The position numbers and the translations under genes are program-made. DNA of 64,000 bases from Arcticibacter svalbardensis MN12-7. Lineage in GTDB: Bacteria; Bacteroidota; Bacteroidia; Sphingobacteriales; Sphingobacteriaceae. The notes under the pieces were generated by a model. That model saw nothing but the letters and a program-made list of their open reading frames with translations. It did not search any database and was not told the DNA's origin. Of this stretch, positions 1-64,000 are shown in pieces (position 1 is the stretch's first letter; each line of letters starts with the position of its first letter). The stretch spans positions 1-64,000 of the forward strand of contig NZ_AQPN01000079.1 of NCBI RefSeq assembly GCF_000403135.1. The letters run 5' to 3'.

Positions 1-939
1 ATATAGTTGCCAGTAAACTGATAAAAAAGGGATAATTATAGATGTTACAATCATTTCAGCAACATGCTCCGGTGACCGTGAGGTAGAAGCTAATCGCCGA
101 AGTACAAACAGAAGTACTAAAACAAACCAAATAGAAAAGCTGATTAAAGCTACAAGTCCTGATTTCATCAACACTGCGCCAACGCCTATAAAAACAGATA
201 CGATCATGGCGTAATAATCCCAGGGTGCTTTTGACTGAATTTTAGATTCATATAATTCCGGATACTTTTTATAAAGCAAGGCATTGTACATACCCTTTCG
301 CTGTTCTTTGATACTGATCCCCCAGGGTGCTGTACGAACGGGATGGACAACAACAGCATTACTTACCTTTTTTAAGGGGATTTTATGCTGTATAATTTTG
401 AAGTGCAGGTCACTATCTTCCCGCCATGCCTGCTCAAAACGCTCATCAAATCCTCCGGTTTCCCAAAGTGCCTTCTTCGTACAGGCACAGTTTGCCGTAA
501 TAAACTCTGCGGTTTCCAGATGAGCGGTATTACGCTCAAAGTCGGTAGGGTTTTCAGGTAAAGGAACAATTACCTGGCCACTTATCACGAGTTCTTCCTC
601 ATCATGATAGGCGGCCAGGAGTGAAGCCAGCCAATCCTGATCCGGAATGCAGTCATCATCGGTGAATGCTATTAACTCCCCACTTGCTTTCATCCATCCA
701 TAATTGCGGGCAGCAGCCGGCCCTTTTTTCTGGGGTAGCGGATAATAAGACACATTGGGATGAATAAAACCCGTCCACACTTCAATTGCATCAGCAGTAT
801 CAGGGTCCGGCCCATCACTTACAACAATAATTTCATAGGTACTCTTTCCAATAGATTGAGTTAAAAGCGCATTTAAACACCTGATCAGTAATTCGCTCCT
901 CTTATACGTGGGCACTACGACAGATATATTCCTATTCAT
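1..939 (-). CDS. Family 2 glycosyltransferase, 3' end beyond window
   Basis: Translating the minus strand from the ATG at 939 gives an open frame to the window edge. It starts MNRNISVVVPTYKRSELL, the nucleotide-sugar-binding start of GT-A/GT2 enzymes. A TDDDCIPD motif near residue 95 is the metal-binding DxD region, and WREDSDLHF near residue 170 fits the catalytic ED region. The last roughly 60 residues visible are hydrophobic, so the enzyme is probably membrane-anchored. The start overlaps the stop of the upstream carbamoyltransferase by one base (TAATG), which suggests translational coupling and a shared substrate. The sugar donor and acceptor cannot be read from the sequence. The C-terminus is missing because the window begins here. 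Confidence 0.9.
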   Translation of the reverse strand, partial: MNRNISVVVPTYKRSELLIRCLNALLTQSIGKSTYEIIVVSDGPDPDTADAIEVWTGFIHPNVSYYPLPQKKGPAAARNYGWMKASGELIAFTDDDCIPDQDWLASLLAAYHDEEELVISGQVIVPLPENPTDFERNTAHLETAEFITANCACTKKALWETGGFDERFEQAWREDSDLHFKIIQHKIPLKKVSNAVVVHPVRTAPWGISIKEQRKGMYNALLYKKYPELYESKIQSKAPWDYYAMIVSVFIGVGAVLMKSGLVALISFSIWFVLVLLFVLRRLASTSRSPEHVAEMIVTSIIIPFLSVYWQLY

Positions 940-2654
940 TATTTTTCAATTAAAAAAGAACCTATAATCAGCGCATCAAAAGGCGAAGACCAAAAACATT
1001 CTACAGCATCCCTTGGCGAAGAAACAATAGGTTTTCCGAGGGTATTGAAAGAAGTATTCACCAATACAGGCACACCTGTTTTCGCTTTAAATGCTTTTAT
1101 CAGGTTGTAATACTGCGGATGTTGCGTACTGTTTACAGTTTGAATCCGCGCTGTTCCATCGGTGTGCCGCACTGCTGGAATCTGATCTGCTTTATCAGGT
1201 TTAACATCGTAAATAAATAACATAAAGGGCGAGTATTCTGCTCCTTCAAACCATTCATGGGCATCTTCTTCCAGCACTACGGGGGCAACGGGACGGAAGT
1301 CTTCCCTGTCCTTCACTTCATTTAAACGGGATTGCATTTTCGGACTGATGGGAGAAGCTAGTATAGAGCGACTTCCCAATGCCCTTGGGCCGAATTCCAT
1401 CCTGCCCTGATACCAGCCTATAATTTTATCCTGAGCCAGTATTTCAGCACCTTCTTCGGCTACATTATCCAATTTACGATAAGGAACTTTAGCCCACTTA
1501 AGAAATTTCTCAATTTCATCATCGGTATATTCAGGACCCCAATACACATGATCCATGGTAAAGTCTTTCGTGGTACTTTTTCTTTCTTGCGCGTCAATCC
1601 ATTCTGCAGCACCAAGAGCAGTGCCTGAATCGCCTGCAGCGGGTTGAATCCAGATATTCTTAAACGGACCCCGATCCCTGATCCGGGCATTTAATACACA
1701 ATTTAAGGCCACGCCACCTGCCATACACAGATTGTCTTCTTTCGTTTCCTGATAGAGCCAGTTTGTTAATGCTAACACGGTTTCTTCCAGTACAAATTGC
1801 AGGGAATGTGCAATATTGAAATGGTGTGCGGTAAATTCTTCATGCCTTAGGCGTGTGGGACCAAAGCGCTCTTCAAACCGCTCATCGGTAATGGTATATT
1901 GCCCCTTTTCGCCAATAGTGATCATTTCCCGGAAGTCTTTTACAAACACCGGTTTCCCATATGAGGCCAGGGCCATCACTTTGTATTCATCCGAAGAGTG
2001 TAAAAATCCGAGGTAGGTCGTTAAACGCTCATAGAGCAAACCAAGCGAATGCGGCATTTGTACTTCTCCTATTCGGGTCATCTCATTGCCTTTTCCAATG
2101 CTATAGGTGGTTGTAGCACGTTCGCCACGTCCGTCCAAAGTAAGAATTGCGGCTTGAGAATACGGAGAAGGAAGGAAAGCACTTGCGGCATGTGCAATAT
2201 GATGCTCTACGAAATGCCATTCAAAACTAGAAACTGTTGCACCTTTAAAGCGCTTTTGAAGATGATGCGGGTACCCATCTACAAGCTGAGAAGGGCCATT
2301 TAAGATAGAGGAAAGAAACAAAGGGTCCCATGGATTCAACCATTCAGTACTTGATGTACCACCGGGAATAAATGGAATCTCTATAGAATGAGCAGATTTA
2401 AACTGATCCGGAATAAGTAAATAAGGATCAAAGGAGTACGCCACATGGTCTACATCGCTTAAATTGATCTGGGCGATCTGCAGACAGTAATCAATAGCAT
2501 GAAAGGGCAATTCCCAGGTAGAGAAAGGAACCGGCCTTTTGCCATGTTTAAAATGGGTGAAACGTTCGTCTTCAGCAGCAGCTAATAATATACCGTCTTT
2601 AATGATACATGCAGCGGAATCGTGGAACGCAGCATTAATGCCTAATGTGTACAT
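939..2654 (-). CDS. NodU/CmcH-family carbamoyltransferase
   Basis: The 571-residue protein is full length for the NodU/CmcH/TobZ O-carbamoyltransferase family, which moves a carbamoyl group from carbamoyl phosphate, via carbamoyl-AMP, to a hydroxyl on a sugar or antibiotic. Visible motifs are the N-terminal start LGINAAFHDSAAC, the metal-ligand motif VEHHIAHAASAF near residue 150, CMAGGVALN near 315, and the C-terminal-domain block RMEFGPRALGSRSI near 425. It lies at the 3' end of the GlgE operon, 169 bases after the small membrane protein gene, and overlaps the next glycosyltransferase by one base. The pair may build or decorate a carbamoylated glycan. That acceptor is an inference. The family call is firm. 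Confidence 0.93.
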   Translation of the reverse strand: MYTLGINAAFHDSAACIIKDGILLAAAEDERFTHFKHGKRPVPFSTWELPFHAIDYCLQIAQINLSDVDHVAYSFDPYLLIPDQFKSAHSIEIPFIPGGTSSTEWLNPWDPLFLSSILNGPSQLVDGYPHHLQKRFKGATVSSFEWHFVEHHIAHAASAFLPSPYSQAAILTLDGRGERATTTYSIGKGNEMTRIGEVQMPHSLGLLYERLTTYLGFLHSSDEYKVMALASYGKPVFVKDFREMITIGEKGQYTITDERFEERFGPTRLRHEEFTAHHFNIAHSLQFVLEETVLALTNWLYQETKEDNLCMAGGVALNCVLNARIRDRGPFKNIWIQPAAGDSGTALGAAEWIDAQERKSTTKDFTMDHVYWGPEYTDDEIEKFLKWAKVPYRKLDNVAEEGAEILAQDKIIGWYQGRMEFGPRALGSRSILASPISPKMQSRLNEVKDREDFRPVAPVVLEEDAHEWFEGAEYSPFMLFIYDVKPDKADQIPAVRHTDGTARIQTVNSTQHPQYYNLIKAFKAKTGVPVLVNTSFNTLGKPIVSSPRDAVECFWSSPFDALIIGSFLIEK

Positions 2655-2823
2655 AGTTTTCTTTTAAACGGAGTAGGAAGGATGTAGGAATGCCAGCAGT
2701 ATTTACAGCACTGGAAAAAATAATAATACCTGGAAGTTATTTTAAAATAAAGAGTTTACTAATTAAGGCCAGTAAACAAGAATTTGGTTGAACAGATTTT
2801 TGTTTACTGATCCTATTTTAAGT

Positions 2824-3063
2824 TTAATCGTGACCTTCTAATTTTACAAGCTTGTTGTAAATTCCTAATAGAAGGAATGGAGCAGCCCATTGACCAACGA
2901 ATAAAGCATTATGCCGTTTATGCATAATTTTCAATGTAAGCGAAACACCAATGGATGTTAGTGCAGCCCACAAAAACAGATCAGATGGGAGTTTGGCTGT
3001 TTGTTCTTCAATTTTACGGGCAACGGGCCCCTCTTTGTGTTCAGGATTTACGTTTTCTAACAT
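2824..3063 (-). CDS. Small membrane protein of unknown function
   Basis: This is a 79-residue protein if started at the ATG at 3063 (MLENVNPEHKEGP). An alternative upstream start at 3108 would add a hydrophobic, lysine-rich stretch that looks like untranslated leader. The protein has a polar N-terminus and one or two hydrophobic segments, approximately residues 30-46 and 55-70. It sits 55 bases downstream of the duplicated membrane protein and may be the last gene of the glgE-treS-glgB group. I do not recognise a family. The hydrophobic profile suggests a small inner-membrane protein. Confidence 0.6.
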   Translation of the reverse strand: MLENVNPEHKEGPVARKIEEQTAKLPSDLFLWAALTSIGVSLTLKIMHKRHNALFVGQWAAPFLLLGIYNKLVKLEGHD

Positions 3064-3118
3064 AATGTTTTTCTTTAAGATGTAGATTATTAACACCTTA
3101 AAAATCATTTTGTTGATC

Positions 3119-3778
3119 TTATTTTCCTGTTTCTATATCAGAGGCATCTACTGGTTTTGATTCGGGAGATCCTTTTTGTCTCAGGTAGATGGTCAGGATT
3201 ACAATAGAGGCTACTGAAAGAAATTCACTCTGCCAATTTTGAAAGGTTTCAAACCAAAAAGTGGATTCAGCTAGAAACTGAGCCAAGCTTTCCCGCAATT
3301 GGTGATGGATTTCCTGCTGTACATTGTTATCGATCCAGCTTCCGTATAAATGAAGACCCCAACTAATGAAAAATAAAATAAAGAAGGCTAAAGAAAGGGA
3401 GTAACTGTAAATATTCAGTATCCAACCGCCTTTTCTTACGGCCCAAGGTGAGTCTTTACCGGGTTTTGGATCACGGTCTACTTCTTCCTTTCCTTCCAGT
3501 TTTTTCGATTCGGCAGATCCTTGTTGTCTGAGGTGAATAGTTAACACAACATAAAGGGACATTTGTAAAAACTCACTTTGAAAGTTCTCAAAGGTGGCCG
3601 ATATAAAATGGCCGGTTCCCAAATAAGCAAACAAGCTTAAAATGGGTACCTGTGCCTCTGATAAATCCTTATTGTGTTCTTTCCATCCGGTTAATGCCTG
3701 AGCGGCAAGGGTGATAATAAATAAGAATAAGAATACGATGGAAAGGCTATTTCTATAGAAATAACTGCGCTTGCTCAT
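3119..3778 (-). CDS. DUF6766-like membrane protein with internal duplication
   Basis: The 219-residue membrane protein resembles the DUF6766 family of uncharacterised proteins; the name is from memory of the family's motifs. Each half carries the same plan: an aromatic-rich hydrophobic helix, a GW/SW turn, then F-x-x-FQ-x-W/F-QSEFL, a second hydrophobic helix ending LTI-Y/H-LRQ, and a G-S-x-ESK tail (GSAESK near residue 90, GSPESKPV near 205). The gene begins 3 bases after the glgB stop, so it is probably in the same transcript. Its role is unknown. Association with alpha-glucan/trehalose metabolism is from context only. Confidence 0.78.
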   Translation of the reverse strand: MSKRSYFYRNSLSIVFLFLFIITLAAQALTGWKEHNKDLSEAQVPILSLFAYLGTGHFISATFENFQSEFLQMSLYVVLTIHLRQQGSAESKKLEGKEEVDRDPKPGKDSPWAVRKGGWILNIYSYSLSLAFFILFFISWGLHLYGSWIDNNVQQEIHHQLRESLAQFLAESTFWFETFQNWQSEFLSVASIVILTIYLRQKGSPESKPVDASDIETGK

Positions 3779-3781
3779 GAC

Positions 3782-5704
3782 TTATTCCTCTGCATGTGAA
3801 AATTTCAAAACGATAACACCTAAGGGCGGTAATGTTAATGAGAGGGAATGTGTCTGGTCATGTGCAGGGATAGGAAATGCATCCAGCTCACCTGAGTTTA
3901 ACACATCACTTCCTCCGTATTTTAAGGAATCTGAATTCAAAATTTCTTTGTAAAAGCCTCTCAAAGAAACGCCAATGCGGTAATTAGAACGAACTACCGG
4001 TGTAAAATTGGCTACAAAAATCAGGTCCTCCTCTATATTAATCCCTTTCCTGCGCCAACAAATTACACAGTTTTGATCGTCATTATTTGCAATCCACTCA
4101 AAGCCCTCATAGGTGAAATTATAGGTATACAGCGCCGGCTCATGGTATAGCATATTCAGGTCTTTAACCAGACTTTGTACGCCATTATTTAAGGGATGAT
4201 GATTTTCGTGCCAGTCCAGACTAAAGTCATGCTGCCACTCATGACTTTGTGCAAATTCACCACCCATAAAGATCAGTTTAGCGCCTGGATGTCCATACAT
4301 ATACGCAAATAACAGCCTGAGATTGGCAAATTTCTGCCATTCATCCCCGGGCATCTTATTTAACAGGGATTGTTTACCATACACCACTTCGTCGTGAGAT
4401 AAAGGAAGCGTAAATTTTTCAGTAAATGCATAAAGCAAACTGAAGGTGATTTGGCCTTGATGGTACTTTCTGTAAACGGGATCATTTTCGAAATAGTGAA
4501 GGGTATCATGCATCCATCCCATCATCCACTTCATATCAAAACCTAAACCACCTTCGTGTACAGGGTGCGTAACTCCCGGCCATGAAGTTGACTCTTCCGC
4601 AACGGTAATTACATCAGGGAAAGACTCATGTACAGCAGTATTAAGCTCTCTTAGGAAACTGATTGCTTCCAGATTTTCTCTGCCACCATATTGGTTGGGA
4701 ATCCACTCCCCCTCCTCTCTGGAATAATCCAGATATAACATAGAAGCGACTGCATCAACGCGCAATCCATCAATATGAAATTGCTCCAGCCAGAAAAAGG
4801 CATTCGAAATCAGAAACTCCCTTACTTCATTCCGATCCAGATTAAAGATAAAGCTTTTCCAATCCGGGTGAAATCCTTTACGGGGGTCTGCGTATTCATA
4901 AAGATGAGATCCGTCAAAGTAACCTAATCCATGCTCATCAACAGGGAAATGAGAAGGTACCCAATCCAGTATAACGCCTATTCCTGCAAGATGCAGCTGG
5001 TCGACTAAAAATTTGAAGTCCTCCGGTGCACCAAAACGACTGGATGGCGCAAAATAACCAGTCACCTGATAACCCCATGACCCGTAAAAAGGATGCTCCA
5101 TGATGGGCATAAATTCCACGTGGGTAAATCCCATATAGACACAATAATCAGGAAGTTGAGCTGCAATTTCACGGTAGGTTAAAAAAGATCCATCTTCAGT
5201 TGACCTTCTCCAGGATCCCAGGTGAACCTCATAAACAGAGATGGGTTTACTGAGTGCATTTTCTTTTTGGCGCTCCGTAACCCATTTAGCATCATTCCAT
5301 GTATAAGCCTGATCCCAGGTAATAGAACTAGTATGCGGTGGAGTTTCCCAATGTAAGGCATAAGGATCACCCTTTTCTACTTTAAAACCATTGGGATTTT
5401 CAATGTAATATTTATAATATTCCGCATGTAAAACACCGGGAATAAAGAGCTCCCAGATTCCTGAACCATCCCAGCGCACATGCATAGGGTGACTGTTTTT
5501 ATCCCATGAGTTGAAATTGCCTACTACGGTTACGTAACTGGCAGCGGGGGCCCAAACTGCAAAGTAAGTACCTTTTTCACCTTCGTGGTTCACTAGGTGA
5601 GATCCAAGTTTATTATAAAGATTATAATGTTTACCTGCTTTAAAAAGAGCTACATCAAAATCGGTAAACAATGAGAATGGAATGGATTGAAGAATGTCTG
5701 GCAT
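3782..5704 (-). CDS. glgB: 1,4-alpha-glucan branching enzyme
   Basis: GlgB is a GH13 enzyme that cuts alpha-1,4-glucan and re-attaches the piece by an alpha-1,6 bond. The 640 residues comprise an N-terminal CBM48-like domain (about residues 30-120), the TIM-barrel and a C-terminal beta domain. The nucleophile is D317 in GLRVDAVASM and the acid/base is E370 in TVAEEST. This 53-residue spacing equals that of the E. coli enzyme (D405/E458), and LSHDEV also matches. The offset shows that the extra N1 domain of E. coli GlgB is absent. It is 10 bases downstream of the TreS fusion gene and 3 bases upstream of the DUF6766-like gene. It should branch the glucan made by GlgE. Confidence 0.97.
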   Translation of the reverse strand: MPDILQSIPFSLFTDFDVALFKAGKHYNLYNKLGSHLVNHEGEKGTYFAVWAPAASYVTVVGNFNSWDKNSHPMHVRWDGSGIWELFIPGVLHAEYYKYYIENPNGFKVEKGDPYALHWETPPHTSSITWDQAYTWNDAKWVTERQKENALSKPISVYEVHLGSWRRSTEDGSFLTYREIAAQLPDYCVYMGFTHVEFMPIMEHPFYGSWGYQVTGYFAPSSRFGAPEDFKFLVDQLHLAGIGVILDWVPSHFPVDEHGLGYFDGSHLYEYADPRKGFHPDWKSFIFNLDRNEVREFLISNAFFWLEQFHIDGLRVDAVASMLYLDYSREEGEWIPNQYGGRENLEAISFLRELNTAVHESFPDVITVAEESTSWPGVTHPVHEGGLGFDMKWMMGWMHDTLHYFENDPVYRKYHQGQITFSLLYAFTEKFTLPLSHDEVVYGKQSLLNKMPGDEWQKFANLRLLFAYMYGHPGAKLIFMGGEFAQSHEWQHDFSLDWHENHHPLNNGVQSLVKDLNMLYHEPALYTYNFTYEGFEWIANNDDQNCVICWRRKGINIEEDLIFVANFTPVVRSNYRIGVSLRGFYKEILNSDSLKYGGSDVLNSGELDAFPIPAHDQTHSLSLTLPPLGVIVLKFSHAEE

Positions 5705-5714
5705 GGTTAGTTAG

Positions 5715-8700
5715 TTAAACCTTTTGGATAAGCGGAACATTAAAATTTTTCATTATTGACTTAATACCACGCATGGGGACGATAACCCAATCAGGGCGAT
5801 TATTCAGCTCGTAATTTAGCTCATATATTGCTTTTTGCAGCAGAAAAGTTTGCAAAAGAATTCCAAGACTTTCTTTGTCCTGAGGTATGAAATTTGCTCC
5901 CTGTACCTTTTGCAAATAGGATTGCATAAAAAAGCCACTCATATAATGATACCACTGTTCCACATGGGGTAATAATTTGTTAATATCTTCAGGTCTGATT
6001 TTTTTATCGATATATAAACTGCCATATGCAGCGTACTGAAACGAGCGAAGCATCCCTGTAACATCCCTAATGGGAGAATACTTCAGCCTTCTTTCACTGT
6101 AACTTTTTGCCGGCTCTCCCTCAAAGTCAAGAATTATAAAATCTTTACCCGTAAACAAAACCTGTCCTAAATGATAATCACCATGAATCCGAATCTTAGT
6201 TACCTCAATCTTTTGAGTGTACACACGTTTTAGTACGGTAAGTATTTCCTCTTTCATACCAAGAAGTTCGAGTGCTTCCTCTTTCAAACTTTCAGGCAGC
6301 TTCTTCATATTTTTGTTTAAACTCTGGAAAGCGACTCTGACCAGGGATTGCAGGGAAGAAAAAACAGAGCGCTGGTAATGAAGCGAGAAATCTTCAGATT
6401 TAAAAGAATCGAGTTTTTGTCCGGATGCTAAAGCAAGATGCATCTCGGCAGTGCGCAAGCCTAATAAGCGAACATTATCGGAAACCGGACCTTCCAGTAG
6501 ACTTTTTAAATCATCTGGTACCTCATCATAGGGTACAGGCTCCAACAGGTTCCCCTTCAACTCTTTAATTACGGCATCTGCTTTAGGATTAGCCAGTATT
6601 TTTTCATTGTAATCGTTAAGACGGTCGAGCATATACGTCCAGCCATCACTATTACTGGAAACCATTTCCTGCATCATGCAGAGAACCATATTTCCTTTTG
6701 GAAACTTCCATTCCAAAGAGCCAACGAAAGCGGGAATATGCTTGAACTTAGCCTCATTCGTCAGGAAATGAATGATTTCCATATCTGCATTTATGGCCAG
6801 ATCGACTTTCCGATAGATTTTGAGGAAGAAACAATTATCGTAGATGATGGAGGTATTACTTTGCTCGGCAGATAATACCCTTGGTTTTATTTTTTCGTGC
6901 GTACTCAGGTGTTTCTTAAGTGCCCTTGTAGCTTTAAAATCAAGCACTCCATTCTTTAAAGGCACATCCTGGTTATAAGCCATCCGTCGGATCAATACAT
7001 CCTGAAGATTAAAACCATATATGGCATCATAAATAACACCCTCCAGCTCCCCTACTTTAATTTTTGCTATGATAGATTGGGGACAGCTTTCCTGAATTTT
7101 AAATGAAAACTGATCTTTTCCAAAGGCAATTGGCAATTGGTAGGTATCCGGAAGTCCATCCTGGTAAGAAACCTGAATGAGTAGAAAAATGGCACTGTCT
7201 TCAGCTAAAGGTACAACAGCAGAATCTGTTATTTCAATCCGCTCTATACCACGTCCTTTGCCTCCAAACCAACGCATGCGCATCAGGTAATCAGGGATAA
7301 TATCCCGCTCCAGTTTATCCAGATTTGCCCTTTCGGTCAGGTCCTTCCATTTATCTACCTGCACCGTTTTTATTGCTCCAGGTTCGAGTGCATCAACACT
7401 TTCCTTTTGCATGATGAAACACAGGCAGGAATATCCATTCAGCATAAACACATAGGGCTGATCGGTTTTTACAAGCGGGAACCGGTTACGACTAAAGATC
7501 TCTACCGGGGCATATCCGGAATAAGAATCCAGATCTAACTCGGCTGACTGTGAAAAACGGGATAGATTGGAGACAATCAGAATGGTTTCGTCTTCGTAAC
7601 AGCGGGTATAAGCCAAGACTTTTGCATTTTCAGAGTTGATAAACTTCATGTCACCCCGGCTTAGTGACTTATATTTCTTGCGCATACTGATAATCCGCTT
7701 CATCCACCATAACAAGGAAGAGGTATTATTAGATTGCAGTTCCACGTTTACTGTCCCGAAGTGATATTGTGGATCAAGGATCATTGGAAGGTATAACTGC
7801 TGGGGGTTTGCATTTGAGAAACCACCGTTCCGATCGGCATCCCATTGCATAGGGGTCCTCACGCCGTCTCTATCGCCTAAATAGAAGTTATCACCCATAC
7901 CAATTTCATCCCCGTAATAAATAACAGGGGTTCCCGGAAGGGTAAAAAGTAAGGAGTTGAGGAGTTCGATTTTACTTCGATTGTTCTCCAGGAGAGGAGC
8001 AAGACGATGCCTGATACCTAAATTAATTCTTGCTTTAGGGTCTTTTACGTATACTTTGTACATGTAATCCCTTTCTTCATCGGTAACCATTTCCAGCGTC
8101 AGCTCATCATGATTCCTCAGGAAAATAGCCCATTGGCAGGTATCAGGAATGGCAGGTGTCTGATCGAAAATATCGGTGATCGGGTAACGGTCTTCCATCT
8201 GAACCGCCATGAACATCCGTGGCATAACCGGGAAATGGTAGTTCATCTGGCACTCATCGCCATTGCCGAAATAAGAGGCAGAATCTTCAGGCCACATGTT
8301 TGCTTCCGCTAAGAGCAGCGTTCCGGGAAAGTTTTCATCTACATACTTCCTGAGTTTTTTAAGAAACACATGGGTTTCGGGCAAGTTTTCGCAGTTCGTA
8401 CCATCGCGTTCGAAGAGGTAGGGCACAGCGTCGAGCCTAAAACCATCTACGCCCATTTTACACCAATAGTTAATCATCTTGAATACTTCATCCTGTACGG
8501 CAGGGTTATCAAAATTCAGATCCGGTTGGTGAAAGAAGAAACGGTGCCAATAGTATTGTTTCGCTACAGCGTCCCATGTCCAGTTGGAAGCTTCGAAGTC
8601 CTGAAAGATAATCCTCGCGTCTTTGTATTGCTTGGGATCATCTGTCCACACATAATAATCGCGCAAGGCAGATCCTTTAGGTGCATTCCTTGCCTTTTGA

Positions 8701-9059
8701 AACCAGGGATGCTGATCGGAAGTATGGTTGATGACTAATTCGGTAATTACTCTCAGATTTCGCTTATGGGCCTCTTTTAGAAACAAGCGAAATTCCCTTA
8801 TCGTGCCATACGAAGGGTTAATGTTGTAGTAGTCGGCAATGTCGTATCCATCATCTCGTAGTGGCGACGGGTAAAAAGGCAACAGCCAGATGGCAGTAAT
8901 ACCAAGGTCCTGCAGATAATCCAATTTCTGCATCAATCCTTGAAAGTCGCCTATACCATCTGAATTTCCATCATTAAAGGCTTTGATATGGAGCTCATAG
9001 ATCACTGCATCTTTATACCAATGCAGCTTTTCGTCTAATTGTATCTTTTTATCAGGCAT
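5715..9059 (-). CDS. treS: Trehalose synthase fused to maltokinase
   Basis: The protein has 1114 residues. The first 550 or so are a GH13 trehalose synthase that interconverts trehalose and maltose, with nucleophile D210 in FRLDAVP, E252 in LAEANMWPED, and FLRNHDE further on. The remainder resembles Pep2/Mak maltokinase, which phosphorylates maltose to maltose-1-phosphate. It begins about residue 575, contains MRWFGGKGR, and has kinase motifs IHGDYHLGQVL near residue 960 and DFEGEP about 20 residues later. Fusion of the two steps is a known arrangement. The gene follows glgE by 11 bases and precedes glgB by 10 bases, giving a complete trehalose-to-glucan route. No trehalose-forming gene is in this window. 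Confidence 0.96.
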   Translation of the reverse strand: MPDKKIQLDEKLHWYKDAVIYELHIKAFNDGNSDGIGDFQGLMQKLDYLQDLGITAIWLLPFYPSPLRDDGYDIADYYNINPSYGTIREFRLFLKEAHKRNLRVITELVINHTSDQHPWFQKARNAPKGSALRDYYVWTDDPKQYKDARIIFQDFEASNWTWDAVAKQYYWHRFFFHQPDLNFDNPAVQDEVFKMINYWCKMGVDGFRLDAVPYLFERDGTNCENLPETHVFLKKLRKYVDENFPGTLLLAEANMWPEDSASYFGNGDECQMNYHFPVMPRMFMAVQMEDRYPITDIFDQTPAIPDTCQWAIFLRNHDELTLEMVTDEERDYMYKVYVKDPKARINLGIRHRLAPLLENNRSKIELLNSLLFTLPGTPVIYYGDEIGMGDNFYLGDRDGVRTPMQWDADRNGGFSNANPQQLYLPMILDPQYHFGTVNVELQSNNTSSLLWWMKRIISMRKKYKSLSRGDMKFINSENAKVLAYTRCYEDETILIVSNLSRFSQSAELDLDSYSGYAPVEIFSRNRFPLVKTDQPYVFMLNGYSCLCFIMQKESVDALEPGAIKTVQVDKWKDLTERANLDKLERDIIPDYLMRMRWFGGKGRGIERIEITDSAVVPLAEDSAIFLLIQVSYQDGLPDTYQLPIAFGKDQFSFKIQESCPQSIIAKIKVGELEGVIYDAIYGFNLQDVLIRRMAYNQDVPLKNGVLDFKATRALKKHLSTHEKIKPRVLSAEQSNTSIIYDNCFFLKIYRKVDLAINADMEIIHFLTNEAKFKHIPAFVGSLEWKFPKGNMVLCMMQEMVSSNSDGWTYMLDRLNDYNEKILANPKADAVIKELKGNLLEPVPYDEVPDDLKSLLEGPVSDNVRLLGLRTAEMHLALASGQKLDSFKSEDFSLHYQRSVFSSLQSLVRVAFQSLNKNMKKLPESLKEEALELLGMKEEILTVLKRVYTQKIEVTKIRIHGDYHLGQVLFTGKDFIILDFEGEPAKSYSERRLKYSPIRDVTGMLRSFQYAAYGSLYIDKKIRPEDINKLLPHVEQWYHYMSGFFMQSYLQKVQGANFIPQDKESLGILLQTFLLQKAIYELNYELNNRPDWVIVPMRGIKSIMKNFNVPLIQKV

Positions 9060-9070
9060 AGATTCCCGGA

Positions 9071-11026
9071 TTAATTGTATGGTTCTAGTTTAAAAATATG
9101 AGCAGGCATTTCATAAGGATTCAGTTGAACGTAATTCCATTCATCCTGCCAGGTGTAAGTACTACCACTTAGCAAGTCTTTTAATCGATACTGGTTTCCA
9201 GGTTTGATTCCCAAATGATCTGCCGGCAACTTAATGTGTGCGCCTTGAAGATTAAATACATCCAGATTAACTACGACAAGGATGATATTACCCGATTCCG
9301 GATCTTTCTTTGCGTAACTGATGATCTGGTCATTGGTGGTTTCTGCAAAGGCAATGTTCCATGTCGTTTGAAGGGCTGTATTCTGATGCCTTATTTTATT
9401 TATGCGGGTGATTATTTCTTTGATTCGTGTATAACGATCCCAATCCCAATGTTTGAGTTCATACTTCTCATTGTTGGTATACTCTTCCTTTCCAGGGTGG
9501 GTTGTGTTGATGCCAAATTCATAAACCGGCCCATAGATTCCGTAGTTGGAGGAAAGTGTAGACGCAAGGATAATCCGCATGATATGTGCGTTTTCCCCTC
9601 CTGATGCTAATTCGGGAGGAAGTATATCTGGTGTATTGGGCCAGAAATTGGGTCTAAAAAAGAACCGCATCTGGGAATTAACCAGTTCATTCATATATTC
9701 TTCAATATCGTGCTTGGTATTACGCCAGGTGAAATAGGTGTATGACTGCGTAAAGCCAGCTTTTCCAAGTCGTTCCATTAACCTTGGTCGGGTAAATGCC
9801 TCTGCCAGGAAGATGACATCAGGATATTTCTTCCTTATTCCGGCAATCATCCATTCCCAAAAGAGAAAAGCTTTGGTATGTGGATTATCAATTCTGAAAA
9901 TACGTACCCCTTGATCTATCCAGTACAAGATTACATCCTGAAGTTCCTGCCATAGGTCTTTCCAATCTTCTGTTTCAAAGTTGATTGGGAGAATATCTTC
10001 GTACTTTTTAGGGGGATTTTCTGCATATTGTACAGATCCATCAGGGCGCCACTTAAACCATTGGGGATGATCTTTTACATAAGGATGATCGGGTGCACAT
10101 TGGTAAGCGATATCCATTGCGATTTCAATCCCTGTTTTCTTAGCCTCTTCTACTAACGTCTTGAAATCTTCTAGAGATCCCAGTTCAGGATGGATGTCCT
10201 TATGCCCACCGGTTCGGTTTCCTATGGCCCATGGTGATCCTGGATCTTCTGCTGTAGCCACAAGTGAGTTATTCTTTCCTTTCCGGTTTTTCTCCCCAAT
10301 AGGATGAATGGGAGGGAAATACAAAACATCAAAGCCCATTTTGGCTACCCGTGGCAAGAGTTTTTGTACATCCTGAAAGGTTCCATGTTCGCCTTGGGCT
10401 GCTGATGCTGACCGGGGAAAAAGCTCATACCAGGAACTAAAAGCTGCTTTTTTACGCTCGGTTTCTATTTCGTGCTGCGGGGACAGGCTGATTAGATTCT
10501 CGTCCTTGTAACTTCGTACCACTTCAGTGAGTTCAGTATTCATGGCCAGAACAACTCCATCCTCCTGACTGATTGGATCTTTTAAAGCACTAATCCAAAA
10601 GTCTATTTGTGCCTTTTCTATTTTAGAGACCTTCAGCTGAGCTTGTTCAATTAAGTCCGCACCAATCTGCAGGTCGACGCTTAAGTCCTGCCCTGCCGCT
10701 TGTTTTTTCTTAAGTCCCTTTTGCCAGGTAATAAAGTGATCCACCCATCCCTGTACTTTGAACGTGTAAAAGCCTTGTTTGTCGGTTTTTAGCTGATATG
10801 CCCAACGATCATTGATGATGTGACTCATCGGATATTCTACCCAATCGGGATCATCTATATGTCTGACCAGCACGCTAGCAGCAATCTCATCATGTCCGTC
10901 GCTGAAGATATCAGCAGAAATAGTGATGTACTCGTCCACTGCAGACTTAGCAGGATATTGTCCCCCTTCTACTACCGGAGAAACGTTACTTATAATTACT
11001 CTTCTTCGGCCTTTGGAATCAACCAT
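9071..11026 (-). CDS. glgE: GlgE maltosyltransferase
   Basis: GlgE (alpha-1,4-glucan:maltose-1-phosphate maltosyltransferase, GH13_3) extends alpha-1,4-glucan by maltose units. The 651 residues show an N-terminal beta domain (about 1-110), a helical insert, and a barrel with D380 in FRIDNPHTK as nucleophile and E409 in FLAEAFTRP as acid/base. The 29-residue spacing matches the characterised Streptomyces enzyme (D394/E423). YFPPIHPIGEKNRKGKNN is also typical. It is the first gene of the operon; 171 bases separate it from the DUF1275 gene upstream, where its promoter should lie. Substrate would come from the TreS-maltokinase fusion next to it. Confidence 0.96.
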   Translation of the reverse strand: MVDSKGRRRVIISNVSPVVEGGQYPAKSAVDEYITISADIFSDGHDEIAASVLVRHIDDPDWVEYPMSHIINDRWAYQLKTDKQGFYTFKVQGWVDHFITWQKGLKKKQAAGQDLSVDLQIGADLIEQAQLKVSKIEKAQIDFWISALKDPISQEDGVVLAMNTELTEVVRSYKDENLISLSPQHEIETERKKAAFSSWYELFPRSASAAQGEHGTFQDVQKLLPRVAKMGFDVLYFPPIHPIGEKNRKGKNNSLVATAEDPGSPWAIGNRTGGHKDIHPELGSLEDFKTLVEEAKKTGIEIAMDIAYQCAPDHPYVKDHPQWFKWRPDGSVQYAENPPKKYEDILPINFETEDWKDLWQELQDVILYWIDQGVRIFRIDNPHTKAFLFWEWMIAGIRKKYPDVIFLAEAFTRPRLMERLGKAGFTQSYTYFTWRNTKHDIEEYMNELVNSQMRFFFRPNFWPNTPDILPPELASGGENAHIMRIILASTLSSNYGIYGPVYEFGINTTHPGKEEYTNNEKYELKHWDWDRYTRIKEIITRINKIRHQNTALQTTWNIAFAETTNDQIISYAKKDPESGNIILVVVNLDVFNLQGAHIKLPADHLGIKPGNQYRLKDLLSGSTYTWQDEWNYVQLNPYEMPAHIFKLEPYN

Positions 11027-11197
11027 GTAGTTTAGTTTAATTAATTAGAAATTGCCTGCAGGACAGGTCCACAATAATTCAAAGTGACAACCAAGTTGCT
11101 ATAAGAAAAGTTTGAATAGAAAAGAGGAAAATTAATATGGTTAATTCTGAACTATCTTGAAAAGGTTAGAAAATTCATTTAGAAGAGTAATTAAAGA

Positions 11198-11950
11198 TTA
11201 CCGGCGGTAAAAAGAGTGTAAGCCTCTTTTACTCTTCACTCTACGAAAAAAGAGAACGGTTTTGAAACGAAACATATCATAAATCATGACAGCCATCAAG
11301 ATAAATGCAGGCAGGTAAAAGGTATGGTAGTAATACCGTTTAAAGAGTAGACCTCCTGCAATGCCTCCAAAAAAGAAGAAAAAGATAATCACTAAATAAA
11401 GCATGATCTTGGGACGAAGAGCTGCCTTAGTTTTAACATCGCCATAGATAGACTTTGCCAGGGCGATCCCCAGATCAGTAAACATACCCGTCAAATGTGT
11501 GGTTCGAACTACTGAGCCGGAAATTTCGGATACTAAGGCATTTTGCAGACCCATAGCAAACAGTAGGCTACCACCAAAAATCTCGGTGCTGACAATAGAA
11601 TAATCGAAGTCGTAACCAAAATACCCAACCAGGAGAAGAATAATTATTTCGACGATTATAGGAACCGTAAAAGCAAAACGTTTGTTATTGGTGGTGAGCC
11701 TTAACCAAAGACTGGAAAAGAAGGCGCCTGCAAGAAATGTGAGCATCCATAGGCCAATCATACGTGCAGAAGAAAAATTACCATTGGAAAGCTGATCTGC
11801 AAAAACAGCCACATGGCCGGTTACATTCGTGGTTAAAATGCCAAAAGCGATAAAACCAGTGACATTTACTACTCCTGCACTCATACACAACAATAGAGCT
11901 AATCGGATATTATTTTTATGGGTTCTGCGTTGTCCGGTATGATGAAACAT
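11198..11950 (-). CDS. DUF1275 (YoaK-like) membrane protein
   Basis: The 250-residue integral membrane protein has about six hydrophobic helices. It begins with a polar HHTGQRRTHKNN tail followed by LLCMSAGVVNVTGFIAFG, the typical start of the YoaK/DUF1275 family. VRTTHLTGMFTDLG near residue 155 is another conserved family motif. I chose the ATG at 11950; the alternative start seven codons upstream is possible. The biochemical function of the family is unknown. It lies between the GlgE operon and a divergently transcribed exported protein, and its 3' end is 171 bases from the glgE start. Confidence 0.88.
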   Translation of the reverse strand: MFHHTGQRRTHKNNIRLALLLCMSAGVVNVTGFIAFGILTTNVTGHVAVFADQLSNGNFSSARMIGLWMLTFLAGAFFSSLWLRLTTNNKRFAFTVPIIVEIIILLLVGYFGYDFDYSIVSTEIFGGSLLFAMGLQNALVSEISGSVVRTTHLTGMFTDLGIALAKSIYGDVKTKAALRPKIMLYLVIIFFFFFGGIAGGLLFKRYYYHTFYLPAFILMAVMIYDMFRFKTVLFFRRVKSKRGLHSFYRR

Positions 11951-12118
11951 TATTATTTGCAAAGGTAGCAAAGCAGAAGGTAAAAAAAAATGATACTGAT
12001 CAATAAGCTTTTATCCGATTTGAATAGTAATTAGTACACTTAAATTGCCCTTTAAGCATATTTTCATATTGGCATAATTTTAGTTAATAATGTGTATCTA
12101 CTTATAAATTAAAATATT

Positions 12119-12562
12119 ATGAAAAAGCGATTAATTTTGGCGACAACATTAGCATTTGGAGGATTGATTTCCCTAAGTGCGTCAACAGCAAAAGGAAGTA
12201 CATTGGGTCATATTTTAGTACAGGATACGGTTAAAAAAACCGATTCAAGTTTAACAAATCCATCCACTGCTCCTTTACCTATGGATTCTACAAATACACG
12301 GAAACCAGTTCCTAGCAGTACACCAATTCCTAATAGGACTCCTACAACTACTGATCCAATGAGAAGACCAGTACCAAGTCCTACTAATCCTACAGATCCA
12401 GGAACAAATACGACTAGCCCAACTCCTACTCCACAAACACCAACAAGTTCTCCAAGTCCTACTGCGACACCTTTGCCAAATTCTACAAGTCCTGGTAGTC
12501 CATCAAATCCTACGACTCCAACAACAAGCCCTACAGGTTCAACAACAAGTCCAACTCCATAA
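12119..12562 (+). CDS. Exported Pro/Thr/Ser-rich protein
   Basis: The 147-residue protein starts with a signal peptide (MKKRLILATTLAFGGLI, predicted cut after the Ala-Ser-Thr-Ala region near residue 24). The rest is almost entirely P, T, S, N and G, with irregular SPTP, TPTP and NPTxP motifs. No folded domain is recognisable. It resembles a linker or stalk-like extended secreted peptide. A perfect 23-base inverted repeat begins at its last sense codons and serves as terminator. A valine/glycine-rich open frame on the opposite strand is a by-product of the repetitive composition. Confidence 0.75.
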   Translation: MKKRLILATTLAFGGLISLSASTAKGSTLGHILVQDTVKKTDSSLTNPSTAPLPMDSTNTRKPVPSSTPIPNRTPTTTDPMRRPVPSPTNPTDPGTNTTSPTPTPQTPTSSPSPTATPLPNSTSPGSPSNPTTPTTSPTGSTTSPTP

Positions 12563-12622
12563 CCGTATATTAAAAAAGCCAGAACCAATAGCTATTGAGT
12601 CTGGCTTTTTTAATATACGGTT
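12561..12622. terminator. Bidirectional terminator, perfect 23-base inverted repeat
   Basis: The arms at 12561-12583 and 12600-12622 are perfect reverse complements around a 16-base loop. The stem core is AAAAAAGCCAGA/TCTGGCTTTTTT, so each strand ends the GC part with a T run. It separates the exported Pro-rich gene (plus) from the broken GH28 gene (minus) and should work in both directions. Confidence 0.88.
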
Positions 12623-12647
12623 ATTATTATTCAAGTTGAAATAAATT

Positions 12648-13190
12648 TTATTTTTTAGCTTCTACTTCAAACATTACTTTTTCACGCACAATACCTTTTG
12701 AAGCATCAATTTGCATTTCGGAATCCTTACTTTTAACACTTACATTTTCAATCAGGGTATTTTTTGCATCATTAATGGGTATCAGCTTATCAGCAGATAT
12801 CTCTGCATTATCAAGCGTCCAATTAACTAGAGGAGATTCAGGGATTTTATTACTTTTAATAAACTGAGATGCCCGTTCGACAATGATGTCCTTCATAAAT
12901 ATATTCCGGAATGCCGGGTCAACGCATCAACAGCTCTTGGTGGAAAGCGACTAGCCAGATCGCCCATATGCACCGCACTCCCCAGCAACCATTAGCATAA
13001 ATACAGGCTCCCAATGACATCACTTCGATCCCTTCATTACGGGTAAAAACTGCGGGACGGTAATCCTCTACTTCGGAACTGAAATGCAGTTCTGCCCCCT
13101 TAATACGTCCCGTTTTCCATACACCCTTGGGTTATCAGCACAGTGCCTCCCCCTTTTTTATTTACCTGATCAATGGTAGCCTGGATCCAC
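12648..13190 (-). pseudogene. Broken GH28 polygalacturonase-like gene with missing centre
   Basis: Three GH28-like pieces lie in order on the minus strand. IQATIDQVNKKGGGTVLI (about 13141-13185) is the usual N-terminal motif. After a frame change, a piece containing GVWKTGRIKGAELHFSSE and then AVFTRNEGIEVMSLG follows (about 12990-13125). After a second frame change, DPAFRNIFMKDIIVE runs into an open frame ending at 12648, which resembles the C-terminal repeats of GH28. About 200 or more residues of the catalytic centre, including the expected Asp residues, are absent. The last part would otherwise be read as an 82-residue hypothetical protein (start 12896). GH28 enzymes cut pectic polysaccharides. 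The family call rests on recognised motifs and was not searched. Confidence 0.72.
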
Positions 13191-13297
13191 AATAAAAAGG
13201 TCCGTTTAAGTACTATAGAACTTCCAATTGAGTGATTGCTATAGTCCATTTATATCTGAATGGATAAAATAAGCATGGTTGGGGGAAATGGCCTTTC

Positions 13298-13334
13298 AAA
13301 AAAAACCTTCCTCAAATGTTTTTGAGAAAGGTTT
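13298..13334 (-). terminator. Intrinsic terminator of the small heat-shock gene
   Basis: The arms at 13303-13316 and 13321-13334 pair with one mismatch around a four-base loop. On the minus strand the hairpin is followed by eight T. It lies 40 bases after the stop of the small heat-shock gene. Confidence 0.85.
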
Positions 13335-13373
13335 CCATATTTTATATTAAACAGCTTAGTGCAAGACAATAAT

Positions 13374-13814
13374 CTAGTTTATTTCAATTTTTTTAATACT
13401 GTTTTGTATTTCGTCCTTTTTAGCTACATATATAGAAAGTACGCCATCTAGATACTTTGCTTCAATTCCTGCGTCATCAGCACTTTCAGGTAATGAGAAT
13501 GAACGAACAAAAGATTGGTAGCTAAACTCGCGTTTATTGTAGAACTTATCTTGTTCTTTTTGTTCTGACTTTTGCTCTACAGTAATGGTGAGTATTTTCT
13601 TATCGAGTTGAACACTAAAATCTTCCTTTTTTAAACCCGGAGCAGCAAGTTCAATTAAATATTTATCCTGTTGCTCACTAATGTTTACTGCAGGAACCCT
13701 TGAAACCATTCTGTCGGATAAAACAGAATCGTTAAATACAGTTTCAAACAAATCATTAAATACAGGTGCTAATACGTTGCCTCTGTTTCCGTTAGTTAAT
13801 TTAATTAGTGACAT
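13374..13814 (-). CDS. Hsp20/alpha-crystallin small heat-shock protein
   Basis: The 146-residue protein has the small heat-shock layout. A short N-terminal arm contains NDLFETVFND. The alpha-crystallin domain runs from about residue 40 (VPAVNISEQQDKYLIEL) through the GLKKEDFSVQL and KREFSYQSFVRSFSLP blocks to a C-terminal KKIEIN tail. Such proteins form oligomers that hold unfolding proteins. The start is set by a strong AAGGAGGA at 13821-13828, six bases before the ATG at 13814; such a strong site is uncommon in Bacteroidota. The gene is monocistronic with its own terminator. Confidence 0.95.
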   Translation of the reverse strand: MSLIKLTNGNRGNVLAPVFNDLFETVFNDSVLSDRMVSRVPAVNISEQQDKYLIELAAPGLKKEDFSVQLDKKILTITVEQKSEQKEQDKFYNKREFSYQSFVRSFSLPESADDAGIEAKYLDGVLSIYVAKKDEIQNSIKKIEIN

Positions 13815-13820
13815 TTTCAA

Positions 13821-13828
13821 TCCTCCTT
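13821..13828 (-). promoter_or_regulatory. Strong Shine-Dalgarno of the small heat-shock gene
   Basis: AAGGAGGA on the minus strand lies six bases before the ATG at 13814. It decides that start over the in-frame TTG two codons upstream, which would overlap the site. Confidence 0.8.
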
Positions 13829-13991
13829 TATAAATTACTTTATATTAATTGTTCTAAAATTAATACCAGTAAATCAAAGTAAATGCCATTTTTTAAATTT
13901 CAACTAACTAATTATATTGGATTAAAGAGATCGGATATTTTTACAGTTTAAGCAAATCAAATTGTCATTTTTTTATGAAAAAATGGCAGTA

Positions 13992-15386
13992 TTAATAAGC
14001 GCGATCTTCCTTTTTAAAAGTATTGATCACGGTTAACAAAACAATTTTCACATCCAATGAAAGGCGCCAGCTTTCCATATACATTAAATCATATTCAACC
14101 CTTTTTCGCATCAGTTCGGGGTCCTCTGTTTCTCCGCGGTATCCATTCACTTGGGCAAGTCCGCTGATTCCTGGTTTAAGAAACTGGCGAACCATATACT
14201 GATCAATTATAGCACTATATTGTTCGGTGTGTTTTAACATATGAGGACGTGGACCGATAACACTCATGTTACCTATCAGCACGTTAAAAAATTGGGGAAG
14301 TTCATCAATACTGGTACGTCGCATGAATCTTCCGATTGGGGTAATCCGATCATCATCCTTGGTAGCCTGCTTATTGTTACTATCGTTGTTCATCCGCATG
14401 CTTCTAAACTTGTAACAACCAAAGGTTTCGTTGTTCCTTCCACTTCGGGGTTGTTTAAAAAAAACAGGGCCCTTACTTTGCCATTTAATAAGAATAGCCA
14501 GAATAGGCACCAGCCAGCTAAGCAGAAAAACGATAACAAAGCTGCTGAAGAATATATCAAAAAGGCGCTTTCTGAACCTGTTTCTTATGATTTCCAAAGG
14601 TTCATGACGCAAGCTAATTACCGTAAACTGCCCCATGTGCTCAGTGGTATAAGACATCGACAAACTACCCATTAAGTCAGGTACTATATTTAATCGAACA
14701 CAAGCTTTTTCTGCCTCTTCATCCAGCGCATGGGCATACTTCAAATGCTGATGATTCAAAATGATGTATATGTCGTTTATCCCATTTGATGCGCAATCTA
14801 AAAACACCTCTGAAACTATGGATGACAACTTATTGTTTTTCTTATCAATCAAATCGCTATCGCTATCAAATTTAAATCCACGGAAATGATAGTTTTGGTC
14901 CATTTCAAGACTTGATGCCAATCGAAGACCCATATTATTTTTGGGAATTATTAATACCGGACGCCTGACATTTAAATATCTGAACATCCCTAATTCAACA
15001 AATGCTGCGGCCAGTCTGCTTATAAAAAACATAATACCCAAGCAGCTATAGTATGCAATAATAAAATCAGAAGGCACAAATCGTCTTATTCCTGAAAAGA
15101 ACAAATAAAAACCCATTAATACAAAGTGTGCTAAGTAGGCTTTAAAGCATGATTTAAATATGGTTCTTAAATTAAGTAACCTGTCTTTCCGATACATACC
15201 GAAAAAACTGGATAAAAAAAGCCATACTATATTATTGATGAGTATAATATTTTTGTGAGACCCTTGAAATGAGGCAGGATTAATTCCAAAAACAAGATAC
15301 CATGCAAAAAAGAAAGCACAATTTATAACCAAAAGGTCTGTTATAATAAGCAGATAATGCAGTATGTAAGAATAGCGTGTTTTCAT
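13992..15386 (-). CDS. Polyprenyl-phosphate sugar-1-phosphate transferase (exopolysaccharide initiation)
   Basis: The 464-residue protein of the WcaJ/polyprenyl glycosylphosphotransferase family transfers a sugar-1-phosphate, often glucose, to undecaprenyl phosphate to start repeat-unit assembly at the inner membrane. Four N-terminal transmembrane helices (about residues 10-130) precede a CoA-binding-like middle domain. The catalytic domain starts with a membrane re-entrant helix at about 270 (KRLFDIFFSSFVIV) and contains PVFFKQPRSGRN, YKFRSMR, DELPQFFNVL and MSVIGPRP. It is the distal gene of the minus-strand arm, 485 bases after the SAF-domain oxidoreductase, so it may have its own promoter. 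The exact sugar cannot be read. Confidence 0.94.
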   Translation of the reverse strand: MKTRYSYILHYLLIITDLLVINCAFFFAWYLVFGINPASFQGSHKNIILINNIVWLFLSSFFGMYRKDRLLNLRTIFKSCFKAYLAHFVLMGFYLFFSGIRRFVPSDFIIAYYSCLGIMFFISRLAAAFVELGMFRYLNVRRPVLIIPKNNMGLRLASSLEMDQNYHFRGFKFDSDSDLIDKKNNKLSSIVSEVFLDCASNGINDIYIILNHQHLKYAHALDEEAEKACVRLNIVPDLMGSLSMSYTTEHMGQFTVISLRHEPLEIIRNRFRKRLFDIFFSSFVIVFLLSWLVPILAILIKWQSKGPVFFKQPRSGRNNETFGCYKFRSMRMNNDSNNKQATKDDDRITPIGRFMRRTSIDELPQFFNVLIGNMSVIGPRPHMLKHTEQYSAIIDQYMVRQFLKPGISGLAQVNGYRGETEDPELMRKRVEYDLMYMESWRLSLDVKIVLLTVINTFKKEDRAY

Positions 15387-15724
15387 TAAAATCTTAGACA
15401 GTAGGCGAAGAAGACAACTTCTGATTCAAATATATCAATGTTATTTTAGATATATGAATAAGTTGAGGTGGTTATACAACTATTATTTCTTGTTAAGCAA
15501 GGAAGGTAATTGGTTGATTTTCAATATTCAGCTTGACTGAATGAGCGCTATAGGATTTATAAAATTAATTTCCTCTATTTCTTTCAGATGGAATCCCAGC
15601 TTTTTATCTAGGTTGCAATATTAATAATAACACCGGTATTTGATAGATTAAACAAACACCCAATGTTATTATTAAGTTATTAAAGGAGAATCATGATACG
15701 TAATTTAGATTCTGTTAGAAATCG
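15387..15724. other. Intergenic region, no convincing gene
   Basis: This AT-rich spacer lies upstream of the sugar-phosphate transferase. A plus-strand AAAGGAG at about 15681 precedes an ATG at 15693, but the frame closes after 11 codons. No clear promoter, repeat or RNA structure was recognised. Confidence 0.5.
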
Positions 15725-15835
15725 TTAATAATCAAAATCTCTTACGTAAGCTAAACACGCAACCCCTATAAGTACTAAAGTGATACCAGATAGGAGAATA
15801 ATCCGGATATTTCGTAAAACAAAATTTTTAGTCAT
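15725..15835 (-). CDS. Possible 36-residue single-span membrane peptide
   Basis: A short frame reads MTKNFVLRNIRIILLSG and continues with a hydrophobic stretch ITLVLIGVACLAYV before VRDFDY and TAA. The pattern, basic N-terminus then one helix then short acidic tail, is that of a small inner-membrane peptide. It lies 36 bases downstream of the SAF-domain oxidoreductase stop on the same strand. There is no family evidence and no strong ribosome site, so it could be chance. Confidence 0.35.
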   Translation of the reverse strand: MTKNFVLRNIRIILLSGITLVLIGVACLAYVRDFDY

Positions 15836-15871
15836 AATAATATAGGGTTAATGAGGTTAGCTAATTCATTT

Positions 15872-17194
15872 TTATGATAACAATGTGCTGGGATTAGCAG
15901 CTACATGGAAGTATTCATTTTGCTCTTTACGTAGCTGATCAATAAGCCTTCCTTCTGGCAAGATTACATCATCGTAAGTAAGCGCTTGATCTTTTGGTAT
16001 ATCATTTTTCAAAACACAACCCTCGGCTACACCAATAGGTAAAAGATTTTCCAATTCTGTTATGTTGGCATTTTCGCAAACACCATATGTCATATAATGA
16101 CCTATCCCGTCAATGACATCTCCGCTTTTCAGATCGACTTTTGCAATGGCTACAACTTCAACACATGGGGCTCCAAGAGGGGCTAATGCGGCATCATGGA
16201 ACAATACTGCCCTGGCGACAGTTAATGGCACCTCAAAATGACATAAATGATAAGGAGTGTAAAATAAATATAAAGGACCTTCACCTAGCTTATACAGATT
16301 CAGGTAATGTTGCTGAATGGGATGATCATGTGTACCCAGGACAAATACGCCCGGACCGGGATCAGCACCTACAACATAATCAACTATGCCGGGACCGTTT
16401 ATCAAGTCCTCTAAGGGGTATGAATTTAAGATATCCTTCAGCGGAGTGCCCGATGGAACTGATGGTCCATGCATGCCTCGTTTGGCCACTCGCATACCCG
16501 TGCCATTGGCTACAATAGCCTGCTCAAAGGAGATTTTACTTCCATCTGCAAAGGAGGCTACCATTGCAGGCTTTTGTCCCCATTTTTTAGCAAATGCCTC
16601 TTGGGTAGTTGGATTCCTGTAGGGATCATGAAGTCCTTTTATATTACCACAAAGTACAGGTTTGACGCCTAATGACTTAACGAAGCGGAATAAATTCATC
16701 TCTACACCAGGTTGATCACCATCAACATTAGTAAAAATAACACCAGCCTGATCGGCATACACTTTTAGGATAGGTCCAACCGTACCGTCGACCTCTGCAT
16801 CCATCAAAATAATGTGTTTTTTATTCTTAATGGTGCGCAGTGCTATTTGAGCTCCAAACTCAACTGCTCCGGTGACTTCAATGATAGCATCTATACCTTC
16901 AGCCTGACACAGCAGCATGGCGTCACCTGTAATACTATATTTACCATCACGAATATTATCTTCCAGTTCGGTAAGGGAAGTTATTTCGTGTACTTCTGAT
17001 ACACCCGCTTCAGTGTAGGCATGTCTAGCCTTATCAATTGTACGGTTAGCAATGGCCACTAATTCCATTCCAGGCACATAATTACATATTTGAAGTGCAA
17101 TACCCCGGCCCATAAATCCGGCTCCTACCATGCCTACTCTAATTGGTTTATTTTCTGCTTGACGTTTAGCAAGCGCAGTGTCTACAATGATCAT
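15872..17194 (-). CDS. NAD(P)-dependent oxidoreductase with C-terminal SAF domain
   Basis: The protein has 440 residues. The N-terminal Rossmann fold (RVGMVGAGFMGRGIALQI, residues about 19-36) resembles homoserine-dehydrogenase-like oxidoreductases. A central catalytic domain follows, and the last 100 residues include a SAF-type domain (DLKSGDVIDGIGHYMTYG, then LPIGVAEGCVLKNDIPKD). Members occur in nucleotide-sugar and exopolysaccharide clusters beside cytidylyltransferases. Here it follows rfbC and is probably the last gene of the rfbF-epimerase-rfbC group. It may reduce or rearrange an NDP-sugar intermediate; substrate unknown. A gap of 117 bases separates it from rfbC. Confidence 0.85.
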   Translation of the reverse strand: MIIVDTALAKRQAENKPIRVGMVGAGFMGRGIALQICNYVPGMELVAIANRTIDKARHAYTEAGVSEVHEITSLTELEDNIRDGKYSITGDAMLLCQAEGIDAIIEVTGAVEFGAQIALRTIKNKKHIILMDAEVDGTVGPILKVYADQAGVIFTNVDGDQPGVEMNLFRFVKSLGVKPVLCGNIKGLHDPYRNPTTQEAFAKKWGQKPAMVASFADGSKISFEQAIVANGTGMRVAKRGMHGPSVPSGTPLKDILNSYPLEDLINGPGIVDYVVGADPGPGVFVLGTHDHPIQQHYLNLYKLGEGPLYLFYTPYHLCHFEVPLTVARAVLFHDAALAPLGAPCVEVVAIAKVDLKSGDVIDGIGHYMTYGVCENANITELENLLPIGVAEGCVLKNDIPKDQALTYDDVILPEGRLIDQLRKEQNEYFHVAANPSTLLS

Positions 17195-17311
17195 GAGATT
17201 TAATTTCGTAAAATAATGATTATTAATTTCCTGAAGCTTTGACTTTAATACCTCTTGAGCTCTTTTGGCTCCATTAGCTCAGGATTTAGATGTATCTTAA
17301 ATTCAGATCAG

Positions 17312-17854
17312 CTAAGAAGGATAAACACCTTCAAGAAGAGGATGAGCTAAATCTTTTTCTGATACAAGAACAGGTTGAATCGGCCATACAATCTGGATAG
17401 CAGGATCATCATAACGGAAGCCACGTTCAGCACCTGGAATATAACCTTGAGTAACCTGATACGTGACATCTGTATGGTCCTGTAAGGTGATAAATCCATG
17501 AGCAAATCCCTCTGGAACATAGAGCATCCTGTAACTATCGGCGGTTAGTTCTACACCTATCCATTCTTTATAGGTAGCTGAATTTTCACGCATATCTATG
17601 ATCACATCACAAATTGCACCTCTTGTACAACGAACCAGTTTGGTTTCTTCATAGGGAGCTACCTGCATATGCATTCCCCTTAGTGTTCCTTTTATCTTAT
17701 TATAACTGACATTAGACTGCTCAATTGAGGTATTTAGACCATAAGATTTAAATTCTTCCTTACAGTAAGAGCGGCCAAAAAAGCCTCTCTCATCTTCCAA
17801 TCTCTTCACATCAATAATATATGCACCTTTCAATTTGGTTTCTGAAAATATCAT
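17312..17854 (-). CDS. rfbC: dTDP-4-dehydrorhamnose 3,5-epimerase-like protein
   Basis: The 180-residue cupin enzyme matches the RfbC/RmlC family. It shows RLEDERGFFGRSYCKEEF, the conserved GTLRGMH with the catalytic His, GAICDVIIDMR, and YVPEGFAHGFITL. The family epimerises C3 and C5 of 4-keto-6-deoxy nucleotide sugars. Because the neighbour is a CTP-dependent transferase, the true substrate may be a CDP-linked or related keto sugar rather than the dTDP sugar. It is 9 bases downstream of the epimerase gene, so they are co-transcribed. Confidence 0.9.
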   Translation of the reverse strand: MIFSETKLKGAYIIDVKRLEDERGFFGRSYCKEEFKSYGLNTSIEQSNVSYNKIKGTLRGMHMQVAPYEETKLVRCTRGAICDVIIDMRENSATYKEWIGVELTADSYRMLYVPEGFAHGFITLQDHTDVTYQVTQGYIPGAERGFRYDDPAIQIVWPIQPVLVSEKDLAHPLLEGVYPS

Positions 17855-17863
17855 TTTATATGC

Positions 17864-18954
17864 TTAAAGGGTTTGTGTAATAGTTTCCGGACTTGGTATT
17901 GATTTTACGTTATGGTTCCACTCCAAGTCATCGTTTAGCAATCCACTCTCCTGAAGTTTGGTCAGAACCATTAACCGCATTAAAAGCGAATCACGGAATC
18001 CAGCATCAGCAAAGTTCATGGCAATCAGGCCTTCATATAATTCGCGAATGGTTTGTTGTAAGGTATATATCGGTTGATGATCAGGAGCTAACTGTTTAAA
18101 AAGATCAAAATTAACACGATAAGAGCGTTTGTCAGGAGCTGCATCTTTATTTAGCACGACACTTGTGCCCGGAATAACAGCAATTACAGCTTCAGCAATC
18201 TCCTTAACCTGATAATTCCATTCCTTGCAACCTGCATTAACGGCAAGAAATTCCCCTCCATTATCTGCATTTCTGGTCACTGCCCACTCCATTGCACGGG
18301 CCATATCCTTTACATGTATAAGTGGACGCCAAGGACTTCCATCACTTAATATATTAATTTGTCCGGATGTAACCGCTCCGGCAACAAAGTCATTAAGCAC
18401 CAGATCCAGTCTTAATCTACTACTCATTCCACAAGCAGTAGCAAAACGCAGACAGGTAATAGTAAAGTTTTCATCTGCCAGTTGTTCTAAATCAAACTCT
18501 GTAGAAACTTTTGATTTCGCATAAGCAGTAAGCGGATTTAGTTCAGAAGTTTCTGTTTTAGGAGCATCTCCGGCAGCGCCATATACACTACAGCTTGATG
18601 CAAATACAAATGAGCTTGCTCCAGCGGCTTTTGCCATTTCAGCAAGCTTTACAGAGGATTTATAGTTCACATCAAAGGTCATTTTTTCATATCTTGATCC
18701 CATTGGATCATTTGAAATTGCGGCTAAGTGAATAACAGCATCTACACCTTCAAGTACGTCCTGAGTTATTTTCCTGACATCACCAAACAGTTGTACATCA
18801 AGATAATATTCGGGTAAGATTAAGACATTTGTTAAAGAAGATGCAAAATAAGCCATGTCATATCCTATTAAGGTGGCTTGCGGGAATTTTTACGTAACTG
18901 AGTCACTACACCGGGGCCTACATAACCCATGTTTCCCGTGATTAAGATTTTCAT
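17864..18954 (-). CDS. NAD-dependent epimerase/dehydratase, interrupted by a frameshift
   Basis: This is an extended short-chain dehydrogenase acting on a nucleotide sugar. A 330-residue frame starting at 18856 has the catalytic YAKSK, HLAAISNDP and FASSCSVYG but lacks the glycine-rich nucleotide-binding start. That start is present just upstream in another frame: MKILITGNMGYVGPGVV from the ATG at 18954. Adding one A in the five-A run at 18887-18891 joins the two through FPQATLIGYDM into about 363 residues. The gene is therefore either inactivated or carries a sequence error. It lies between rfbF and rfbC in one operon. Substrate is unknown. Confidence 0.85.
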
Positions 18955-18989
18955 ATATTGTTTTTTATATAAAAAGATGAATTGAAAAT

Positions 18990-19793
18990 TTAATATCTTA
19001 CTGGTGCCTTAGACATTATTTTATGATACCATGGTGCATTTCCAGCTTGCCACATTTCTTCTAAAACCATTCGATCACGAAGTGTGTCCATCGGTTGCCA
19101 GAAGCCATTATGACGATATGCAGACAGCTCTCCTTGTTTGGTCAGATTCTCCATAGATTCACGTTCCCAAATAGAATCATCATCCTGTATAAAATCAAAT
19201 ACAGCAGATTCTAATACAAAAAACCCTCCATTGATCCAGGGCATATCATCACCATTAGGTTTTTCCTGAAAGTGAGTTACTTTAGTATCTTCTGCTGCAA
19301 GATTAAAGGCACCAAACCTACCAGGTTGTTGTACGGCAGTAAGTGTAGCCATTGTTCCCTGTAACCGGTGATAAGCGATCACAGCATCAATATCAACATC
19401 ACTCAACCCATCACCATAGGTCATACAAAATGTTTCCTCCCCTACGTATTCCCTTACACGTTTTAAACGACCACCTGTCATTGTATTTTGACCAGTATTC
19501 ACTAAGGTCACCTTCCATGGTTCGGTATGGCTTTTATGAACCACCATACTATTATTGCTCATATCAAACGTAACGTCAGAATTATGTAAGAAGTAATTAG
19601 CAAAATATTCTTTAATTACATCTCCTTTATAACCACAACATATAATGAAGTCATTTATTCCATGAGAAGAATAAAGTTTCATAATATGCCATAAAATGGG
19701 TTTGCCACCAATTTCGACCATTGGTTTAGGCCTGGTACCACTTTCTTCGCTTATTCTTGAACCATAACCGCCTGCTAATATTACTGCTTTCAT
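18990..19793 (-). CDS. rfbF: Glucose-1-phosphate cytidylyltransferase
   Basis: The 267-residue nucleotidyltransferase opens with [19 protein letters not shown] then [19 protein letters not shown], diagnostic for RfbF, which makes CDP-glucose from CTP and glucose-1-phosphate. [11 protein letters not shown] carries the metal-binding Asp residues, and GGFFVLE and [14 protein letters not shown] are also conserved. It is the first gene of the minus-strand arm and is divergent from the export operon. No CDP-glucose 4,6-dehydratase (RfbG) is seen beside it, which leaves the fate of CDP-glucose open. Confidence 0.94.
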
Positions 19794-20299
19794 AAATTGA
19801 TAAGTATAAATGTTATTGTATAGCTCTTTGATTTCGAAATAAAGTTAAACGGAGTTGAGCATAAAAAAGCAACACTTATGGTACATGAATACAAAAATGT
19901 AAAATACTGAGAAGCAGAGAGAAAAGGTCTTTACAACTATTTTCCTCCTATATCAAAAAGAAAGGAAATATACCTTTAAACATCTATCTAAGTACTTAAT
20001 TATATGGAGTAAATAAATAACTGAATTAAGCATTGTGTAAAAAAGCACTTAAAATATACGCTCCTAAATCAACTTTTTAATATAAAGCCCAACAAGCTAG
20101 TTTTATAAGTATTACTTGCCTAATATTTTACATATAATATTTTTTTGTGTAAAATAATATGAAAATCAGGGCAAATTATTTTCGCAAATTTACATAACCC
20201 TCACAACCCTATTAAGTTATATAGAATAAGCTTTTTTTTAAGCTAATTTTGAGATTACTAATGTTATAAGTTTTGAGTCTAAACCATTCCCTATAATAG
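19794..20299. other. Divergent promoter region of the exopolysaccharide locus
   Basis: This AT-rich spacer of about 500 bases separates rfbF (minus) from the export lipoprotein (plus). It must hold both promoters. I see TTTG-type boxes and many A/T runs but no spacing that convincingly fits the Bacteroidota -33/-7 consensus. No gene is evident. Confidence 0.5.
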
Positions 20300-20331
20300 C
20301 CACTGTGTAAGTGGAGGGGCGAAGCTGTAGG
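20300..20331 (+). promoter_or_regulatory. Leader hairpin and ops/JUMPstart-like element
   Basis: CCACT (20300-20304) pairs with AGTGG (20310-20314) around GTGTA, followed at once by GGGGCGAAGCTGTAGG (20316-20331), a GC-rich island in AT-rich DNA. The GGCG-AGC-GTAG arrangement resembles the ops core GGCGGTAGCGTG used by RfaH-type antiterminators. It lies 22 bases before the ATG of the first gene of a long polysaccharide operon, where such elements are expected. Similarity is by eye only. Confidence 0.4.
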
Positions 20332-20353
20332 TTATTTAAAATTACTTCTTATT

Positions 20354-21115
20354 ATGTATAAAATTCCTATCTTATTATCTTGCTTATTATTCTTAATCTC
20401 AGGCTGCAGTTATAAAGGTGTACCCTATTTTCAGGATCTTAATAATACATCTCCAGTTAAAGAAACAATTGGGAATTACCAAGAACTTACTGTACAACCT
20501 GAGGATATCATCGGGATAAGTGTGAGCAGTCTCAATTCGGAAGCCTCATCTGTGTTCAACTACAACCTGAACACCATCACCGGAACTTCTCAAATTAGTC
20601 CTAACAACCCGATAGTTGGTTACCTTGTTGATGAAAAGGGTGCCATACAGCTTCCATTAATAGGAAACCTGAAGGTCTCAGGTTTAACATTGTCGTCCAT
20701 AAGAGAGACCATACAAAGTAGACTTAATGAGTACTTAAAGCAACCGGTAGTAAATATACGCCTGATCAATTTCAAAGTATCCGTTATGGGAGATGTGCTA
20801 AGACCAGGAGTGTATCCTGTACAAAATCAACGGATCAGTATTGCTGAAGCTTTGACTATGGCAGGAGACTTGAATATTACAGCCTTGCGTAATAATGTAG
20901 TACTGATACGTGAAAGTGGTGGTAACAGGGAATATATACGTATAGATCTTACATCAAAAAAACTATTTAATTCCCCCTATTATTACTTAAAAACTAATGA
21001 CATTTTATATGTCCAGCCAGGCAGAAACAAATTTGCAAGTGTCGACAATAGTTATAGGAATATAGGCATTTTAATATCAGCCCTTTCTATTGTGGCTATA
21101 CTCCTAACGCGTTAA
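20354..21115 (+). CDS. Polysaccharide export lipoprotein (Wza-like)
   Basis: The 253-residue lipoprotein has the signal peptide MYKIPILLSCLLFLISGC with the lipid-attached Cys at residue 18. The polysaccharide-export (poly_export) domain covers residues 45-125 (YQELTVQPEDIIGISVSS). A SLBB domain follows (VSVMGDVLRPGVYPVQ). A hydrophobic C-terminal helix (residues about 232-250) is consistent with an outer-membrane-spanning or anchoring segment. It should form the outer-membrane channel for the exopolysaccharide. It is followed 26 bases later by the tyrosine kinase gene, the usual Wza-Wzc pair. Confidence 0.93.
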   Translation: MYKIPILLSCLLFLISGCSYKGVPYFQDLNNTSPVKETIGNYQELTVQPEDIIGISVSSLNSEASSVFNYNLNTITGTSQISPNNPIVGYLVDEKGAIQLPLIGNLKVSGLTLSSIRETIQSRLNEYLKQPVVNIRLINFKVSVMGDVLRPGVYPVQNQRISIAEALTMAGDLNITALRNNVVLIRESGGNREYIRIDLTSKKLFNSPYYYLKTNDILYVQPGRNKFASVDNSYRNIGILISALSIVAILLTR

Positions 21116-21141
21116 TATCTATTACTTATAATATTCGTCTT

Positions 21142-23514
21142 ATGAATAATATTGAAAATGTTCCGTTATCTCACTTTGTTGAAAAGGAAGAAGAAAGCAG
21201 TTCTAAAAACTTTGGAGAAACGATACTCAGATATTTATATTACTGGCCATTATTTTTAGTGTGTATTATCAGCACGCTAGCAGTGGCATATGTTTATCTG
21301 CATTATGCAAAACCTGAGTATTTAGTAAAAGCCAAGTTGTTAATTAAGGTCGAAAAAGATTCACCGAACTCCGGCTCCACATTAAACGAAATAATTAACC
21401 CCTACCAAAGTGGCAAAAGTGTTGAAAATGAAATAGAAATTATTAAATCTCGTTCCATTATCAGTCAGGTAGTAAAAAACCTGGATCTATGGGTTAATTA
21501 TACTGAAAAAAAGAGAATTGTAGATGAGGATTTATATGGCATATCGCCTGTTAAGTTTTATTTAAAACGCAACAACACTGATTTCGAATCTAAGAATCTC
21601 AACATTGTCATTGAAAATTCAGACTTCTTTTCATTAAAGGAAGATGATGGGACTGTTAAACGACTATCCTTCAACGATTCCTTCCGAAACAACTTCGGTT
21701 CCTGGAGATTATCAAAAACAGCGGATTTTAATAAATATATAGGTAAATCTATTCAAATAAACGTGACTGATCCAGAGTTGGCAACGGATAAATTACTAAG
21801 CCGGATTAAAGCAGCGGAGATCAATAAAAATGCATCTATAGTTGAATTAACCCTTCAGGAAAGTGTACTTAAAAGAGGAAAAGATATCCTCAATCAGTTA
21901 ATTGTTCAATATAATTATGCCTCAGCAAAAGAGAAAGACCGGGTTGCAGGAACGGCTCTGAAGTTTATAGATGACCGCTTGTCCTCACTTACCGGCGAAT
22001 TAAATTCAGTAGAGAAAGAGGTTGAAGGCTTTAGAAGCAGTCGTGGGCTAACTGATATATCATCTGAGTCAAAGTTGTACCTTGAAAATGTAAAGAATAA
22101 CGATGATCACCTCAATGAAGTAGATGTACAACTTAATGTAATCAGGGAATTAGAACGATATGTAAGTTCACCAGACAATGTTAACGGTGCTACTCCCTCT
22201 ACAATAGGAATTTCAGATCCAGGACTAACTGCCTATGTGAGCCGACTCATTGATCTGCAGCTTCAGTATCAAAAGCTGATGGGTACTCTTCCTGAGAAAA
22301 ACCCTGCATTTGATCCCTTGAAACAACAAATTTCAAGCACAAAAGATGCTATTAAACAAAACATTCGCAACATCAAATCTTCCTTACTTTCTACCCGCAG
22401 ACAGTTGGAATCATTCAACTCTGGTTTTGAAGGTTCTATACGAAGTTTACCTAGTGATGAACGCCAGCTCGTTAGCATTCAACGTCAGCAAAGTATAAAG
22501 GAAAATCTGTATCTCTACTTATTACAAAAAAGGGAAGAGGCTGCTTTAAGTCACGCTTCCACACTTGCTTTTAGTCAGACGGTAGATAGTGCTTATCTGG
22601 ATACTTATAAAAAGCCCCTTACCTATTCCCTTGCATTAGTAATAGGCATACTTATTCCATCTCTTCTGCTGTTTGGAAAAGAACTCTTTAACAATAAAAT
22701 ATCCTCTACCGAACAGATCGAACATACAGGAGTCCCTGTTACAGCTGAACTGATATATGAATATTCAAAATCACCAATTGTCGTTCATAACAAGAGTCGC
22801 TTTGCCATCGGTGAACAATTCAGGTCACTCCGAACTAACCTGTTATATTTACATGAAAAGAAAAAGAGCGGACGAGTAACGCTAGTTACATCCAGCATAT
22901 CTGGTGAAGGCAAAAGCTTTGTAACAAGCAACCTTGGTGTAGCACTTGCTGCATCCGGCAGAAAAACATTAATCCTGGAGTTAGACTTGCGAAAACCTAA
23001 GATCGCTAAAAACTTCAACCTGCAGGAAGGATTAGGATTAAGTGATTTTTTAAAAGGCCATGCCTCAATAAATCAAATCATTACACCTTCATCCATGCAT
23101 CCTAATCTGTTTTTTATAGGTACAGGCACACTTCCTGATAATCCTTCAGAATTACTGGAGCAAATTGAAATCGATGAACTGGTAGAATGGTTGCGTTCCG
23201 ACTATGATGACATTTTAATAGATACACCTCCAATATTTCTTGTTACGGATGCGATGATTTTATCCCGTTTAGCCGATGCAGCACTGTATGTGATCAGGCA
23301 AAATTATTCGTATAAAAAGCATCTTAATTTTATTAAAAAAATCTATAAAGAGCATAAATTACCAAAATTACAGGTTGTGTTTAACGCTATACAAAAACGA
23401 GGTGACTCTCGTTACGGTTACGAATATTATGCAGCAATGAGTGAACATAAAAAAACAAATATTCATTCTATTTTCAGGGAAGTTTCTAACCGGCTCTTAT
23501 TAAGTAATACCTAG
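21142..23514 (+). CDS. Wzc-like chain-length regulator and tyrosine autokinase
   Basis: This 790-residue protein has a Wzz domain with a first transmembrane helix at about residues 33-54, a long periplasmic coiled-coil region, and a second helix near 495-512. The C-terminal BY-kinase has Walker A ISGEGKS with K591, Walker A' LILELDLRKPK, and Walker B DDILIDTPP. The tail has a tyrosine cluster (RYGYEYYA) for autophosphorylation. Together with the lipoprotein it forms the envelope-spanning export machine and controls polymer length. A gap of 175 bases follows. Confidence 0.95.
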   Translation: MNNIENVPLSHFVEKEEESSSKNFGETILRYLYYWPLFLVCIISTLAVAYVYLHYAKPEYLVKAKLLIKVEKDSPNSGSTLNEIINPYQSGKSVENEIEIIKSRSIISQVVKNLDLWVNYTEKKRIVDEDLYGISPVKFYLKRNNTDFESKNLNIVIENSDFFSLKEDDGTVKRLSFNDSFRNNFGSWRLSKTADFNKYIGKSIQINVTDPELATDKLLSRIKAAEINKNASIVELTLQESVLKRGKDILNQLIVQYNYASAKEKDRVAGTALKFIDDRLSSLTGELNSVEKEVEGFRSSRGLTDISSESKLYLENVKNNDDHLNEVDVQLNVIRELERYVSSPDNVNGATPSTIGISDPGLTAYVSRLIDLQLQYQKLMGTLPEKNPAFDPLKQQISSTKDAIKQNIRNIKSSLLSTRRQLESFNSGFEGSIRSLPSDERQLVSIQRQQSIKENLYLYLLQKREEAALSHASTLAFSQTVDSAYLDTYKKPLTYSLALVIGILIPSLLLFGKELFNNKISSTEQIEHTGVPVTAELIYEYSKSPIVVHNKSRFAIGEQFRSLRTNLLYLHEKKKSGRVTLVTSSISGEGKSFVTSNLGVALAASGRKTLILELDLRKPKIAKNFNLQEGLGLSDFLKGHASINQIITPSSMHPNLFFIGTGTLPDNPSELLEQIEIDELVEWLRSDYDDILIDTPPIFLVTDAMILSRLADAALYVIRQNYSYKKHLNFIKKIYKEHKLPKLQVVFNAIQKRGDSRYGYEYYAAMSEHKKTNIHSIFREVSNRLLLSNT

Positions 23515-23689
23515 TAACGTAACCCAAAAAGAGCAATAGTTTAGAATTCCATTTGATCAGGATGAAAGCACAGAACTTTCACTAATATCCTCTTCTACAA
23601 AATGTTTCTTATCAAATATCGCTGATTATTATCCGGTGATTAACTGGTAACATTTAAGTTCCAAAAGATGATATTAATTAAATTTTAGT

Positions 23690-25249
23690 ATGGGTGCGGC
23701 CAACAGGGTAGTTAAAAATACAGGCATCTTATATGCCAAAATGGGCATTACAGTATTCATGTCCCTATACACCACCCGATTAATTTTAGGGTCCTTAGGT
23801 GTAGCTGATTTTGGTATCTTTTCTTTGATAGGTGGAGCAATTGCCATGCTGACTTTTCTAAATACGGCAATGGCTGCTACTACGCAAAGATTCATGTCAT
23901 TTGCTGAAGGAGTAGGCGACAAATTAAAACAGCAAAGCATTTTTAATGTAAGCGTCATATTGCATATATGTATTGCCGTATTGGTTTTAATTATACTGGA
24001 AGTAGTTGGCTACTTTCTATTTAAGGGGGTTTTTAAGATCCCTTTAGACCGGTTATACAGCGCTAAAGTTATTTACCAATTCATGATTGTAAGTACATTA
24101 TTTACAATCGTTTCGGTTCCTTACGATGCTGTAATCAATGCACATGAAAACATGTGGCTTTATTCCATCATTGGTATATTAGAATCCGTTCTAAAATTAG
24201 GCACAGCATTTTATGTTGTAAAAACTTCTTATGATAAGCTAATTGTCTATGGTCTTTTAACAGCGATACTGACTGTTATCCTGTTGATTGTTCGGAGAAT
24301 CTATTGCAAGAGGAAATATGCAGAGTGCGAAATAAATTTCAAAGTCTACTTTGATAAGTCTATTTTTAAAGACCTGACTAAATTTGCTGCCTGGGCATTT
24401 TTAGGATCATCAACCAGTATATTAGCCTTTTATGGCCAGGGCATTGTGTTAAATAGCTTCTTTGGAACAGCAATCAATACCACACAGGGTATTACGAATC
24501 AAGTAAGCGGACAGTTAAGCGCCTTTGCAGGAACCATGCTAAAAGCATTAAATCCTGTTATTGGCAAAAGTGAAGGAGCTGGAGATCGATCATTAATGCT
24601 TAGAGCATCCATGATGGGAAGTAAAATATCATTCTTTCTCCTGATGTTCTTTTTCATTCCTGTCATGCTTGAAACACCTTATATTTTTCACTTATGGTTA
24701 AAAGACGTCCCTGCATACACGGTTATATTTTGTAGGTTACTTTTAATTAAAAATCTAATTGATCAACTGTTTATTACATTGGCAACATCCATATCGGCAA
24801 CGGGTAAAATAAAGAAGTTTCAAATCTATTCGTCTATCCTTTATTGTTTTCCATTAGTGGTTTCCATTATCTTTTTCAAAATGGGATATCCACCTTATAC
24901 ACTATATGTAATCTTCATTATTCACGCCACTATATCTTCTTGTGTGACCCTTCATTTTGCCAAAGTAAATTGCGATTTGTCCATTTCTTACTTTTTAAAA
25001 AGCGTAGTGTTACGGTGTGTTGGATCTTATTTGTTGGTATTACTATTATCAGCAATCCCTCTATTCATCATCCCTGATCCAAGTATATTACGTCTCTTAC
25101 TTGTTGTTTCTTTAAGTTCAGTATTATTTCTTTTAGCGATATGGTTTATAGGGTTCACTACTGAAGAACGCTTAGGAGTATCAAATTTTCTTCATTTACT
25201 ACTTGGCAAAATACTTCCTAAAAAATCAGTTAGCGTATCTGAAGTTTAA
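23690..25249 (+). CDS. Wzx-type lipid-linked oligosaccharide flippase
   Basis: The 519-residue polytopic protein has roughly 12-14 hydrophobic helices. It starts ANRVVKNTGILYAKMGITVF followed by LYTTRLILGSLGVADFGIF, typical of the MATE/PST flippase family. It should move the undecaprenyl-diphosphate-linked repeat unit across the inner membrane. It lies between the kinase and the putative polymerase in the same direction. The repeat-unit structure cannot be deduced from it. Confidence 0.92.
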   Translation: MGAANRVVKNTGILYAKMGITVFMSLYTTRLILGSLGVADFGIFSLIGGAIAMLTFLNTAMAATTQRFMSFAEGVGDKLKQQSIFNVSVILHICIAVLVLIILEVVGYFLFKGVFKIPLDRLYSAKVIYQFMIVSTLFTIVSVPYDAVINAHENMWLYSIIGILESVLKLGTAFYVVKTSYDKLIVYGLLTAILTVILLIVRRIYCKRKYAECEINFKVYFDKSIFKDLTKFAAWAFLGSSTSILAFYGQGIVLNSFFGTAINTTQGITNQVSGQLSAFAGTMLKALNPVIGKSEGAGDRSLMLRASMMGSKISFFLLMFFFIPVMLETPYIFHLWLKDVPAYTVIFCRLLLIKNLIDQLFITLATSISATGKIKKFQIYSSILYCFPLVVSIIFFKMGYPPYTLYVIFIIHATISSCVTLHFAKVNCDLSISYFLKSVVLRCVGSYLLVLLLSAIPLFIIPDPSILRLLLVVSLSSVLFLLAIWFIGFTTEERLGVSNFLHLLLGKILPKKSVSVSEV

Positions 25250-25388
25250 TGTGTTTCAGAAATAACACCCATTTCAAAGATCAAGGCACGATATGCTTTA
25301 ATTTAAAGGACCGCCTAAAGTTCCTAATCTAATGAATAGTAGCAATGAACTTCATTTTAACGAGAGCGCATTTTTATTGTAATTAAAT

Positions 25389-26360
25389 ATGAATAATAAC
25401 ATCATTACAGGCTTAAAAATAGCCAGAAAGATTTACATGAAGTTATTTCAATCCAGAGCAACGCTATATGGATCTCAGGTTAATATGCTACAAAATGATG
25501 ATGCTAATGCGTTGATTATTGATAAGCTAAATAGTCCTGATCCAATTATGATTGCACGCTTCGGGGCCGTTGAATTATCCTTAATTGCCAATTACACCAG
25601 CATGAATAATGGCAAAAAAAATCAACACATTGATTTTATAAAAGGAAATTCTGAAGCATTCTGGTGGGAAAAAAACACCATGGCATTAATGGCTGAAACA
25701 GCAGGTTTTTTCCCTATTGAACCCCCTATGCTGGAGAAATTTGCTTTACTAATGCTTAATGACATGAAGCTGGTTGACGTTCTGGGTTCATGGCTCTGGC
25801 AAGAAAAATTGTTTAAACCTGAGCTAGCAGGTGCTACCCGAGTTCCCTTAGCGGACCTGGAGCCCTATTACCATGAACACCCATGGTCATTGGCCCTTAA
25901 AGACAAGAAAGTTTTGGTTATTCACCCCTTTGCAAAAAGCATAACGGAGCAGTATAAAAAGAAGGATTTATTATTTAATGGAGCCAAAGTACTTCCTGAT
26001 TTTGAATTGATCACATTACAAGCCATACAATCTGTTGCCAACACACAAACTCGTTTTGCGAATTGGTTTGAAGCCCTTAACTATATGAAAGATCAAATAG
26101 ATACAATTGATTTCGATGTGGCTATTATAGGTTGTGGTGCTTATGGTTTTCCTCTTGCTGCTCATGTAAAAAGATTAGGTAAAAAGGCAGTGCATCTTGG
26201 TGGGGCCACACAAAATCTATTTGGCATAAAAGGTAAAAGATGGGAGACTCAAAAAGCACATAGCCGCATAGCGGGGATGATGAATGAACACTGGATCAGG
26301 CCACAACAAGTTGAAACCCCTGAGAAAAGTCAAAGTGTAGAAGGTGGAGCTTACTGGTAA
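25389..26360 (+). CDS. Putative GT-D-like glycosyltransferase of the exopolysaccharide locus
   Basis: The 323-residue soluble protein has no signal peptide. It has MIARFGAVELSLI near residue 55, recalling the RFGDGE motif of GT-D-fold (DUF1792) glycosyltransferases. The C-terminal part has IGCGAYGFPLAAHVKRLG, HLGGATQNLFGIKGKRW, which I have seen in uncharacterised capsule-cluster proteins. The neighbours on both sides, flippase and polymerase, support a role in repeat-unit assembly. The ARFGAVEL motif lacks the Asp of the canonical version, so catalysis is uncertain. Confidence 0.6.
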   Translation: MNNNIITGLKIARKIYMKLFQSRATLYGSQVNMLQNDDANALIIDKLNSPDPIMIARFGAVELSLIANYTSMNNGKKNQHIDFIKGNSEAFWWEKNTMALMAETAGFFPIEPPMLEKFALLMLNDMKLVDVLGSWLWQEKLFKPELAGATRVPLADLEPYYHEHPWSLALKDKKVLVIHPFAKSITEQYKKKDLLFNGAKVLPDFELITLQAIQSVANTQTRFANWFEALNYMKDQIDTIDFDVAIIGCGAYGFPLAAHVKRLGKKAVHLGGATQNLFGIKGKRWETQKAHSRIAGMMNEHWIRPQQVETPEKSQSVEGGAYW

Positions 26361-26365
26361 ATAAA

Positions 26366-27601
26366 ATGATTACGACAATCAGACTCTTTAACTATAAGAT
26401 ATATTTACAGGAATTCCTGGTTATCTTTTTCTGCTTCTTATTAGTTGAAAAATCATTTATATGGTTCTTCAGCCAGAATGCTTATATCAATGAGGTTGCT
26501 ATTAAGGCATTAAGCATCGCAATTTATGGCTATGTCTTAATCAAAGTGAATGATCTCAAATTAAGTGAAAAGATCTATGTAGGCATCTTTACCGCATTAA
26601 TGGTCAAGCTCCTTTTACAGTCATTAATTGAGTTTCAAGTTTTCTTTAGAAACTTTGAAATATATACGGTGATTTTTCCTATCATCTTTACCATTTTTAT
26701 AAAATCAGAAATGAGAAAGATGAACGCTGATCTCCTAGGCTTTCTTGCAGGCTTTTACCTGTTGTCCTACCTCGTTTTCATGGCTTTATTTGGACATAAT
26801 TTCTCCTTTAGTCTGGAACATATAGAGCCTAATACAGGTCCATTTTCAGGAGACACACGCATCCTTCATGCGCATTCGATATTCATGCTGATTATCCCGT
26901 TCTTATGGTATCTCAACAAATTTATCAATAAGCAAACCATTCAATCCTTTCTTCTTTTTGCATTATGCTTTACCATCATTCTTGTCCACCAACACAGGTC
27001 TGTATGGAGCAGTGTCATATTTGCCACATTTGTATATTTCATCCTTGTTCTTCGTACAAACAAAAAAGCACTCACTGGAGTGGCAAGTTTTACATTGACA
27101 TCTATACTGGCTCTTATAATTGCCATTTACTTCGTATCTGCTACGTTTCCTGGACTGCTAAGCTTCTTTGGTGAACGTTTTAGTGAAATTCTTAACCCAT
27201 CTACCGATAGTGGCACAGGAGGATTTAGAATTGAACAAACTGAAATGTACTACAATTTCATCAAACAAAAACCGCTCTTTGGCTGGACGTTTGAAGGTTA
27301 CAGTTTAGAGAATCCCTTAGTAGATTGGTGGGATGCCAATACTGGTCATCATTTCCATGAAGGCTTTGTAGAAATCTTATTCTACCATGGCATCTTTGGC
27401 TTACTGTTCAAGTTCTCGTTCCTCATTTATATATTTTTTAAATCATTTAGCCGGCATTTATCAAACAGGGCTGTGGTACTTATTCCTTTTTGTCTGAGCG
27501 GACTTGTTTTTTCATTAAGTTATGTTGCACCACTTATTTTCTGGGGACATGTAGGTCTCTGTTTATATTATCTGGAGAGTAATAAAACCTTTAAAAGCTA
27601 A
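26366..27601 (+). CDS. O-antigen ligase/polymerase-type membrane protein (Wzy-like)
   Basis: The 411-residue protein has about 10-12 hydrophobic helices. A large loop near residues 285-340 contains GGFRIEQTEMYYNFIKQKPLFGWTF-type sequence and a GHHFHEGFVEILFYHG motif with histidines. This is the arrangement of the Wzy_C polymerase/ligase family. It should polymerise the flipped repeat units in the periplasm. The gene begins 5 bases after the preceding stop. Wzy proteins vary greatly, so the assignment rests on topology, loop motif and position. Confidence 0.85.
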   Translation: MITTIRLFNYKIYLQEFLVIFFCFLLVEKSFIWFFSQNAYINEVAIKALSIAIYGYVLIKVNDLKLSEKIYVGIFTALMVKLLLQSLIEFQVFFRNFEIYTVIFPIIFTIFIKSEMRKMNADLLGFLAGFYLLSYLVFMALFGHNFSFSLEHIEPNTGPFSGDTRILHAHSIFMLIIPFLWYLNKFINKQTIQSFLLFALCFTIILVHQHRSVWSSVIFATFVYFILVLRTNKKALTGVASFTLTSILALIIAIYFVSATFPGLLSFFGERFSEILNPSTDSGTGGFRIEQTEMYYNFIKQKPLFGWTFEGYSLENPLVDWWDANTGHHFHEGFVEILFYHGIFGLLFKFSFLIYIFFKSFSRHLSNRAVVLIPFCLSGLVFSLSYVAPLIFWGHVGLCLYYLESNKTFKS

Positions 27602-27604
27602 ATC

Positions 27605-28654
27605 ATGAACTATATATGCACCTGGTTGTGCGCTGATGAAAAAGGTGAAGAAAGCGATTTTCCCCAATCAGGAAAAAAATCTTCAAGCCAGAGTCACCAA
27701 AACATTTATTGGAGATGTCTGGCTGTATTCTATATTACCAGCACACGCTTTAATAAAAACGAAAAGCATTTATTATTTACAAACGTAAAAACACTGCCCA
27801 CAGTAGATGGCAAAAATATAAGGGACCTGCTTCATGATCTGAATGTAGAAATTATACCTGTCGACTTTAAATATAAAACACCAAAAGGATACTTTAAATC
27901 ATTTCAAAATCAGTTCTTCGAATTTTCCATTTTAGAATATATATCTAAAAATAGCAGTCAGTTAAATGATATGTATCTCATTTTAGATTCGGATTGCATT
28001 TTTATTAAGTCCGCAGGCAGCCTGTTTAATGAAGCGTCAAAAAAAGGATTTATTTCCTTCGAAATAGACAGCCCTGTTGATTATAAACTTAATGGTCTCA
28101 GCAGGTTGGATATGAAAGATTTATTCGCAGAACTTCTTGGCAGAGAGGTAAATGATATTCCTTCCTATCATTTAGGTGAGTTTCTTTTATGTAATGTATC
28201 CAACATTAAAAAGATCTTTTCAGATTTCGAACAATTGTGGTTAGATCTATTAGTAAGGAATGAAAAAGGCTTAAGCAAACTAAACGAAGAAGCACATACA
28301 TTAAGCTATCTGTATTATAAAAATGGATTGTCGGCAAGCCAACAAAATACTTTTATTAAAAGGATCTGGACCAATCCAGTGTTCTATCGAAATGTTAAGC
28401 CCACAGATTTAAGGCTGAGCATCTGGCATTTACCAGCAGAAAAAACATTCGGTATTGCCCGCTTATTCGAGTACCTGGTAATTCGATCAGAAGACTACGG
28501 ACGATTTATGCCAGATAGAAGCTTTTTATTCCTGGTAAGAAATACAATAGGGATTCCTAATCTAAAGGTTTACAGAAAAATAGGCTATTATTCAATTAGT
28601 TATTATAAGGCTATTACCAAGAGAATACTGAAATACGCAGGAGCAACTAATTAA
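27605..28654 (+). CDS. Putative GT-A-fold glycosyltransferase, family not recognised
   Basis: This is a 349-residue soluble protein. MYLILDSDCIFIK near residue 125 contains a DSD triad like the DxD metal site of GT-A enzymes, and EEAHTLSYLYY near 225 could be the acceptor/base region. The first 35 residues are polar and unusual. It begins only 3 bases after the polymerase stop and lies among glycosyltransferases, so a sugar-transfer role is likely. I do not recognise a named family. Confidence 0.65.
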   Translation: MNYICTWLCADEKGEESDFPQSGKKSSSQSHQNIYWRCLAVFYITSTRFNKNEKHLLFTNVKTLPTVDGKNIRDLLHDLNVEIIPVDFKYKTPKGYFKSFQNQFFEFSILEYISKNSSQLNDMYLILDSDCIFIKSAGSLFNEASKKGFISFEIDSPVDYKLNGLSRLDMKDLFAELLGREVNDIPSYHLGEFLLCNVSNIKKIFSDFEQLWLDLLVRNEKGLSKLNEEAHTLSYLYYKNGLSASQQNTFIKRIWTNPVFYRNVKPTDLRLSIWHLPAEKTFGIARLFEYLVIRSEDYGRFMPDRSFLFLVRNTIGIPNLKVYRKIGYYSISYYKAITKRILKYAGATN

Positions 28655-28730
28655 TAGCACAAATCTATTCAATAGAAAATGCAAATACTCCCGCATAAAT
28701 TTCTTTGCCTACAGAATTAAAAAACAAGAC

Positions 28731-29579
28731 ATGAAGATCGCTGTAATGCTGACCACATTCAACAGGAAAAACAAGACCCTATCCTGCTTACGCAGTTTAA
28801 GTAAACAAGTTCTACCTGAAGATGTAACTTTTGAGACTTATCTTACTGATGATAACTCAACAGATGGCACATTTGAAGCTGTCAAATTTCATTACCCGGA
28901 GACACATCTTTTAAAAGGAACAGGCTCACTTTTCTGGGCAGGAGGAATGAGGAATTCATGGCAGGAAGCATTAAAGGGAAATTATGATGGGTACCTCTTA
29001 TTAAATGACGATACCTTTCTGAAAGAAGATGCTATCTCCAGCCTTTTACAGTTTAATAGCAGCACAAAACACACCCATCAGGATGCCTTAATATGTATTG
29101 GAAGCACCTGTAACACAGAAGGAGAAATTACGTATGGAGGGAAAAAGCTAAGTTCCAGTTATGCACTTAAAGGTGATTATATATTTAGCGAAACCGACTA
29201 TTTAGCATGTGATTTTGGTAATGCCAATATTATGTTAGTCACTGCCAAAGCCGTAGAAAAGCTAGGCATACTTTCATCAAAATTCACACATGGCATAGCT
29301 GATTATGACTATACCCTTAAAGCAAGAAAAGCAGGAATAAAAATTCTTGTAGCACCCGGCTTTCTTGGTACCTGCATACACGATCATGGCAAGAGCTGGA
29401 AAAGCACAAAGGACAACTTAAAAGAAAGGATTAATTTTCTTAAAAGCCCTAAAGGATTAGCTTACGACGAATATCTTTACTTCATACGTGCACATTTCCC
29501 CTTGTCCTACCCTGCAGCCTTTTCGAAACTCTGGCTTAAGACACTCTTCCCATTTCTATGGGATGTTTTCAAAAAATAA
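28731..29579 (+). CDS. Family 2 glycosyltransferase
   Basis: The 282-residue GT2 enzyme begins KIAVMLTTFNRKNKTLSCL, with TDDNSTDGT near residue 43 binding the nucleotide and LLLNDDTFL near 87 as the DxD metal site. HGIADYDYTLKARKAG near 190 fits the catalytic region. It resembles rhamnosyltransferase-like GT2 enzymes in layout. The next gene begins 5 bases after its stop. The donor sugar cannot be told. Confidence 0.92.
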   Translation: MKIAVMLTTFNRKNKTLSCLRSLSKQVLPEDVTFETYLTDDNSTDGTFEAVKFHYPETHLLKGTGSLFWAGGMRNSWQEALKGNYDGYLLLNDDTFLKEDAISSLLQFNSSTKHTHQDALICIGSTCNTEGEITYGGKKLSSSYALKGDYIFSETDYLACDFGNANIMLVTAKAVEKLGILSSKFTHGIADYDYTLKARKAGIKILVAPGFLGTCIHDHGKSWKSTKDNLKERINFLKSPKGLAYDEYLYFIRAHFPLSYPAAFSKLWLKTLFPFLWDVFKK

Positions 29580-29584
29580 ATGCC

Positions 29585-30499
29585 ATGAACAGCCCTGTAA
29601 TCATATTTTGTTACAACAGATTGGATGGTTTAAAGCTCACAATAGAGCATTTAAAGCAAAATTACCTTGCAGCATCTACAGATTTATATATTTTTTCTGA
29701 TGGTGCTGCTAAAATAGCAGACAGTAAACAAGTGGATCTCGTTAGAGATTACCTGCAAACAATTGATGGATTTAAAGAGGTTAATATTCAAACTTCAGCT
29801 GTAAATAAAGGACTTGCCAAATCAATAATAGATGGGGTTACCGAAGTTCTTAAAATACATGAAAGTGTAATCGTTTTAGAAGATGACCTGCTTACCAGCA
29901 CTAATTTTCTAAACTATATGAATCAAAGTCTGGAGTTCTATAAAGAAAATAAAAAAGTCTTTTCAGTATCAGCATATTCATTCCCTATCCTATTCCCCCA
30001 GGTCTATATTTATGACAATTACTTCACCAAAAGAGGATCATCATGGGGATGGGGGACATGGCGAAACAGGTGGGAATCTGTAGATTGGCAAGTAAGTGAT
30101 TACGATGATTTTGCACATAACCCCATTGCACGAAAGAAATTCAATCAGATGGGAAGTGATATGGCCGATATGTTAGATAAACAAATGAAAGGCAAAGTCA
30201 ACTCCTGGGCAATCAGGTGGTGTTATCATCAATTTAAAACCGACACGTTCACCGCTTTCCCATCCCAGTCAAAAATACAGAATATTGGCTTTAGTGCTGC
30301 TGCTACTCATACCAGTTCTGTTCAGCAATCACGATTTGCCACCATAATGGACGACTCGAATAGACAAAGCTTTAAATTAAATCCTTTTGTTAGTTTGAAT
30401 AGCTTAATAGTCAAGCAATTTGTAAAAAGATACAGTGTAATCACACGCCTTAAATACAAAGCACTATCATTAATTCAATATAGAATCAGCTTCTTATAG
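29585..30499 (+). CDS. Glycosyltransferase with EDD motif
   Basis: The 304-residue protein starts at the ATG at 29585 (MNSPVIIFCYNRLDGLKL), which avoids overlap with the preceding gene; an upstream ATG at 29558 would overlap it. VIVLEDDLLTSTNFLNYMN near residue 97 is the metal-binding EDD motif of GT-A enzymes found in capsule clusters. KRGSSWGWGTWRNRW follows about 50 residues later and is a hallmark of this group. It is soluble. It probably adds one sugar of the repeat unit. Confidence 0.85.
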   Translation: MNSPVIIFCYNRLDGLKLTIEHLKQNYLAASTDLYIFSDGAAKIADSKQVDLVRDYLQTIDGFKEVNIQTSAVNKGLAKSIIDGVTEVLKIHESVIVLEDDLLTSTNFLNYMNQSLEFYKENKKVFSVSAYSFPILFPQVYIYDNYFTKRGSSWGWGTWRNRWESVDWQVSDYDDFAHNPIARKKFNQMGSDMADMLDKQMKGKVNSWAIRWCYHQFKTDTFTAFPSQSKIQNIGFSAAATHTSSVQQSRFATIMDDSNRQSFKLNPFVSLNSLIVKQFVKRYSVITRLKYKALSLIQYRISFL

Positions 30500-30519
30500 C
30501 ATACATTATTAATTTTCGC

Positions 30520-31485
30520 ATGAAGAAAATTGCAGTCATCGCTCTGTGGTTTGGAAAACTACCTGATTATTTTTACTTGTGGACACGTTCGTTAGAAAGG
30601 AATAAAGATTATACCTTCCTCCTTTTTACCGATCAACACATTCCTGCAAAAGGTCTTCCTTCCAATCTCAAAGTATTCAGTTATTCGTTTGATCAAATAA
30701 AGGTAACTATAGAAACTTCTTTATCCATCAAACCTGCATTGGATTATTCTTATAAATTATGCGATTTCAGACCAGCATTTGGAGAAGTGTTTGCATCACA
30801 TTTAGCTGGATATCAATTTTGGGGATACTGCGACATCGATGTCCTATTTGGGGATTTATCCCGTTTCATAACTCCTGAAATTTTAGCCACTAACCACAAG
30901 ATTTTTAATCGTGGCCACTTTACATTATATAAAAATGAACCATGGATCAATCAGCTTTACCGATCATCAAAAACCATCAATGCAAAGGAGATATTCGAAT
31001 CCCCGGCGTGTTATATTTTTGATGAATGGCATGGGATCCATCAAATATTTAAAGAATTTAATCTATCCCAATATCATCAGGAATGTATAGCAGATATCCA
31101 GCCCAACAAAGCAAGATACACCTGCAGTAATATTGAAAATTTTAAAAAGCAATTGTTTATTTGGGAGAACGGAGCAGTAAAACAATACTACATTAAAAAT
31201 GAAACCTTGCAATCCCGCGAGCTCGCTTACATTCATTTCAAAAAAAGAAAAATTCATATCAAAGACACCAAAGCGTTTAGCAGTTCCTCAGTAATGCTAA
31301 ATGCATTTTCATTTATTCCCTTTGAAGGTACAGTTACCATTGACCTGGTTAAAAAGTACGATCAGGCAAATTATATACATTTCTTCCAAAGGCAGTCTGG
31401 AAGACTACTCGACACGCTATCGCGCTATATCGAGCAAGCTGTCCCTATAGATAAAAGCTTAATCAGCAAACCGATAGATTCATAA
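30520..31485 (+). CDS. DUF6625-like putative glycosyltransferase
   Basis: The 321-residue soluble protein starts KKIAVIALWFGKLPDYFYLW. FWGYCDIDVLFGDL near residue 105 contains a DID triad in a GT-A-like setting. The family, DUF6625 from memory, is common in capsule and lipopolysaccharide clusters and is presumed to transfer sugars. It follows the previous glycosyltransferase by 20 bases and precedes the GT4-WecG fusion by 24. Confidence 0.78.
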   Translation: MKKIAVIALWFGKLPDYFYLWTRSLERNKDYTFLLFTDQHIPAKGLPSNLKVFSYSFDQIKVTIETSLSIKPALDYSYKLCDFRPAFGEVFASHLAGYQFWGYCDIDVLFGDLSRFITPEILATNHKIFNRGHFTLYKNEPWINQLYRSSKTINAKEIFESPACYIFDEWHGIHQIFKEFNLSQYHQECIADIQPNKARYTCSNIENFKKQLFIWENGAVKQYYIKNETLQSRELAYIHFKKRKIHIKDTKAFSSSSVMLNAFSFIPFEGTVTIDLVKKYDQANYIHFFQRQSGRLLDTLSRYIEQAVPIDKSLISKPIDS

Positions 31486-31509
31486 TAATTAACGATAAAA
31501 CACTCAGCT

Positions 31510-33474
31510 GTGAAAATTCTACTCATACATACATTTTATGGGCAAAGTGGAGGCGAAGATCAGGTTTTTAATAACGAATTCGACCTTCTCTCTTCTGCTA
31601 CCCAAGTTAAAAAACTGTGTTTTGATAACAGTGGAAATATGCTTGCCGTATTTTTCAAGTTTATTCTTGGACCCTACAACATTTTCTCGTTAATAAAATT
31701 CAGAAAGGCGATTAAAGAATTGAGGCCGGATGTTGTACATATCCATAACTGGCACTTTGCCGCATCTCCCTTATTGATTAGGGCAGCCAAAAAAATGGGG
31801 ATTCCTGTAGTGGTTACCCTTCATAATTACCGGTTACTCTGCCCATCGGCGACACTTTTTCACCAAAACGAATTATTTACCGATAGCCTTTCTGGAGGAT
31901 TTCCCTGGAAAGCTGTATTTAAAAAGGTATACAGAGATTCCTTGTTCCAGACTTTTTGGCTGGCATCTATCACTTATTTACATAAAAAGCTTAAAACATG
32001 GCAAAAAGTTGACCGCTATATCACCCTCAGTAATTTCGCCAGGGAATTGTTTCTACAATCAGATCTTCACCTGAAGCAAAAACAGTTGGTAGTAAAATCC
32101 AATTTCGTAAAAGACAGCGGTTATAACATTAAGAATCGTTCTACCAGTTTTTTATATGTAGGCCGACTGAGTCCGGAAAAAGGTATAGAGCTCTTAATTA
32201 GCGCATTTGCTGACACCAATTTCCAATTAACTATTGTTGGCGATGGCCCACTAAGAAACGAAGTAGAACAGGCCGCAGCTAAACATAGCAATATTACCTA
32301 CTTGGGCAAAAAGTCAAACATCGAAACTATGGATTTAATGAGGCAAGCAAATGCACTCATCTTTCCATCAATATGGTTCGAGGGGATGCCTATGACCATT
32401 CTTGAAGCATTTTCCACAGGGACTCCTGTCATCGCCAGCCGCTTAGGATCTATTCAACATCTTATTAGTCCTGGCTACAACGGTTTACTATTTAAGGCTG
32501 GTGATCGCGAATCACTGCAGTCTTGCTTGCACGATTGGCAAAATCTTGATCCATTAAGCAAAACAGTACAGTGCATTTACTCACGAAAGACATACATCAC
32601 GAACTATACGCCAGAAAAAAACCTAGACCAGCTCTTAAATATTTACCAATCCGTCATTGCGCCGAAACAAAAGACTATTGAAACCATGAAAAGAGATCAT
32701 GCCAGGGAAATTACTGTTTTAGATTTCCCGGTATTCAACTCATCACTTGATAACATAGAACTTAAGAACAAGGCAATGATCAATACGATCAATCAATACT
32801 CCTATATCATGTCCATGAAGGATGCCAAGTTCAAGGAGGCCCTCATTGCCTCTGATGTGCTACTTCCCGACGGAGTAGGAATAACTATGGCATCAAAACT
32901 GCTCACAGGTAATAAGATAAAAAAGATTGCCGGAGCTGAGTTACATCAGTTTCTTCTTGAAAAATTGAATAAAGAAGGTGGCAGTTGTTTTTATCTTGGA
33001 TCTTCCGAACCTACTCTTGAAAAAATAAAGGCCCATGTGTCTAATGAATTTAGTGCTGTCAAAGTAAATACATACTCCCCTCCTTTTAAGGCTGAGTTTG
33101 ATGAGAAGGATAATCTGAGAATGATTGAAGCCATTAACAATTGCAATCCGGATATTCTATTTATTGGGATGACTGCACCAAAACAGGAAAAGTGGGCCCA
33201 TGTACACTATAACCAGGTTTGCGCAAAAACAATCTGCTCCATTGGAGCTGTATTCGATTTTTATGCCGGAACAAAGAAACGTCCATCACAGTTTTGGATA
33301 AACATGAGACTGGAGTGGTTCATTAGGCTCCTTCGTGAACCCAACCGCCTATGGAAGAGATATTTATATTACGGACCCTACTTTGCCATTATTCTGATCA
33401 ATAAAAAAATAAAGAAAAGTTTCACTCTTCCACCCACTTTTGAAAAGCAAGCCAAGGCAATTAAAACTCAATAA
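31510..33474 (+). CDS. GT4 glycosyltransferase fused to WecG/TagA/CpsF glycosyltransferase
   Basis: The protein has 654 residues with a GTG start. Residues 1-385 or so are a GT-B retaining GT4 enzyme: KILLIHTFYGQSGGEDQV at the start, VGRLSPEKGIELL near 217 and IWFEGMPMTILEAF near 290 with the donor-binding Glu. Residues from about 395 on form a GT26 WecG/TagA domain: KEALIASDVLLPDGVGITMA, FYLGSSEPTLEKIK, FIGMTAPKQEKWA, and GAVFDFYAGTKKRPSQFW. One chain could therefore add two successive sugars, the second perhaps an N-acetylmannosaminuronate-type residue. There is no stop or frame change between the domains. Confidence 0.92.
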   Translation: MKILLIHTFYGQSGGEDQVFNNEFDLLSSATQVKKLCFDNSGNMLAVFFKFILGPYNIFSLIKFRKAIKELRPDVVHIHNWHFAASPLLIRAAKKMGIPVVVTLHNYRLLCPSATLFHQNELFTDSLSGGFPWKAVFKKVYRDSLFQTFWLASITYLHKKLKTWQKVDRYITLSNFARELFLQSDLHLKQKQLVVKSNFVKDSGYNIKNRSTSFLYVGRLSPEKGIELLISAFADTNFQLTIVGDGPLRNEVEQAAAKHSNITYLGKKSNIETMDLMRQANALIFPSIWFEGMPMTILEAFSTGTPVIASRLGSIQHLISPGYNGLLFKAGDRESLQSCLHDWQNLDPLSKTVQCIYSRKTYITNYTPEKNLDQLLNIYQSVIAPKQKTIETMKRDHAREITVLDFPVFNSSLDNIELKNKAMINTINQYSYIMSMKDAKFKEALIASDVLLPDGVGITMASKLLTGNKIKKIAGAELHQFLLEKLNKEGGSCFYLGSSEPTLEKIKAHVSNEFSAVKVNTYSPPFKAEFDEKDNLRMIEAINNCNPDILFIGMTAPKQEKWAHVHYNQVCAKTICSIGAVFDFYAGTKKRPSQFWINMRLEWFIRLLREPNRLWKRYLYYGPYFAIILINKKIKKSFTLPPTFEKQAKAIKTQ

Positions 33475-33555
33475 TTGCACACCCGGCTCTAACAATTTTA
33501 CTTTTAAAAGACTGAACATTCAGGCCATAGAATCCTTTACAGTTAAATCAACAGC

Positions 33556-34695
33556 ATGCGAATGAAAAAATATGACTATCTGATTGTAGGATCCGGACTA
33601 TATGGTGCAATCTTTGCTCACGAAGCAAAAAAAAGAGACAAAAAATGTTTAATTATTGATAAAAGATCACATATTGGAGGAAACATTTACTGCGAAAACA
33701 TAGAAGGCATTAACGTTCACAAATACGGAGCACATATCTTTCATACCAGCAACAAAAAAATATGGGATTATGTCAATTCCCTGGTTGAGTTTAATCGCTA
33801 TACAAACAGTCCGGTTGCAAATTACAGAGGGAACCTATACAATCTTCCCTTCAATATGAATACTTTCTATCAACTGTGGAAAGTAAAAACACCGGCAGAA
33901 GCTAAAGCGATAATCGACCAGCAGGTAGCTGATGCAGGTATTGTAAATCCACAAAATCTCGAAGAACAAGCACTCTCCTTAGTAGGAACTGATATTTACA
34001 ATACGCTCATTAAAGAATATACGGAAAAACAATGGGGAAGAAAAGCAACAGAACTACCCTCTTTTATTATCAAACGTTTACCTATCCGGTTTACATTCGA
34101 CAATAACTACTTCAACGATCAATATCAGGGAATTCCTATTGGCGGATACACTAAATTGATTGAAGTGCTGTTAGAAGATATAGAAGTAAAAACAGGGGTC
34201 AATTACTTCGATAACCGAAACGAATGGAATGAATTGGCCGACCAGGTTATCTATACAGGGATGATTGACGAATACTACGATTATAAACATGGCGTCCTGG
34301 AATACCGTAGTTTGAAATTTGAACACACTGTTTTAGAAACTCCCAATTACCAGGGAAATGCAGTTGTGAACTACATCGATTCTGAAATCCCTTATACACG
34401 AATAATAGAACATAAACACTTTGAATTCGGAGAGCAGAAGAATACGGTAATCACTAAAGAATACCCGCTCGAATGGACTAAGAAAGATGAGCCCTATTAT
34501 CCTGTAAACGACACTAAAAACGACCTGCTCTTTAAAAAGTATAAAGATATGGCGCGTTTGGAAGAAGATGTAATATTCGGAGGAAGACTGGCTGATTACA
34601 AATATTACGACATGCATCATGTAGTAGGATTAGCACTAAAGAAAGTGGAAGAACTATTTCCAGATTATCGTAACCAAACCATGCAAATTCCGTAA
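33556..34695 (+). CDS. glf: UDP-galactopyranose mutase
   Basis: The 379-residue flavoprotein interconverts UDP-galactopyranose and UDP-galactofuranose. The N-terminal Rossmann motif is LIVGSGLYGAIFAHEA, followed by IIDKRSHIGGNIYCE and HKYGAHIFHTSNKKIW. EKQWGRKATELP near residue 155 and GGRLADYKYYDMHHVV near 345 are further signature blocks. Its presence predicts galactofuranose in the exopolysaccharide. A second start at 33562 (MKKYDYL) is equally plausible. Confidence 0.96.
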   Translation: MRMKKYDYLIVGSGLYGAIFAHEAKKRDKKCLIIDKRSHIGGNIYCENIEGINVHKYGAHIFHTSNKKIWDYVNSLVEFNRYTNSPVANYRGNLYNLPFNMNTFYQLWKVKTPAEAKAIIDQQVADAGIVNPQNLEEQALSLVGTDIYNTLIKEYTEKQWGRKATELPSFIIKRLPIRFTFDNNYFNDQYQGIPIGGYTKLIEVLLEDIEVKTGVNYFDNRNEWNELADQVIYTGMIDEYYDYKHGVLEYRSLKFEHTVLETPNYQGNAVVNYIDSEIPYTRIIEHKHFEFGEQKNTVITKEYPLEWTKKDEPYYPVNDTKNDLLFKKYKDMARLEEDVIFGGRLADYKYYDMHHVVGLALKKVEELFPDYRNQTMQIP

Positions 34696-34716
34696 CATAA
34701 CGGAAATCAGCATGAT

Positions 34717-36153
34717 ATGAAAAATTTTTTTATGATTCTCATCTTCCTTCTTACAACAATTAACTTCTGTTGCAACGAAGAGGCATCGAATGAAATAGCC
34801 ACTAGCAGTGCTGTTGTTCAAGACAAATCTGTTTCTGCAGTTAACGCAACCAGCACAATTATATCAGCAGACAACCCAGATCAACGCTTGTCATTACAAA
34901 ATCTAATCAACACCCAGGCTTCTCTAAAAAAGACCCTATATCTACCTGCCGGCAAATATTTAATTTCTGATGAAATCATCATACCTTCCAATACTGTTAT
35001 TGAAGGTGCCGGCGATAATACAGAAATTATACTTACATCGGGAACCAAAGCCGGTCGTAATGTATTCCGGATCCCTACCAGGATGACCAACATTAGCTTT
35101 AAAAATATTAAGATCAATGCCAATCAAGCTGGTAATACAGGAACTGATCTGGTAGCACTGTATATTACGGACAATGTAAGTAGCTTATACTTTAAAAACG
35201 TCAACTTTGCAGGAGGACGCGATCGCGGAGCAGTGCAAATTAAAGGCATCAATAACTACCAGGTAAAAACAGTTACATTCCAACACTGCCGTTTCTCCGA
35301 AGCAGGACGTACCAGCCTCGAAATGAGAGGTACACGTGATGTGAGTGTAATCAACTGTCTCTTTGAAAATTGGGGATCTCAAAACCCTAACTCTCCTGCC
35401 ATTCAACTCCAAAGTCAGGATAACTACAACACCCAAATAGTAACTAGTATTTTCAATAACCGTTATGGCAAACAATTTGCAATTGAATGCGCTGCAGCTT
35501 ATGTATATGATGCAAAAATATGTGACAACAAATTAAATGACCCGAATAACCTGGGTGGAAATGGCATATCAGGTTACTACAAACGCACATTGATATCTAA
35601 GAACATATTTACTGGCGGTAATGGAAACCAACGCAGTGGTTTAGAGATCTTCGGACAAAACAACACTTTAAGCTATAATACAATCCCTGCTGGTAGTATT
35701 GCTCTTGCACCCGGATTGAAAGAAGACGGCTCAGACATTCTTGTGAATAACAATACAGTGAAAACAAAAGGACCTAATATTGGAGGAATCCAAATGGGTA
35801 ATGGATCATATAATTTAAAAAACATCAAGATCATTAATAATACAGTTGATACCCGTTTATCTACAGGAAACTCATCCGGCATCGTAGTTGGAACCTATGG
35901 TGCTCCAAGAGTAGTGACCAACATCACGGTCGAAACCAACACCATATACTCAAGCTCCCACTGCATTCGTTTACAATCGCTTCCCGGTAGTAAAGACATC
36001 TATCTCCTTCGGAACAACTGTAAAGAAGGATATGACTGGTTAAGCGTAATCACCAATACCTTCCAAAACGTTCAAGCAATTGGAAACATCAAAGGAATGG
36101 CAAATAAAACGATCAGTTACAGCGTGAGCATGCCTCCAATTATTGAACAATAA
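34717..36153 (+). CDS. Secreted right-handed beta-helix protein, possible polysaccharide lyase
   Basis: The 478-residue protein has a hydrophobic signal ending INFCC near residue 20, probably a lipoprotein. Residues 60-100 resemble the pectate-lyase-3/P-loop-like start of beta-helix proteins (LYLPAGKYLISDEIIIPS). The rest has repeated IKINAN, VTFQHCRF and ISKNIFTGG-type coils. It is the last gene of the export arm, where polymer-trimming lyases or hydrolases often sit. It may cleave or modify the exopolysaccharide. No catalytic residues can be assigned. Confidence 0.75.
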   Translation: MKNFFMILIFLLTTINFCCNEEASNEIATSSAVVQDKSVSAVNATSTIISADNPDQRLSLQNLINTQASLKKTLYLPAGKYLISDEIIIPSNTVIEGAGDNTEIILTSGTKAGRNVFRIPTRMTNISFKNIKINANQAGNTGTDLVALYITDNVSSLYFKNVNFAGGRDRGAVQIKGINNYQVKTVTFQHCRFSEAGRTSLEMRGTRDVSVINCLFENWGSQNPNSPAIQLQSQDNYNTQIVTSIFNNRYGKQFAIECAAAYVYDAKICDNKLNDPNNLGGNGISGYYKRTLISKNIFTGGNGNQRSGLEIFGQNNTLSYNTIPAGSIALAPGLKEDGSDILVNNNTVKTKGPNIGGIQMGNGSYNLKNIKIINNTVDTRLSTGNSSGIVVGTYGAPRVVTNITVETNTIYSSSHCIRLQSLPGSKDIYLLRNNCKEGYDWLSVITNTFQNVQAIGNIKGMANKTISYSVSMPPIIEQ

Positions 36154-36180
36154 GCATTTTTTTTAATTAGCGCTACTCTT

Positions 36181-36712
36181 CTAAGAAGGCTTTTTCAAAG
36201 CCGTACCAATACGTAATGGAACTCCAAAAACAGGGGTTCCATTTGCATCCCAAACAAACTGCTGAGACCTTGGTGATCTAAACTGTCCGCATCCCTGACC
36301 AGGAGCATCATTAGCATGATATAAGATCTAATCTTCTTTTTCATCCGGAGATTTAAAGAACGAATTATGCCCCGTTGCGTAGACACCAGTTTCTGGCGAT
36401 TGCTTAAACACCGAATTTTCACTCTTTTTCCAGGATACCGAATCCAGCAAACTCTCTCCCGTAAACGTTAAAAGTCCCAAAGCATACGAATCAGTCCAGC
36501 TACCACTAGCAGAATATACCACAAACAGCTTATCCTTATTTCCAGAAAACAATATCCATCTTTATAAACAGTCCATGGATCGGCACCAGAAGGAAGCAGT
36601 GGATTGGTAAATGTAGTTTGTACTATGGGATCAGAACCCGCTACCTTACTGGTAGAGCAACCACTGATTCCGCAGTAAAAAAAGCCAGAAATAAAAAGCT
36701 TAACCTTTTCAT
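36181..36712 (-). pseudogene. Broken GH43 gene with missing centre
   Basis: The minus strand from the ATG at 36712 gives MKRLSFLFLAFF, then changes frame within a seven-T run to YCGISGCSTSKVAG (lipoprotein signal) and TNPLLPSGADPWTVYKDG, the GH43 start with the catalytic Asp. It then jumps to SGNKDKLFVVYSASGSW, VYATGHNSFFKSPDEKED, and in yet another frame to a CGQFRSPRSQQF end with stop at 36181. That is a normal GH43 start and end with about 170 central residues missing and at least two frame changes. GH43 enzymes act on arabinans and xylans. It ends 28 bases from the beta-helix gene. Confidence 0.75.
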
Positions 36713-36741
36713 AAACTACTTATTAACATCCGGTTCAGCAT

Positions 36742-37265
36742 TTAACGTTTCCAGGCAATACTATGCAGATATACCCGCATCGTATTGAAGCCGATACCTT
36801 CAGCCCATCCCAATTTTTTATCATCTGCTTTCTTAAAGCTCTGATAACCCCAGTTGTCCTTTTGTTGCCAAACATGGTTATCTACCAGTAATCCCAGTCC
36901 ACCAAATTCACCTAAAACCAAGGCATGTTTTGCACCAAAGATCTCAGGACGAGGTATAGCCGGCTCGGGATAATTATGCAGATCCACAATATGACCCCGT
37001 TGGAGCAGTATAAACCATTAGGCCACCATCCCTGATCCAGGGACCATATTGGAACACAAACTTGTTATTCAATAATCCTTTGGATTCCGTTTTTATCCGG
37101 TCCAAGAGAAGATTTCCGCATCGCAAAATAACTAGTTACTTCATCCAGGGCTTTTTCCTTTGCGCATCACCGCTATTTTCCAATGATACAAGAAAGGACT
37201 TTCGGGAGACCAAAGCTCTGCATTCGGATTCTTCAATACTGCCGCTTCATCATTATTTTGCTAAA
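36742..37265 (-). pseudogene. Broken GH2 glycosidase gene with deletions
   Basis: On the minus strand, GH2-like pieces come in order with frame changes. ELWSPESPFLYHW is at about 37190-37230. SYFAMRKSSLGPDKNGIQR and KFVFQYGPLDQGWW follow, then YTAPTG. A gap precedes VDLHNYPEPAIPRPEIFG, LVLGEFGGLGL and HVWQQKDNWGYQSF. The end, KLGWAEGIGFNTMRVYLHSI with stop at 36742, looks like the start of a different TIM-barrel glycosidase, so two genes seem fused by deletion. The segment near 36742-36987 alone would be taken for an 81-residue protein. The family call is from remembered beta-galactosidase/glucuronidase motifs. Confidence 0.72.
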
Positions 37266-37316
37266 ACATGGTTAGTTCAGGTAGATTTTAAATGTAAACG
37301 ATGAACTCTATTAATA

Positions 37317-37736
37317 TTAGGAATCAGGACCACTATTTTTCCTATTGATTTTTTTCACAGCATGGAGCTGCTTATTTCTAAGTCGCTTTTCAATAGAAGA
37401 TTTCTTGGGTTTAGTCGCTTTTCTTGTTTTATGAACATGCAGCGCATTTTTCAAATGTAGATAGAGCTTTTCAAGCGTCCGTTCTTTATTTAAATATTGA
37501 CTGCGCTCCTCTTCACTGATCACCTGAATAAGCCCTTCCGCAGTCATGCGATTGGCTAGCTTTTGTTTCAATCGTTCCTTTTGAACAGAATCAAACACCA
37601 GAGAAGCTTCAAAATTGAAATTCAATTCAGCTTTGCTGGCTACTTTGTTCACATTTTGCCCGCCTTTACCCCCACTTCTGGATGTTTTAAAAGTGATATT
37701 GGGTAACAGATCCTGAATCGAAAATTCCATGCTCAA
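37317..37736 (-). CDS. arfB: Ribosome-rescue peptidyl-tRNA hydrolase ArfB
   Basis: The 139-residue protein has the release-factor GGQ motif at residues 25-27 (TSRSGGKGGQNVNKV) and a basic C-terminal tail (TRKATKPKKSSIEKRLRNK), the two hallmarks of ArfB/YaeJ. It enters stalled ribosomes that lack a stop codon and releases the nascent chain. It is a single gene between broken glycosidase genes and a divergent DUF6266 gene. The length is normal for the family. Confidence 0.94.
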   Translation of the reverse strand: MSMEFSIQDLLPNITFKTSRSGGKGGQNVNKVASKAELNFNFEASLVFDSVQKERLKQKLANRMTAEGLIQVISEEERSQYLNKERTLEKLYLHLKNALHVHKTRKATKPKKSSIEKRLRNKQLHAVKKINRKNSGPDS

Positions 37737-37991
37737 ATTAACAAAATAAACCTGTCTTATTTAAGGTTAAGGTGAAAGATATACTGATAGATCATTATTA
37801 TCTTCCTTTTAAATAAACCGCACAATATACCCAGCTTCTCCGCACCTCCTCCGCACTTTCTCCGCTCGCCAAGCAAATAAGTTGCGGTTTAGAACCAACT
37901 AAATTCAGCATTAAATACGATTTATTACATGACTTGTGAATACTACTATTTACCTTGCCAATATCATTTAACAATTTAAATTAATAAAAAA

Positions 37992-38636
37992 ATGGCTCAT
38001 TACGAAAATGGCATTAATGGAAGTTTCCATGGCAAAGTAGGTCCTACTGTAGGTTGCACATGGAAAGGGGTTGACTACATCAGGGCAGTTCCTAAACGAA
38101 GTAAAAAAACACCTACAGCAAAACAAGCAGCAACAAGGTTGACATTCAAATACCTCCAGGAATGGCTTGCACCGCTGAAAGAAGTAATTACAATAGGTTT
38201 TAAGGAATACAACCCCAGAATGACGGCACTGATGGCTTCGCATTCTTATACCTATAATCATGTCTTAAGGGGAGAATATCCAAACCTGTATATGGATTAT
38301 GCATCCGTAATGATCAGTTATGGCGACCTTCCAGGGGTAGAGGATGCAGCAGTTCGGTTGCCGGGATCCAATAGGATGGAGATCACCTGGAATCCGGAAA
38401 ATGAGTTATGCGATGCTTATTGGGGAGATGTACTTTTTTACCTGGTATACAACCGGGTAACGAATGACACTTTACAGGGAATTGGCATGGGAACACGCAT
38501 GGAGGGAATGCTAAAAATTGACATACCTGACACCTTTAACAACCAGGAACTGGAAGTATATATTGCTTTTAAATCGCTGAAGAATAACAGGGTTTCAATG
38601 AGCCAATATTTAGGGACACATAAATTAAATTTTTAA
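37992..38636 (+). CDS. DUF6266 family protein
   Basis: The 214-residue protein starts MAHYENGINGSFHGKVGPTVG followed by KGVDYIRAVPKRSKKTPTAKQ, the recognisable DUF6266 start common in Pedobacter and relatives. No signal peptide or membrane helix is seen. The C-terminal half appears beta-rich with many aromatics. Function is unknown. It is monocistronic and followed by hairpins. Confidence 0.85.
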   Translation: MAHYENGINGSFHGKVGPTVGCTWKGVDYIRAVPKRSKKTPTAKQAATRLTFKYLQEWLAPLKEVITIGFKEYNPRMTALMASHSYTYNHVLRGEYPNLYMDYASVMISYGDLPGVEDAAVRLPGSNRMEITWNPENELCDAYWGDVLFYLVYNRVTNDTLQGIGMGTRMEGMLKIDIPDTFNNQELEVYIAFKSLKNNRVSMSQYLGTHKLNF

Positions 38637-38645
38637 CAAAAATAA

Positions 38646-38666
38646 AGGAGGCCTCAACAGCCTCCT
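38646..38666 (+). terminator. Hairpin after the DUF6266 gene
   Basis: AGGAGGC (38646-38652) pairs perfectly with GCCTCCT (38660-38666) around a seven-base loop, 10 bases after the stop. There is no T run, so it may be a weak terminator or a 3'-end stabiliser. Confidence 0.55.
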
Positions 38667-38748
38667 ATATCAAGATTTGATAGTTATTTTTAATTTTCTA
38701 AATTATTCAAGGAAAAAGACTGGAATAACACCAAGAGATTATCGTAAA

Positions 38749-38815
38749 AAAAGGCTTGAGTAGCTAATGAAGAAATCTATATTTATTATAAGGTTCTTAG
38801 CAACTCAAGCCTTTT
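38749..38815. terminator. Long inverted repeat, probable bidirectional terminator
   Basis: AAAAGGCTTGAGTAGCTAA (38749-38767) pairs with 38797-38815 with one mismatch around a 29-base loop. Both sides are flanked by A or T runs. It lies between the convergent DUF6266 and short-chain dehydrogenase genes. Confidence 0.6.
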
Positions 38816-38919
38816 AAAAAATAGTTAGTTTTCTATTTAATACTGGTTAAGCAATCATTTGACGCCACAAAGTAGATCAATTTTTGTATTGAGCTCTTTG
38901 TTAAAGTCTACTTTATCAA

Positions 38920-39774
38920 TTACCTTTCAGATTCTGGAAAATCGGCACTCAGGCTTAATTCTTTCCAAGACTCAAAATTCTCTTTTAACATCTCAGTTTT
39001 TTCTATAGCCATTTTAAATGCAGGTTCACCAAGCAAAAGCCTCAACTGATGGTGCTCAGCATAAACGGCTTCAATAATGGCTTCACAGCCTCTAACAGGA
39101 TCCCCTTGTTGTTTTCCACTTCCTATTTGACTTGCATCCATGCGAACACCAACGGTTTCTTGATAGTCTTTTATAGATACTGGTGTACGGGATGTAGATC
39201 GGCCCGCCCAATCTGTACGGAAAGGCCCTGGTTCTACAAGTAAAACCTTAATCCCCAGTGGAGCTACTTCCTGAGACAAAGATTCTGATAATCCCTCTAC
39301 AGCAAATTTAGTAGCATGATAGTAACCTGTTGCAGTAAAAGCTCTTAGTCCGCCAATAGAAGAAAAGTTGATGATATGTCCGTTGCGTTTTTCGCGCATT
39401 CCCGGTAATACAGCCTGTACAACATTTACGAGACCAAAAAAGTTGGTCTCAAACTGTGCCCTGATTTTCTCTTCTTCGCCTTCTTCAATGCTGCTGAAGT
39501 ATCCATATCCGGCATTATTTACCAGGACATCGATCTTCCCAAAGAATTCCTGAGCTTGAGCTACCGCATTTGAAACCTGAGTTTTATCTGTTACATCCAA
39601 TGATATCACTAATGATGTATCTTCATACCCTTCAACAATATCCATAACCTGATCTATATTCCGGGCGGTGACTACTGCATTCCAACCTTTTTTCAATATT
39701 AACTTCGCTAATTCTCTACCAAAACCGGTAGAGCAGCCAGTGATAAACCAAACCGGCATATTACTTTTTTCCAT
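38920..39774 (-). CDS. Short-chain dehydrogenase/reductase
   Basis: This 284-residue classical SDR has the cofactor motif TGCSTGFGRELA near residue 12 and NNAGYG near 88. The catalytic Ser is in NFSSIGG, and YHATK near residue 152 holds the catalytic Tyr and Lys. These enzymes reduce or oxidise small carbonyls or alcohols with NAD(P). It is a single gene with no informative neighbours. Substrate is unknown. Confidence 0.93.
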   Translation of the reverse strand: MEKSNMPVWFITGCSTGFGRELAKLILKKGWNAVVTARNIDQVMDIVEGYEDTSLVISLDVTDKTQVSNAVAQAQEFFGKIDVLVNNAGYGYFSSIEEGEEEKIRAQFETNFFGLVNVVQAVLPGMREKRNGHIINFSSIGGLRAFTATGYYHATKFAVEGLSESLSQEVAPLGIKVLLVEPGPFRTDWAGRSTSRTPVSIKDYQETVGVRMDASQIGSGKQQGDPVRGCEAIIEAVYAEHHQLRLLLGEPAFKMAIEKTEMLKENFESWKELSLSADFPESER

Positions 39775-39905
39775 GATTCATCAATTTATTTATAAAGTGC
39801 TTAATTGTAATTAAACACTATTTTCTCTGATGTGTTCTTGGAATGAATATGCAACTTCAATTATTAGACAAGATTGACATTTAGCTAAATCCTTGTTTAA
39901 TATTG

Positions 39906-39922
39906 TTATCAAATTTTGATAA
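39906..39922. promoter_or_regulatory. Palindromic site upstream of the SDR gene
   Basis: TTATCAAA and TTTGATAA are perfect inverted arms around a single T, 132 bases upstream of the short-chain dehydrogenase start. It could be an operator. In AT-rich DNA a chance origin is possible. Confidence 0.25.
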
Positions 39923-39957
39923 ACAGCTGAGGTACATACTACTCCTTTATCAACGAT

Positions 39958-40413
39958 TTACTTAGGTATAGTAACGGGTACACCTTGAAGTTTTGCCACA
40001 AGAGTCCTACCGTTACTAAGCAATAGTTGGTTGTTGATGATGCTCCAGTTGTTTACCTGTTCTAACGCTTTAAGAAGTGTCGACTCATCATAACCGGGAC
40101 ATGCCATTCTGGTGGTAATCAGCGGAGAGAATTTTAATTTATCCAAGTCTGATAGTTCAAATGTTCCAGTGAGACGATTACAACCCGTTGATCCAGATAC
40201 TCGATTAATTTGGCCCGGATAAAATAGAAGATAAGAAGTATCCCTGCCTGTAGAAACAGGCTGGCTATTTAACTCGATGAAATTCCATTTATACTGATAA
40301 AGCATTTCGCTGCCTCCCTGGTGGGGTGGCGTAGTTGCCAAACGTTTCTGACTACAGCTATATGTCATGCTTATCAGAGTAACAAAAAGGAAGATGTTGA
40401 TTGTTTTTTTCAT
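39958..40413 (-). CDS. META-domain lipoprotein
   Basis: The 151-residue protein has the signal peptide KKTINIFLFVTLISMTYSC with a probable lipid-attached Cys at residue 20. It then has a META (HslJ-like) domain: WNFIELNSQPV near residue 43, SGSTGCNRLTGTFEL near 73, and TRMACPGYDESTLLKALE near 102. The two cysteines and the layout are typical. Members are linked to stress tolerance in other bacteria; the role here is not known. Confidence 0.9.
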   Translation of the reverse strand: MKKTINIFLFVTLISMTYSCSQKRLATTPPHQGGSEMLYQYKWNFIELNSQPVSTGRDTSYLLFYPGQINRVSGSTGCNRLTGTFELSDLDKLKFSPLITTRMACPGYDESTLLKALEQVNNWSIINNQLLLSNGRTLVAKLQGVPVTIPK

Positions 40414-40958
40414 ACTATTAATGAACTTAAAGGCAAGTTTAGTTTTGTAAATTTAGATTAGAATTCAGAATAATATAGAACATTCCATTTAGACAACCGT
40501 TAAGAAGATGACAATTGCTTATTTACTTACAGCCACTGTTACTACCAAAACAAATAAAACCGTTAAGTTTTTCAAACTTGATCTCTATTGTACAATTGAA
40601 GTGAGGAATAGTTTAAAATCAATAATTTGATAAAATGGATTCGTGCTGATAACTTGAGCCACTTGATAGTATGGTTGTAAGATTAATTTCAGTTTTAAGC
40701 AGCATAGAATGAGCTATGGCGCGTTTGATTGTTGGATGGTATATAAATGGCCCAACCCTATTACCGTAAAATTAGAAAATGTTGAAACTGTAAAATAGTT
40801 TTTAATTGAGTAAGTTATATCAACCAAGCTTTTGCTCGTTTATAAAGAGTGCAGCAATAGGGTAACGATTCAATCGAATTAATGATTTGCTATTTTTACA
40901 TTCGTATGAACGACCGCAAAAAAGCTTTGGCCTTTCGGTTTTGCTGTTTTACACCTTC
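40414..40958. other. Intergenic region at the edge of the degradation locus
   Basis: This 545-base AT-rich stretch lies between the META lipoprotein and the 3' end of the beta-helix gene. A few open frames of 30-45 codons occur (for example ending near 40797, plus strand) but none has family similarity that I recognise. No terminator or tRNA was found. Confidence 0.5.
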
Positions 40959-42419
40959 TTATGGTTTCGATATACTATTGCCCTTCCCCAAATCATTTAC
41001 ATTGCCAAGACTTTTAACTGTATTCTTTTCGGATAATTGCCCAAGGATAACTGGATATGGTGTACCATTGATTAATGTTATATTGGTTGCTTTATAGCGC
41101 TCATCCTTAAAATACTTAGCGTAATTTTCTTCATAACCTTTCGGTATTTTTGGGAAATCTGTGGTAAGAAATTCAAAACGAGCAGTATAACCAATCACAA
41201 TTGGTCTAAGTGTTGCATCAAATGGCGTTGAATTTCCAACTTGTGTGAGTTTAATTTGATGTCCACTTCCTTTAATGGCGGCAAATACATGGTTGCCTAC
41301 TGCGTATGGAGCAGGTAAAACTTTTAAATCAATCTGTTGGTTAGCAGATGCATCTGAATGCATGTAAATAAGAGGCCCGTAAGCAGCATTTCCACTGCAA
41401 TTGATCATTTTACCACCATTATTCAAAGTAAAGCCTTCTACAATACAATCAAGAACGGTAGAATTGCTAACCTTTACTTCTCCTTTACCTAAATACAATT
41501 TGATACCTCCGCGGCATTTTCTTACAACACAATTTTCAACAGTTACGGAACCAGGAATATTATAAGATCTAATGCCATCCTCTGTAAGGTTTAACATCAC
41601 ATCATGCGGAATTGGCAAGCCTTTCATAGGCCCTAAAGGCATTTTATAATCAAATTTTTTGGGTAAATCTCCATCATTGGTTTCTTTATACACATCGTTA
41701 CTTGGCCTAACATCACCCTCTATATAGGTGTTTTTTATAAGTGTTTTATCCGCTTCTTTCTGCATATAAATTACATGTCCAAATGCTCTATGTTGAAATT
41801 CGCAACTATCTACCGTATTGCCAATACCTGTAATCAATAGTGCACAATGTTTATCTAACCCGGTAGCGTTATCAGCACCAATTCCATACATATTGCCATA
41901 ACCGTAAGGGAAAGAACCGCGTGTTGTCATTTTTACACCTATCACCAAATTGTTATTACCTAATACCTTTATATTGGCATCTCCTTTTATTCCTTTGGCG
42001 AGTGTACTTCTATTTTGATTATAGCTGCCAAAATCCGTCACTTTTTGCATCCCATTTTGATAGGTATCTTCAAATTCTCCGCCCCTTAGGATAATATTTG
42101 AACCTGTTAATATAAAATGAGCCGTGGTAAATTTCCCGACCGGAAAATTGATATAAGCACCAGATAAGTTAATGGTATTATTTGACCCTGAACATGGGAA
42201 ATTTCTTGCATTTTCTGGCAATTCAGTAATGTTGTATTTGCCAGCTTTCAGCACAATAACCTGATTATCGCTTTGTACAGCTTCCCTTAATTCGGAAAGG
42301 GTTGAAACGCTTACATCGGTTTTATGGTGCTCTACATTTGTGTGAACCAAATTGTATGCAAAAGCCAATTGAAAAGCGGTTACTGTAAACACAAGAATTA
42401 ATAATTTTATTTTTTTCAC
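40959..42419 (-). CDS. Secreted right-handed parallel beta-helix protein
   Basis: The 486-residue protein has a signal peptide (KKIKLLILVFTVTAFQLAFA). TLSELREAVQSDNQVIVLKAG near residue 40 is the usual start of a pectate-lyase/chondroitinase-B-type helix. It is followed by many coil repeats such as NTVDSCEFQHRAFGHVIYM and VENCVVRKCRGGIKLY. It is the last gene of the minus-strand degradation operon, 23 bases after the FAD enzyme. It could be a lyase, a hydrolase or a binding protein for the same glycan. Catalytic residues are not identified. Confidence 0.78.
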   Translation of the reverse strand: MKKIKLLILVFTVTAFQLAFAYNLVHTNVEHHKTDVSVSTLSELREAVQSDNQVIVLKAGKYNITELPENARNFPCSGSNNTINLSGAYINFPVGKFTTAHFILTGSNIILRGGEFEDTYQNGMQKVTDFGSYNQNRSTLAKGIKGDANIKVLGNNNLVIGVKMTTRGSFPYGYGNMYGIGADNATGLDKHCALLITGIGNTVDSCEFQHRAFGHVIYMQKEADKTLIKNTYIEGDVRPSNDVYKETNDGDLPKKFDYKMPLGPMKGLPIPHDVMLNLTEDGIRSYNIPGSVTVENCVVRKCRGGIKLYLGKGEVKVSNSTVLDCIVEGFTLNNGGKMINCSGNAAYGPLIYMHSDASANQQIDLKVLPAPYAVGNHVFAAIKGSGHQIKLTQVGNSTPFDATLRPIVIGYTARFEFLTTDFPKIPKGYEENYAKYFKDERYKATNITLINGTPYPVILGQLSEKNTVKSLGNVNDLGKGNSISKP

Positions 42420-42442
42420 TTGATTATTCTATAAATATTGAT

Positions 42443-44128
42443 TTAAGGCTTTATATAACTTAACACCTGTTTATCTGCAATTAATCGCTTACTCAATTCC
42501 CCAAAAGGTAAATCATGTATATCCATTTTTTTATCCAAAGCTAAACCAGCAATCGTCCCTGCACTCTGACCCAATATCATAAAAACTGGTTCCATACGGA
42601 TAGAACCAAATGCAATGTGAGAGCTAGAAACGGCTGAGGGCACGATAAGATTTTTGCATTGTTCTTTTTTCGGTATAATGGTTCCTAAATGAATTTGATA
42701 TGGTTGGTTCGCATCTACACCTAAATCTCCTTCATTTTGCACATATCCTTCAGGGGTAATATAACGCTGAACATTATGAGAATCCATAGTATAAGAGCCC
42801 ATGCCGATTGGTTCATTAACTTTATGCTTCCCTAAAATTTCGTTCTCGGTCATCACAAAATCTCCAACCATCCGCCTGGCTTCTCTTACATATATTTGGT
42901 AAGGCCAGTGTCCATTATCCACAAATTCATCTTTAGATAAACCCCATTTGTTTATATTGTCACGTAAACGTTCCGGCACACTTTCATCATGTCCCCAAAA
43001 GTAAAGTAGCCCTTTATGATAACTGATGTGCTCTTTTAAAATTTCTTTTCTTTTGGCATAAGAAGCTTCTGGATAGTCATAATTCATCCCGATATTATCC
43101 GAACTAAACGGTCCTACATTATTTACATCTCTTTTATTATTTGGGATATTTCCACCGCCAAACATGTTAGTTCGACCCGAGGTGAATACTCTCCTCAAAA
43201 GTTCATATTGTGCAGGATCATAATCTTTCGGTTTTTCAAATGGAACAATGTTTCCTTTAGCATTAGTAGTGCAAAGCCTATAATTATATGCTTGTATTTG
43301 ATGATCACCAGAACCTTGTTCCCCAGGCGCTGCTGTTGATATTCGCGGAAGCACACCACTTGTTGGATCTCCTGGAATTACATAAGGGCTTATGTTTAGA
43401 TTGCCAAAATTATGACTATGGTGAAAAACACCTTTTTGCACCCCGTTCCAAGTTTCGTTATAAACGCTGTTGGCTTCTCTGCCTACGTGATATTTTACAC
43501 CCGCAGCAGCCATTAAATCTCCCTCATATCCTGCGTCAATAAAAATTTTACCTTCAAATTTTTCACCTGTTAACATGGTGATAGATTTAATTGCTCCATT
43601 AACCAGTTCCACTCCATTTTCTCTATCTAACCACTTATCACGATAGATTTTGATTTTATTTTGCTTTATAAAATCTTCAAAAATCTGTTCAGCCACATGG
43701 GGCTCAAAAGTCCACATGGTTTTAGCAACATCATCAATTGCTGTAGTTCCTTGTCCTTCGTTACCATATTCATTTTTAGCTTGCCATTTCCAAACGTCAT
43801 CGTTTTGGTAATGATTATAAACACGCTGATAAAACTCTTTAGAAATTCCGCCAATAACTACTTTGTTACCAATATCTGTAAAACCTAAACCACTGGCAGA
43901 TAATCCACCAATATGCTTTTCCGGACAAACAATAATCACAGATTTATGCATTCTAGAAAGTTGCACTGCAGATGCAATAGCGGTAGAAGTACCTCCATAA
44001 ATAATCACATCTGCTTTAATTGTTTTAGGTTGAGCTATGGTGTTAAAACTAAAAAACAGGATGCTTAAGCTAAATAAAATTAGCAGTTTAATTTGGTGAA
44101 TATTGAAAATAGAATTTAAATTTTTCAT
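42443..44128 (-). CDS. Exported FAD-dependent oxidoreductase (PF12831-like), copy 1
   Basis: The 561-residue protein has an N-terminal signal peptide to about residue 32 (ILFFSFNTIAQ). It then has a dinucleotide-binding fold, DVIIYGGTSTAIASAVQLSR, with an altered glycine motif (GGTSTA). CPEKHIGGLSASGLGFTDIG and IDAGYEGDLMAAAGV match the FAD_oxidored family. YVREARRMVGDF and SSHIAFGSIRMEPVFMILGQ are shared with the adjacent paralogue. The genes are 4 bases apart. Presence in a glycan locus suggests oxidation of a sugar or linkage, but no substrate is known. Confidence 0.87.
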   Translation of the reverse strand: MKNLNSIFNIHQIKLLILFSLSILFFSFNTIAQPKTIKADVIIYGGTSTAIASAVQLSRMHKSVIIVCPEKHIGGLSASGLGFTDIGNKVVIGGISKEFYQRVYNHYQNDDVWKWQAKNEYGNEGQGTTAIDDVAKTMWTFEPHVAEQIFEDFIKQNKIKIYRDKWLDRENGVELVNGAIKSITMLTGEKFEGKIFIDAGYEGDLMAAAGVKYHVGREANSVYNETWNGVQKGVFHHSHNFGNLNISPYVIPGDPTSGVLPRISTAAPGEQGSGDHQIQAYNYRLCTTNAKGNIVPFEKPKDYDPAQYELLRRVFTSGRTNMFGGGNIPNNKRDVNNVGPFSSDNIGMNYDYPEASYAKRKEILKEHISYHKGLLYFWGHDESVPERLRDNINKWGLSKDEFVDNGHWPYQIYVREARRMVGDFVMTENEILGKHKVNEPIGMGSYTMDSHNVQRYITPEGYVQNEGDLGVDANQPYQIHLGTIIPKKEQCKNLIVPSAVSSSHIAFGSIRMEPVFMILGQSAGTIAGLALDKKMDIHDLPFGELSKRLIADKQVLSYIKP

Positions 44129-44132
44129 GTTT

Positions 44133-45779
44133 TTAATTTAGCAATTGTCCATCTTTCAGTAATTGTTCTTTAAGTTTTGCATAGGGTACATTTTGTACTT
44201 TACCATCACCATTAGTAGCCAAAACAGCGGCAGTTGCTGCAGCTTGTCCTAACATCATATAAACAGGTTCCATACGGATGGAGCCATAAGCACTATGCGA
44301 AGCAGAGAGACATACAGGGACTAATAAATTTGAACATTCCTTTTCTTTGGGAGTGATGGATTGATAGCTGATTCCATAAGGACTAACACCTGTCCATTTT
44401 GGAGTATCTGCATGTAAAGCACCGTCTTTATCTACCCAAATTTGGGTTGGATGAGAATCCATTCCATAAGAGCCTAAAGCTACTCGATCATCTACTTTTT
44501 CACCACCTTTTAACTGATTTTCAGTCATCACAAAATCACTTATCATTCTACGCCCTTCGCGTACGTAAAGCTGAAAAGGAAAGTGATCGGTATCTAAAAA
44601 CTCATCTTTAGCATAACCTAGTTTTGATGCTCTTTTACGAACAACTTCTGGTACTCGGGGATGATAAGCCATCGTCCATAACAAGCCTTTAGTGTAAAGA
44701 ATATGTGCTTTGATTATTTTATCTCGTTTGGCATAATCCGCATCTGGATATTCATCAGCCATGCCCATATAATCTGTAGAAACCCAACCAGCTTTGTTTG
44801 TATCTGTTTTATCATTTGGAATTGGATTAGAACCTAATGGAATTCCTTTGGTATTTCCAGCCTCAAACCAACGAAAAAGCAATTCGTACTCAGATTCATC
44901 ATAACCTTTGGGTTTATCAAAAGGCACTCTATTATCTTCTTGCGAGGTTAAGCATAAACGATAGTTATAAGCTTGCACTCGATGATCCCCTTCACCCTCT
45001 TTACCAATAACATCAGCAACTAAACCTTTAATGATACCGCTTGTAGCATCGCCCTGAACTACGTATGGATCTAAAGGTCTTTCTCCCATTCTTGATGGTT
45101 CTTTAGTTTGTACACCGTTAATTTTTTCACCGTATTGCGAATTTGCCTCTCTCCCAATGGTATAAGAAACCTCCGCTTTTGCCATTAAATCGCCTTCGTA
45201 AGTACAATCGATAAAAACTTTAGCTGCAATTTCCAAACCCGATTCCATAGAAATAGAAACGATGCGATTTGCCTGTTTTTTTACGCCTGTCTTTAAATTG
45301 AGTCTTTCATTATAAATTACTTTAACTTTTTCTGAAGCCAACATTTCATTTAATTTCAATTCTGCTACATGGGGTTCAAAAACGAATAAAGCATCATCAG
45401 AAATACGACCGGACTTTGCCCTAGCCAAAAAGTCTTCTTTGGTTTGGAATTTCCAGTTTTTGGGATCTTTATACCACTGGGCAACTTTTTGGTAAAACTC
45501 GCGAGCTACGCCTCCAATTGTGGCTTGCTTACCTACATCAGTATTTCCTAACCCTCCTGATGTCATCCCTCCTAAATGTTTTCCTGGCTCAATTAAAACT
45601 ACGGTTTTACCCATGCGGGCAGCTTGTATTGCAGCAATTACTCCAGATGAGGTACCGCCGTAAACACAAATATCCGTATTTAAACTTTTATGGTTTTCAG
45701 CGCTGGTTACTGCGTTTAGTTTTATAATTGATGTTAATATAAAGCAAAGCGCAAGGATAAATTTAATGCTATTTTTCAT
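44133..45779 (-). CDS. Exported FAD-dependent oxidoreductase (PF12831-like), copy 2
   Basis: The 548-residue protein has a signal peptide (KFILALCFILTSIIKLNA) and DICVYGGTSSGVIAAIQAAR, a more complete nucleotide-binding motif than in copy 1. EPGKHLGGMTSGGLGNTDVG, IDCTYEGDLMAKAEV and YVREGRRMISDFVMTEN show it is a paralogue of the downstream gene. It follows the GH172 gene by 5 bases. A flavin enzyme with a Sec-type signal is notable, because the cofactor would have to be loaded outside the cytoplasm. The reaction is unknown. Confidence 0.88.
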   Translation of the reverse strand: MKNSIKFILALCFILTSIIKLNAVTSAENHKSLNTDICVYGGTSSGVIAAIQAARMGKTVVLIEPGKHLGGMTSGGLGNTDVGKQATIGGVAREFYQKVAQWYKDPKNWKFQTKEDFLARAKSGRISDDALFVFEPHVAELKLNEMLASEKVKVIYNERLNLKTGVKKQANRIVSISMESGLEIAAKVFIDCTYEGDLMAKAEVSYTIGREANSQYGEKINGVQTKEPSRMGERPLDPYVVQGDATSGIIKGLVADVIGKEGEGDHRVQAYNYRLCLTSQEDNRVPFDKPKGYDESEYELLFRWFEAGNTKGIPLGSNPIPNDKTDTNKAGWVSTDYMGMADEYPDADYAKRDKIIKAHILYTKGLLWTMAYHPRVPEVVRKRASKLGYAKDEFLDTDHFPFQLYVREGRRMISDFVMTENQLKGGEKVDDRVALGSYGMDSHPTQIWVDKDGALHADTPKWTGVSPYGISYQSITPKEKECSNLLVPVCLSASHSAYGSIRMEPVYMMLGQAAATAAVLATNGDGKVQNVPYAKLKEQLLKDGQLLN

Positions 45780-45784
45780 TTATT

Positions 45785-47434
45785 TTATTTTGGTTGGTTT
45801 GGGAAACCCGCTGGTAATGGTGGTATTACTAAGGCGCCTTTTGGGTCTGGCTTCCTGTTAGAAAATATATTTTTATCTCCATACCAATAAACCCCTACTC
45901 CATAACCCATATTACAATCAGTCCAACTCCAAATTTCCATATCCAATTTTAAGGCACTTCCAAAAGGCATGGTATCTAATGAGCGTGTACGTGTTTCAGT
46001 ACTGTAACCTAAAGTGTTTTTATCATTACTGGTTTTGCGGTTTAACTTATTGTACACAAAACTGCGTGGTTGAGCATGAAAAGGGTGCTCGTAAAAATCA
46101 TTACTTTGTCCTCCCCAGGAATAACCATAATAATCCTCAGTTCCGGTTCCAAAAATAGAAGGGAAATTTTCGTTATCTACCCATATTTTCTCGTCTCCCT
46201 CACCCCACCATCTAGCAACAGGATTCATAACAGTTAAAGCATCACCAACATACACACCACGACCTTTTAAAGTTATATAATTCCAATCCGAATAAGGACG
46301 AGTTGCAACAGGATATTGACCTCGCCATGCGGCATTAAAGTACATGCTTTGTTCGTCCCATTTCCAAGCTCCAACTTTAGCTTTTAATTGGATGTTTACT
46401 GCTGTTTCACTTAAATTTTCAATGGTGATTTTACCTGTTTTTTGATAAGGCATTACCCATCTGGCAGACATTATTCCGTCTTCGTCAACTGTAGTATACC
46501 ACCCTTTAAAAGGATTAAGACCTATACCCGTTCCAAAAAAATCACCTATTGGGCACCAAACCGTTTGTTCTCCGTCAAATTCCATTTTAACAATTACCGA
46601 ACGTGTGATAGATGGATCTTTATAATCAGAAAGTTTTATACTAAAATTTCGAACAGCCGCATTCCCTTTTGGTAATTCTATCGATTTTTGTTTTTTTGAA
46701 TCTAATTTAGCTTCAATAGCAATCTCTTTACCATCTTTTGCTTCTTGAGGGCTAACCAATGTTTTACCAACTTGTTCAATCAATGGTTTAACCTTATTAA
46801 AATCAGCCATGCTAAAAGTTTTTACTGCTGTTCCTATAGGATATTTTTGATAAGTAAACTGGTAAAAAAATGGCATTCCTGTTGTAGTAATCTTACAGGA
46901 TTTAGCATAAGGAATTGGGAAAAAAGAAACTGCTGACTTTAAAGATTTATGTGCAAAAGGATAAGGAAATAAGCCTGTACCATTTAATAAACCTAACATA
47001 TTGCCTTCTAAAACTGGTCTATTGCTTCCATCTAAGTATATTTTAATTTGAATATCAGTTTCTGGCTTATTCGCAGTCCTAAATGGCATCCACGTTCGAA
47101 CAATTGCACCAGCACCTTCATCTTCCATTAAAACCCATTCCTTTTGCCCATTATTTTCTTCGGTTCGGATAAAATTGTGGTCAGTTTCTTTGGTATTATT
47201 ATCCTTATTATCAAACCAACCTACCGTATCTTGTGGCGTTTTTGAGGCTCTGTTGTAACTACTTTGTTGTTTTAACCTAAAATCGGATTTAGGAAAACGA
47301 GCAATGGCATCGCGGTTAACCATCTCTTTTAATAAAGACTCAATAGTAATTTGCTCCTTATTTTGGGCATTCAACATTCCAGCGTAAGCCAAAGCTAAAC
47401 CGCATAATAAAATCTTAATTCCTATTTTTTTCAT
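45785..47434 (-). CDS. GH172 (DUF2961) glycoside hydrolase
   Basis: The 549-residue exported protein has a signal peptide (KILLCGLALAYAGMLNAQ). WVLMEDEGAGAIVRTWMPF near residue 100 contains the conserved acidic motif of DUF2961. FPSIFGTGTEDYYGYSWGG near 425 and DCNMGYGVGVYWYGD near the C-terminus are also typical. Characterised GH172 members act on arabinofuranosyl or fructosyl linkages and form trimers. Its place beside fucosidases suggests a furanose in the target glycan. Confidence 0.9.
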   Translation of the reverse strand: MKKIGIKILLCGLALAYAGMLNAQNKEQITIESLLKEMVNRDAIARFPKSDFRLKQQSSYNRASKTPQDTVGWFDNKDNNTKETDHNFIRTEENNGQKEWVLMEDEGAGAIVRTWMPFRTANKPETDIQIKIYLDGSNRPVLEGNMLGLLNGTGLFPYPFAHKSLKSAVSFFPIPYAKSCKITTTGMPFFYQFTYQKYPIGTAVKTFSMADFNKVKPLIEQVGKTLVSPQEAKDGKEIAIEAKLDSKKQKSIELPKGNAAVRNFSIKLSDYKDPSITRSVIVKMEFDGEQTVWCPIGDFFGTGIGLNPFKGWYTTVDEDGIMSARWVMPYQKTGKITIENLSETAVNIQLKAKVGAWKWDEQSMYFNAAWRGQYPVATRPYSDWNYITLKGRGVYVGDALTVMNPVARWWGEGDEKIWVDNENFPSIFGTGTEDYYGYSWGGQSNDFYEHPFHAQPRSFVYNKLNRKTSNDKNTLGYSTETRTRSLDTMPFGSALKLDMEIWSWTDCNMGYGVGVYWYGDKNIFSNRKPDPKGALVIPPLPAGFPNQPK

Positions 47435-47452
47435 TGTGTTTTTTTGAGCTAA

Positions 47453-48080
47453 TTAAAGTTTTATAATAATTTCATCTCCATTAAAGATCACTTCTTCTTG
47501 CTTTGTTTTTCCAACAAACCCAATAATTAATTTCATAGGATTTTTAGAAAAGTTGATGAATTGATCTGAATCATTTTTAAGCGTTAAGGTTTTTGAAGTT
47601 TCTGAATAAGCGAAATTAAACTAAACCATAAATAGCTTCATCTCCAACTGCAAAAGATTGCGAAACCTTATTTCCCTGATTTTTTGGATTAATGTAAGTG
47701 TAATCTTTAGTTTCAGATAGTAGTTTATTATCCTTTTGGTTTTGATATTGAATATTACCGTTGGCATTTACAATCACTTTTACAGAATCGGTACTGATGA
47801 TTACCTGCCCATTTTTTTCAGCTACTTGCCAAGGTGTTTTTTGAGGAGATAAAACGGTTACATAATCAGGAATTTTAGATGCAACAGAATTATCCAGCAC
47901 CTTCTTGATATGAATAATGTAATGATCAATAATTTGAACTTGTAAGATTGAACTATCTACATGAATAGTTACCGTATTATCTGATTTTTCGTACTTGAGC
48001 AAAGATTTAACTTTACAACCAGCCATTAAACAAATACAAACCACAGATACTAAAAAACTATTCTTTTTGAGATTAAACAT
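47453..48080 (-). pseudogene. Gutted GH31 gene: both ends present, centre missing
   Basis: A 154-residue frame from 48080 begins with the lipoprotein signal KNSFLVSVVCICLMAGC. It continues as the GH31 N-terminal domain (VTIHVDSSILQVQI, PQKTPWQVAEKNGQVIIS) and stops right after GDEAIYGL, which in intact GH31 leads into the catalytic barrel. Immediately after, in a different frame, the end of a GH31 C-terminal domain appears: AYSETSKTLTLKNDS and FVGKTKQEEVIFNGD, ending IIIKL and stop at 47453. The catalytic barrel of several hundred residues is deleted. The gene keeps its operon position between GH29 and GH172. Confidence 0.78.
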
Positions 48081-48096
48081 ATTTATTTTCTGAGTG

Positions 48097-49479
48097 CTAT
48101 AAGCTAATTGCTCCTTTTAACTTCACTTTTATAACCGTTGCAATAGCATCTGGTGCTGTTACAGGTAATTGTAAACTAACAATTTTATTGTTTGTACTTA
48201 CTTTTACTTCTTTCCCATTTTGTAACAAAGCAGCATCTACAACGTTATTATCGAAAGCCGGCAATACCAATTTGCCATCTGTAGGCCAATTAAATACTGA
48301 AAAATAAAGCACCGTATTTCCATTTTCTACTTTTTGTGTACAACGTCCCCATTCTAATTTTTCAAAAGGGCTTGCATTTACGCCATAAACTGCTTCAGCA
48401 TTAGTTTTGGTCCAATTGCCCATTTCTTTTAATCGATCTACACTTTCTTGAGGAATAACACCTTCAGAAGTTGGTCCAACGTTCAATAAAAAGTTTCCAC
48501 CTTTAGAAACTATATCTATCAAATTTTGAATCAACACTGTACTACTTTTCCAGTTATGATCTGATTTTTTAAAACCCCAAGTACGATTAATTGTCATACA
48601 AGATTCCCAAGCTTCTGGAATTCCTTTAGCAGGAATTTCTTGTTCGGGTGTAAAAAAATCTCCCGCGAAATCTCCTTTTTTAGATTTGATGCTCATACCG
48701 GTACGGGCTTTATCCACTCTGTTATTTACAATGGTATTTGGCTGTATTTCTCTGATGTAATTATATAGCTCTTTTCCCATCTCAGTGGTATAATCAGCAA
48801 TCCAATCTCCATCAAACCATACTACACCGATATCGCCATAATTGGTTAAAAGCTCTTTAACTTGTGGTTTCATATAATTCTCAAAGTATTTTGGAAACTC
48901 TGGATTAACGATAGTTTGATCTTTTTGCCCGGCATTGTAATTAGGAAAAAGAGGTGCTTGTGCTTGTGGATGATGCCAATCTACAATAGAATAGTAAACA
49001 CAAAATTTTATATCTGCTTTTTTACAAGCTTCTGCAAGCTCTTTAATAATATCTCTTTTAAATGGCGAGGAATCCATAATATCATAATTAGATATTTTAG
49101 AATCCCACATTGCAAAACCCTCGTGATGTTTTGAAGTTAGTACAATGTATTTCATACCTGCATTTTTGGCAATTGAAACCCAATCATCAGCATTAAATTT
49201 TACTGGATTAAATTGTGCCGCATATTTTTCGTATTCCTTCACTGGGATATCCAATTTATCCATTATCCATTCGGCATTTCCTTTAACCGTGTCTCCTTTA
49301 TACTCTCCGGCAGGAATAGCGTATAAGCCCCAATGTATAAACATACCGAATTTTGCATCGTGCCACCATTTCATACGCTCTTCATCGTTCAGCTTTTTTT
49401 GCATAACCGCTTTCTGAGCATTGGCATATGTAATGCTCATTAGCATTATTGCTATTATTAATTTTAATCTTTTCATCAT
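48097..49479 (-). CDS. GH29 alpha-L-fucosidase
   Basis: The 460-residue exported protein has a signal peptide (LKLIIAIMLMSITYANA). WWHDAKFGMFIHWGLYA near residue 38 and YIVLTSKHHEGFAMWDSK near 112 are GH29 hallmarks. The nucleophile is D223 in VVWFDGDW. GGNFLLNVGPTSEGVIP follows near residue 330. It releases terminal alpha-L-fucose by a retaining mechanism in the periplasm or outside the cell. The gene lies between the sulfatase and the gutted GH31 gene. A second GH29 gene is at the right window edge. Confidence 0.94.
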   Translation of the reverse strand: MMKRLKLIIAIMLMSITYANAQKAVMQKKLNDEERMKWWHDAKFGMFIHWGLYAIPAGEYKGDTVKGNAEWIMDKLDIPVKEYEKYAAQFNPVKFNADDWVSIAKNAGMKYIVLTSKHHEGFAMWDSKISNYDIMDSSPFKRDIIKELAEACKKADIKFCVYYSIVDWHHPQAQAPLFPNYNAGQKDQTIVNPEFPKYFENYMKPQVKELLTNYGDIGVVWFDGDWIADYTTEMGKELYNYIREIQPNTIVNNRVDKARTGMSIKSKKGDFAGDFFTPEQEIPAKGIPEAWESCMTINRTWGFKKSDHNWKSSTVLIQNLIDIVSKGGNFLLNVGPTSEGVIPQESVDRLKEMGNWTKTNAEAVYGVNASPFEKLEWGRCTQKVENGNTVLYFSVFNWPTDGKLVLPAFDNNVVDAALLQNGKEVKVSTNNKIVSLQLPVTAPDAIATVIKVKLKGAISL

Positions 49480-49494
49480 GTTTAACTTATGCTT

Positions 49495-51315
49495 TTAAAT
49501 TTTTTCTATACTTACATAATAAGCACCTATGGTTTCATTTTTACCTAAAGTAAAAAACGATTGAAGTTTTGCTTCTCCTTTTTTAAGTTTCACCTCAAAT
49601 TCAAGGAATTCTGGATTTCCAGTTACATTTTTAGAAAGCTCTATCCCTTGTATGCTTATGGCGGCTTTGGTAATTTTTAGCGCCTTTCCTTCATTACTCG
49701 CTGTTACCGTTGTACCTGCAATTGCTGGTCTGGCAGGTATGCCTTCATTTATTCCAACATGAATTTCTTCTGGCCATCTACGAAGCTTAATTTTATATGT
49801 TCCACTTTGATCTACTTTTAATAACCAATATCCGTTGTCTTTATAACCATCTCTTATTAAATTTTGGTTCCAAGGACTATCTTTATCAGTATGCCAATCG
49901 TGGCAATATAATGTTACCGGATTTACACCTTGATGTCCAATATAGATAAGTGGAAAAATTTTAAAGTTTGGTTCAAGTTTCTTCCACCAAGCAGCATACT
50001 CTTTTTTATATTCATTTACTTTATCAGGATACTTACTGGCAATATTATTACGCTGCTCTGGATCAATTTTAATATCATAAAGTTCTGTCCCGTTGATTAA
50101 GCGCCAATTTTCTTGCATTAAAGAAGTGCGTTTCCATGCTATTGGGGTTTCATCTCTTTGCGAATCGGTAATTATTATTCTATCCTTAAAGTCTTTAGTA
50201 TCTCCTTTTATAAGGGGCGCCAAACTTTTACCATCAAAATTCAAATTTTTGTTTAATTTAAGCTTACATAGTTCAACTAAAGTTGGGAAAATATCGTAAT
50301 GTGCTGTAAGCTCATTAATATCTGTACCTACAGAAATTCCACCATCTTTCCAGTGCATAAACAACGGCACTCGGTGACCGCCTTCGTACATACTTGCCTT
50401 TAAACCCCTCATTCCTGCATTAAACCCTTTTGAAACAAAACCATCAGCACCATTGCCTAAAAGATCTGCACCAGCAGAAGATCCATTATCAGTACTGAAA
50501 ATTAAAATGGTATTATCCAATTGCTTTGTTGATTTTAAGTAAGTGATTAATTTCCCAATGTTCTCATCAACATTTGAAATCATACTGTAAAAAGCTGCAT
50601 TAGGAATATTTGGGTTGTTTTCATATTGTTTTGAATATTTGTCAGCAACGTAATACGGTATGTGTGCTGCATTGGTAGGGATATAACAGAAATAAGGTTT
50701 GTTTTTATTGCCTTCAATAAATTTAATTGCATTTTCAAACCAAACATCGGTGCAATAACCTTTATATTTTTCTAACTTTCCATTATGCGAATAGGTATCG
50801 TCAAAATAATCATTATCAAAATAATCTGGAGTTTGATTAACGCCTCCTCCTCCATTAATTAAAACTTCTTCAAACCCCTTATCTTGAGGACGTGATGGAT
50901 AATAATCACCAAGGTGCCATTTACCGAAAATCCCTGTAGCATATCCGTTTTCTTTAAAAGATTGCGCCATAGTAGTTTCTCTTTCTAAAAGTATAGACCG
51001 ACCATTTATAGTGTGCCAAACTCCAGCTCTATCAGCATGACGACCAGTCATTAAAGCCGATCTAGTAGGCGCACAAGTTGGACTAACATGATAATTGGTA
51101 AATCTTGCACTTTCGTTATATAGCGCATCCATATTTGGGGTTTTAATGTATTTATTACCCAAACATGCCAAATCTCCATATCCTTGATCATCAACCAAAA
51201 TTATAATAACATTGGGCTGCTTAATTGGTACTGTTTTAGCCTGTAATAGGTTTAAAGCATCGGTTATTACAAAGATAATTACCACTAAAAAATATTTACT
51301 TTTTATCATAATCAA
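49495..51315 (-). CDS. S1-type sulfatase with C-terminal extension
   Basis: The 606-residue exported protein has the formylglycine motif C81-A-P-T-R in SPTCAPTRSALMTGRHADR, and VDDQGYGDL with metal-binding Asp residues near residue 42. GKWHLGDY, STDNGSSAG and EGGHRVPLFMHW are other S1 landmarks. Residues after about 440 form an additional beta-type domain, absent from the shortest sulfatases. It should remove sulfate esters from a glycan or aglycone; maturation by an anaerobic or copper-type formylglycine enzyme is needed and is not encoded here. Its start overlaps the acetylesterase stop by 4 bases. Confidence 0.93.
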   Translation of the reverse strand: MIMIKSKYFLVVIIFVITDALNLLQAKTVPIKQPNVIIILVDDQGYGDLACLGNKYIKTPNMDALYNESARFTNYHVSPTCAPTRSALMTGRHADRAGVWHTINGRSILLERETTMAQSFKENGYATGIFGKWHLGDYYPSRPQDKGFEEVLINGGGGVNQTPDYFDNDYFDDTYSHNGKLEKYKGYCTDVWFENAIKFIEGNKNKPYFCYIPTNAAHIPYYVADKYSKQYENNPNIPNAAFYSMISNVDENIGKLITYLKSTKQLDNTILIFSTDNGSSAGADLLGNGADGFVSKGFNAGMRGLKASMYEGGHRVPLFMHWKDGGISVGTDINELTAHYDIFPTLVELCKLKLNKNLNFDGKSLAPLIKGDTKDFKDRIIITDSQRDETPIAWKRTSLMQENWRLINGTELYDIKIDPEQRNNIASKYPDKVNEYKKEYAAWWKKLEPNFKIFPLIYIGHQGVNPVTLYCHDWHTDKDSPWNQNLIRDGYKDNGYWLLKVDQSGTYKIKLRRWPEEIHVGINEGIPARPAIAGTTVTASNEGKALKITKAAISIQGIELSKNVTGNPEFLEFEVKLKKGEAKLQSFFTLGKNETIGAYYVSIEKI

Positions 51316-52973
51316 TTGTTGTTTGTTTTGAATAACGATGCTGGCAAACCTTCTTTATTATATAAATTTGCTCCTTCTGGGTTAGACGACCAAGCATACC
51401 TCACCTCTATTGGTTGTGAAATTCGGGGATGCCATACTTCCACTTTATTTTTATCAATAATTCGAGCTTCTGCCCATTTCCATTGCTGATCTGCACCACA
51501 AATTTGAAAACGTTTTAAGGGTTCGTTTACTTCAACTGTTGGGTTCAGCAATTGCTTTTTCCCTACCATTAAACCCGAGCCAGCATTATCAAAGTGGATT
51601 ACCATCTTACTCCCCTTAACTTCAGCATTTTTGTATAATGGTCCGCTATAAACGATATTTTGACCATAAGCCTGATGTAGAGCCCATAAGGAAAGTCTTT
51701 TTCCAACTTCCATTTTATTTTTTGGATGAATATCTGAGGCTTCACCAATATCATTTAATACCGCTAATCCTGTGTTGTTAAGTTTTAGAATTTGACTTTG
51801 CTGATAAGAAATTGTAGCCCATCCATCTTCATCTCCAACAGGCTCTTTATTTGGAGATCTATAATTTGCTAATTGACTACAAAAGAAAAAGAATTGTTTT
51901 TGTCCCCAAGCTGCTCTCCAGCCTTCAACTAAAGCCGCAAGTCGTAGCCCATAATCATTAGCGGAATTATCTGTATTACTTTCTCCTTGATACCATATTG
52001 CGCCTTTAACAGCGAAAGGAACAAGTGGGTGAACCATGGCGTTGTAGAGTGTTCCTGGCACTTGCTTATCTCGGGCTGGAGATTCTATTTTTCGAGGTTT
52101 ATCTGGTGCTTTTTCGCCTTTTGTTTCTGCCGACTTTACTTTTTCTTCCCACTCAACAAGCAATTGTTTATACGCTGTATTAGCTTTTTGCTCATCCCAG
52201 TTTGAAAGATTTTCTTTGTAAGCGGCTATTTCTCCATCATAATATGCTTTCAAAGAACTATTTTTCTCATAAGCATTGATAGGCATCCAAGGTTCAATAC
52301 GGGTTGCACCTAAATTGCAACTGATAATGGCTACAGGAACGTTTAATTTTTGACGCAATTCTTTCCCGAAGAAATAAGCAGTGCCGCTAAACTCGTTAAC
52401 CTCAACAGGTATCGCTTTTGACCATTCGCCTCTCCCATTCGTTTGCTCTTCCAACACACTAAAACTGTTACCCACTTTAAACTGACGAAATAAAGGATCG
52501 TTTGCTGTAGCTGCTTCATTCCTTAAATAGGCTACCGCTGGTTCATAAGCGGGATCTGTTGCTTCTCCCATCAACATTCTAAATGGACGGTACATGTTAG
52601 ATTGTCCGCTACAAAGCCAAACCTCCCCAACTAAAACATCCTTTATTTTAATCTCTTTCATTTTGTTGTCCCATTTAGAAGTAATGGTCATCATTTGGGG
52701 TTCAGCCGAAGCCCTTAAAGCATCCAAATCTATTCTCCAATTTCCATCAAGATTTACTTTTACCGATTTACTTTGCCCTGCAAACAACACATTCACAATT
52801 GCATTTGCCTGTGCTGTGCCCCAAACTGGCACTTTTTGCTGACGTTGTAAAACCATCTGATCTGCAAAGATGCTAGGCATTGAAAAATCTTGCGCAAAAG
52901 AGTTATTAGTCAGCAGTAACGTAAGAACTATTATTAAGCGGCTAAGCTTTAGCTTAGATAAATGCTTTCTCAT
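51312..52973 (-). CDS. SASA-family sialate/carbohydrate O-acetylesterase
   Basis: The 553-residue exported SGNH-type esterase has a signal peptide (SRLIIVLTLLLTNNSFAQ). VWLCSGQSNMY contains the nucleophile S125, and GAIWYQGESN is near residue 330. DIGEASDIHPKNKMEVGKR provides the Asp and His of the triad. It should strip O-acetyl groups from the target polysaccharide before the glycosidases act. The stop overlaps the start of the sulfatase by 4 bases, giving coupled expression of two de-esterifying enzymes. Confidence 0.92.
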   Translation of the reverse strand: MRKHLSKLKLSRLIIVLTLLLTNNSFAQDFSMPSIFADQMVLQRQQKVPVWGTAQANAIVNVLFAGQSKSVKVNLDGNWRIDLDALRASAEPQMMTITSKWDNKMKEIKIKDVLVGEVWLCSGQSNMYRPFRMLMGEATDPAYEPAVAYLRNEAATANDPLFRQFKVGNSFSVLEEQTNGRGEWSKAIPVEVNEFSGTAYFFGKELRQKLNVPVAIISCNLGATRIEPWMPINAYEKNSSLKAYYDGEIAAYKENLSNWDEQKANTAYKQLLVEWEEKVKSAETKGEKAPDKPRKIESPARDKQVPGTLYNAMVHPLVPFAVKGAIWYQGESNTDNSANDYGLRLAALVEGWRAAWGQKQFFFFCSQLANYRSPNKEPVGDEDGWATISYQQSQILKLNNTGLAVLNDIGEASDIHPKNKMEVGKRLSLWALHQAYGQNIVYSGPLYKNAEVKGSKMVIHFDNAGSGLMVGKKQLLNPTVEVNEPLKRFQICGADQQWKWAEARIIDKNKVEVWHPRISQPIEVRYAWSSNPEGANLYNKEGLPASLFKTNNN

Positions 52974-53016
52974 TTTTTATTTTTAAATCAGTTTTAGTTA
53001 TTATTCAATAAGTTAT

Positions 53017-55812
53017 TTAAGGAATTTTAACTTCAAATTTTTTAAAATTATAATCTCTTGCTGCGGTAACGATTATTGTTTTCCCTTTATTAATTTCAAA
53101 CTGTTTTTTTAAAGCAGCTATGTTTTGAATTTTATTGCCATTAACTTGTTGTATTACCCAGTCTGCCGGTAATTGAGCTGTTATCCATATTTTTCCTTTT
53201 TCGGGATCGATGGATTTGATATAGCAACCATAATTATATCCACCTGTAGCGTCAATTAAATCAGGATCATCAGCAATATTGATTAATAATGCGCCTTCTA
53301 ATTCCATTTCGAGTGCTTTCTTATTTGTCTTTCCTTCTTGTCCTTCATATTTACCAGTTAACAATGTACTTAGCCAACTTGGATAAACTACTTCATTTAC
53401 TTTGGTAAAATTGGCTTCGTTTACAAAACCTATTGAAATTCCATTTTTATCAAATGTTTGTGCTTTTAAAAGGGTTGAATTTTTAATATTTATAGCACCT
53501 TTATATTTTTGAGAATGAATACTTGGTTCAGAACCATCAAGCGTGAAGTAAATATCAGCTTCTTTTCCACCTCTTTTATCTGCTATTACCTCCACTTTTG
53601 TTTCTCCCGAAAAATCTCCTCCAAAAGGTTTTATCCTGGTCATCTCATGGCCAAACTCATCCATTGGGAAATTTTTAAAGCCCAATTTTAAAGCTGGCGA
53701 ATTTGCCTGAACTTGATAATTTCCATTCTTTGGATCAACAAATAAAGGGTCTGCTACTTTTGATTTCTCATCAAAACCTTTTTCCTGCCATTGTTTAAAA
53801 GTTACTTTATCCACGATGTACTCATTCTTTGGCGCATTTACATTCCAATATAAATTATCATCGTAATGAGTACTCCATTTGGTATCGGTAGGCAATCCAA
53901 CTTGTCTGATATAACTATTGGTAGGTTCTGCATTACCTGGAATAGCTCCAGAAATCACAAAAATGTTTTTATAAATCTCATCTTCAGATGCTTTTGGCCA
54001 AACATGCCAACCTAGCGGGACAGCACTTACAGTAATATTGTTAAACACTTTTCTCAACATCCCATCTCGTAATTTGATAGTTGATCCTAAATTAAGGTTA
54101 TGATAAATTTCATAATTACTTGAACCATCATCCAAATCTATCGTCCAATTTCCGGCGCTAATAGATTTACGATAATTTGCAATTTTATTATTCCTCACAA
54201 TAACCGGGTCTATTGCATCAAGCTTGGTAAGCTCTTTCATAAAATCTGCATCGGTTCCTCTTGAACCACTCCATTGCCTTTCTCTACCCCAAGCATTAAA
54301 AGGCCCATGTTCTCCGGTTTCCCTTACGGTTTCCCAAATGTCATTATACTCTATAATATGCCCCCCCCAAGTGCCATCATTAATACATATACCTGCTCTC
54401 GGACAATTATAAATGGTATTGTGTGATGCTACTATTTTGTGGCTCATAGAAATATAAACGCCTGCGACTTGCTTACCTACATCTCCAATATCATGCATCA
54501 CGCTATTTTCTACTATGCAATTTTCTGGGTAATCAGGTGTTTTTGGGCCTGATGTTAAATCCATGTTTTTACGCATTTCATTCCAGTTTTTTCCATAAAT
54601 TTCTTTGTCATCCCAAGTTTGATAAAAGCGTACAGCAGATGGAGAGCCTACAAAACAAACAGCACTCTCGCCAGTATGTACAAAACGACAAGATTTCACT
54701 TGGTTGTTCCGGTTATAGCTGCTCATAAAAACACCATTACCGCCAACATATTCAAAATTGCAATCTTCTACCACACAATTTTCAGCACCTTCCATAAATA
54801 TGGCTCCGCCTCTGTGTATTGCCCAATCTCCACGAGCAACAGGCTCGTACTTATCCATATAGGTATAGCGAGATTGTGTAAAATTGAGTCCTTTAAAACT
54901 GATGTTTTTTACTGGCGATTCTTTAGTACCAATCAATTGAATAAAGTCTTTTAAAATGGGGACTTCTACCTTAGCATTTTTAAATTCTTGAATATTCTGT
55001 GGATAATAATACAGCAGTTTTGCTTTTGTATCCAAAAACCATTCGCCTGGAGTATCTAACTCTTCAAATATATTATCTACAAAAAACCAAGAAGCACTTT
55101 CACCAGAGCCTCCAATACCATGATCTCTTTGTAATTGCCAACCGCCTTCTCCTAAATAGAGCTTGTTTTCTGTGCGATTAACCTCTTTTACTCGGTACTG
55201 CATATTGCCCCAATTATGACTCTGGAAAGCATGTACTATTCCTGTTTCGGGGTTTTTCCAGTCTTTATTGGTAAAGGTTTTTGAATCAAAAGACAACCAT
55301 TTATCATATCTATGATTTGTACCTCCTATTACTTGCTGGTAACCATTACCTCCACGTAGTGGATTTTCATAATCATAATCTGGGAAACGGGCTCTTACTT
55401 TTCTTTCTCCATTGATAAATACTTGGTCGAAAGTTAAGCCAGAAGGAACCGATGCGACATAAATACCATTTTTATAGGCATTCCATTTTAAGTTTTTCAG
55501 TTCTTTTGAGCCTTTGATATTTACTTTAGAACCAGGCAAAGCAGAAAATAGTACTGGATTTTTTAACGAACCAGAGGATTCAATACCTATCGTGATTGTT
55601 TTATTCAAATAATAATCTCCCTCTAAAAACCAAACATGAACAGGTTCTTTTCCAGCAAATTTCTTGGTCTCTAATAGTGCTCTTTCAAAGCTTAAAAAAG
55701 GCTGCACTTTTGTCCCTACATTTTTATCGCTACCGATTGAAGAAACATAAATTTCTTTAGCCATAACTGAGTTGATACCTAGAAAAAGTGTAATTAAAAT
55801 AAATATTCTCAT
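53017..55812 (-). CDS. GH141-like beta-helix glycosidase with two C-terminal domains
   Basis: The 931-residue exported protein starts KEIYVSSIGSDKNVGTKVQPF with LSFERALLETKKFAG, the usual start of beta-helix enzymes. Residues to about 680 form the helix with GGNGVFMSSYNRNNQV and GDVGKQVAGVYISMSHKIV coils and resemble GH141-type fucosidase/xylanase proteins. A chitobiase-like C-terminal domain follows (DIYFTLDGSEPSIHSQKYKG, about 760-820). The last 85 residues look PDZ-like (WVIQQVNGNKIQNIAALKKQ). The gene is 43 bases upstream of the acetylesterase. GH141 fits the fucosidase-rich context but is uncertain. Confidence 0.75.
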   Translation of the reverse strand: MRIFILITLFLGINSVMAKEIYVSSIGSDKNVGTKVQPFLSFERALLETKKFAGKEPVHVWFLEGDYYLNKTITIGIESSGSLKNPVLFSALPGSKVNIKGSKELKNLKWNAYKNGIYVASVPSGLTFDQVFINGERKVRARFPDYDYENPLRGGNGYQQVIGGTNHRYDKWLSFDSKTFTNKDWKNPETGIVHAFQSHNWGNMQYRVKEVNRTENKLYLGEGGWQLQRDHGIGGSGESASWFFVDNIFEELDTPGEWFLDTKAKLLYYYPQNIQEFKNAKVEVPILKDFIQLIGTKESPVKNISFKGLNFTQSRYTYMDKYEPVARGDWAIHRGGAIFMEGAENCVVEDCNFEYVGGNGVFMSSYNRNNQVKSCRFVHTGESAVCFVGSPSAVRFYQTWDDKEIYGKNWNEMRKNMDLTSGPKTPDYPENCIVENSVMHDIGDVGKQVAGVYISMSHKIVASHNTIYNCPRAGICINDGTWGGHIIEYNDIWETVRETGEHGPFNAWGRERQWSGSRGTDADFMKELTKLDAIDPVIVRNNKIANYRKSISAGNWTIDLDDGSSNYEIYHNLNLGSTIKLRDGMLRKVFNNITVSAVPLGWHVWPKASEDEIYKNIFVISGAIPGNAEPTNSYIRQVGLPTDTKWSTHYDDNLYWNVNAPKNEYIVDKVTFKQWQEKGFDEKSKVADPLFVDPKNGNYQVQANSPALKLGFKNFPMDEFGHEMTRIKPFGGDFSGETKVEVIADKRGGKEADIYFTLDGSEPSIHSQKYKGAINIKNSTLLKAQTFDKNGISIGFVNEANFTKVNEVVYPSWLSTLLTGKYEGQEGKTNKKALEMELEGALLINIADDPDLIDATGGYNYGCYIKSIDPEKGKIWITAQLPADWVIQQVNGNKIQNIAALKKQFEINKGKTIIVTAARDYNFKKFEVKIP

Positions 55813-55993
55813 TATTGTTATAAAGGTTTTATTTATTTGTTATTCCTATTCTCTAAACATGCTATGTTTAGATATAGCTGATTATTCCACATTATCAAAT
55901 ATCTAAAAGATAGCGCAAGCATATTTCTCAATTCCTAACTTAAATGTCTTCACCTATGGCAATATTTTATAAAAAAAAACTGCTATTACATCC

Positions 55994-57199
55994 CTAATGC
56001 CAAGTAATTTTAGCCTTTCTAGTTTCTGTATTCACCCAAACACTCGCATGTTCAAATTCTCGGGTAAACTCCCAACTATTTGGATTTACTCTATTATACG
56101 CTGCTTTAGGACTTCCAAGTGGTTTTGAAAGTTCTGGATAATCTATCAGGTTACCGTCTGATAAATTCCATCCCCAGTTCCATTGAAGATAAGAATAAGG
56201 TTGTGCTCCGATAAGGAAACAGGATAAATAATATTCTAACTGATCTTTAGAGCGTTTAATCATACCGTCTGTATTTGTTGCACCGATAGTTATATCGGTA
56301 GGACCTTTACCCTTTGCACCAAACCGATAAATCGTCATTTTGCCTGCTTTTGAAATTTTCAACATATCATCCCATTCTTTAAGTAAATTTTCCTTCCTTA
56401 AAGTTTCTGGATTAGCATGTTCGAACATAAAAGCATCACAAAAAGGGAAAACCGCCTCATTATCGGCTGCATTATTACCAATAAGTATCTTGCTAGAACC
56501 TATTTTTTGTTTAAGTGCCGCCATCATTTCAGCTTTTGCCTGTACAATTTCAGGCTCTTTTTCTGCAGGGTAACCAGATTGTCCAGTTGGATTCATACGA
56601 TCGATAAAAATACCGTCGGCACCTGTAAGCTTAACGCCTTCCGCGGCTTGTTCTACCCACCATTTACGAAAATCAGGATTTAAATAGTCAAAGTAGTAGG
56701 TAAATGCTGGACCGTTAGTCTTTTCCATCAATTTCCCGGTCTTAGGATTTTTGACTAAAAATGCTGTTGTAGGTTTCTTTGCAGCAACACCGGCTGGAGT
56801 AAGATCTTTATTAAACCGGGTAAATGGCCAAGCAACAAATGAATTGTAATAGTATAATACCTTGATACCAGGCTTGACTTTGTGAAATGCGTCTACCTCT
56901 TGTTTTGTACCAAGTACGACGTCGCCTAAAGCGTTAAATCCATGAGATTTTTCAATCGTTATAAAATCGGTTCTTTTCGCAATAAACTCAACTTCATCTG
57001 GTTTAAGCACTCGGTCAATATCACCGAAATGGTAGTACATCGGCGTAGTTTCCCAACTAAATTTTGGGGCAAATGTATTTTGTTTAAAATCGGTACCATC
57101 GCTTATTTGCGATGGAGAACTTTTTTGGGCACAAGCCCCCAAGCTTAATATGCTTAATCCCGCTATACTTAGCGTTATTATAACTTTTGTTCCGGTCAT
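55994..57199 (-). CDS. Exported putative glycoside hydrolase (GHL15-like), copy 1
   Basis: The 401-residue lipoprotein has a signal ending SLGAC near residue 23. YYHFGDIDRVLKPDEVEFI begins the fold, and LTGADGIFIDRMNPTG near 200 carries an Asp typical of TIM-barrel glycosidases of the GHL/DUF types. ILIGNNAAD and PYSYLQWNWGWNLSDGN are further conserved blocks. It is a close paralogue of the gene upstream, with one stretch of 56 bases identical. The family name GHL15 is a best guess. Substrate unknown. Confidence 0.75.
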   Translation of the reverse strand: MTGTKVIITLSIAGLSILSLGACAQKSSPSQISDGTDFKQNTFAPKFSWETTPMYYHFGDIDRVLKPDEVEFIAKRTDFITIEKSHGFNALGDVVLGTKQEVDAFHKVKPGIKVLYYYNSFVAWPFTRFNKDLTPAGVAAKKPTTAFLVKNPKTGKLMEKTNGPAFTYYFDYLNPDFRKWWVEQAAEGVKLTGADGIFIDRMNPTGQSGYPAEKEPEIVQAKAEMMAALKQKIGSSKILIGNNAADNEAVFPFCDAFMFEHANPETLRKENLLKEWDDMLKISKAGKMTIYRFGAKGKGPTDITIGATNTDGMIKRSKDQLEYYLSCFLIGAQPYSYLQWNWGWNLSDGNLIDYPELSKPLGSPKAAYNRVNPNSWEFTREFEHASVWVNTETRKAKITWH

Positions 57200-57409
57200 T
57201 TAAATTTTTTAATAAATTTTCATTCTTTAGTCTTCAGTCTCGTCATAATTTTAATACTACACGAGATTTTAGCTAAACTCAGCGGTTATTGGTAGGCTTT
57301 CAACCGTCTGGTTTCAATTTTTAACTTTTACTATCCTTAACTTTTAAGTACCCTTACTTTATAAAACCCTTTTCTGATTGAATTAATACCATTAATGGTT
57401 AATACGTTA

Positions 57410-58612
57410 TTAATTCCAGGTAATCTTTGCCTTTCTAGTTTCTGTATTAACCCAAACATGTGCATGTTCAAATTCTCGGGTAAATTCCCAACCATCTGGG
57501 GTTACACGTTTAAAAGCTGCTTTGGGTGCGCCAAGTGGTTTTTGCAATTCTGGATATCTTATCAAATTTCCATCCTCTAAATTCCATCCCCAATTCCATT
57601 GAAGATATGAATAAGGTTGTGCTCCGATAAGGAAACAGGATAAATAATATTCTAACTGATCTTTTGACCTTTTTACCATTCCATCTGTTTTTGTTGCCCC
57701 AACAGTGATGTCGGTAGGACCTTTTCCCTTTGCGCCAAAACGATAAATTGTCATTTTCCCAGCTTTAGCAATGCGAAGCATATCGCCCCATTCTTTAAGC
57801 AAATTTTCTTTGCTGGTAACTATTTCATTATAATGCTCAAACATAAAAGCATCGCAAGAAGGAAAAACATCTTTGTTATTGGCAGCATTATTACCTATCA
57901 ATATTTTATCGGGTCCTATTTTTTGTTTAAGTGCAGCCATCATTTCGCCCTTGGCTTTGGAAACTTCAGCTAATTTATCTTGTGGATAACCTGATTTTTC
58001 ATCAACATTCATTCGATCAATAAAAATACCATCGGCACCAGAAACCTTAACACCTTCTGCAGCAGACTCTGCCCACCATTTACGAAAATCTGGATTTAAC
58101 GCATCAAAATAATAAGAAAAATTCGGCTTAAGTTTTGTCGTAAGTTCTCCAGTTTTTGGGTTAATCTCCAAGAATTTTTTTAATTCCTTATTTTTTTCGA
58201 TACCTTCTGGAGTAAATTCTTTATTAAACCTTGTAAAGGGCCAAGCAACGTAAGAATTGTAATAGAATAACACTTTAGCATCAGGCTTGATTTTATGGAA
58301 TGCCCCTACCTCCTGCTTTGTGCCGAGAACTGCATCGCCTAGTTCATTAAATGCGTGTGATTTTTCGATACAGATGAAGTCTGTTCTATCGGCAATAAAT
58401 TTTACTTCTTCTGGTTTTAAAACTCGATTAATATCACCAAAATGATAGTACATTGGTGTGGTTGACCAGCTAAATTTTGGGAAAAATGTTTTTGATTTAA
58501 AAATGGTGCCATCGCTCACCAGCAATGGCGATTTTTTTTGAGCATAGGTACAAAAGCTTAATGTTGCTAAACCCAACATAACCAGTACAATATTGAATAT
58601 TTTCCTATTCAT
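57410..58612 (-). CDS. Exported putative glycoside hydrolase (GHL15-like), copy 2
   Basis: The 400-residue protein, from the ATG at 58612, has the signal peptide KIFNIVLVMLGLATLSFC. It is colinear with copy 1: YYHFGDINRVLKPEEVKFI, SGADGIFIDRMNVDE and QPYSYLQWNWGWNLEDGN. An upstream start at 58657 would place a lysine-rich tail before the signal and is less likely. By eye about 70 percent of residues agree with copy 1. It lies 205 bases after the GH95 stop. The two copies may act on slightly different substrates. Confidence 0.75.
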   Translation of the reverse strand: MNRKIFNIVLVMLGLATLSFCTYAQKKSPLLVSDGTIFKSKTFFPKFSWSTTPMYYHFGDINRVLKPEEVKFIADRTDFICIEKSHAFNELGDAVLGTKQEVGAFHKIKPDAKVLFYYNSYVAWPFTRFNKEFTPEGIEKNKELKKFLEINPKTGELTTKLKPNFSYYFDALNPDFRKWWAESAAEGVKVSGADGIFIDRMNVDEKSGYPQDKLAEVSKAKGEMMAALKQKIGPDKILIGNNAANNKDVFPSCDAFMFEHYNEIVTSKENLLKEWGDMLRIAKAGKMTIYRFGAKGKGPTDITVGATKTDGMVKRSKDQLEYYLSCFLIGAQPYSYLQWNWGWNLEDGNLIRYPELQKPLGAPKAAFKRVTPDGWEFTREFEHAHVWVNTETRKAKITWN

Positions 58613-58816
58613 GATTATAATATTTTTTTTAATTATTACTGTCCTCACTGATTTCACTATATTTTATTTGCAAAAATCACTACCCGCCTTAACCTCTATA
58701 TGCTGAATTTCATGATAAGTAAAAATAAATCGTTGAAATCCCTAAATTTTACATTCTATTTTTCTCAAATTGTTCTTTAATTATCTCATTCAATTTCTAA
58801 AGAATTTTAAAAAAAC

Positions 58817-61318
58817 TCAATACTTTCTAACCAACCTAATTTCTTGGCCTGCAACAGTAGATATATCATATTCATTAATTGGAAGCAGGTCCAATCCTTT
58901 CAACGAAGCTTTTTCAGACACTAAAGGCGCTTTAATATTTCGGGGTTTGTAAAAAGGATTTGGATTTTCTCCTTTTGCCTTTTTAAGCTCACCTTTATCT
59001 TCAATCTTTAATTCTGAATAAGAACGAACACGCAAATTCCCCCCCCGAGTTGATTTAATCACAGCTTTAGCTACTTTTCCGTTTTCCCATTCTAAAGATT
59101 CTACAACAAAGCCTCCTCTTGCTCTAATTCCTGTTACACTTCCATCTTTCCAAACATCTGGCAAAGCAGGGATTAATTGAATGGCTCCATCATGGCTCTG
59201 CACCAGCATTTCTGCTAAACCAGCAGTAAAACCAAAATTACCATCAATTTGAAATGGAGGATATGCATCAAACATATTAGGAAAAGTTCCAATACCTATA
59301 GGTGAATTTGGCGCTCCTACTAATTTAATTTGATCGCCCATCAATTTATAAGCATGGTTACCATCAAGCAACCTTGCCCACATATTTATTTTCCAGTTCA
59401 TGGACCAACCTCTAGATTCATCACCTCTTTGTGTAAGCGTATTTTTAGCTGCCTCAAATAATTCAGGATTTTTATATGGCGAAATTTGATTTGATGGATA
59501 CAGACCATAAAGGTGTGAAACATGGCGGTGATCTTCTGTTGGGTCATCTACATCGTGAATCCATTCTTGTAATTGATTATACTGTCCAATTTGATTAGGA
59601 ACCAGTTTAGTAAGCGTATTTTCAATTTTTTTAATGAACTCTGCATCGGTATTTAATAATTTTGCAGCTTTAACTGTTTTGGTAAGCATATCAAACACCA
59701 ACTGATTATCCATGGTTACACCATAAGCTAAATTTACATTTTTAGGATTATCTTTTGGGCCATGTTCTGGAGAAATAGCCGGAGACATTACTAACCAGCC
59801 ATGTTCAGGCTCTGGCGTTAAAAAACTTAAGCAAAACTCGGTAGCACCTTTCATTGCTGGATATACAGAACGCAGATAATTTAAATCTCCGCTAAAATCA
59901 TATTTTTCCCACAAATGTTGGCTTAACCAGACGCCACCAGTTGTCCACATACCCCAAGTAGCACCATCAACAGGGCCTGCAATACGCCATAAATCTGTGT
60001 TATGATGGGTAACCCAACCATCTGCTCCATACATATCATGTGCAGTTTTTTTACCAGTAACTGACAAGTCTTTTACCATCTCTATCAATGGCTCATGCAT
60101 TTCGGTAAGGTTGGTTACTTCGGCTGGCCAATAATTCATCTCGGTATTAATGTTTACTGTATAAGCACTTTTCCAAGGTGGTGTTAAATCATTACACCAT
60201 AATCCTTGTAAATTCGCTGCCTGCCCGCCTGGTTGCGAAGAACTGATTAACAGGTAACGTCCAAATTGGAAGTATAATGCTGCCATAGCAGGATCATTTG
60301 TTTTGCTGAATTGCCTTATGCGTTCATCAGTTGTGTTTTTCGCACTCTCGGTTGTGCCCAAGTTAAGTGCAACTCTGTTAAAATATTTTTGATAATATGC
60401 AATATGAGCGCTTAGTAATTGATCATAACTTTTCTTTTCTGCTTTGGTTATATAATCTGTAGCTCTTTTATTTTCATCAGCACTGATATCATTATAGTTT
60501 ACAAAGTTAGTAGCTGTTGAAACGTACACTATAACACTGTTGGCACCCGAAACAGTTAGCGAGGTATCACTAGCTAATAGAGTTCCACCGTTTGGAATAA
60601 CTTTTACTCTGGATTGAAACTTTACCAATCCTTTTATAGGAGCTGAATTTTTGACTTTTTTATTCGCTACGTCAGAACCTTGCCCTACCATTTTTAAAAT
60701 GTTCTTATTTTCTGTTGATACGGTAACTTTTGATGGGGCAGGACGATCCATAGTTGCAGTAAAGCTAATCTTCCCAGTTTTACTGGCAGTTAATCTGATT
60801 ACCATTACCTGATCGGTAAAAGAGGTAAACATTTCACGTTTAAAATCTACTCCATCTACTGTATATGTTGTAGTAGCTATTGCTTTTTGAATATCTAACT
60901 CTCGGTAGTAATTTGAGAACTGATCTTGGTTTGAAAAATTCATTCGTAGATTACCCACGGTCTCATAATTCATTCCATTTGACTTTTGTGTAATAATATC
61001 TGAATTAGCTAAACTTTGAGCTTCAGTTAATTTACCCTCAAACATTAGTTTTCTAACTTCTGCTAAAGACTCTTTAGCTTTTGGGTTATCGTTACTATTA
61101 GGACTGCCCGCCCAAAGGGTATTCTCATTTAGTTGGATGTTTTCTTTACTTGGAATTCCGTATATCATAGCTCCTAAACGTCCATTACCAAGAGGCAAGG
61201 CTCCATTCCAGTCAGCAGCGGGTGCATTATACCAAAGTATTAAATTATCTTTTCGGGTTTGACTATTCGCTTTAAATACTGTGAATAGTAATAAAACAGC
61301 TATTAAATTAATTTTCAT
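58817..61318 (-). CDS. GH95 alpha-L-fucosidase
   Basis: The 833-residue exported enzyme has a signal peptide ([16 protein letters not shown]). [20 protein letters not shown] then [16 protein letters not shown] mark the GH95 N-terminal beta domain. The (alpha/alpha)6 domain shows [16 protein letters not shown] near residue 395 and [19 protein letters not shown] near 592, both typical. GH95 enzymes are inverting, mostly acting on alpha-1,2-L-fucose, with a few on L-galactose. The gene is the first after the IS element and probably starts the operon, with its promoter between 61319 and 61653. Confidence 0.95.
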
Positions 61319-61653
61319 TTATTAAGTTTTGAATAAATTACTGGAGCATAGAAATTAGCCACGACAAGTTACATAAACGCATAACGCATAAAACATAAAC
61401 TAACATTCTCAAGAAGAGCCCATAGAAGTATCAAAGTTATTAATGAGAGTAATTAAGATTGGTTTCTTATACTTTGCATTAAAAAAAAGTCCGATCAACT
61501 ACAACAAAAGTTTGACTCATACATATTTATTAAGATTAGATGTTTATAATTCAACTTTATTAAAAAAGCTAGTGGGCATTATTTAAGTTATTTGAATCAA
61601 ATGTATGAAAGCTAAATCAATTTAGAAATTTTATTCTAATTAATTTATATTAG
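61319..61653. other. Promoter-containing spacer upstream of GH95
   Basis: This 335-base AT-rich stretch lies between GH95 and the left end of the IS element. It should contain the promoter of the fucosidase operon. I see no open frame or repeat and no convincing Bacteroidota -33/-7 pair. Confidence 0.45.
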
Positions 61654-62656
61654 CCTGAGTTCGATAATTAATTCTATATAAAATTGTAATCATGCTAGTA
61701 AATATTTGTATTTAAGTATCCGACATTCAAATATTTATGTATCCAACAAAGCTTGATTACATACGATATACGTTACCGGTATTTTCTGCATAGTTGACGA
61801 ATTTTGCAAGAAATTTGATAAAACCACTAAAAACTTCATTCTTGGGAAACCTTCTCGACGTCCACCTACAATGTCTATTAGCGAGGTGATTAGCATTTTG
61901 CTCTTGTTCCAGATCCGCGGTTTCAAATGGTTTAAGCATTATTATATTTCTTATGTACAGAAACATATACTGGATGATTTCCCTAAAAATAGTATCCTAC
62001 AATCGGTTTGTAGAACTTAGCCAAAGTGTAATCATGCCTTTGACCATATTCCTTAAAACCTGTTGTTCAGGCTCTTGTACGGGCATTTTTTTTGTGGACT
62101 CCACACCAATAAGAGTTTGTCAGAACAAACGTAACAAGGCAAACAAGGTATTTAGGGATACTACCGAAGTTGGAAAATCCACAATGGGCTGGTTCTTTGG
62201 CTTTAAGCTTCACCTGGTGATCAATGACAGAGGCGAAATTATCCATTTCCTGATTAGCCAGGGGATATAAATGATAGGATCCTTTGAAAAGAGAAGAGTT
62301 CTTGAAAAAAATATTTGACAAGTTGTTTGGAGACAAAGTCTACATTTCTAAAGAGCTGTTTGAAATCCTTTTTACAGATGGCCTACATTTGGTCACTGGC
62401 ATTCGTAATAATAAAAAACAGCCTTATAAGCATGAATGATAAGATTATGCTTATAAAAGGTCTGTTATATAAACTGTAAATGACGAACTCAAAAACATCT
62501 GTCAGATTGAACATTCAAGACATCGCTCATTCATTAATTTAGTGGTTAATATTTTGGCAGGTTTGGCTGCATACAGTTCTTCCCCAAAAACCACCAATCA
62601 AATATCATACTGTAAAAACTAATCAATTGTACGCATTTTTAATTATCGAACTCAGG
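61654..62656 (+). mobile_element. Defective IS982-family insertion sequence
   Basis: Terminal inverted repeats of 18 bases (CCTGAGTTCGATAATTAA at 61654-61671, its complement at 62639-62656) match perfectly, and the 1003-base length fits IS982. The transposase inside is broken. No clear target-site duplication can be seen at the borders. It separates the GH95 gene from the edge-cut GH29 gene. Confidence 0.88.
61780..62626 (+). pseudogene. Broken IS982-family transposase
   Basis: The plus-strand pieces lie in several frames. SISEVISILLLFQIRGF is followed by SYNRFVELSQSVIMPL, GSCTGIFFVDSTPIRVC and KSTMGWFFGFKLHLVIND. After a frame change and stops there are KIFDKLFGDKVYISKELFE and GIRNNKKQPYKHE, and finally [19 protein letters not shown] and [12 protein letters not shown]. 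Several stops and frame changes prevent a full protein, so the element cannot move by itself. An undamaged relative elsewhere in the genome could act in trans on the intact ends. Confidence 0.88.
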
Positions 62657-62807
62657 TTATTAACAAGATGAGTATAAAATCGAGCAAAATATCTGCTAAT
62701 TGCGTTCAAAATCCATTATTATTTCTAGTTTAACCTTGGTTTAAAATACTCTCTTTTAGAAATGGATTCAAAAAATATAAACATAAAGATATCCATTGAC
62801 AAATAAG

Positions 62808-62850
62808 CCCTACCTCTTTAATTCCATTGATTGCAATTAGGAGGTAGGGG
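62808..62850 (-). terminator. Terminator after the GH29 gene
   Basis: CCCTACCTCTTTAATT (62808-62823) pairs with AATTAGGAGGTAGGGG (62835-62850) with a mismatch and an 11-base loop, 27 bases after the fucosidase stop. It isolates this gene from the IS element. Confidence 0.7.
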
Positions 62851-62876
62851 TATAGAATTTTACTTCTTTTTTAAGT

Positions 62877-64000
62877 TTATTTCTTGGTCAGTTCTAATTT
62901 CAAATCTTTTAAATTAACAGGATTCCAATTACCAGCAACTGGTTTAAGTATAACTTTATAAACTCCAGCTTTTGAGATTTTTATTGAACCGAATTCCTGG
63001 CCGATAAATTTATTGTAGTCACCACTTGGTGACATACTTAAAACTTGAGATTCTTCACCAATGCTGATACTAACTTTTGCATCTTTTAGAGAAGCCGTTT
63101 CTGCAGAGATTTTAAAGTTTCCTCCAGTATGAACTGTAACTGTCCAGTTTACTTCTGCAGATTCGCTTGTCCATTTTCCTATGGCTTTTTTATTCTCTTG
63201 ATATTCTGCGCCTTGTTCATTCAAATTCTGAAACTGTGCTCTTTCGGCAGGTAAAACCAAAATACCATCCGCATTTTGAATAAGTTGATCAGATTGTATG
63301 GCATTTGAGGATTCGTTAAGGTTTAGCACAATAACCGAAGCATACTCGTTAGGTGCTTTTCCGGTTAATTTTACCGTAATACCTTTATCATCACTTTTGG
63401 TTTCAAATATTCTTTTTGGATCTGTTAACAAATAGCACGACTTCACTCTGTTTTTTAATTGCACAAGAATTTCGGTATTGTTCTTCCAATCAAAAACATG
63501 CAAATAGGCAATAGATTTACCGTTTTCGGTTTTCAAAGTAATTCTGCCCCAATTAGGTTGTACCCTTGGCCCCGCTTGTGTGCCATAAATAGCTTCGTGG
63601 TTTACATCCATCCATTTCCCTACTTCTTTCAATCTGCTTATCGCTACTGGAGACAAAGTTCCATCGGCCCTTGGGCTAACATTCAATAGATAGTTTCCAC
63701 CCTTTCCGGCAATATCAACCAAGTTACGTATCAACGCTGATGGAGTTTGGAATACAGTATCAGATTTTTTAAACCCCCAACTGGCACTAATTGGCTGGCA
63801 AATTTCCCAATATTTATCATCAGGTTTAACCTTAGGAATACCACGCTCAAAAGTTTTATAATCTCCGGGGTAACCTTCTCCTAATCTATCGTTAGTAATG
63901 ATACCTGGTTGTAAAATAGAAGTGATACGATGTAAACTGTCGACAACTTCTTTGGTCATTTGACGAGGTGTATCCCACCAAAAAATAGATATAGGTCCGT
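62877..64000 (-). CDS. GH29 alpha-L-fucosidase with C-terminal domain, 5' end beyond window
   Basis: Only the last 374 or so codons are present; the frame is open through the window edge (GPISIFWWDTPRQ precedes the first internal Met at 63959). WWDTP corresponds to the GH29 nucleophile region. QPISASWGFKKSDTVF and GGNYLLNVSPRADGTLSP are hallmarks shared with the other GH29 gene. The final 120 residues form a beta-rich accessory domain (WTVTVHTGGNFKISAETAS, VYKVILKPVAGNWNPVNLKD) that may bind sugar. The protein is distinct from the 460-residue GH29 in the same locus. Confidence 0.92.
   Translation of the reverse strand, partial: GPISIFWWDTPRQMTKEVVDSLHRITSILQPGIITNDRLGEGYPGDYKTFERGIPKVKPDDKYWEICQPISASWGFKKSDTVFQTPSALIRNLVDIAGKGGNYLLNVSPRADGTLSPVAISRLKEVGKWMDVNHEAIYGTQAGPRVQPNWGRITLKTENGKSIAYLHVFDWKNNTEILVQLKNRVKSCYLLTDPKRIFETKSDDKGITVKLTGKAPNEYASVIVLNLNESSNAIQSDQLIQNADGILVLPAERAQFQNLNEQGAEYQENKKAIGKWTSESAEVNWTVTVHTGGNFKISAETASLKDAKVSISIGEESQVLSMSPSGDYNKFIGQEFGSIKISKAGVYKVILKPVAGNWNPVNLKDLKLELTKK

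Follow-up and report, generated by a model that had tools for sequence, protein, structure and literature searches.

Adjacent export-type PF12831 flavoproteins in a putative fucoidan-type locus of Arcticibacter svalbardensis: candidate sugar oxidoreductases

Accounts of how Bacteroidota break down glycans centre on hydrolases, lyases, esterases and sulfatases. Redox-assisted breakdown is known from the NAD-dependent oxidation-elimination routes of the Gfo/Idh/MocA proteins. The role proposed below for two flavoproteins, here called A and B, would have this redox-assisted character in common with those routes; no GFO_IDH_MocA domain is present in either at E 0.001 (Pfam). Flavin-dependent sugar oxidation would likewise be common to A and B and to the GMC glycoside 3-oxidases and flavin glucoside 3-dehydrogenases, for which PMC10646112 describes an oxidation of glycosides by flavin that precedes bond cleavage; at the same threshold Pfam reports only PF12831 in A and B, and no GMC_oxred domain. 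In PMC11345257 a FAD-dependent oxidoreductase, its family unstated there, is mentioned near a highly expressed SusC/D pair, and in the light of these two sources the suggestion made in the original prediction, that an oxidative step would be new for such loci, was too strong. A search of the open-access literature found no functional study of the branch of PF12831 to which A and B belong, which is of course no proof of absence.

The two genes and their locus

The window (by which is meant the whole 64,000-nucleotide stretch analysed) carries A and B as intact reading frames on the same strand, B being transcribed first and the gap between them comprising just 4 bases (44129-44132). The proteins are 42% identical across 549 columns (E 3e-159), and in both the match covers the full PF12831 profile (1-416) at a score far above the Pfam cut-off of 27 bits; FAD_oxidored (PF12831) is itself a broad family, found in 14 of 14 control genomes. 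Coordinates, Pfam matches and identity thus all agree with the earlier description of two paralogous PF12831-like genes, 4 bases apart, with genes for a GH172-type and a beta-helix protein on either side (Table 1). The assignment of the former to GH172 is one that we presume from the names of the PDB relatives of this DUF2961 protein, exo-alpha-D-arabinofuranosidase and difructose dianhydride I synthase.

Table 1 Features around A and B (window coordinates).
Feature	Position	Strand	Size and match
Beta-helix relative of fucoidan lyase FdlA, downstream of A	40959..42419	-	486 aa, GTG start; phmmer E 8.6e-32 to 7xz8
A: PF12831 flavoprotein family, GGTSTA motif, export-type N-terminus	42443..44128	-	561 aa; Pfam 335.3 bits
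B: PF12831 flavoprotein family, GGTSSG motif, export-type N-terminus	44133..45779	-	548 aa; Pfam 366.1 bits
GH172-type (DUF2961), upstream neighbour of pair	45785..47434	-	549 aa; Pfam 216 bits; PDB relatives 8ic8, 7v1v
Probable remnant: fragment in which one stretch resembles the GH31 N-terminal part	47616..48080	-	154 aa; PF13802 21.7 bits, under cut-off 27
GH29 alpha-L-fucosidase family	48097..49479	-	Pfam 349 bits
Sulfatase family	49495..51315	-	Pfam 188 bits
SASA-type carbohydrate esterase family	51312..52973	-	Pfam 64 bits
GH141-like protein	53017..55812	-	Pfam GH141_M 31.5 bits, cut-off 27
GHL15 hypothetical glycosyl hydrolase	55994..57199	-	Pfam 162 bits
GHL15 hypothetical glycosyl hydrolase, second	57410..58657	-	Pfam 174 bits
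GH95 family	58817..61318	-	Pfam 593 bits
GH29, continues beyond window end (C79:62877-64619)	62877..64000	-	Pfam 306 bits on whole protein

Beyond the window the PUL goes on with GH29, sulfatase, beta-helix, GH30, GH88, SusD, TonB-receptor piece, GH39 and GH3 genes, so that SusC/SusD genes (SusD at C79:76745-78523) and glycan enzymes (GH29, GH95, GH141-like and sulfatase) occur together, as a PUL requires. The SusC-type receptor is present only as two reading frames, one of 526 aa with a Plug domain and another of 519 aa, and may be broken; some 30 kb separate SusC/D from A and B. The scan of the locus genes, which extended to only part of those lying outside the window, revealed no electron acceptor. 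The probable target of the locus is a sulfated polymer that contains uronic acid and carries fucose.

AlphaFold2 gave confident models of A and B (pLDDT 90.6 and 87.9 respectively), and that of A was compared with solved structures. The nucleotide-binding part of A resembles FAD/NAD enzymes, with Z scores of 15.7-17.9 over 172-295 residues among the best 50 VIA-align matches, and motif and fold together predict that both proteins bind FAD. Since none of these 50 aligns over more than 295 of the 561 residues, the substrate part gives no clue to the reaction; single-sequence and 86-row profile searches for solved relatives similarly found only a short nucleotide-binding stretch alike, and the matches from Foldseek, which include amine and amino-acid oxidases, were partial, with no TM above 0.31 (by model length) in the 50 listed.

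As regards export, the N-termini in an 86-row alignment (A, B, 71 of 85 A-type and 13 of 17 other homologues; sequences from G-numbered genomes, incomplete, long-tailed or distant ones were left out, and three of odd length excluded) fall, on a crude classification, into 58 Sec-like, 25 lipobox-like, 2 Tat-like and 1 unclassified. Signal peptides were judged by eye and with a crude hydrophobicity script rather than a dedicated predictor, and because 17 of the 35 window reading frames of at least 250 aa also show a hydrophobic N-terminus (a rough background), the test is not a sharp one. The earlier idea of two flavoprotein-family members with N-termini of export type in a glycan locus is supported, most clearly for A, whose close orthologues occur in fucose-type loci, and these crude calls suggest that both proteins would be exported.

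The altered motif and the question of pairing

That the motif reads GGTSTA in A and GGTSSG in B was correctly noted in the original prediction, which took it to mean that the two might form a heteromer with a single active subunit; in that case only B would bind flavin or be catalytically active. The 4-base spacing would suit such an arrangement, and tandem pairs do recur: in the 77-locus set, close family members form 12 pairs of neighbours on one strand, spread over 8 loci, and of these pairs eight run non-A then A (the commonest order, and that of the window), two A then non-A, one non-A/non-A and one A/A. However, Ala is the usual residue at motif position 50 in the A clade (93 of 112 members), so that the change from Gly is a clade-wide trait and not decay. 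At the other 33 of 34 conserved positions tabulated A and B are the same, the motif residue being their sole difference; 24 of the 34 are identical across all 166 homologues, A and B included (the positions were chosen as invariant in the 86-row alignment, itself part of the 166). Among residues identical in 166 of 166 are R284, R415, E416, R418, R419, D449, H451, S501, H504, R511 and E513 (A numbering), while H367 is identical in 162.

Nor is pairing constant, as it ought to be, along with loss of residues in one partner, for an active/inactive heteromer: in 67 of the 77 A loci no PF12831 gene adjoins A, where L079 and L085, with a distant member only, are counted as paired, and where one neighbour lies beyond the stretch compared in six of the 77. 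Within the stretches compared (only 12.7 kb in the case of L018), none of the nine closest A orthologues has a B-type gene next to it, and the deficit of A/A pairs is weak (p 0.02, the pairs not all being independent). Taken together these results make a half-active heteromer decidedly unlikely.

As to ancestry, B forms a long and weakly placed branch (support 4) in a FastTree tree. This tree is confined to members shorter than 1000 aa that have a matched span above 420 and score above 200 bits, and it takes in none of the short loci (L001-L008, L090-L126). The non-A sequences of the 77-locus set are in it only by lying near A, so that sampling may explain why they appear close to B. The best homologue of B among 300 genomes of the order is 49% identical, and B-like genes occur in 120 of these (E 1e-50 or better); homologues of A were confirmed in 479 stretches.

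Glycan context and possible substrates

Wide occurrence outside glycan loci was named in the original prediction as an outcome that would count against it, and the family is indeed widespread, extending beyond loci with GH29, GH95 or GH172. A link to glycans is nevertheless supported, both by the FdlA-related neighbour and by the presence of GH29 or GH95 near 8 of 9 close A orthologues as against 1 of 68 more distant loci. By family, the counts are GH29 7, GH95 5, GH141 5, HepII/III-like 7, GDSL 8 and FdlA-like 3 among the nine, compared with 1, 0, 0, 0, 3 and 0 among the 68, for only 25 of which the stretch reaches 20 kb. GH172 is not a constant partner, occurring at only one of the nine close loci and one of the 68 more distant. 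A glycan-type gene was found in only 43 of the 77 A loci, which counts against a sugar role, although this seed-based figure is a lower bound. One homologue (L042) is fused to a sulfatase, and GH78, GH106, GH3, GH88, GH92 and GH97 genes lie near others. Neighbour Pfam tallies cover 57 of 75 upstream and 48 of 73 downstream genes (same strand, within 300 bases) and, in a further tally, 88 of 100 neighbours, the 25 commonest families being considered in each case; reading frames below 110-120 aa lie outside the maps.

SusD stands directly upstream of a family gene in 8 of 100 cases in the 77-locus set, against 4 of 452 control reading frames (p 2e-4), and in 10 of 46 against 12 of 186 (p 0.004) in a 40-locus set chosen at rough steps down the list of B-like matches in the order, SusD being absent from the mapped stretch in 10 of these 40 loci. 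Sulfatases were rejected as a specific partner, their adjacency not exceeding that of controls (16 of 100 against 45 of 452, p 0.11; 0 of 46 against 0 of 186), as were Gfo/Idh/MocA genes as a general one (6 loci by one seed, too few). One homologue locus, L134, has both these and PF12831 genes. A 16-locus set, hand-picked partly for tandem pairs, served as a source of examples only.

Eight SusC-SusD loci go on with PF12831 genes only, one to four of them, with or without a CstA-type transporter (the SusC seeds were verified by Pfam), and such a transporter lies directly downstream of a homologue in 7 of 146 cases against 1 of 638 controls. CstA-type transporters carry pyruvate or peptides, and their position suggests that the product may not be a sugar. 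The substrate could accordingly be something other than a sugar, such as an organic acid, an amino compound or a phenolic group on the polymer, the genes merely travelling with glycan loci, and both the PF12831-only loci and the amine and amino-acid oxidases among the Foldseek matches would fit this; against it stand the tie of the A orthologues to GH29, GH95 and GH141, the glycoside hydrolase genes near other homologues, and the dependence of the fold matches mainly on the nucleotide-binding part, so that a non-sugar substrate seems rather unlikely. We give similarly little credence to another reading of the PF12831-only loci, that the exported enzymes themselves degrade the polymer by flavin chemistry and the product is imported (in some by the CstA-type importer), with no glycoside hydrolase or lyase involved, the pair in the window being the recurrent non-A then A tandem and performing two complementary flavin steps.

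Another possibility is that A and B reduce the unsaturated uronate that a lyase would produce, or cleave glycosidic bonds with FAD in a redox-neutral manner. An FdlA-like gene adjoins A, the PUL contains a GH88 match, and the FAD part is structurally like that of fumarate and urocanate reductases, the flavocytochrome c3 and urocanate reductase matches covering 220-227 of the 561 residues of A with Z 15.7-17.0. These are, however, found among many other families of FAD enzymes that the FAD part resembles equally well, and FdlA-like and HepII/III-like seeds (the only lyase types sought) gave nothing in the 68 distant loci. Moreover, of the seven residues listed as essential in FdlA in PMC9410043, the neighbour keeps H176, E236, R240 and Y242 and has an aromatic swap at F179 (to Tyr), but D137 is changed to Asn and K141 to Ile; lacking two of the seven, it can be regarded only as a putative lyase. 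A reductive or redox-neutral role is thus quite unlikely.

A possible oxidative step and its significance

The reading preferred here, in which we have moderate confidence on the basis of the sequences and their context, is that A and B are exported FAD-dependent oxidoreductases, two full enzymes, oxidising sugar residues freed in a fucoidan-type locus. The lyase-like protein, sulfatases and fucosidases would free oligosaccharides from the polymer, and A and B would each oxidise a sugar-residue hydroxyl on these, giving a keto-sugar or lactone that could then be cleaved or taken up by other enzymes; the two would differ in specificity and might act one after the other or in parallel. The route of export, the binding of FAD, the oxidative direction of the reaction, a sugar substrate, the nature of the polymer and the independence of A and B are all things that we infer.

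Should this prove correct, a widespread family of exported flavoproteins, often encoded behind SusC-SusD and including a subclade linked to loci of the fucose type, would bring redox chemistry into the breakdown of algal and plant polymers, and might account for loci that are equipped for transport yet lack any known enzyme for cutting.

Identity, predicted export and predicted fold of the two flavoproteins

Both genes lie where the original prediction placed them, with the 4-base spacing it reported, and each product (A or B) matches Pfam family PF12831 along the entire profile (335 bits for A, 366 for B), the two being 42% identical. The Sec-type signal peptides proposed for them held up in part: both N-termini look export-like on visual inspection and in a crude script, but the test is not sharp, because 17 of the 35 larger ORFs in the window also have hydrophobic N-termini. 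By the same kind of script, the 86-row alignment contains 58 Sec-like, 25 lipobox-like and two Tat-like N-termini, with one unclassified.

Coordinates of features in the window, in the source genome (G000; contig C79 holds the window, C96 is another) and at loci carrying PF12831 homologues (L numbers)
Feature	Position	Strand	Remarks
B	window 44133-45779	minus	548 aa; first in transcription
A	window 42443-44128	minus	561 aa; 4 bases after B
Beta-helix protein	window 40959-42419		3' of A
GH31 N-terminal-like fragment	window 47616-48080		154 aa, without catalytic domain
Small ORFs	window 61757-62514		between GH95 and GH29; look like transposase remnants (by eye)
Transposase	C79:68872-69645		same cluster as split SusC-type receptor
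SusC-type receptor (L183)	C79:78529-81707		two ORFs, 526 and 519 aa
Two more strong PF12831 genes	C96:9045-25128		near GH88 match
FdlA-like protein, Pseudozobellia	L013:4189-5574		
Sulfatase fused to A-type PF12831 protein	L042:2240-5146		single 968-aa ORF; metagenome assembly
SusC-SusD locus	L058:1-21517		five PF12831 ORFs; multiple stretches matched in one of them (1102 aa)
Neighbouring DUF7133 protein	L127		cytochrome c and glucose/sorbosone dehydrogenase matches
Single run	L134:7912-18732		SusC-SusD, pyruvyl-transferase-like, Gfo/Idh/MocA, PF12831, MFS transporter

The AlphaFold2 models are of high confidence, with a pLDDT of 90.6 for A and 87.9 for B (which has a weak loop at about 71-80). 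Solved structures cover mainly the nucleotide-binding part of A (Z 15.7-17.9 over 172-295 residues among the 50 matches listed) and are spread across many FAD families, so that they are silent as to the reaction; a profile search of solved chains at E 0.001 returned just a short nucleotide-binding stretch of one chain. Most likely, A and B would be exported and would use flavin to oxidise sugar units freed in the locus, each perhaps with a substrate or step of its own. Second among the rival explanations ranks a reductive or redox-neutral role. No functional study of the A/B branch was found in the open literature.

Motif change and tandem pairing

The altered motif of A (GGTSTA, as against GGTSSG in B) had been taken as a possible sign of one inactive partner, a view that the family does not bear out. 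Position 50, the last residue of the motif, was scored on 166 homologues in a tree from which that column was excluded; A falls within a clade of 112 (support 100) having 93 Ala and 19 Gly, and the 54 outside it comprise 53 with Gly and one with a gap. Over 34 tabulated positions (chosen for conservation in the 86-row alignment, itself part of the 166), position 50 is the sole difference between A and B, and 24 are identical in all 166 homologues, among them R284, R415, E416, R418, R419, D449, H451, S501, H504, R511 and E513; H367 is retained in 162. The change is a trait of the clade and not decay of one partner, and the conserved residues may be catalytic.

Pairing was counted in a set of 77 loci around A homologues, the best 77 of 479 confirmed stretches. 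Close family members are adjacent on one strand at eight of these, giving 12 pairs: eight non-A then A (the order in the window, and the commonest), two A then non-A, one A/A and one non-A/non-A. A distant family member adjoins the A-type gene at L079 and L085; even counting these two as paired, 67 of the 77 loci have no adjacent family gene at A, one neighbour of A lying outside the stretch covered in six of the 77. A second set of 40 loci, drawn down an order-level list of B-like genes, has two adjacent pairs: in the first an A-type gene follows a non-A gene, and in the second both genes are non-A. The deficit of A/A pairs relative to the mix of that set is weak, since p is 0.02 with related loci counted separately. 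Most of the sequences nearest to B in the tree come from genes in tandem with an A-type gene, but the branch is long and poorly supported, and such sequences owe their place in the sample to their location near A. Around the nine orthologues closest to A (71-76% identical), the stretches examined contained no B-type gene. Mixed tandem pairs thus recur, while an adjacent partner is not a requirement for A. The heteromer with one active subunit originally envisaged fits poorly with the unpaired loci and ranks third among the rival explanations.

Association with glycan loci

As the original prediction stated, the pair is flanked by a GH172-type protein and a beta-helix protein. The minus-strand cluster reads, in order, GH29, GH95, two GHL15, a GH141-like protein, SASA esterase, sulfatase, GH29, the GH31-type fragment, GH172-type protein, B, A and beta-helix protein; past the 64,000 end of the window the cluster continues with the remainder of a GH29, a beta-helix protein, sulfatase, a further GH29, transposase, GH30, a GH88 match, SusD, the split SusC-type receptor, GH39 and GH3.

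The beta-helix protein 3' of A is akin to the fucoidan lyase FdlA (E 8.6e-32), which is described as acting on a fucose-branched polymer between its mannose and glucuronic acid units, and in which exchange at any of seven positions nearly abolished activity (PMC9410043). Four of the seven are identical (H176, E236, R240, Y242), while F179 is Tyr, D137 Asn and K141 Ile (paper and chain numbering are offset by 17, as verified at all seven); the Pseudozobellia relative has Ser and Leu at D137 and K141. The window protein is possibly a lyase with an altered substrate site, and given the specificity of FdlA, a fucose-decorated glucuronomannan-like polymer is a reasonable inference, not a result, as to the substrate of the locus.

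Of the co-occurrences proposed for a survey, those with GH29 and GH95 were seen, mainly around the closest orthologues of A. Near the nine closest orthologues (Pseudozobellia, three Maribacter, Aureibaculum, Tamlana, Gramella, a Draconibacterium MAG and Marinoscillum) lie GH29 (7/9), GH95 (5/9), GH141 (5/9), HepII/III-like (7/9; the seed is a weak Pfam match, below cut-off), GDSL (8/9) and FdlA-like genes (3/9). The 68 more distant loci have GH29 at one, GDSL at three and GH95, GH141, HepII/III-like and FdlA-like genes at none, the stretch reaching 20 kb or more in only 25, of which L024 alone has GH29; of all 68, 10 have GH78 and five have GH106. GH172, present at one of the nine and one of the 68, is not a regular partner. 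Neighbouring genes on the strand of A and no more than 300 bases away include sulfatases (9/57 upstream, 6/48 downstream), but their adjacency is not above control (16/100 vs 45/452 in the 77-locus set, 0/46 vs 0/186 in the 40-locus set).

A glycan-type gene occurs in at least 43 of the 77 loci by a seed-based count, and by hand count 30 of the 40 sampled loci have a SusD homologue, on one strand or the other, in the mapped 12-18 kb. The family is nevertheless widespread, which by the original refuting condition counts against the prediction, and it is not confined to loci with GH29, GH95 or GH172: 120 of 300 genomes of the order have a B-like gene at E ≤1e-50, and the other 10 of the 40 loci have no SusD in the mapped stretch. 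That the substrates are not sugars is the rival ranked first.

SusC-SusD runs containing flavoproteins only

SusD stands immediately 5' of a family gene in 8/100 cases vs 4/452 control ORFs (77-locus set) and in 10/46 vs 12/186 (40-locus set), and a CstA-type transporter immediately 3' in 7/146 vs 1/638. At eight loci (L052, L070, L072, L167 and L172, with the hand-picked L129, L135 and L136, of which the last two have identical gene sizes and are to be counted once) a same-strand run behind SusD holds PF12831 genes only, with or without CstA; the 1080-aa ORF of L072 is PF12831 by Pfam. The order SusC-SusD-PF12831(-PF12831)-CstA is found at L129, L131, L132, L135, L136 and L165. Pfam confirmed CstA at L072, L129, L131, L132 and L135, and both SusD and the SusC-type receptor at L070, L135 and L167, the remaining labels being similarity to confirmed seeds. 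These runs are predicted rather than proven operons, because a run was ended at a strand change or a gap above 400 bases and ORFs below about 110 aa were unseen. In Maribacter forsetii, one account mentions a SusC/D pair with high expression that has an FAD-dependent oxidoreductase close by (PMC11345257). A bold reading would be that PF12831 flavoproteins themselves do the degrading in SusC-SusD loci that lack hydrolases.
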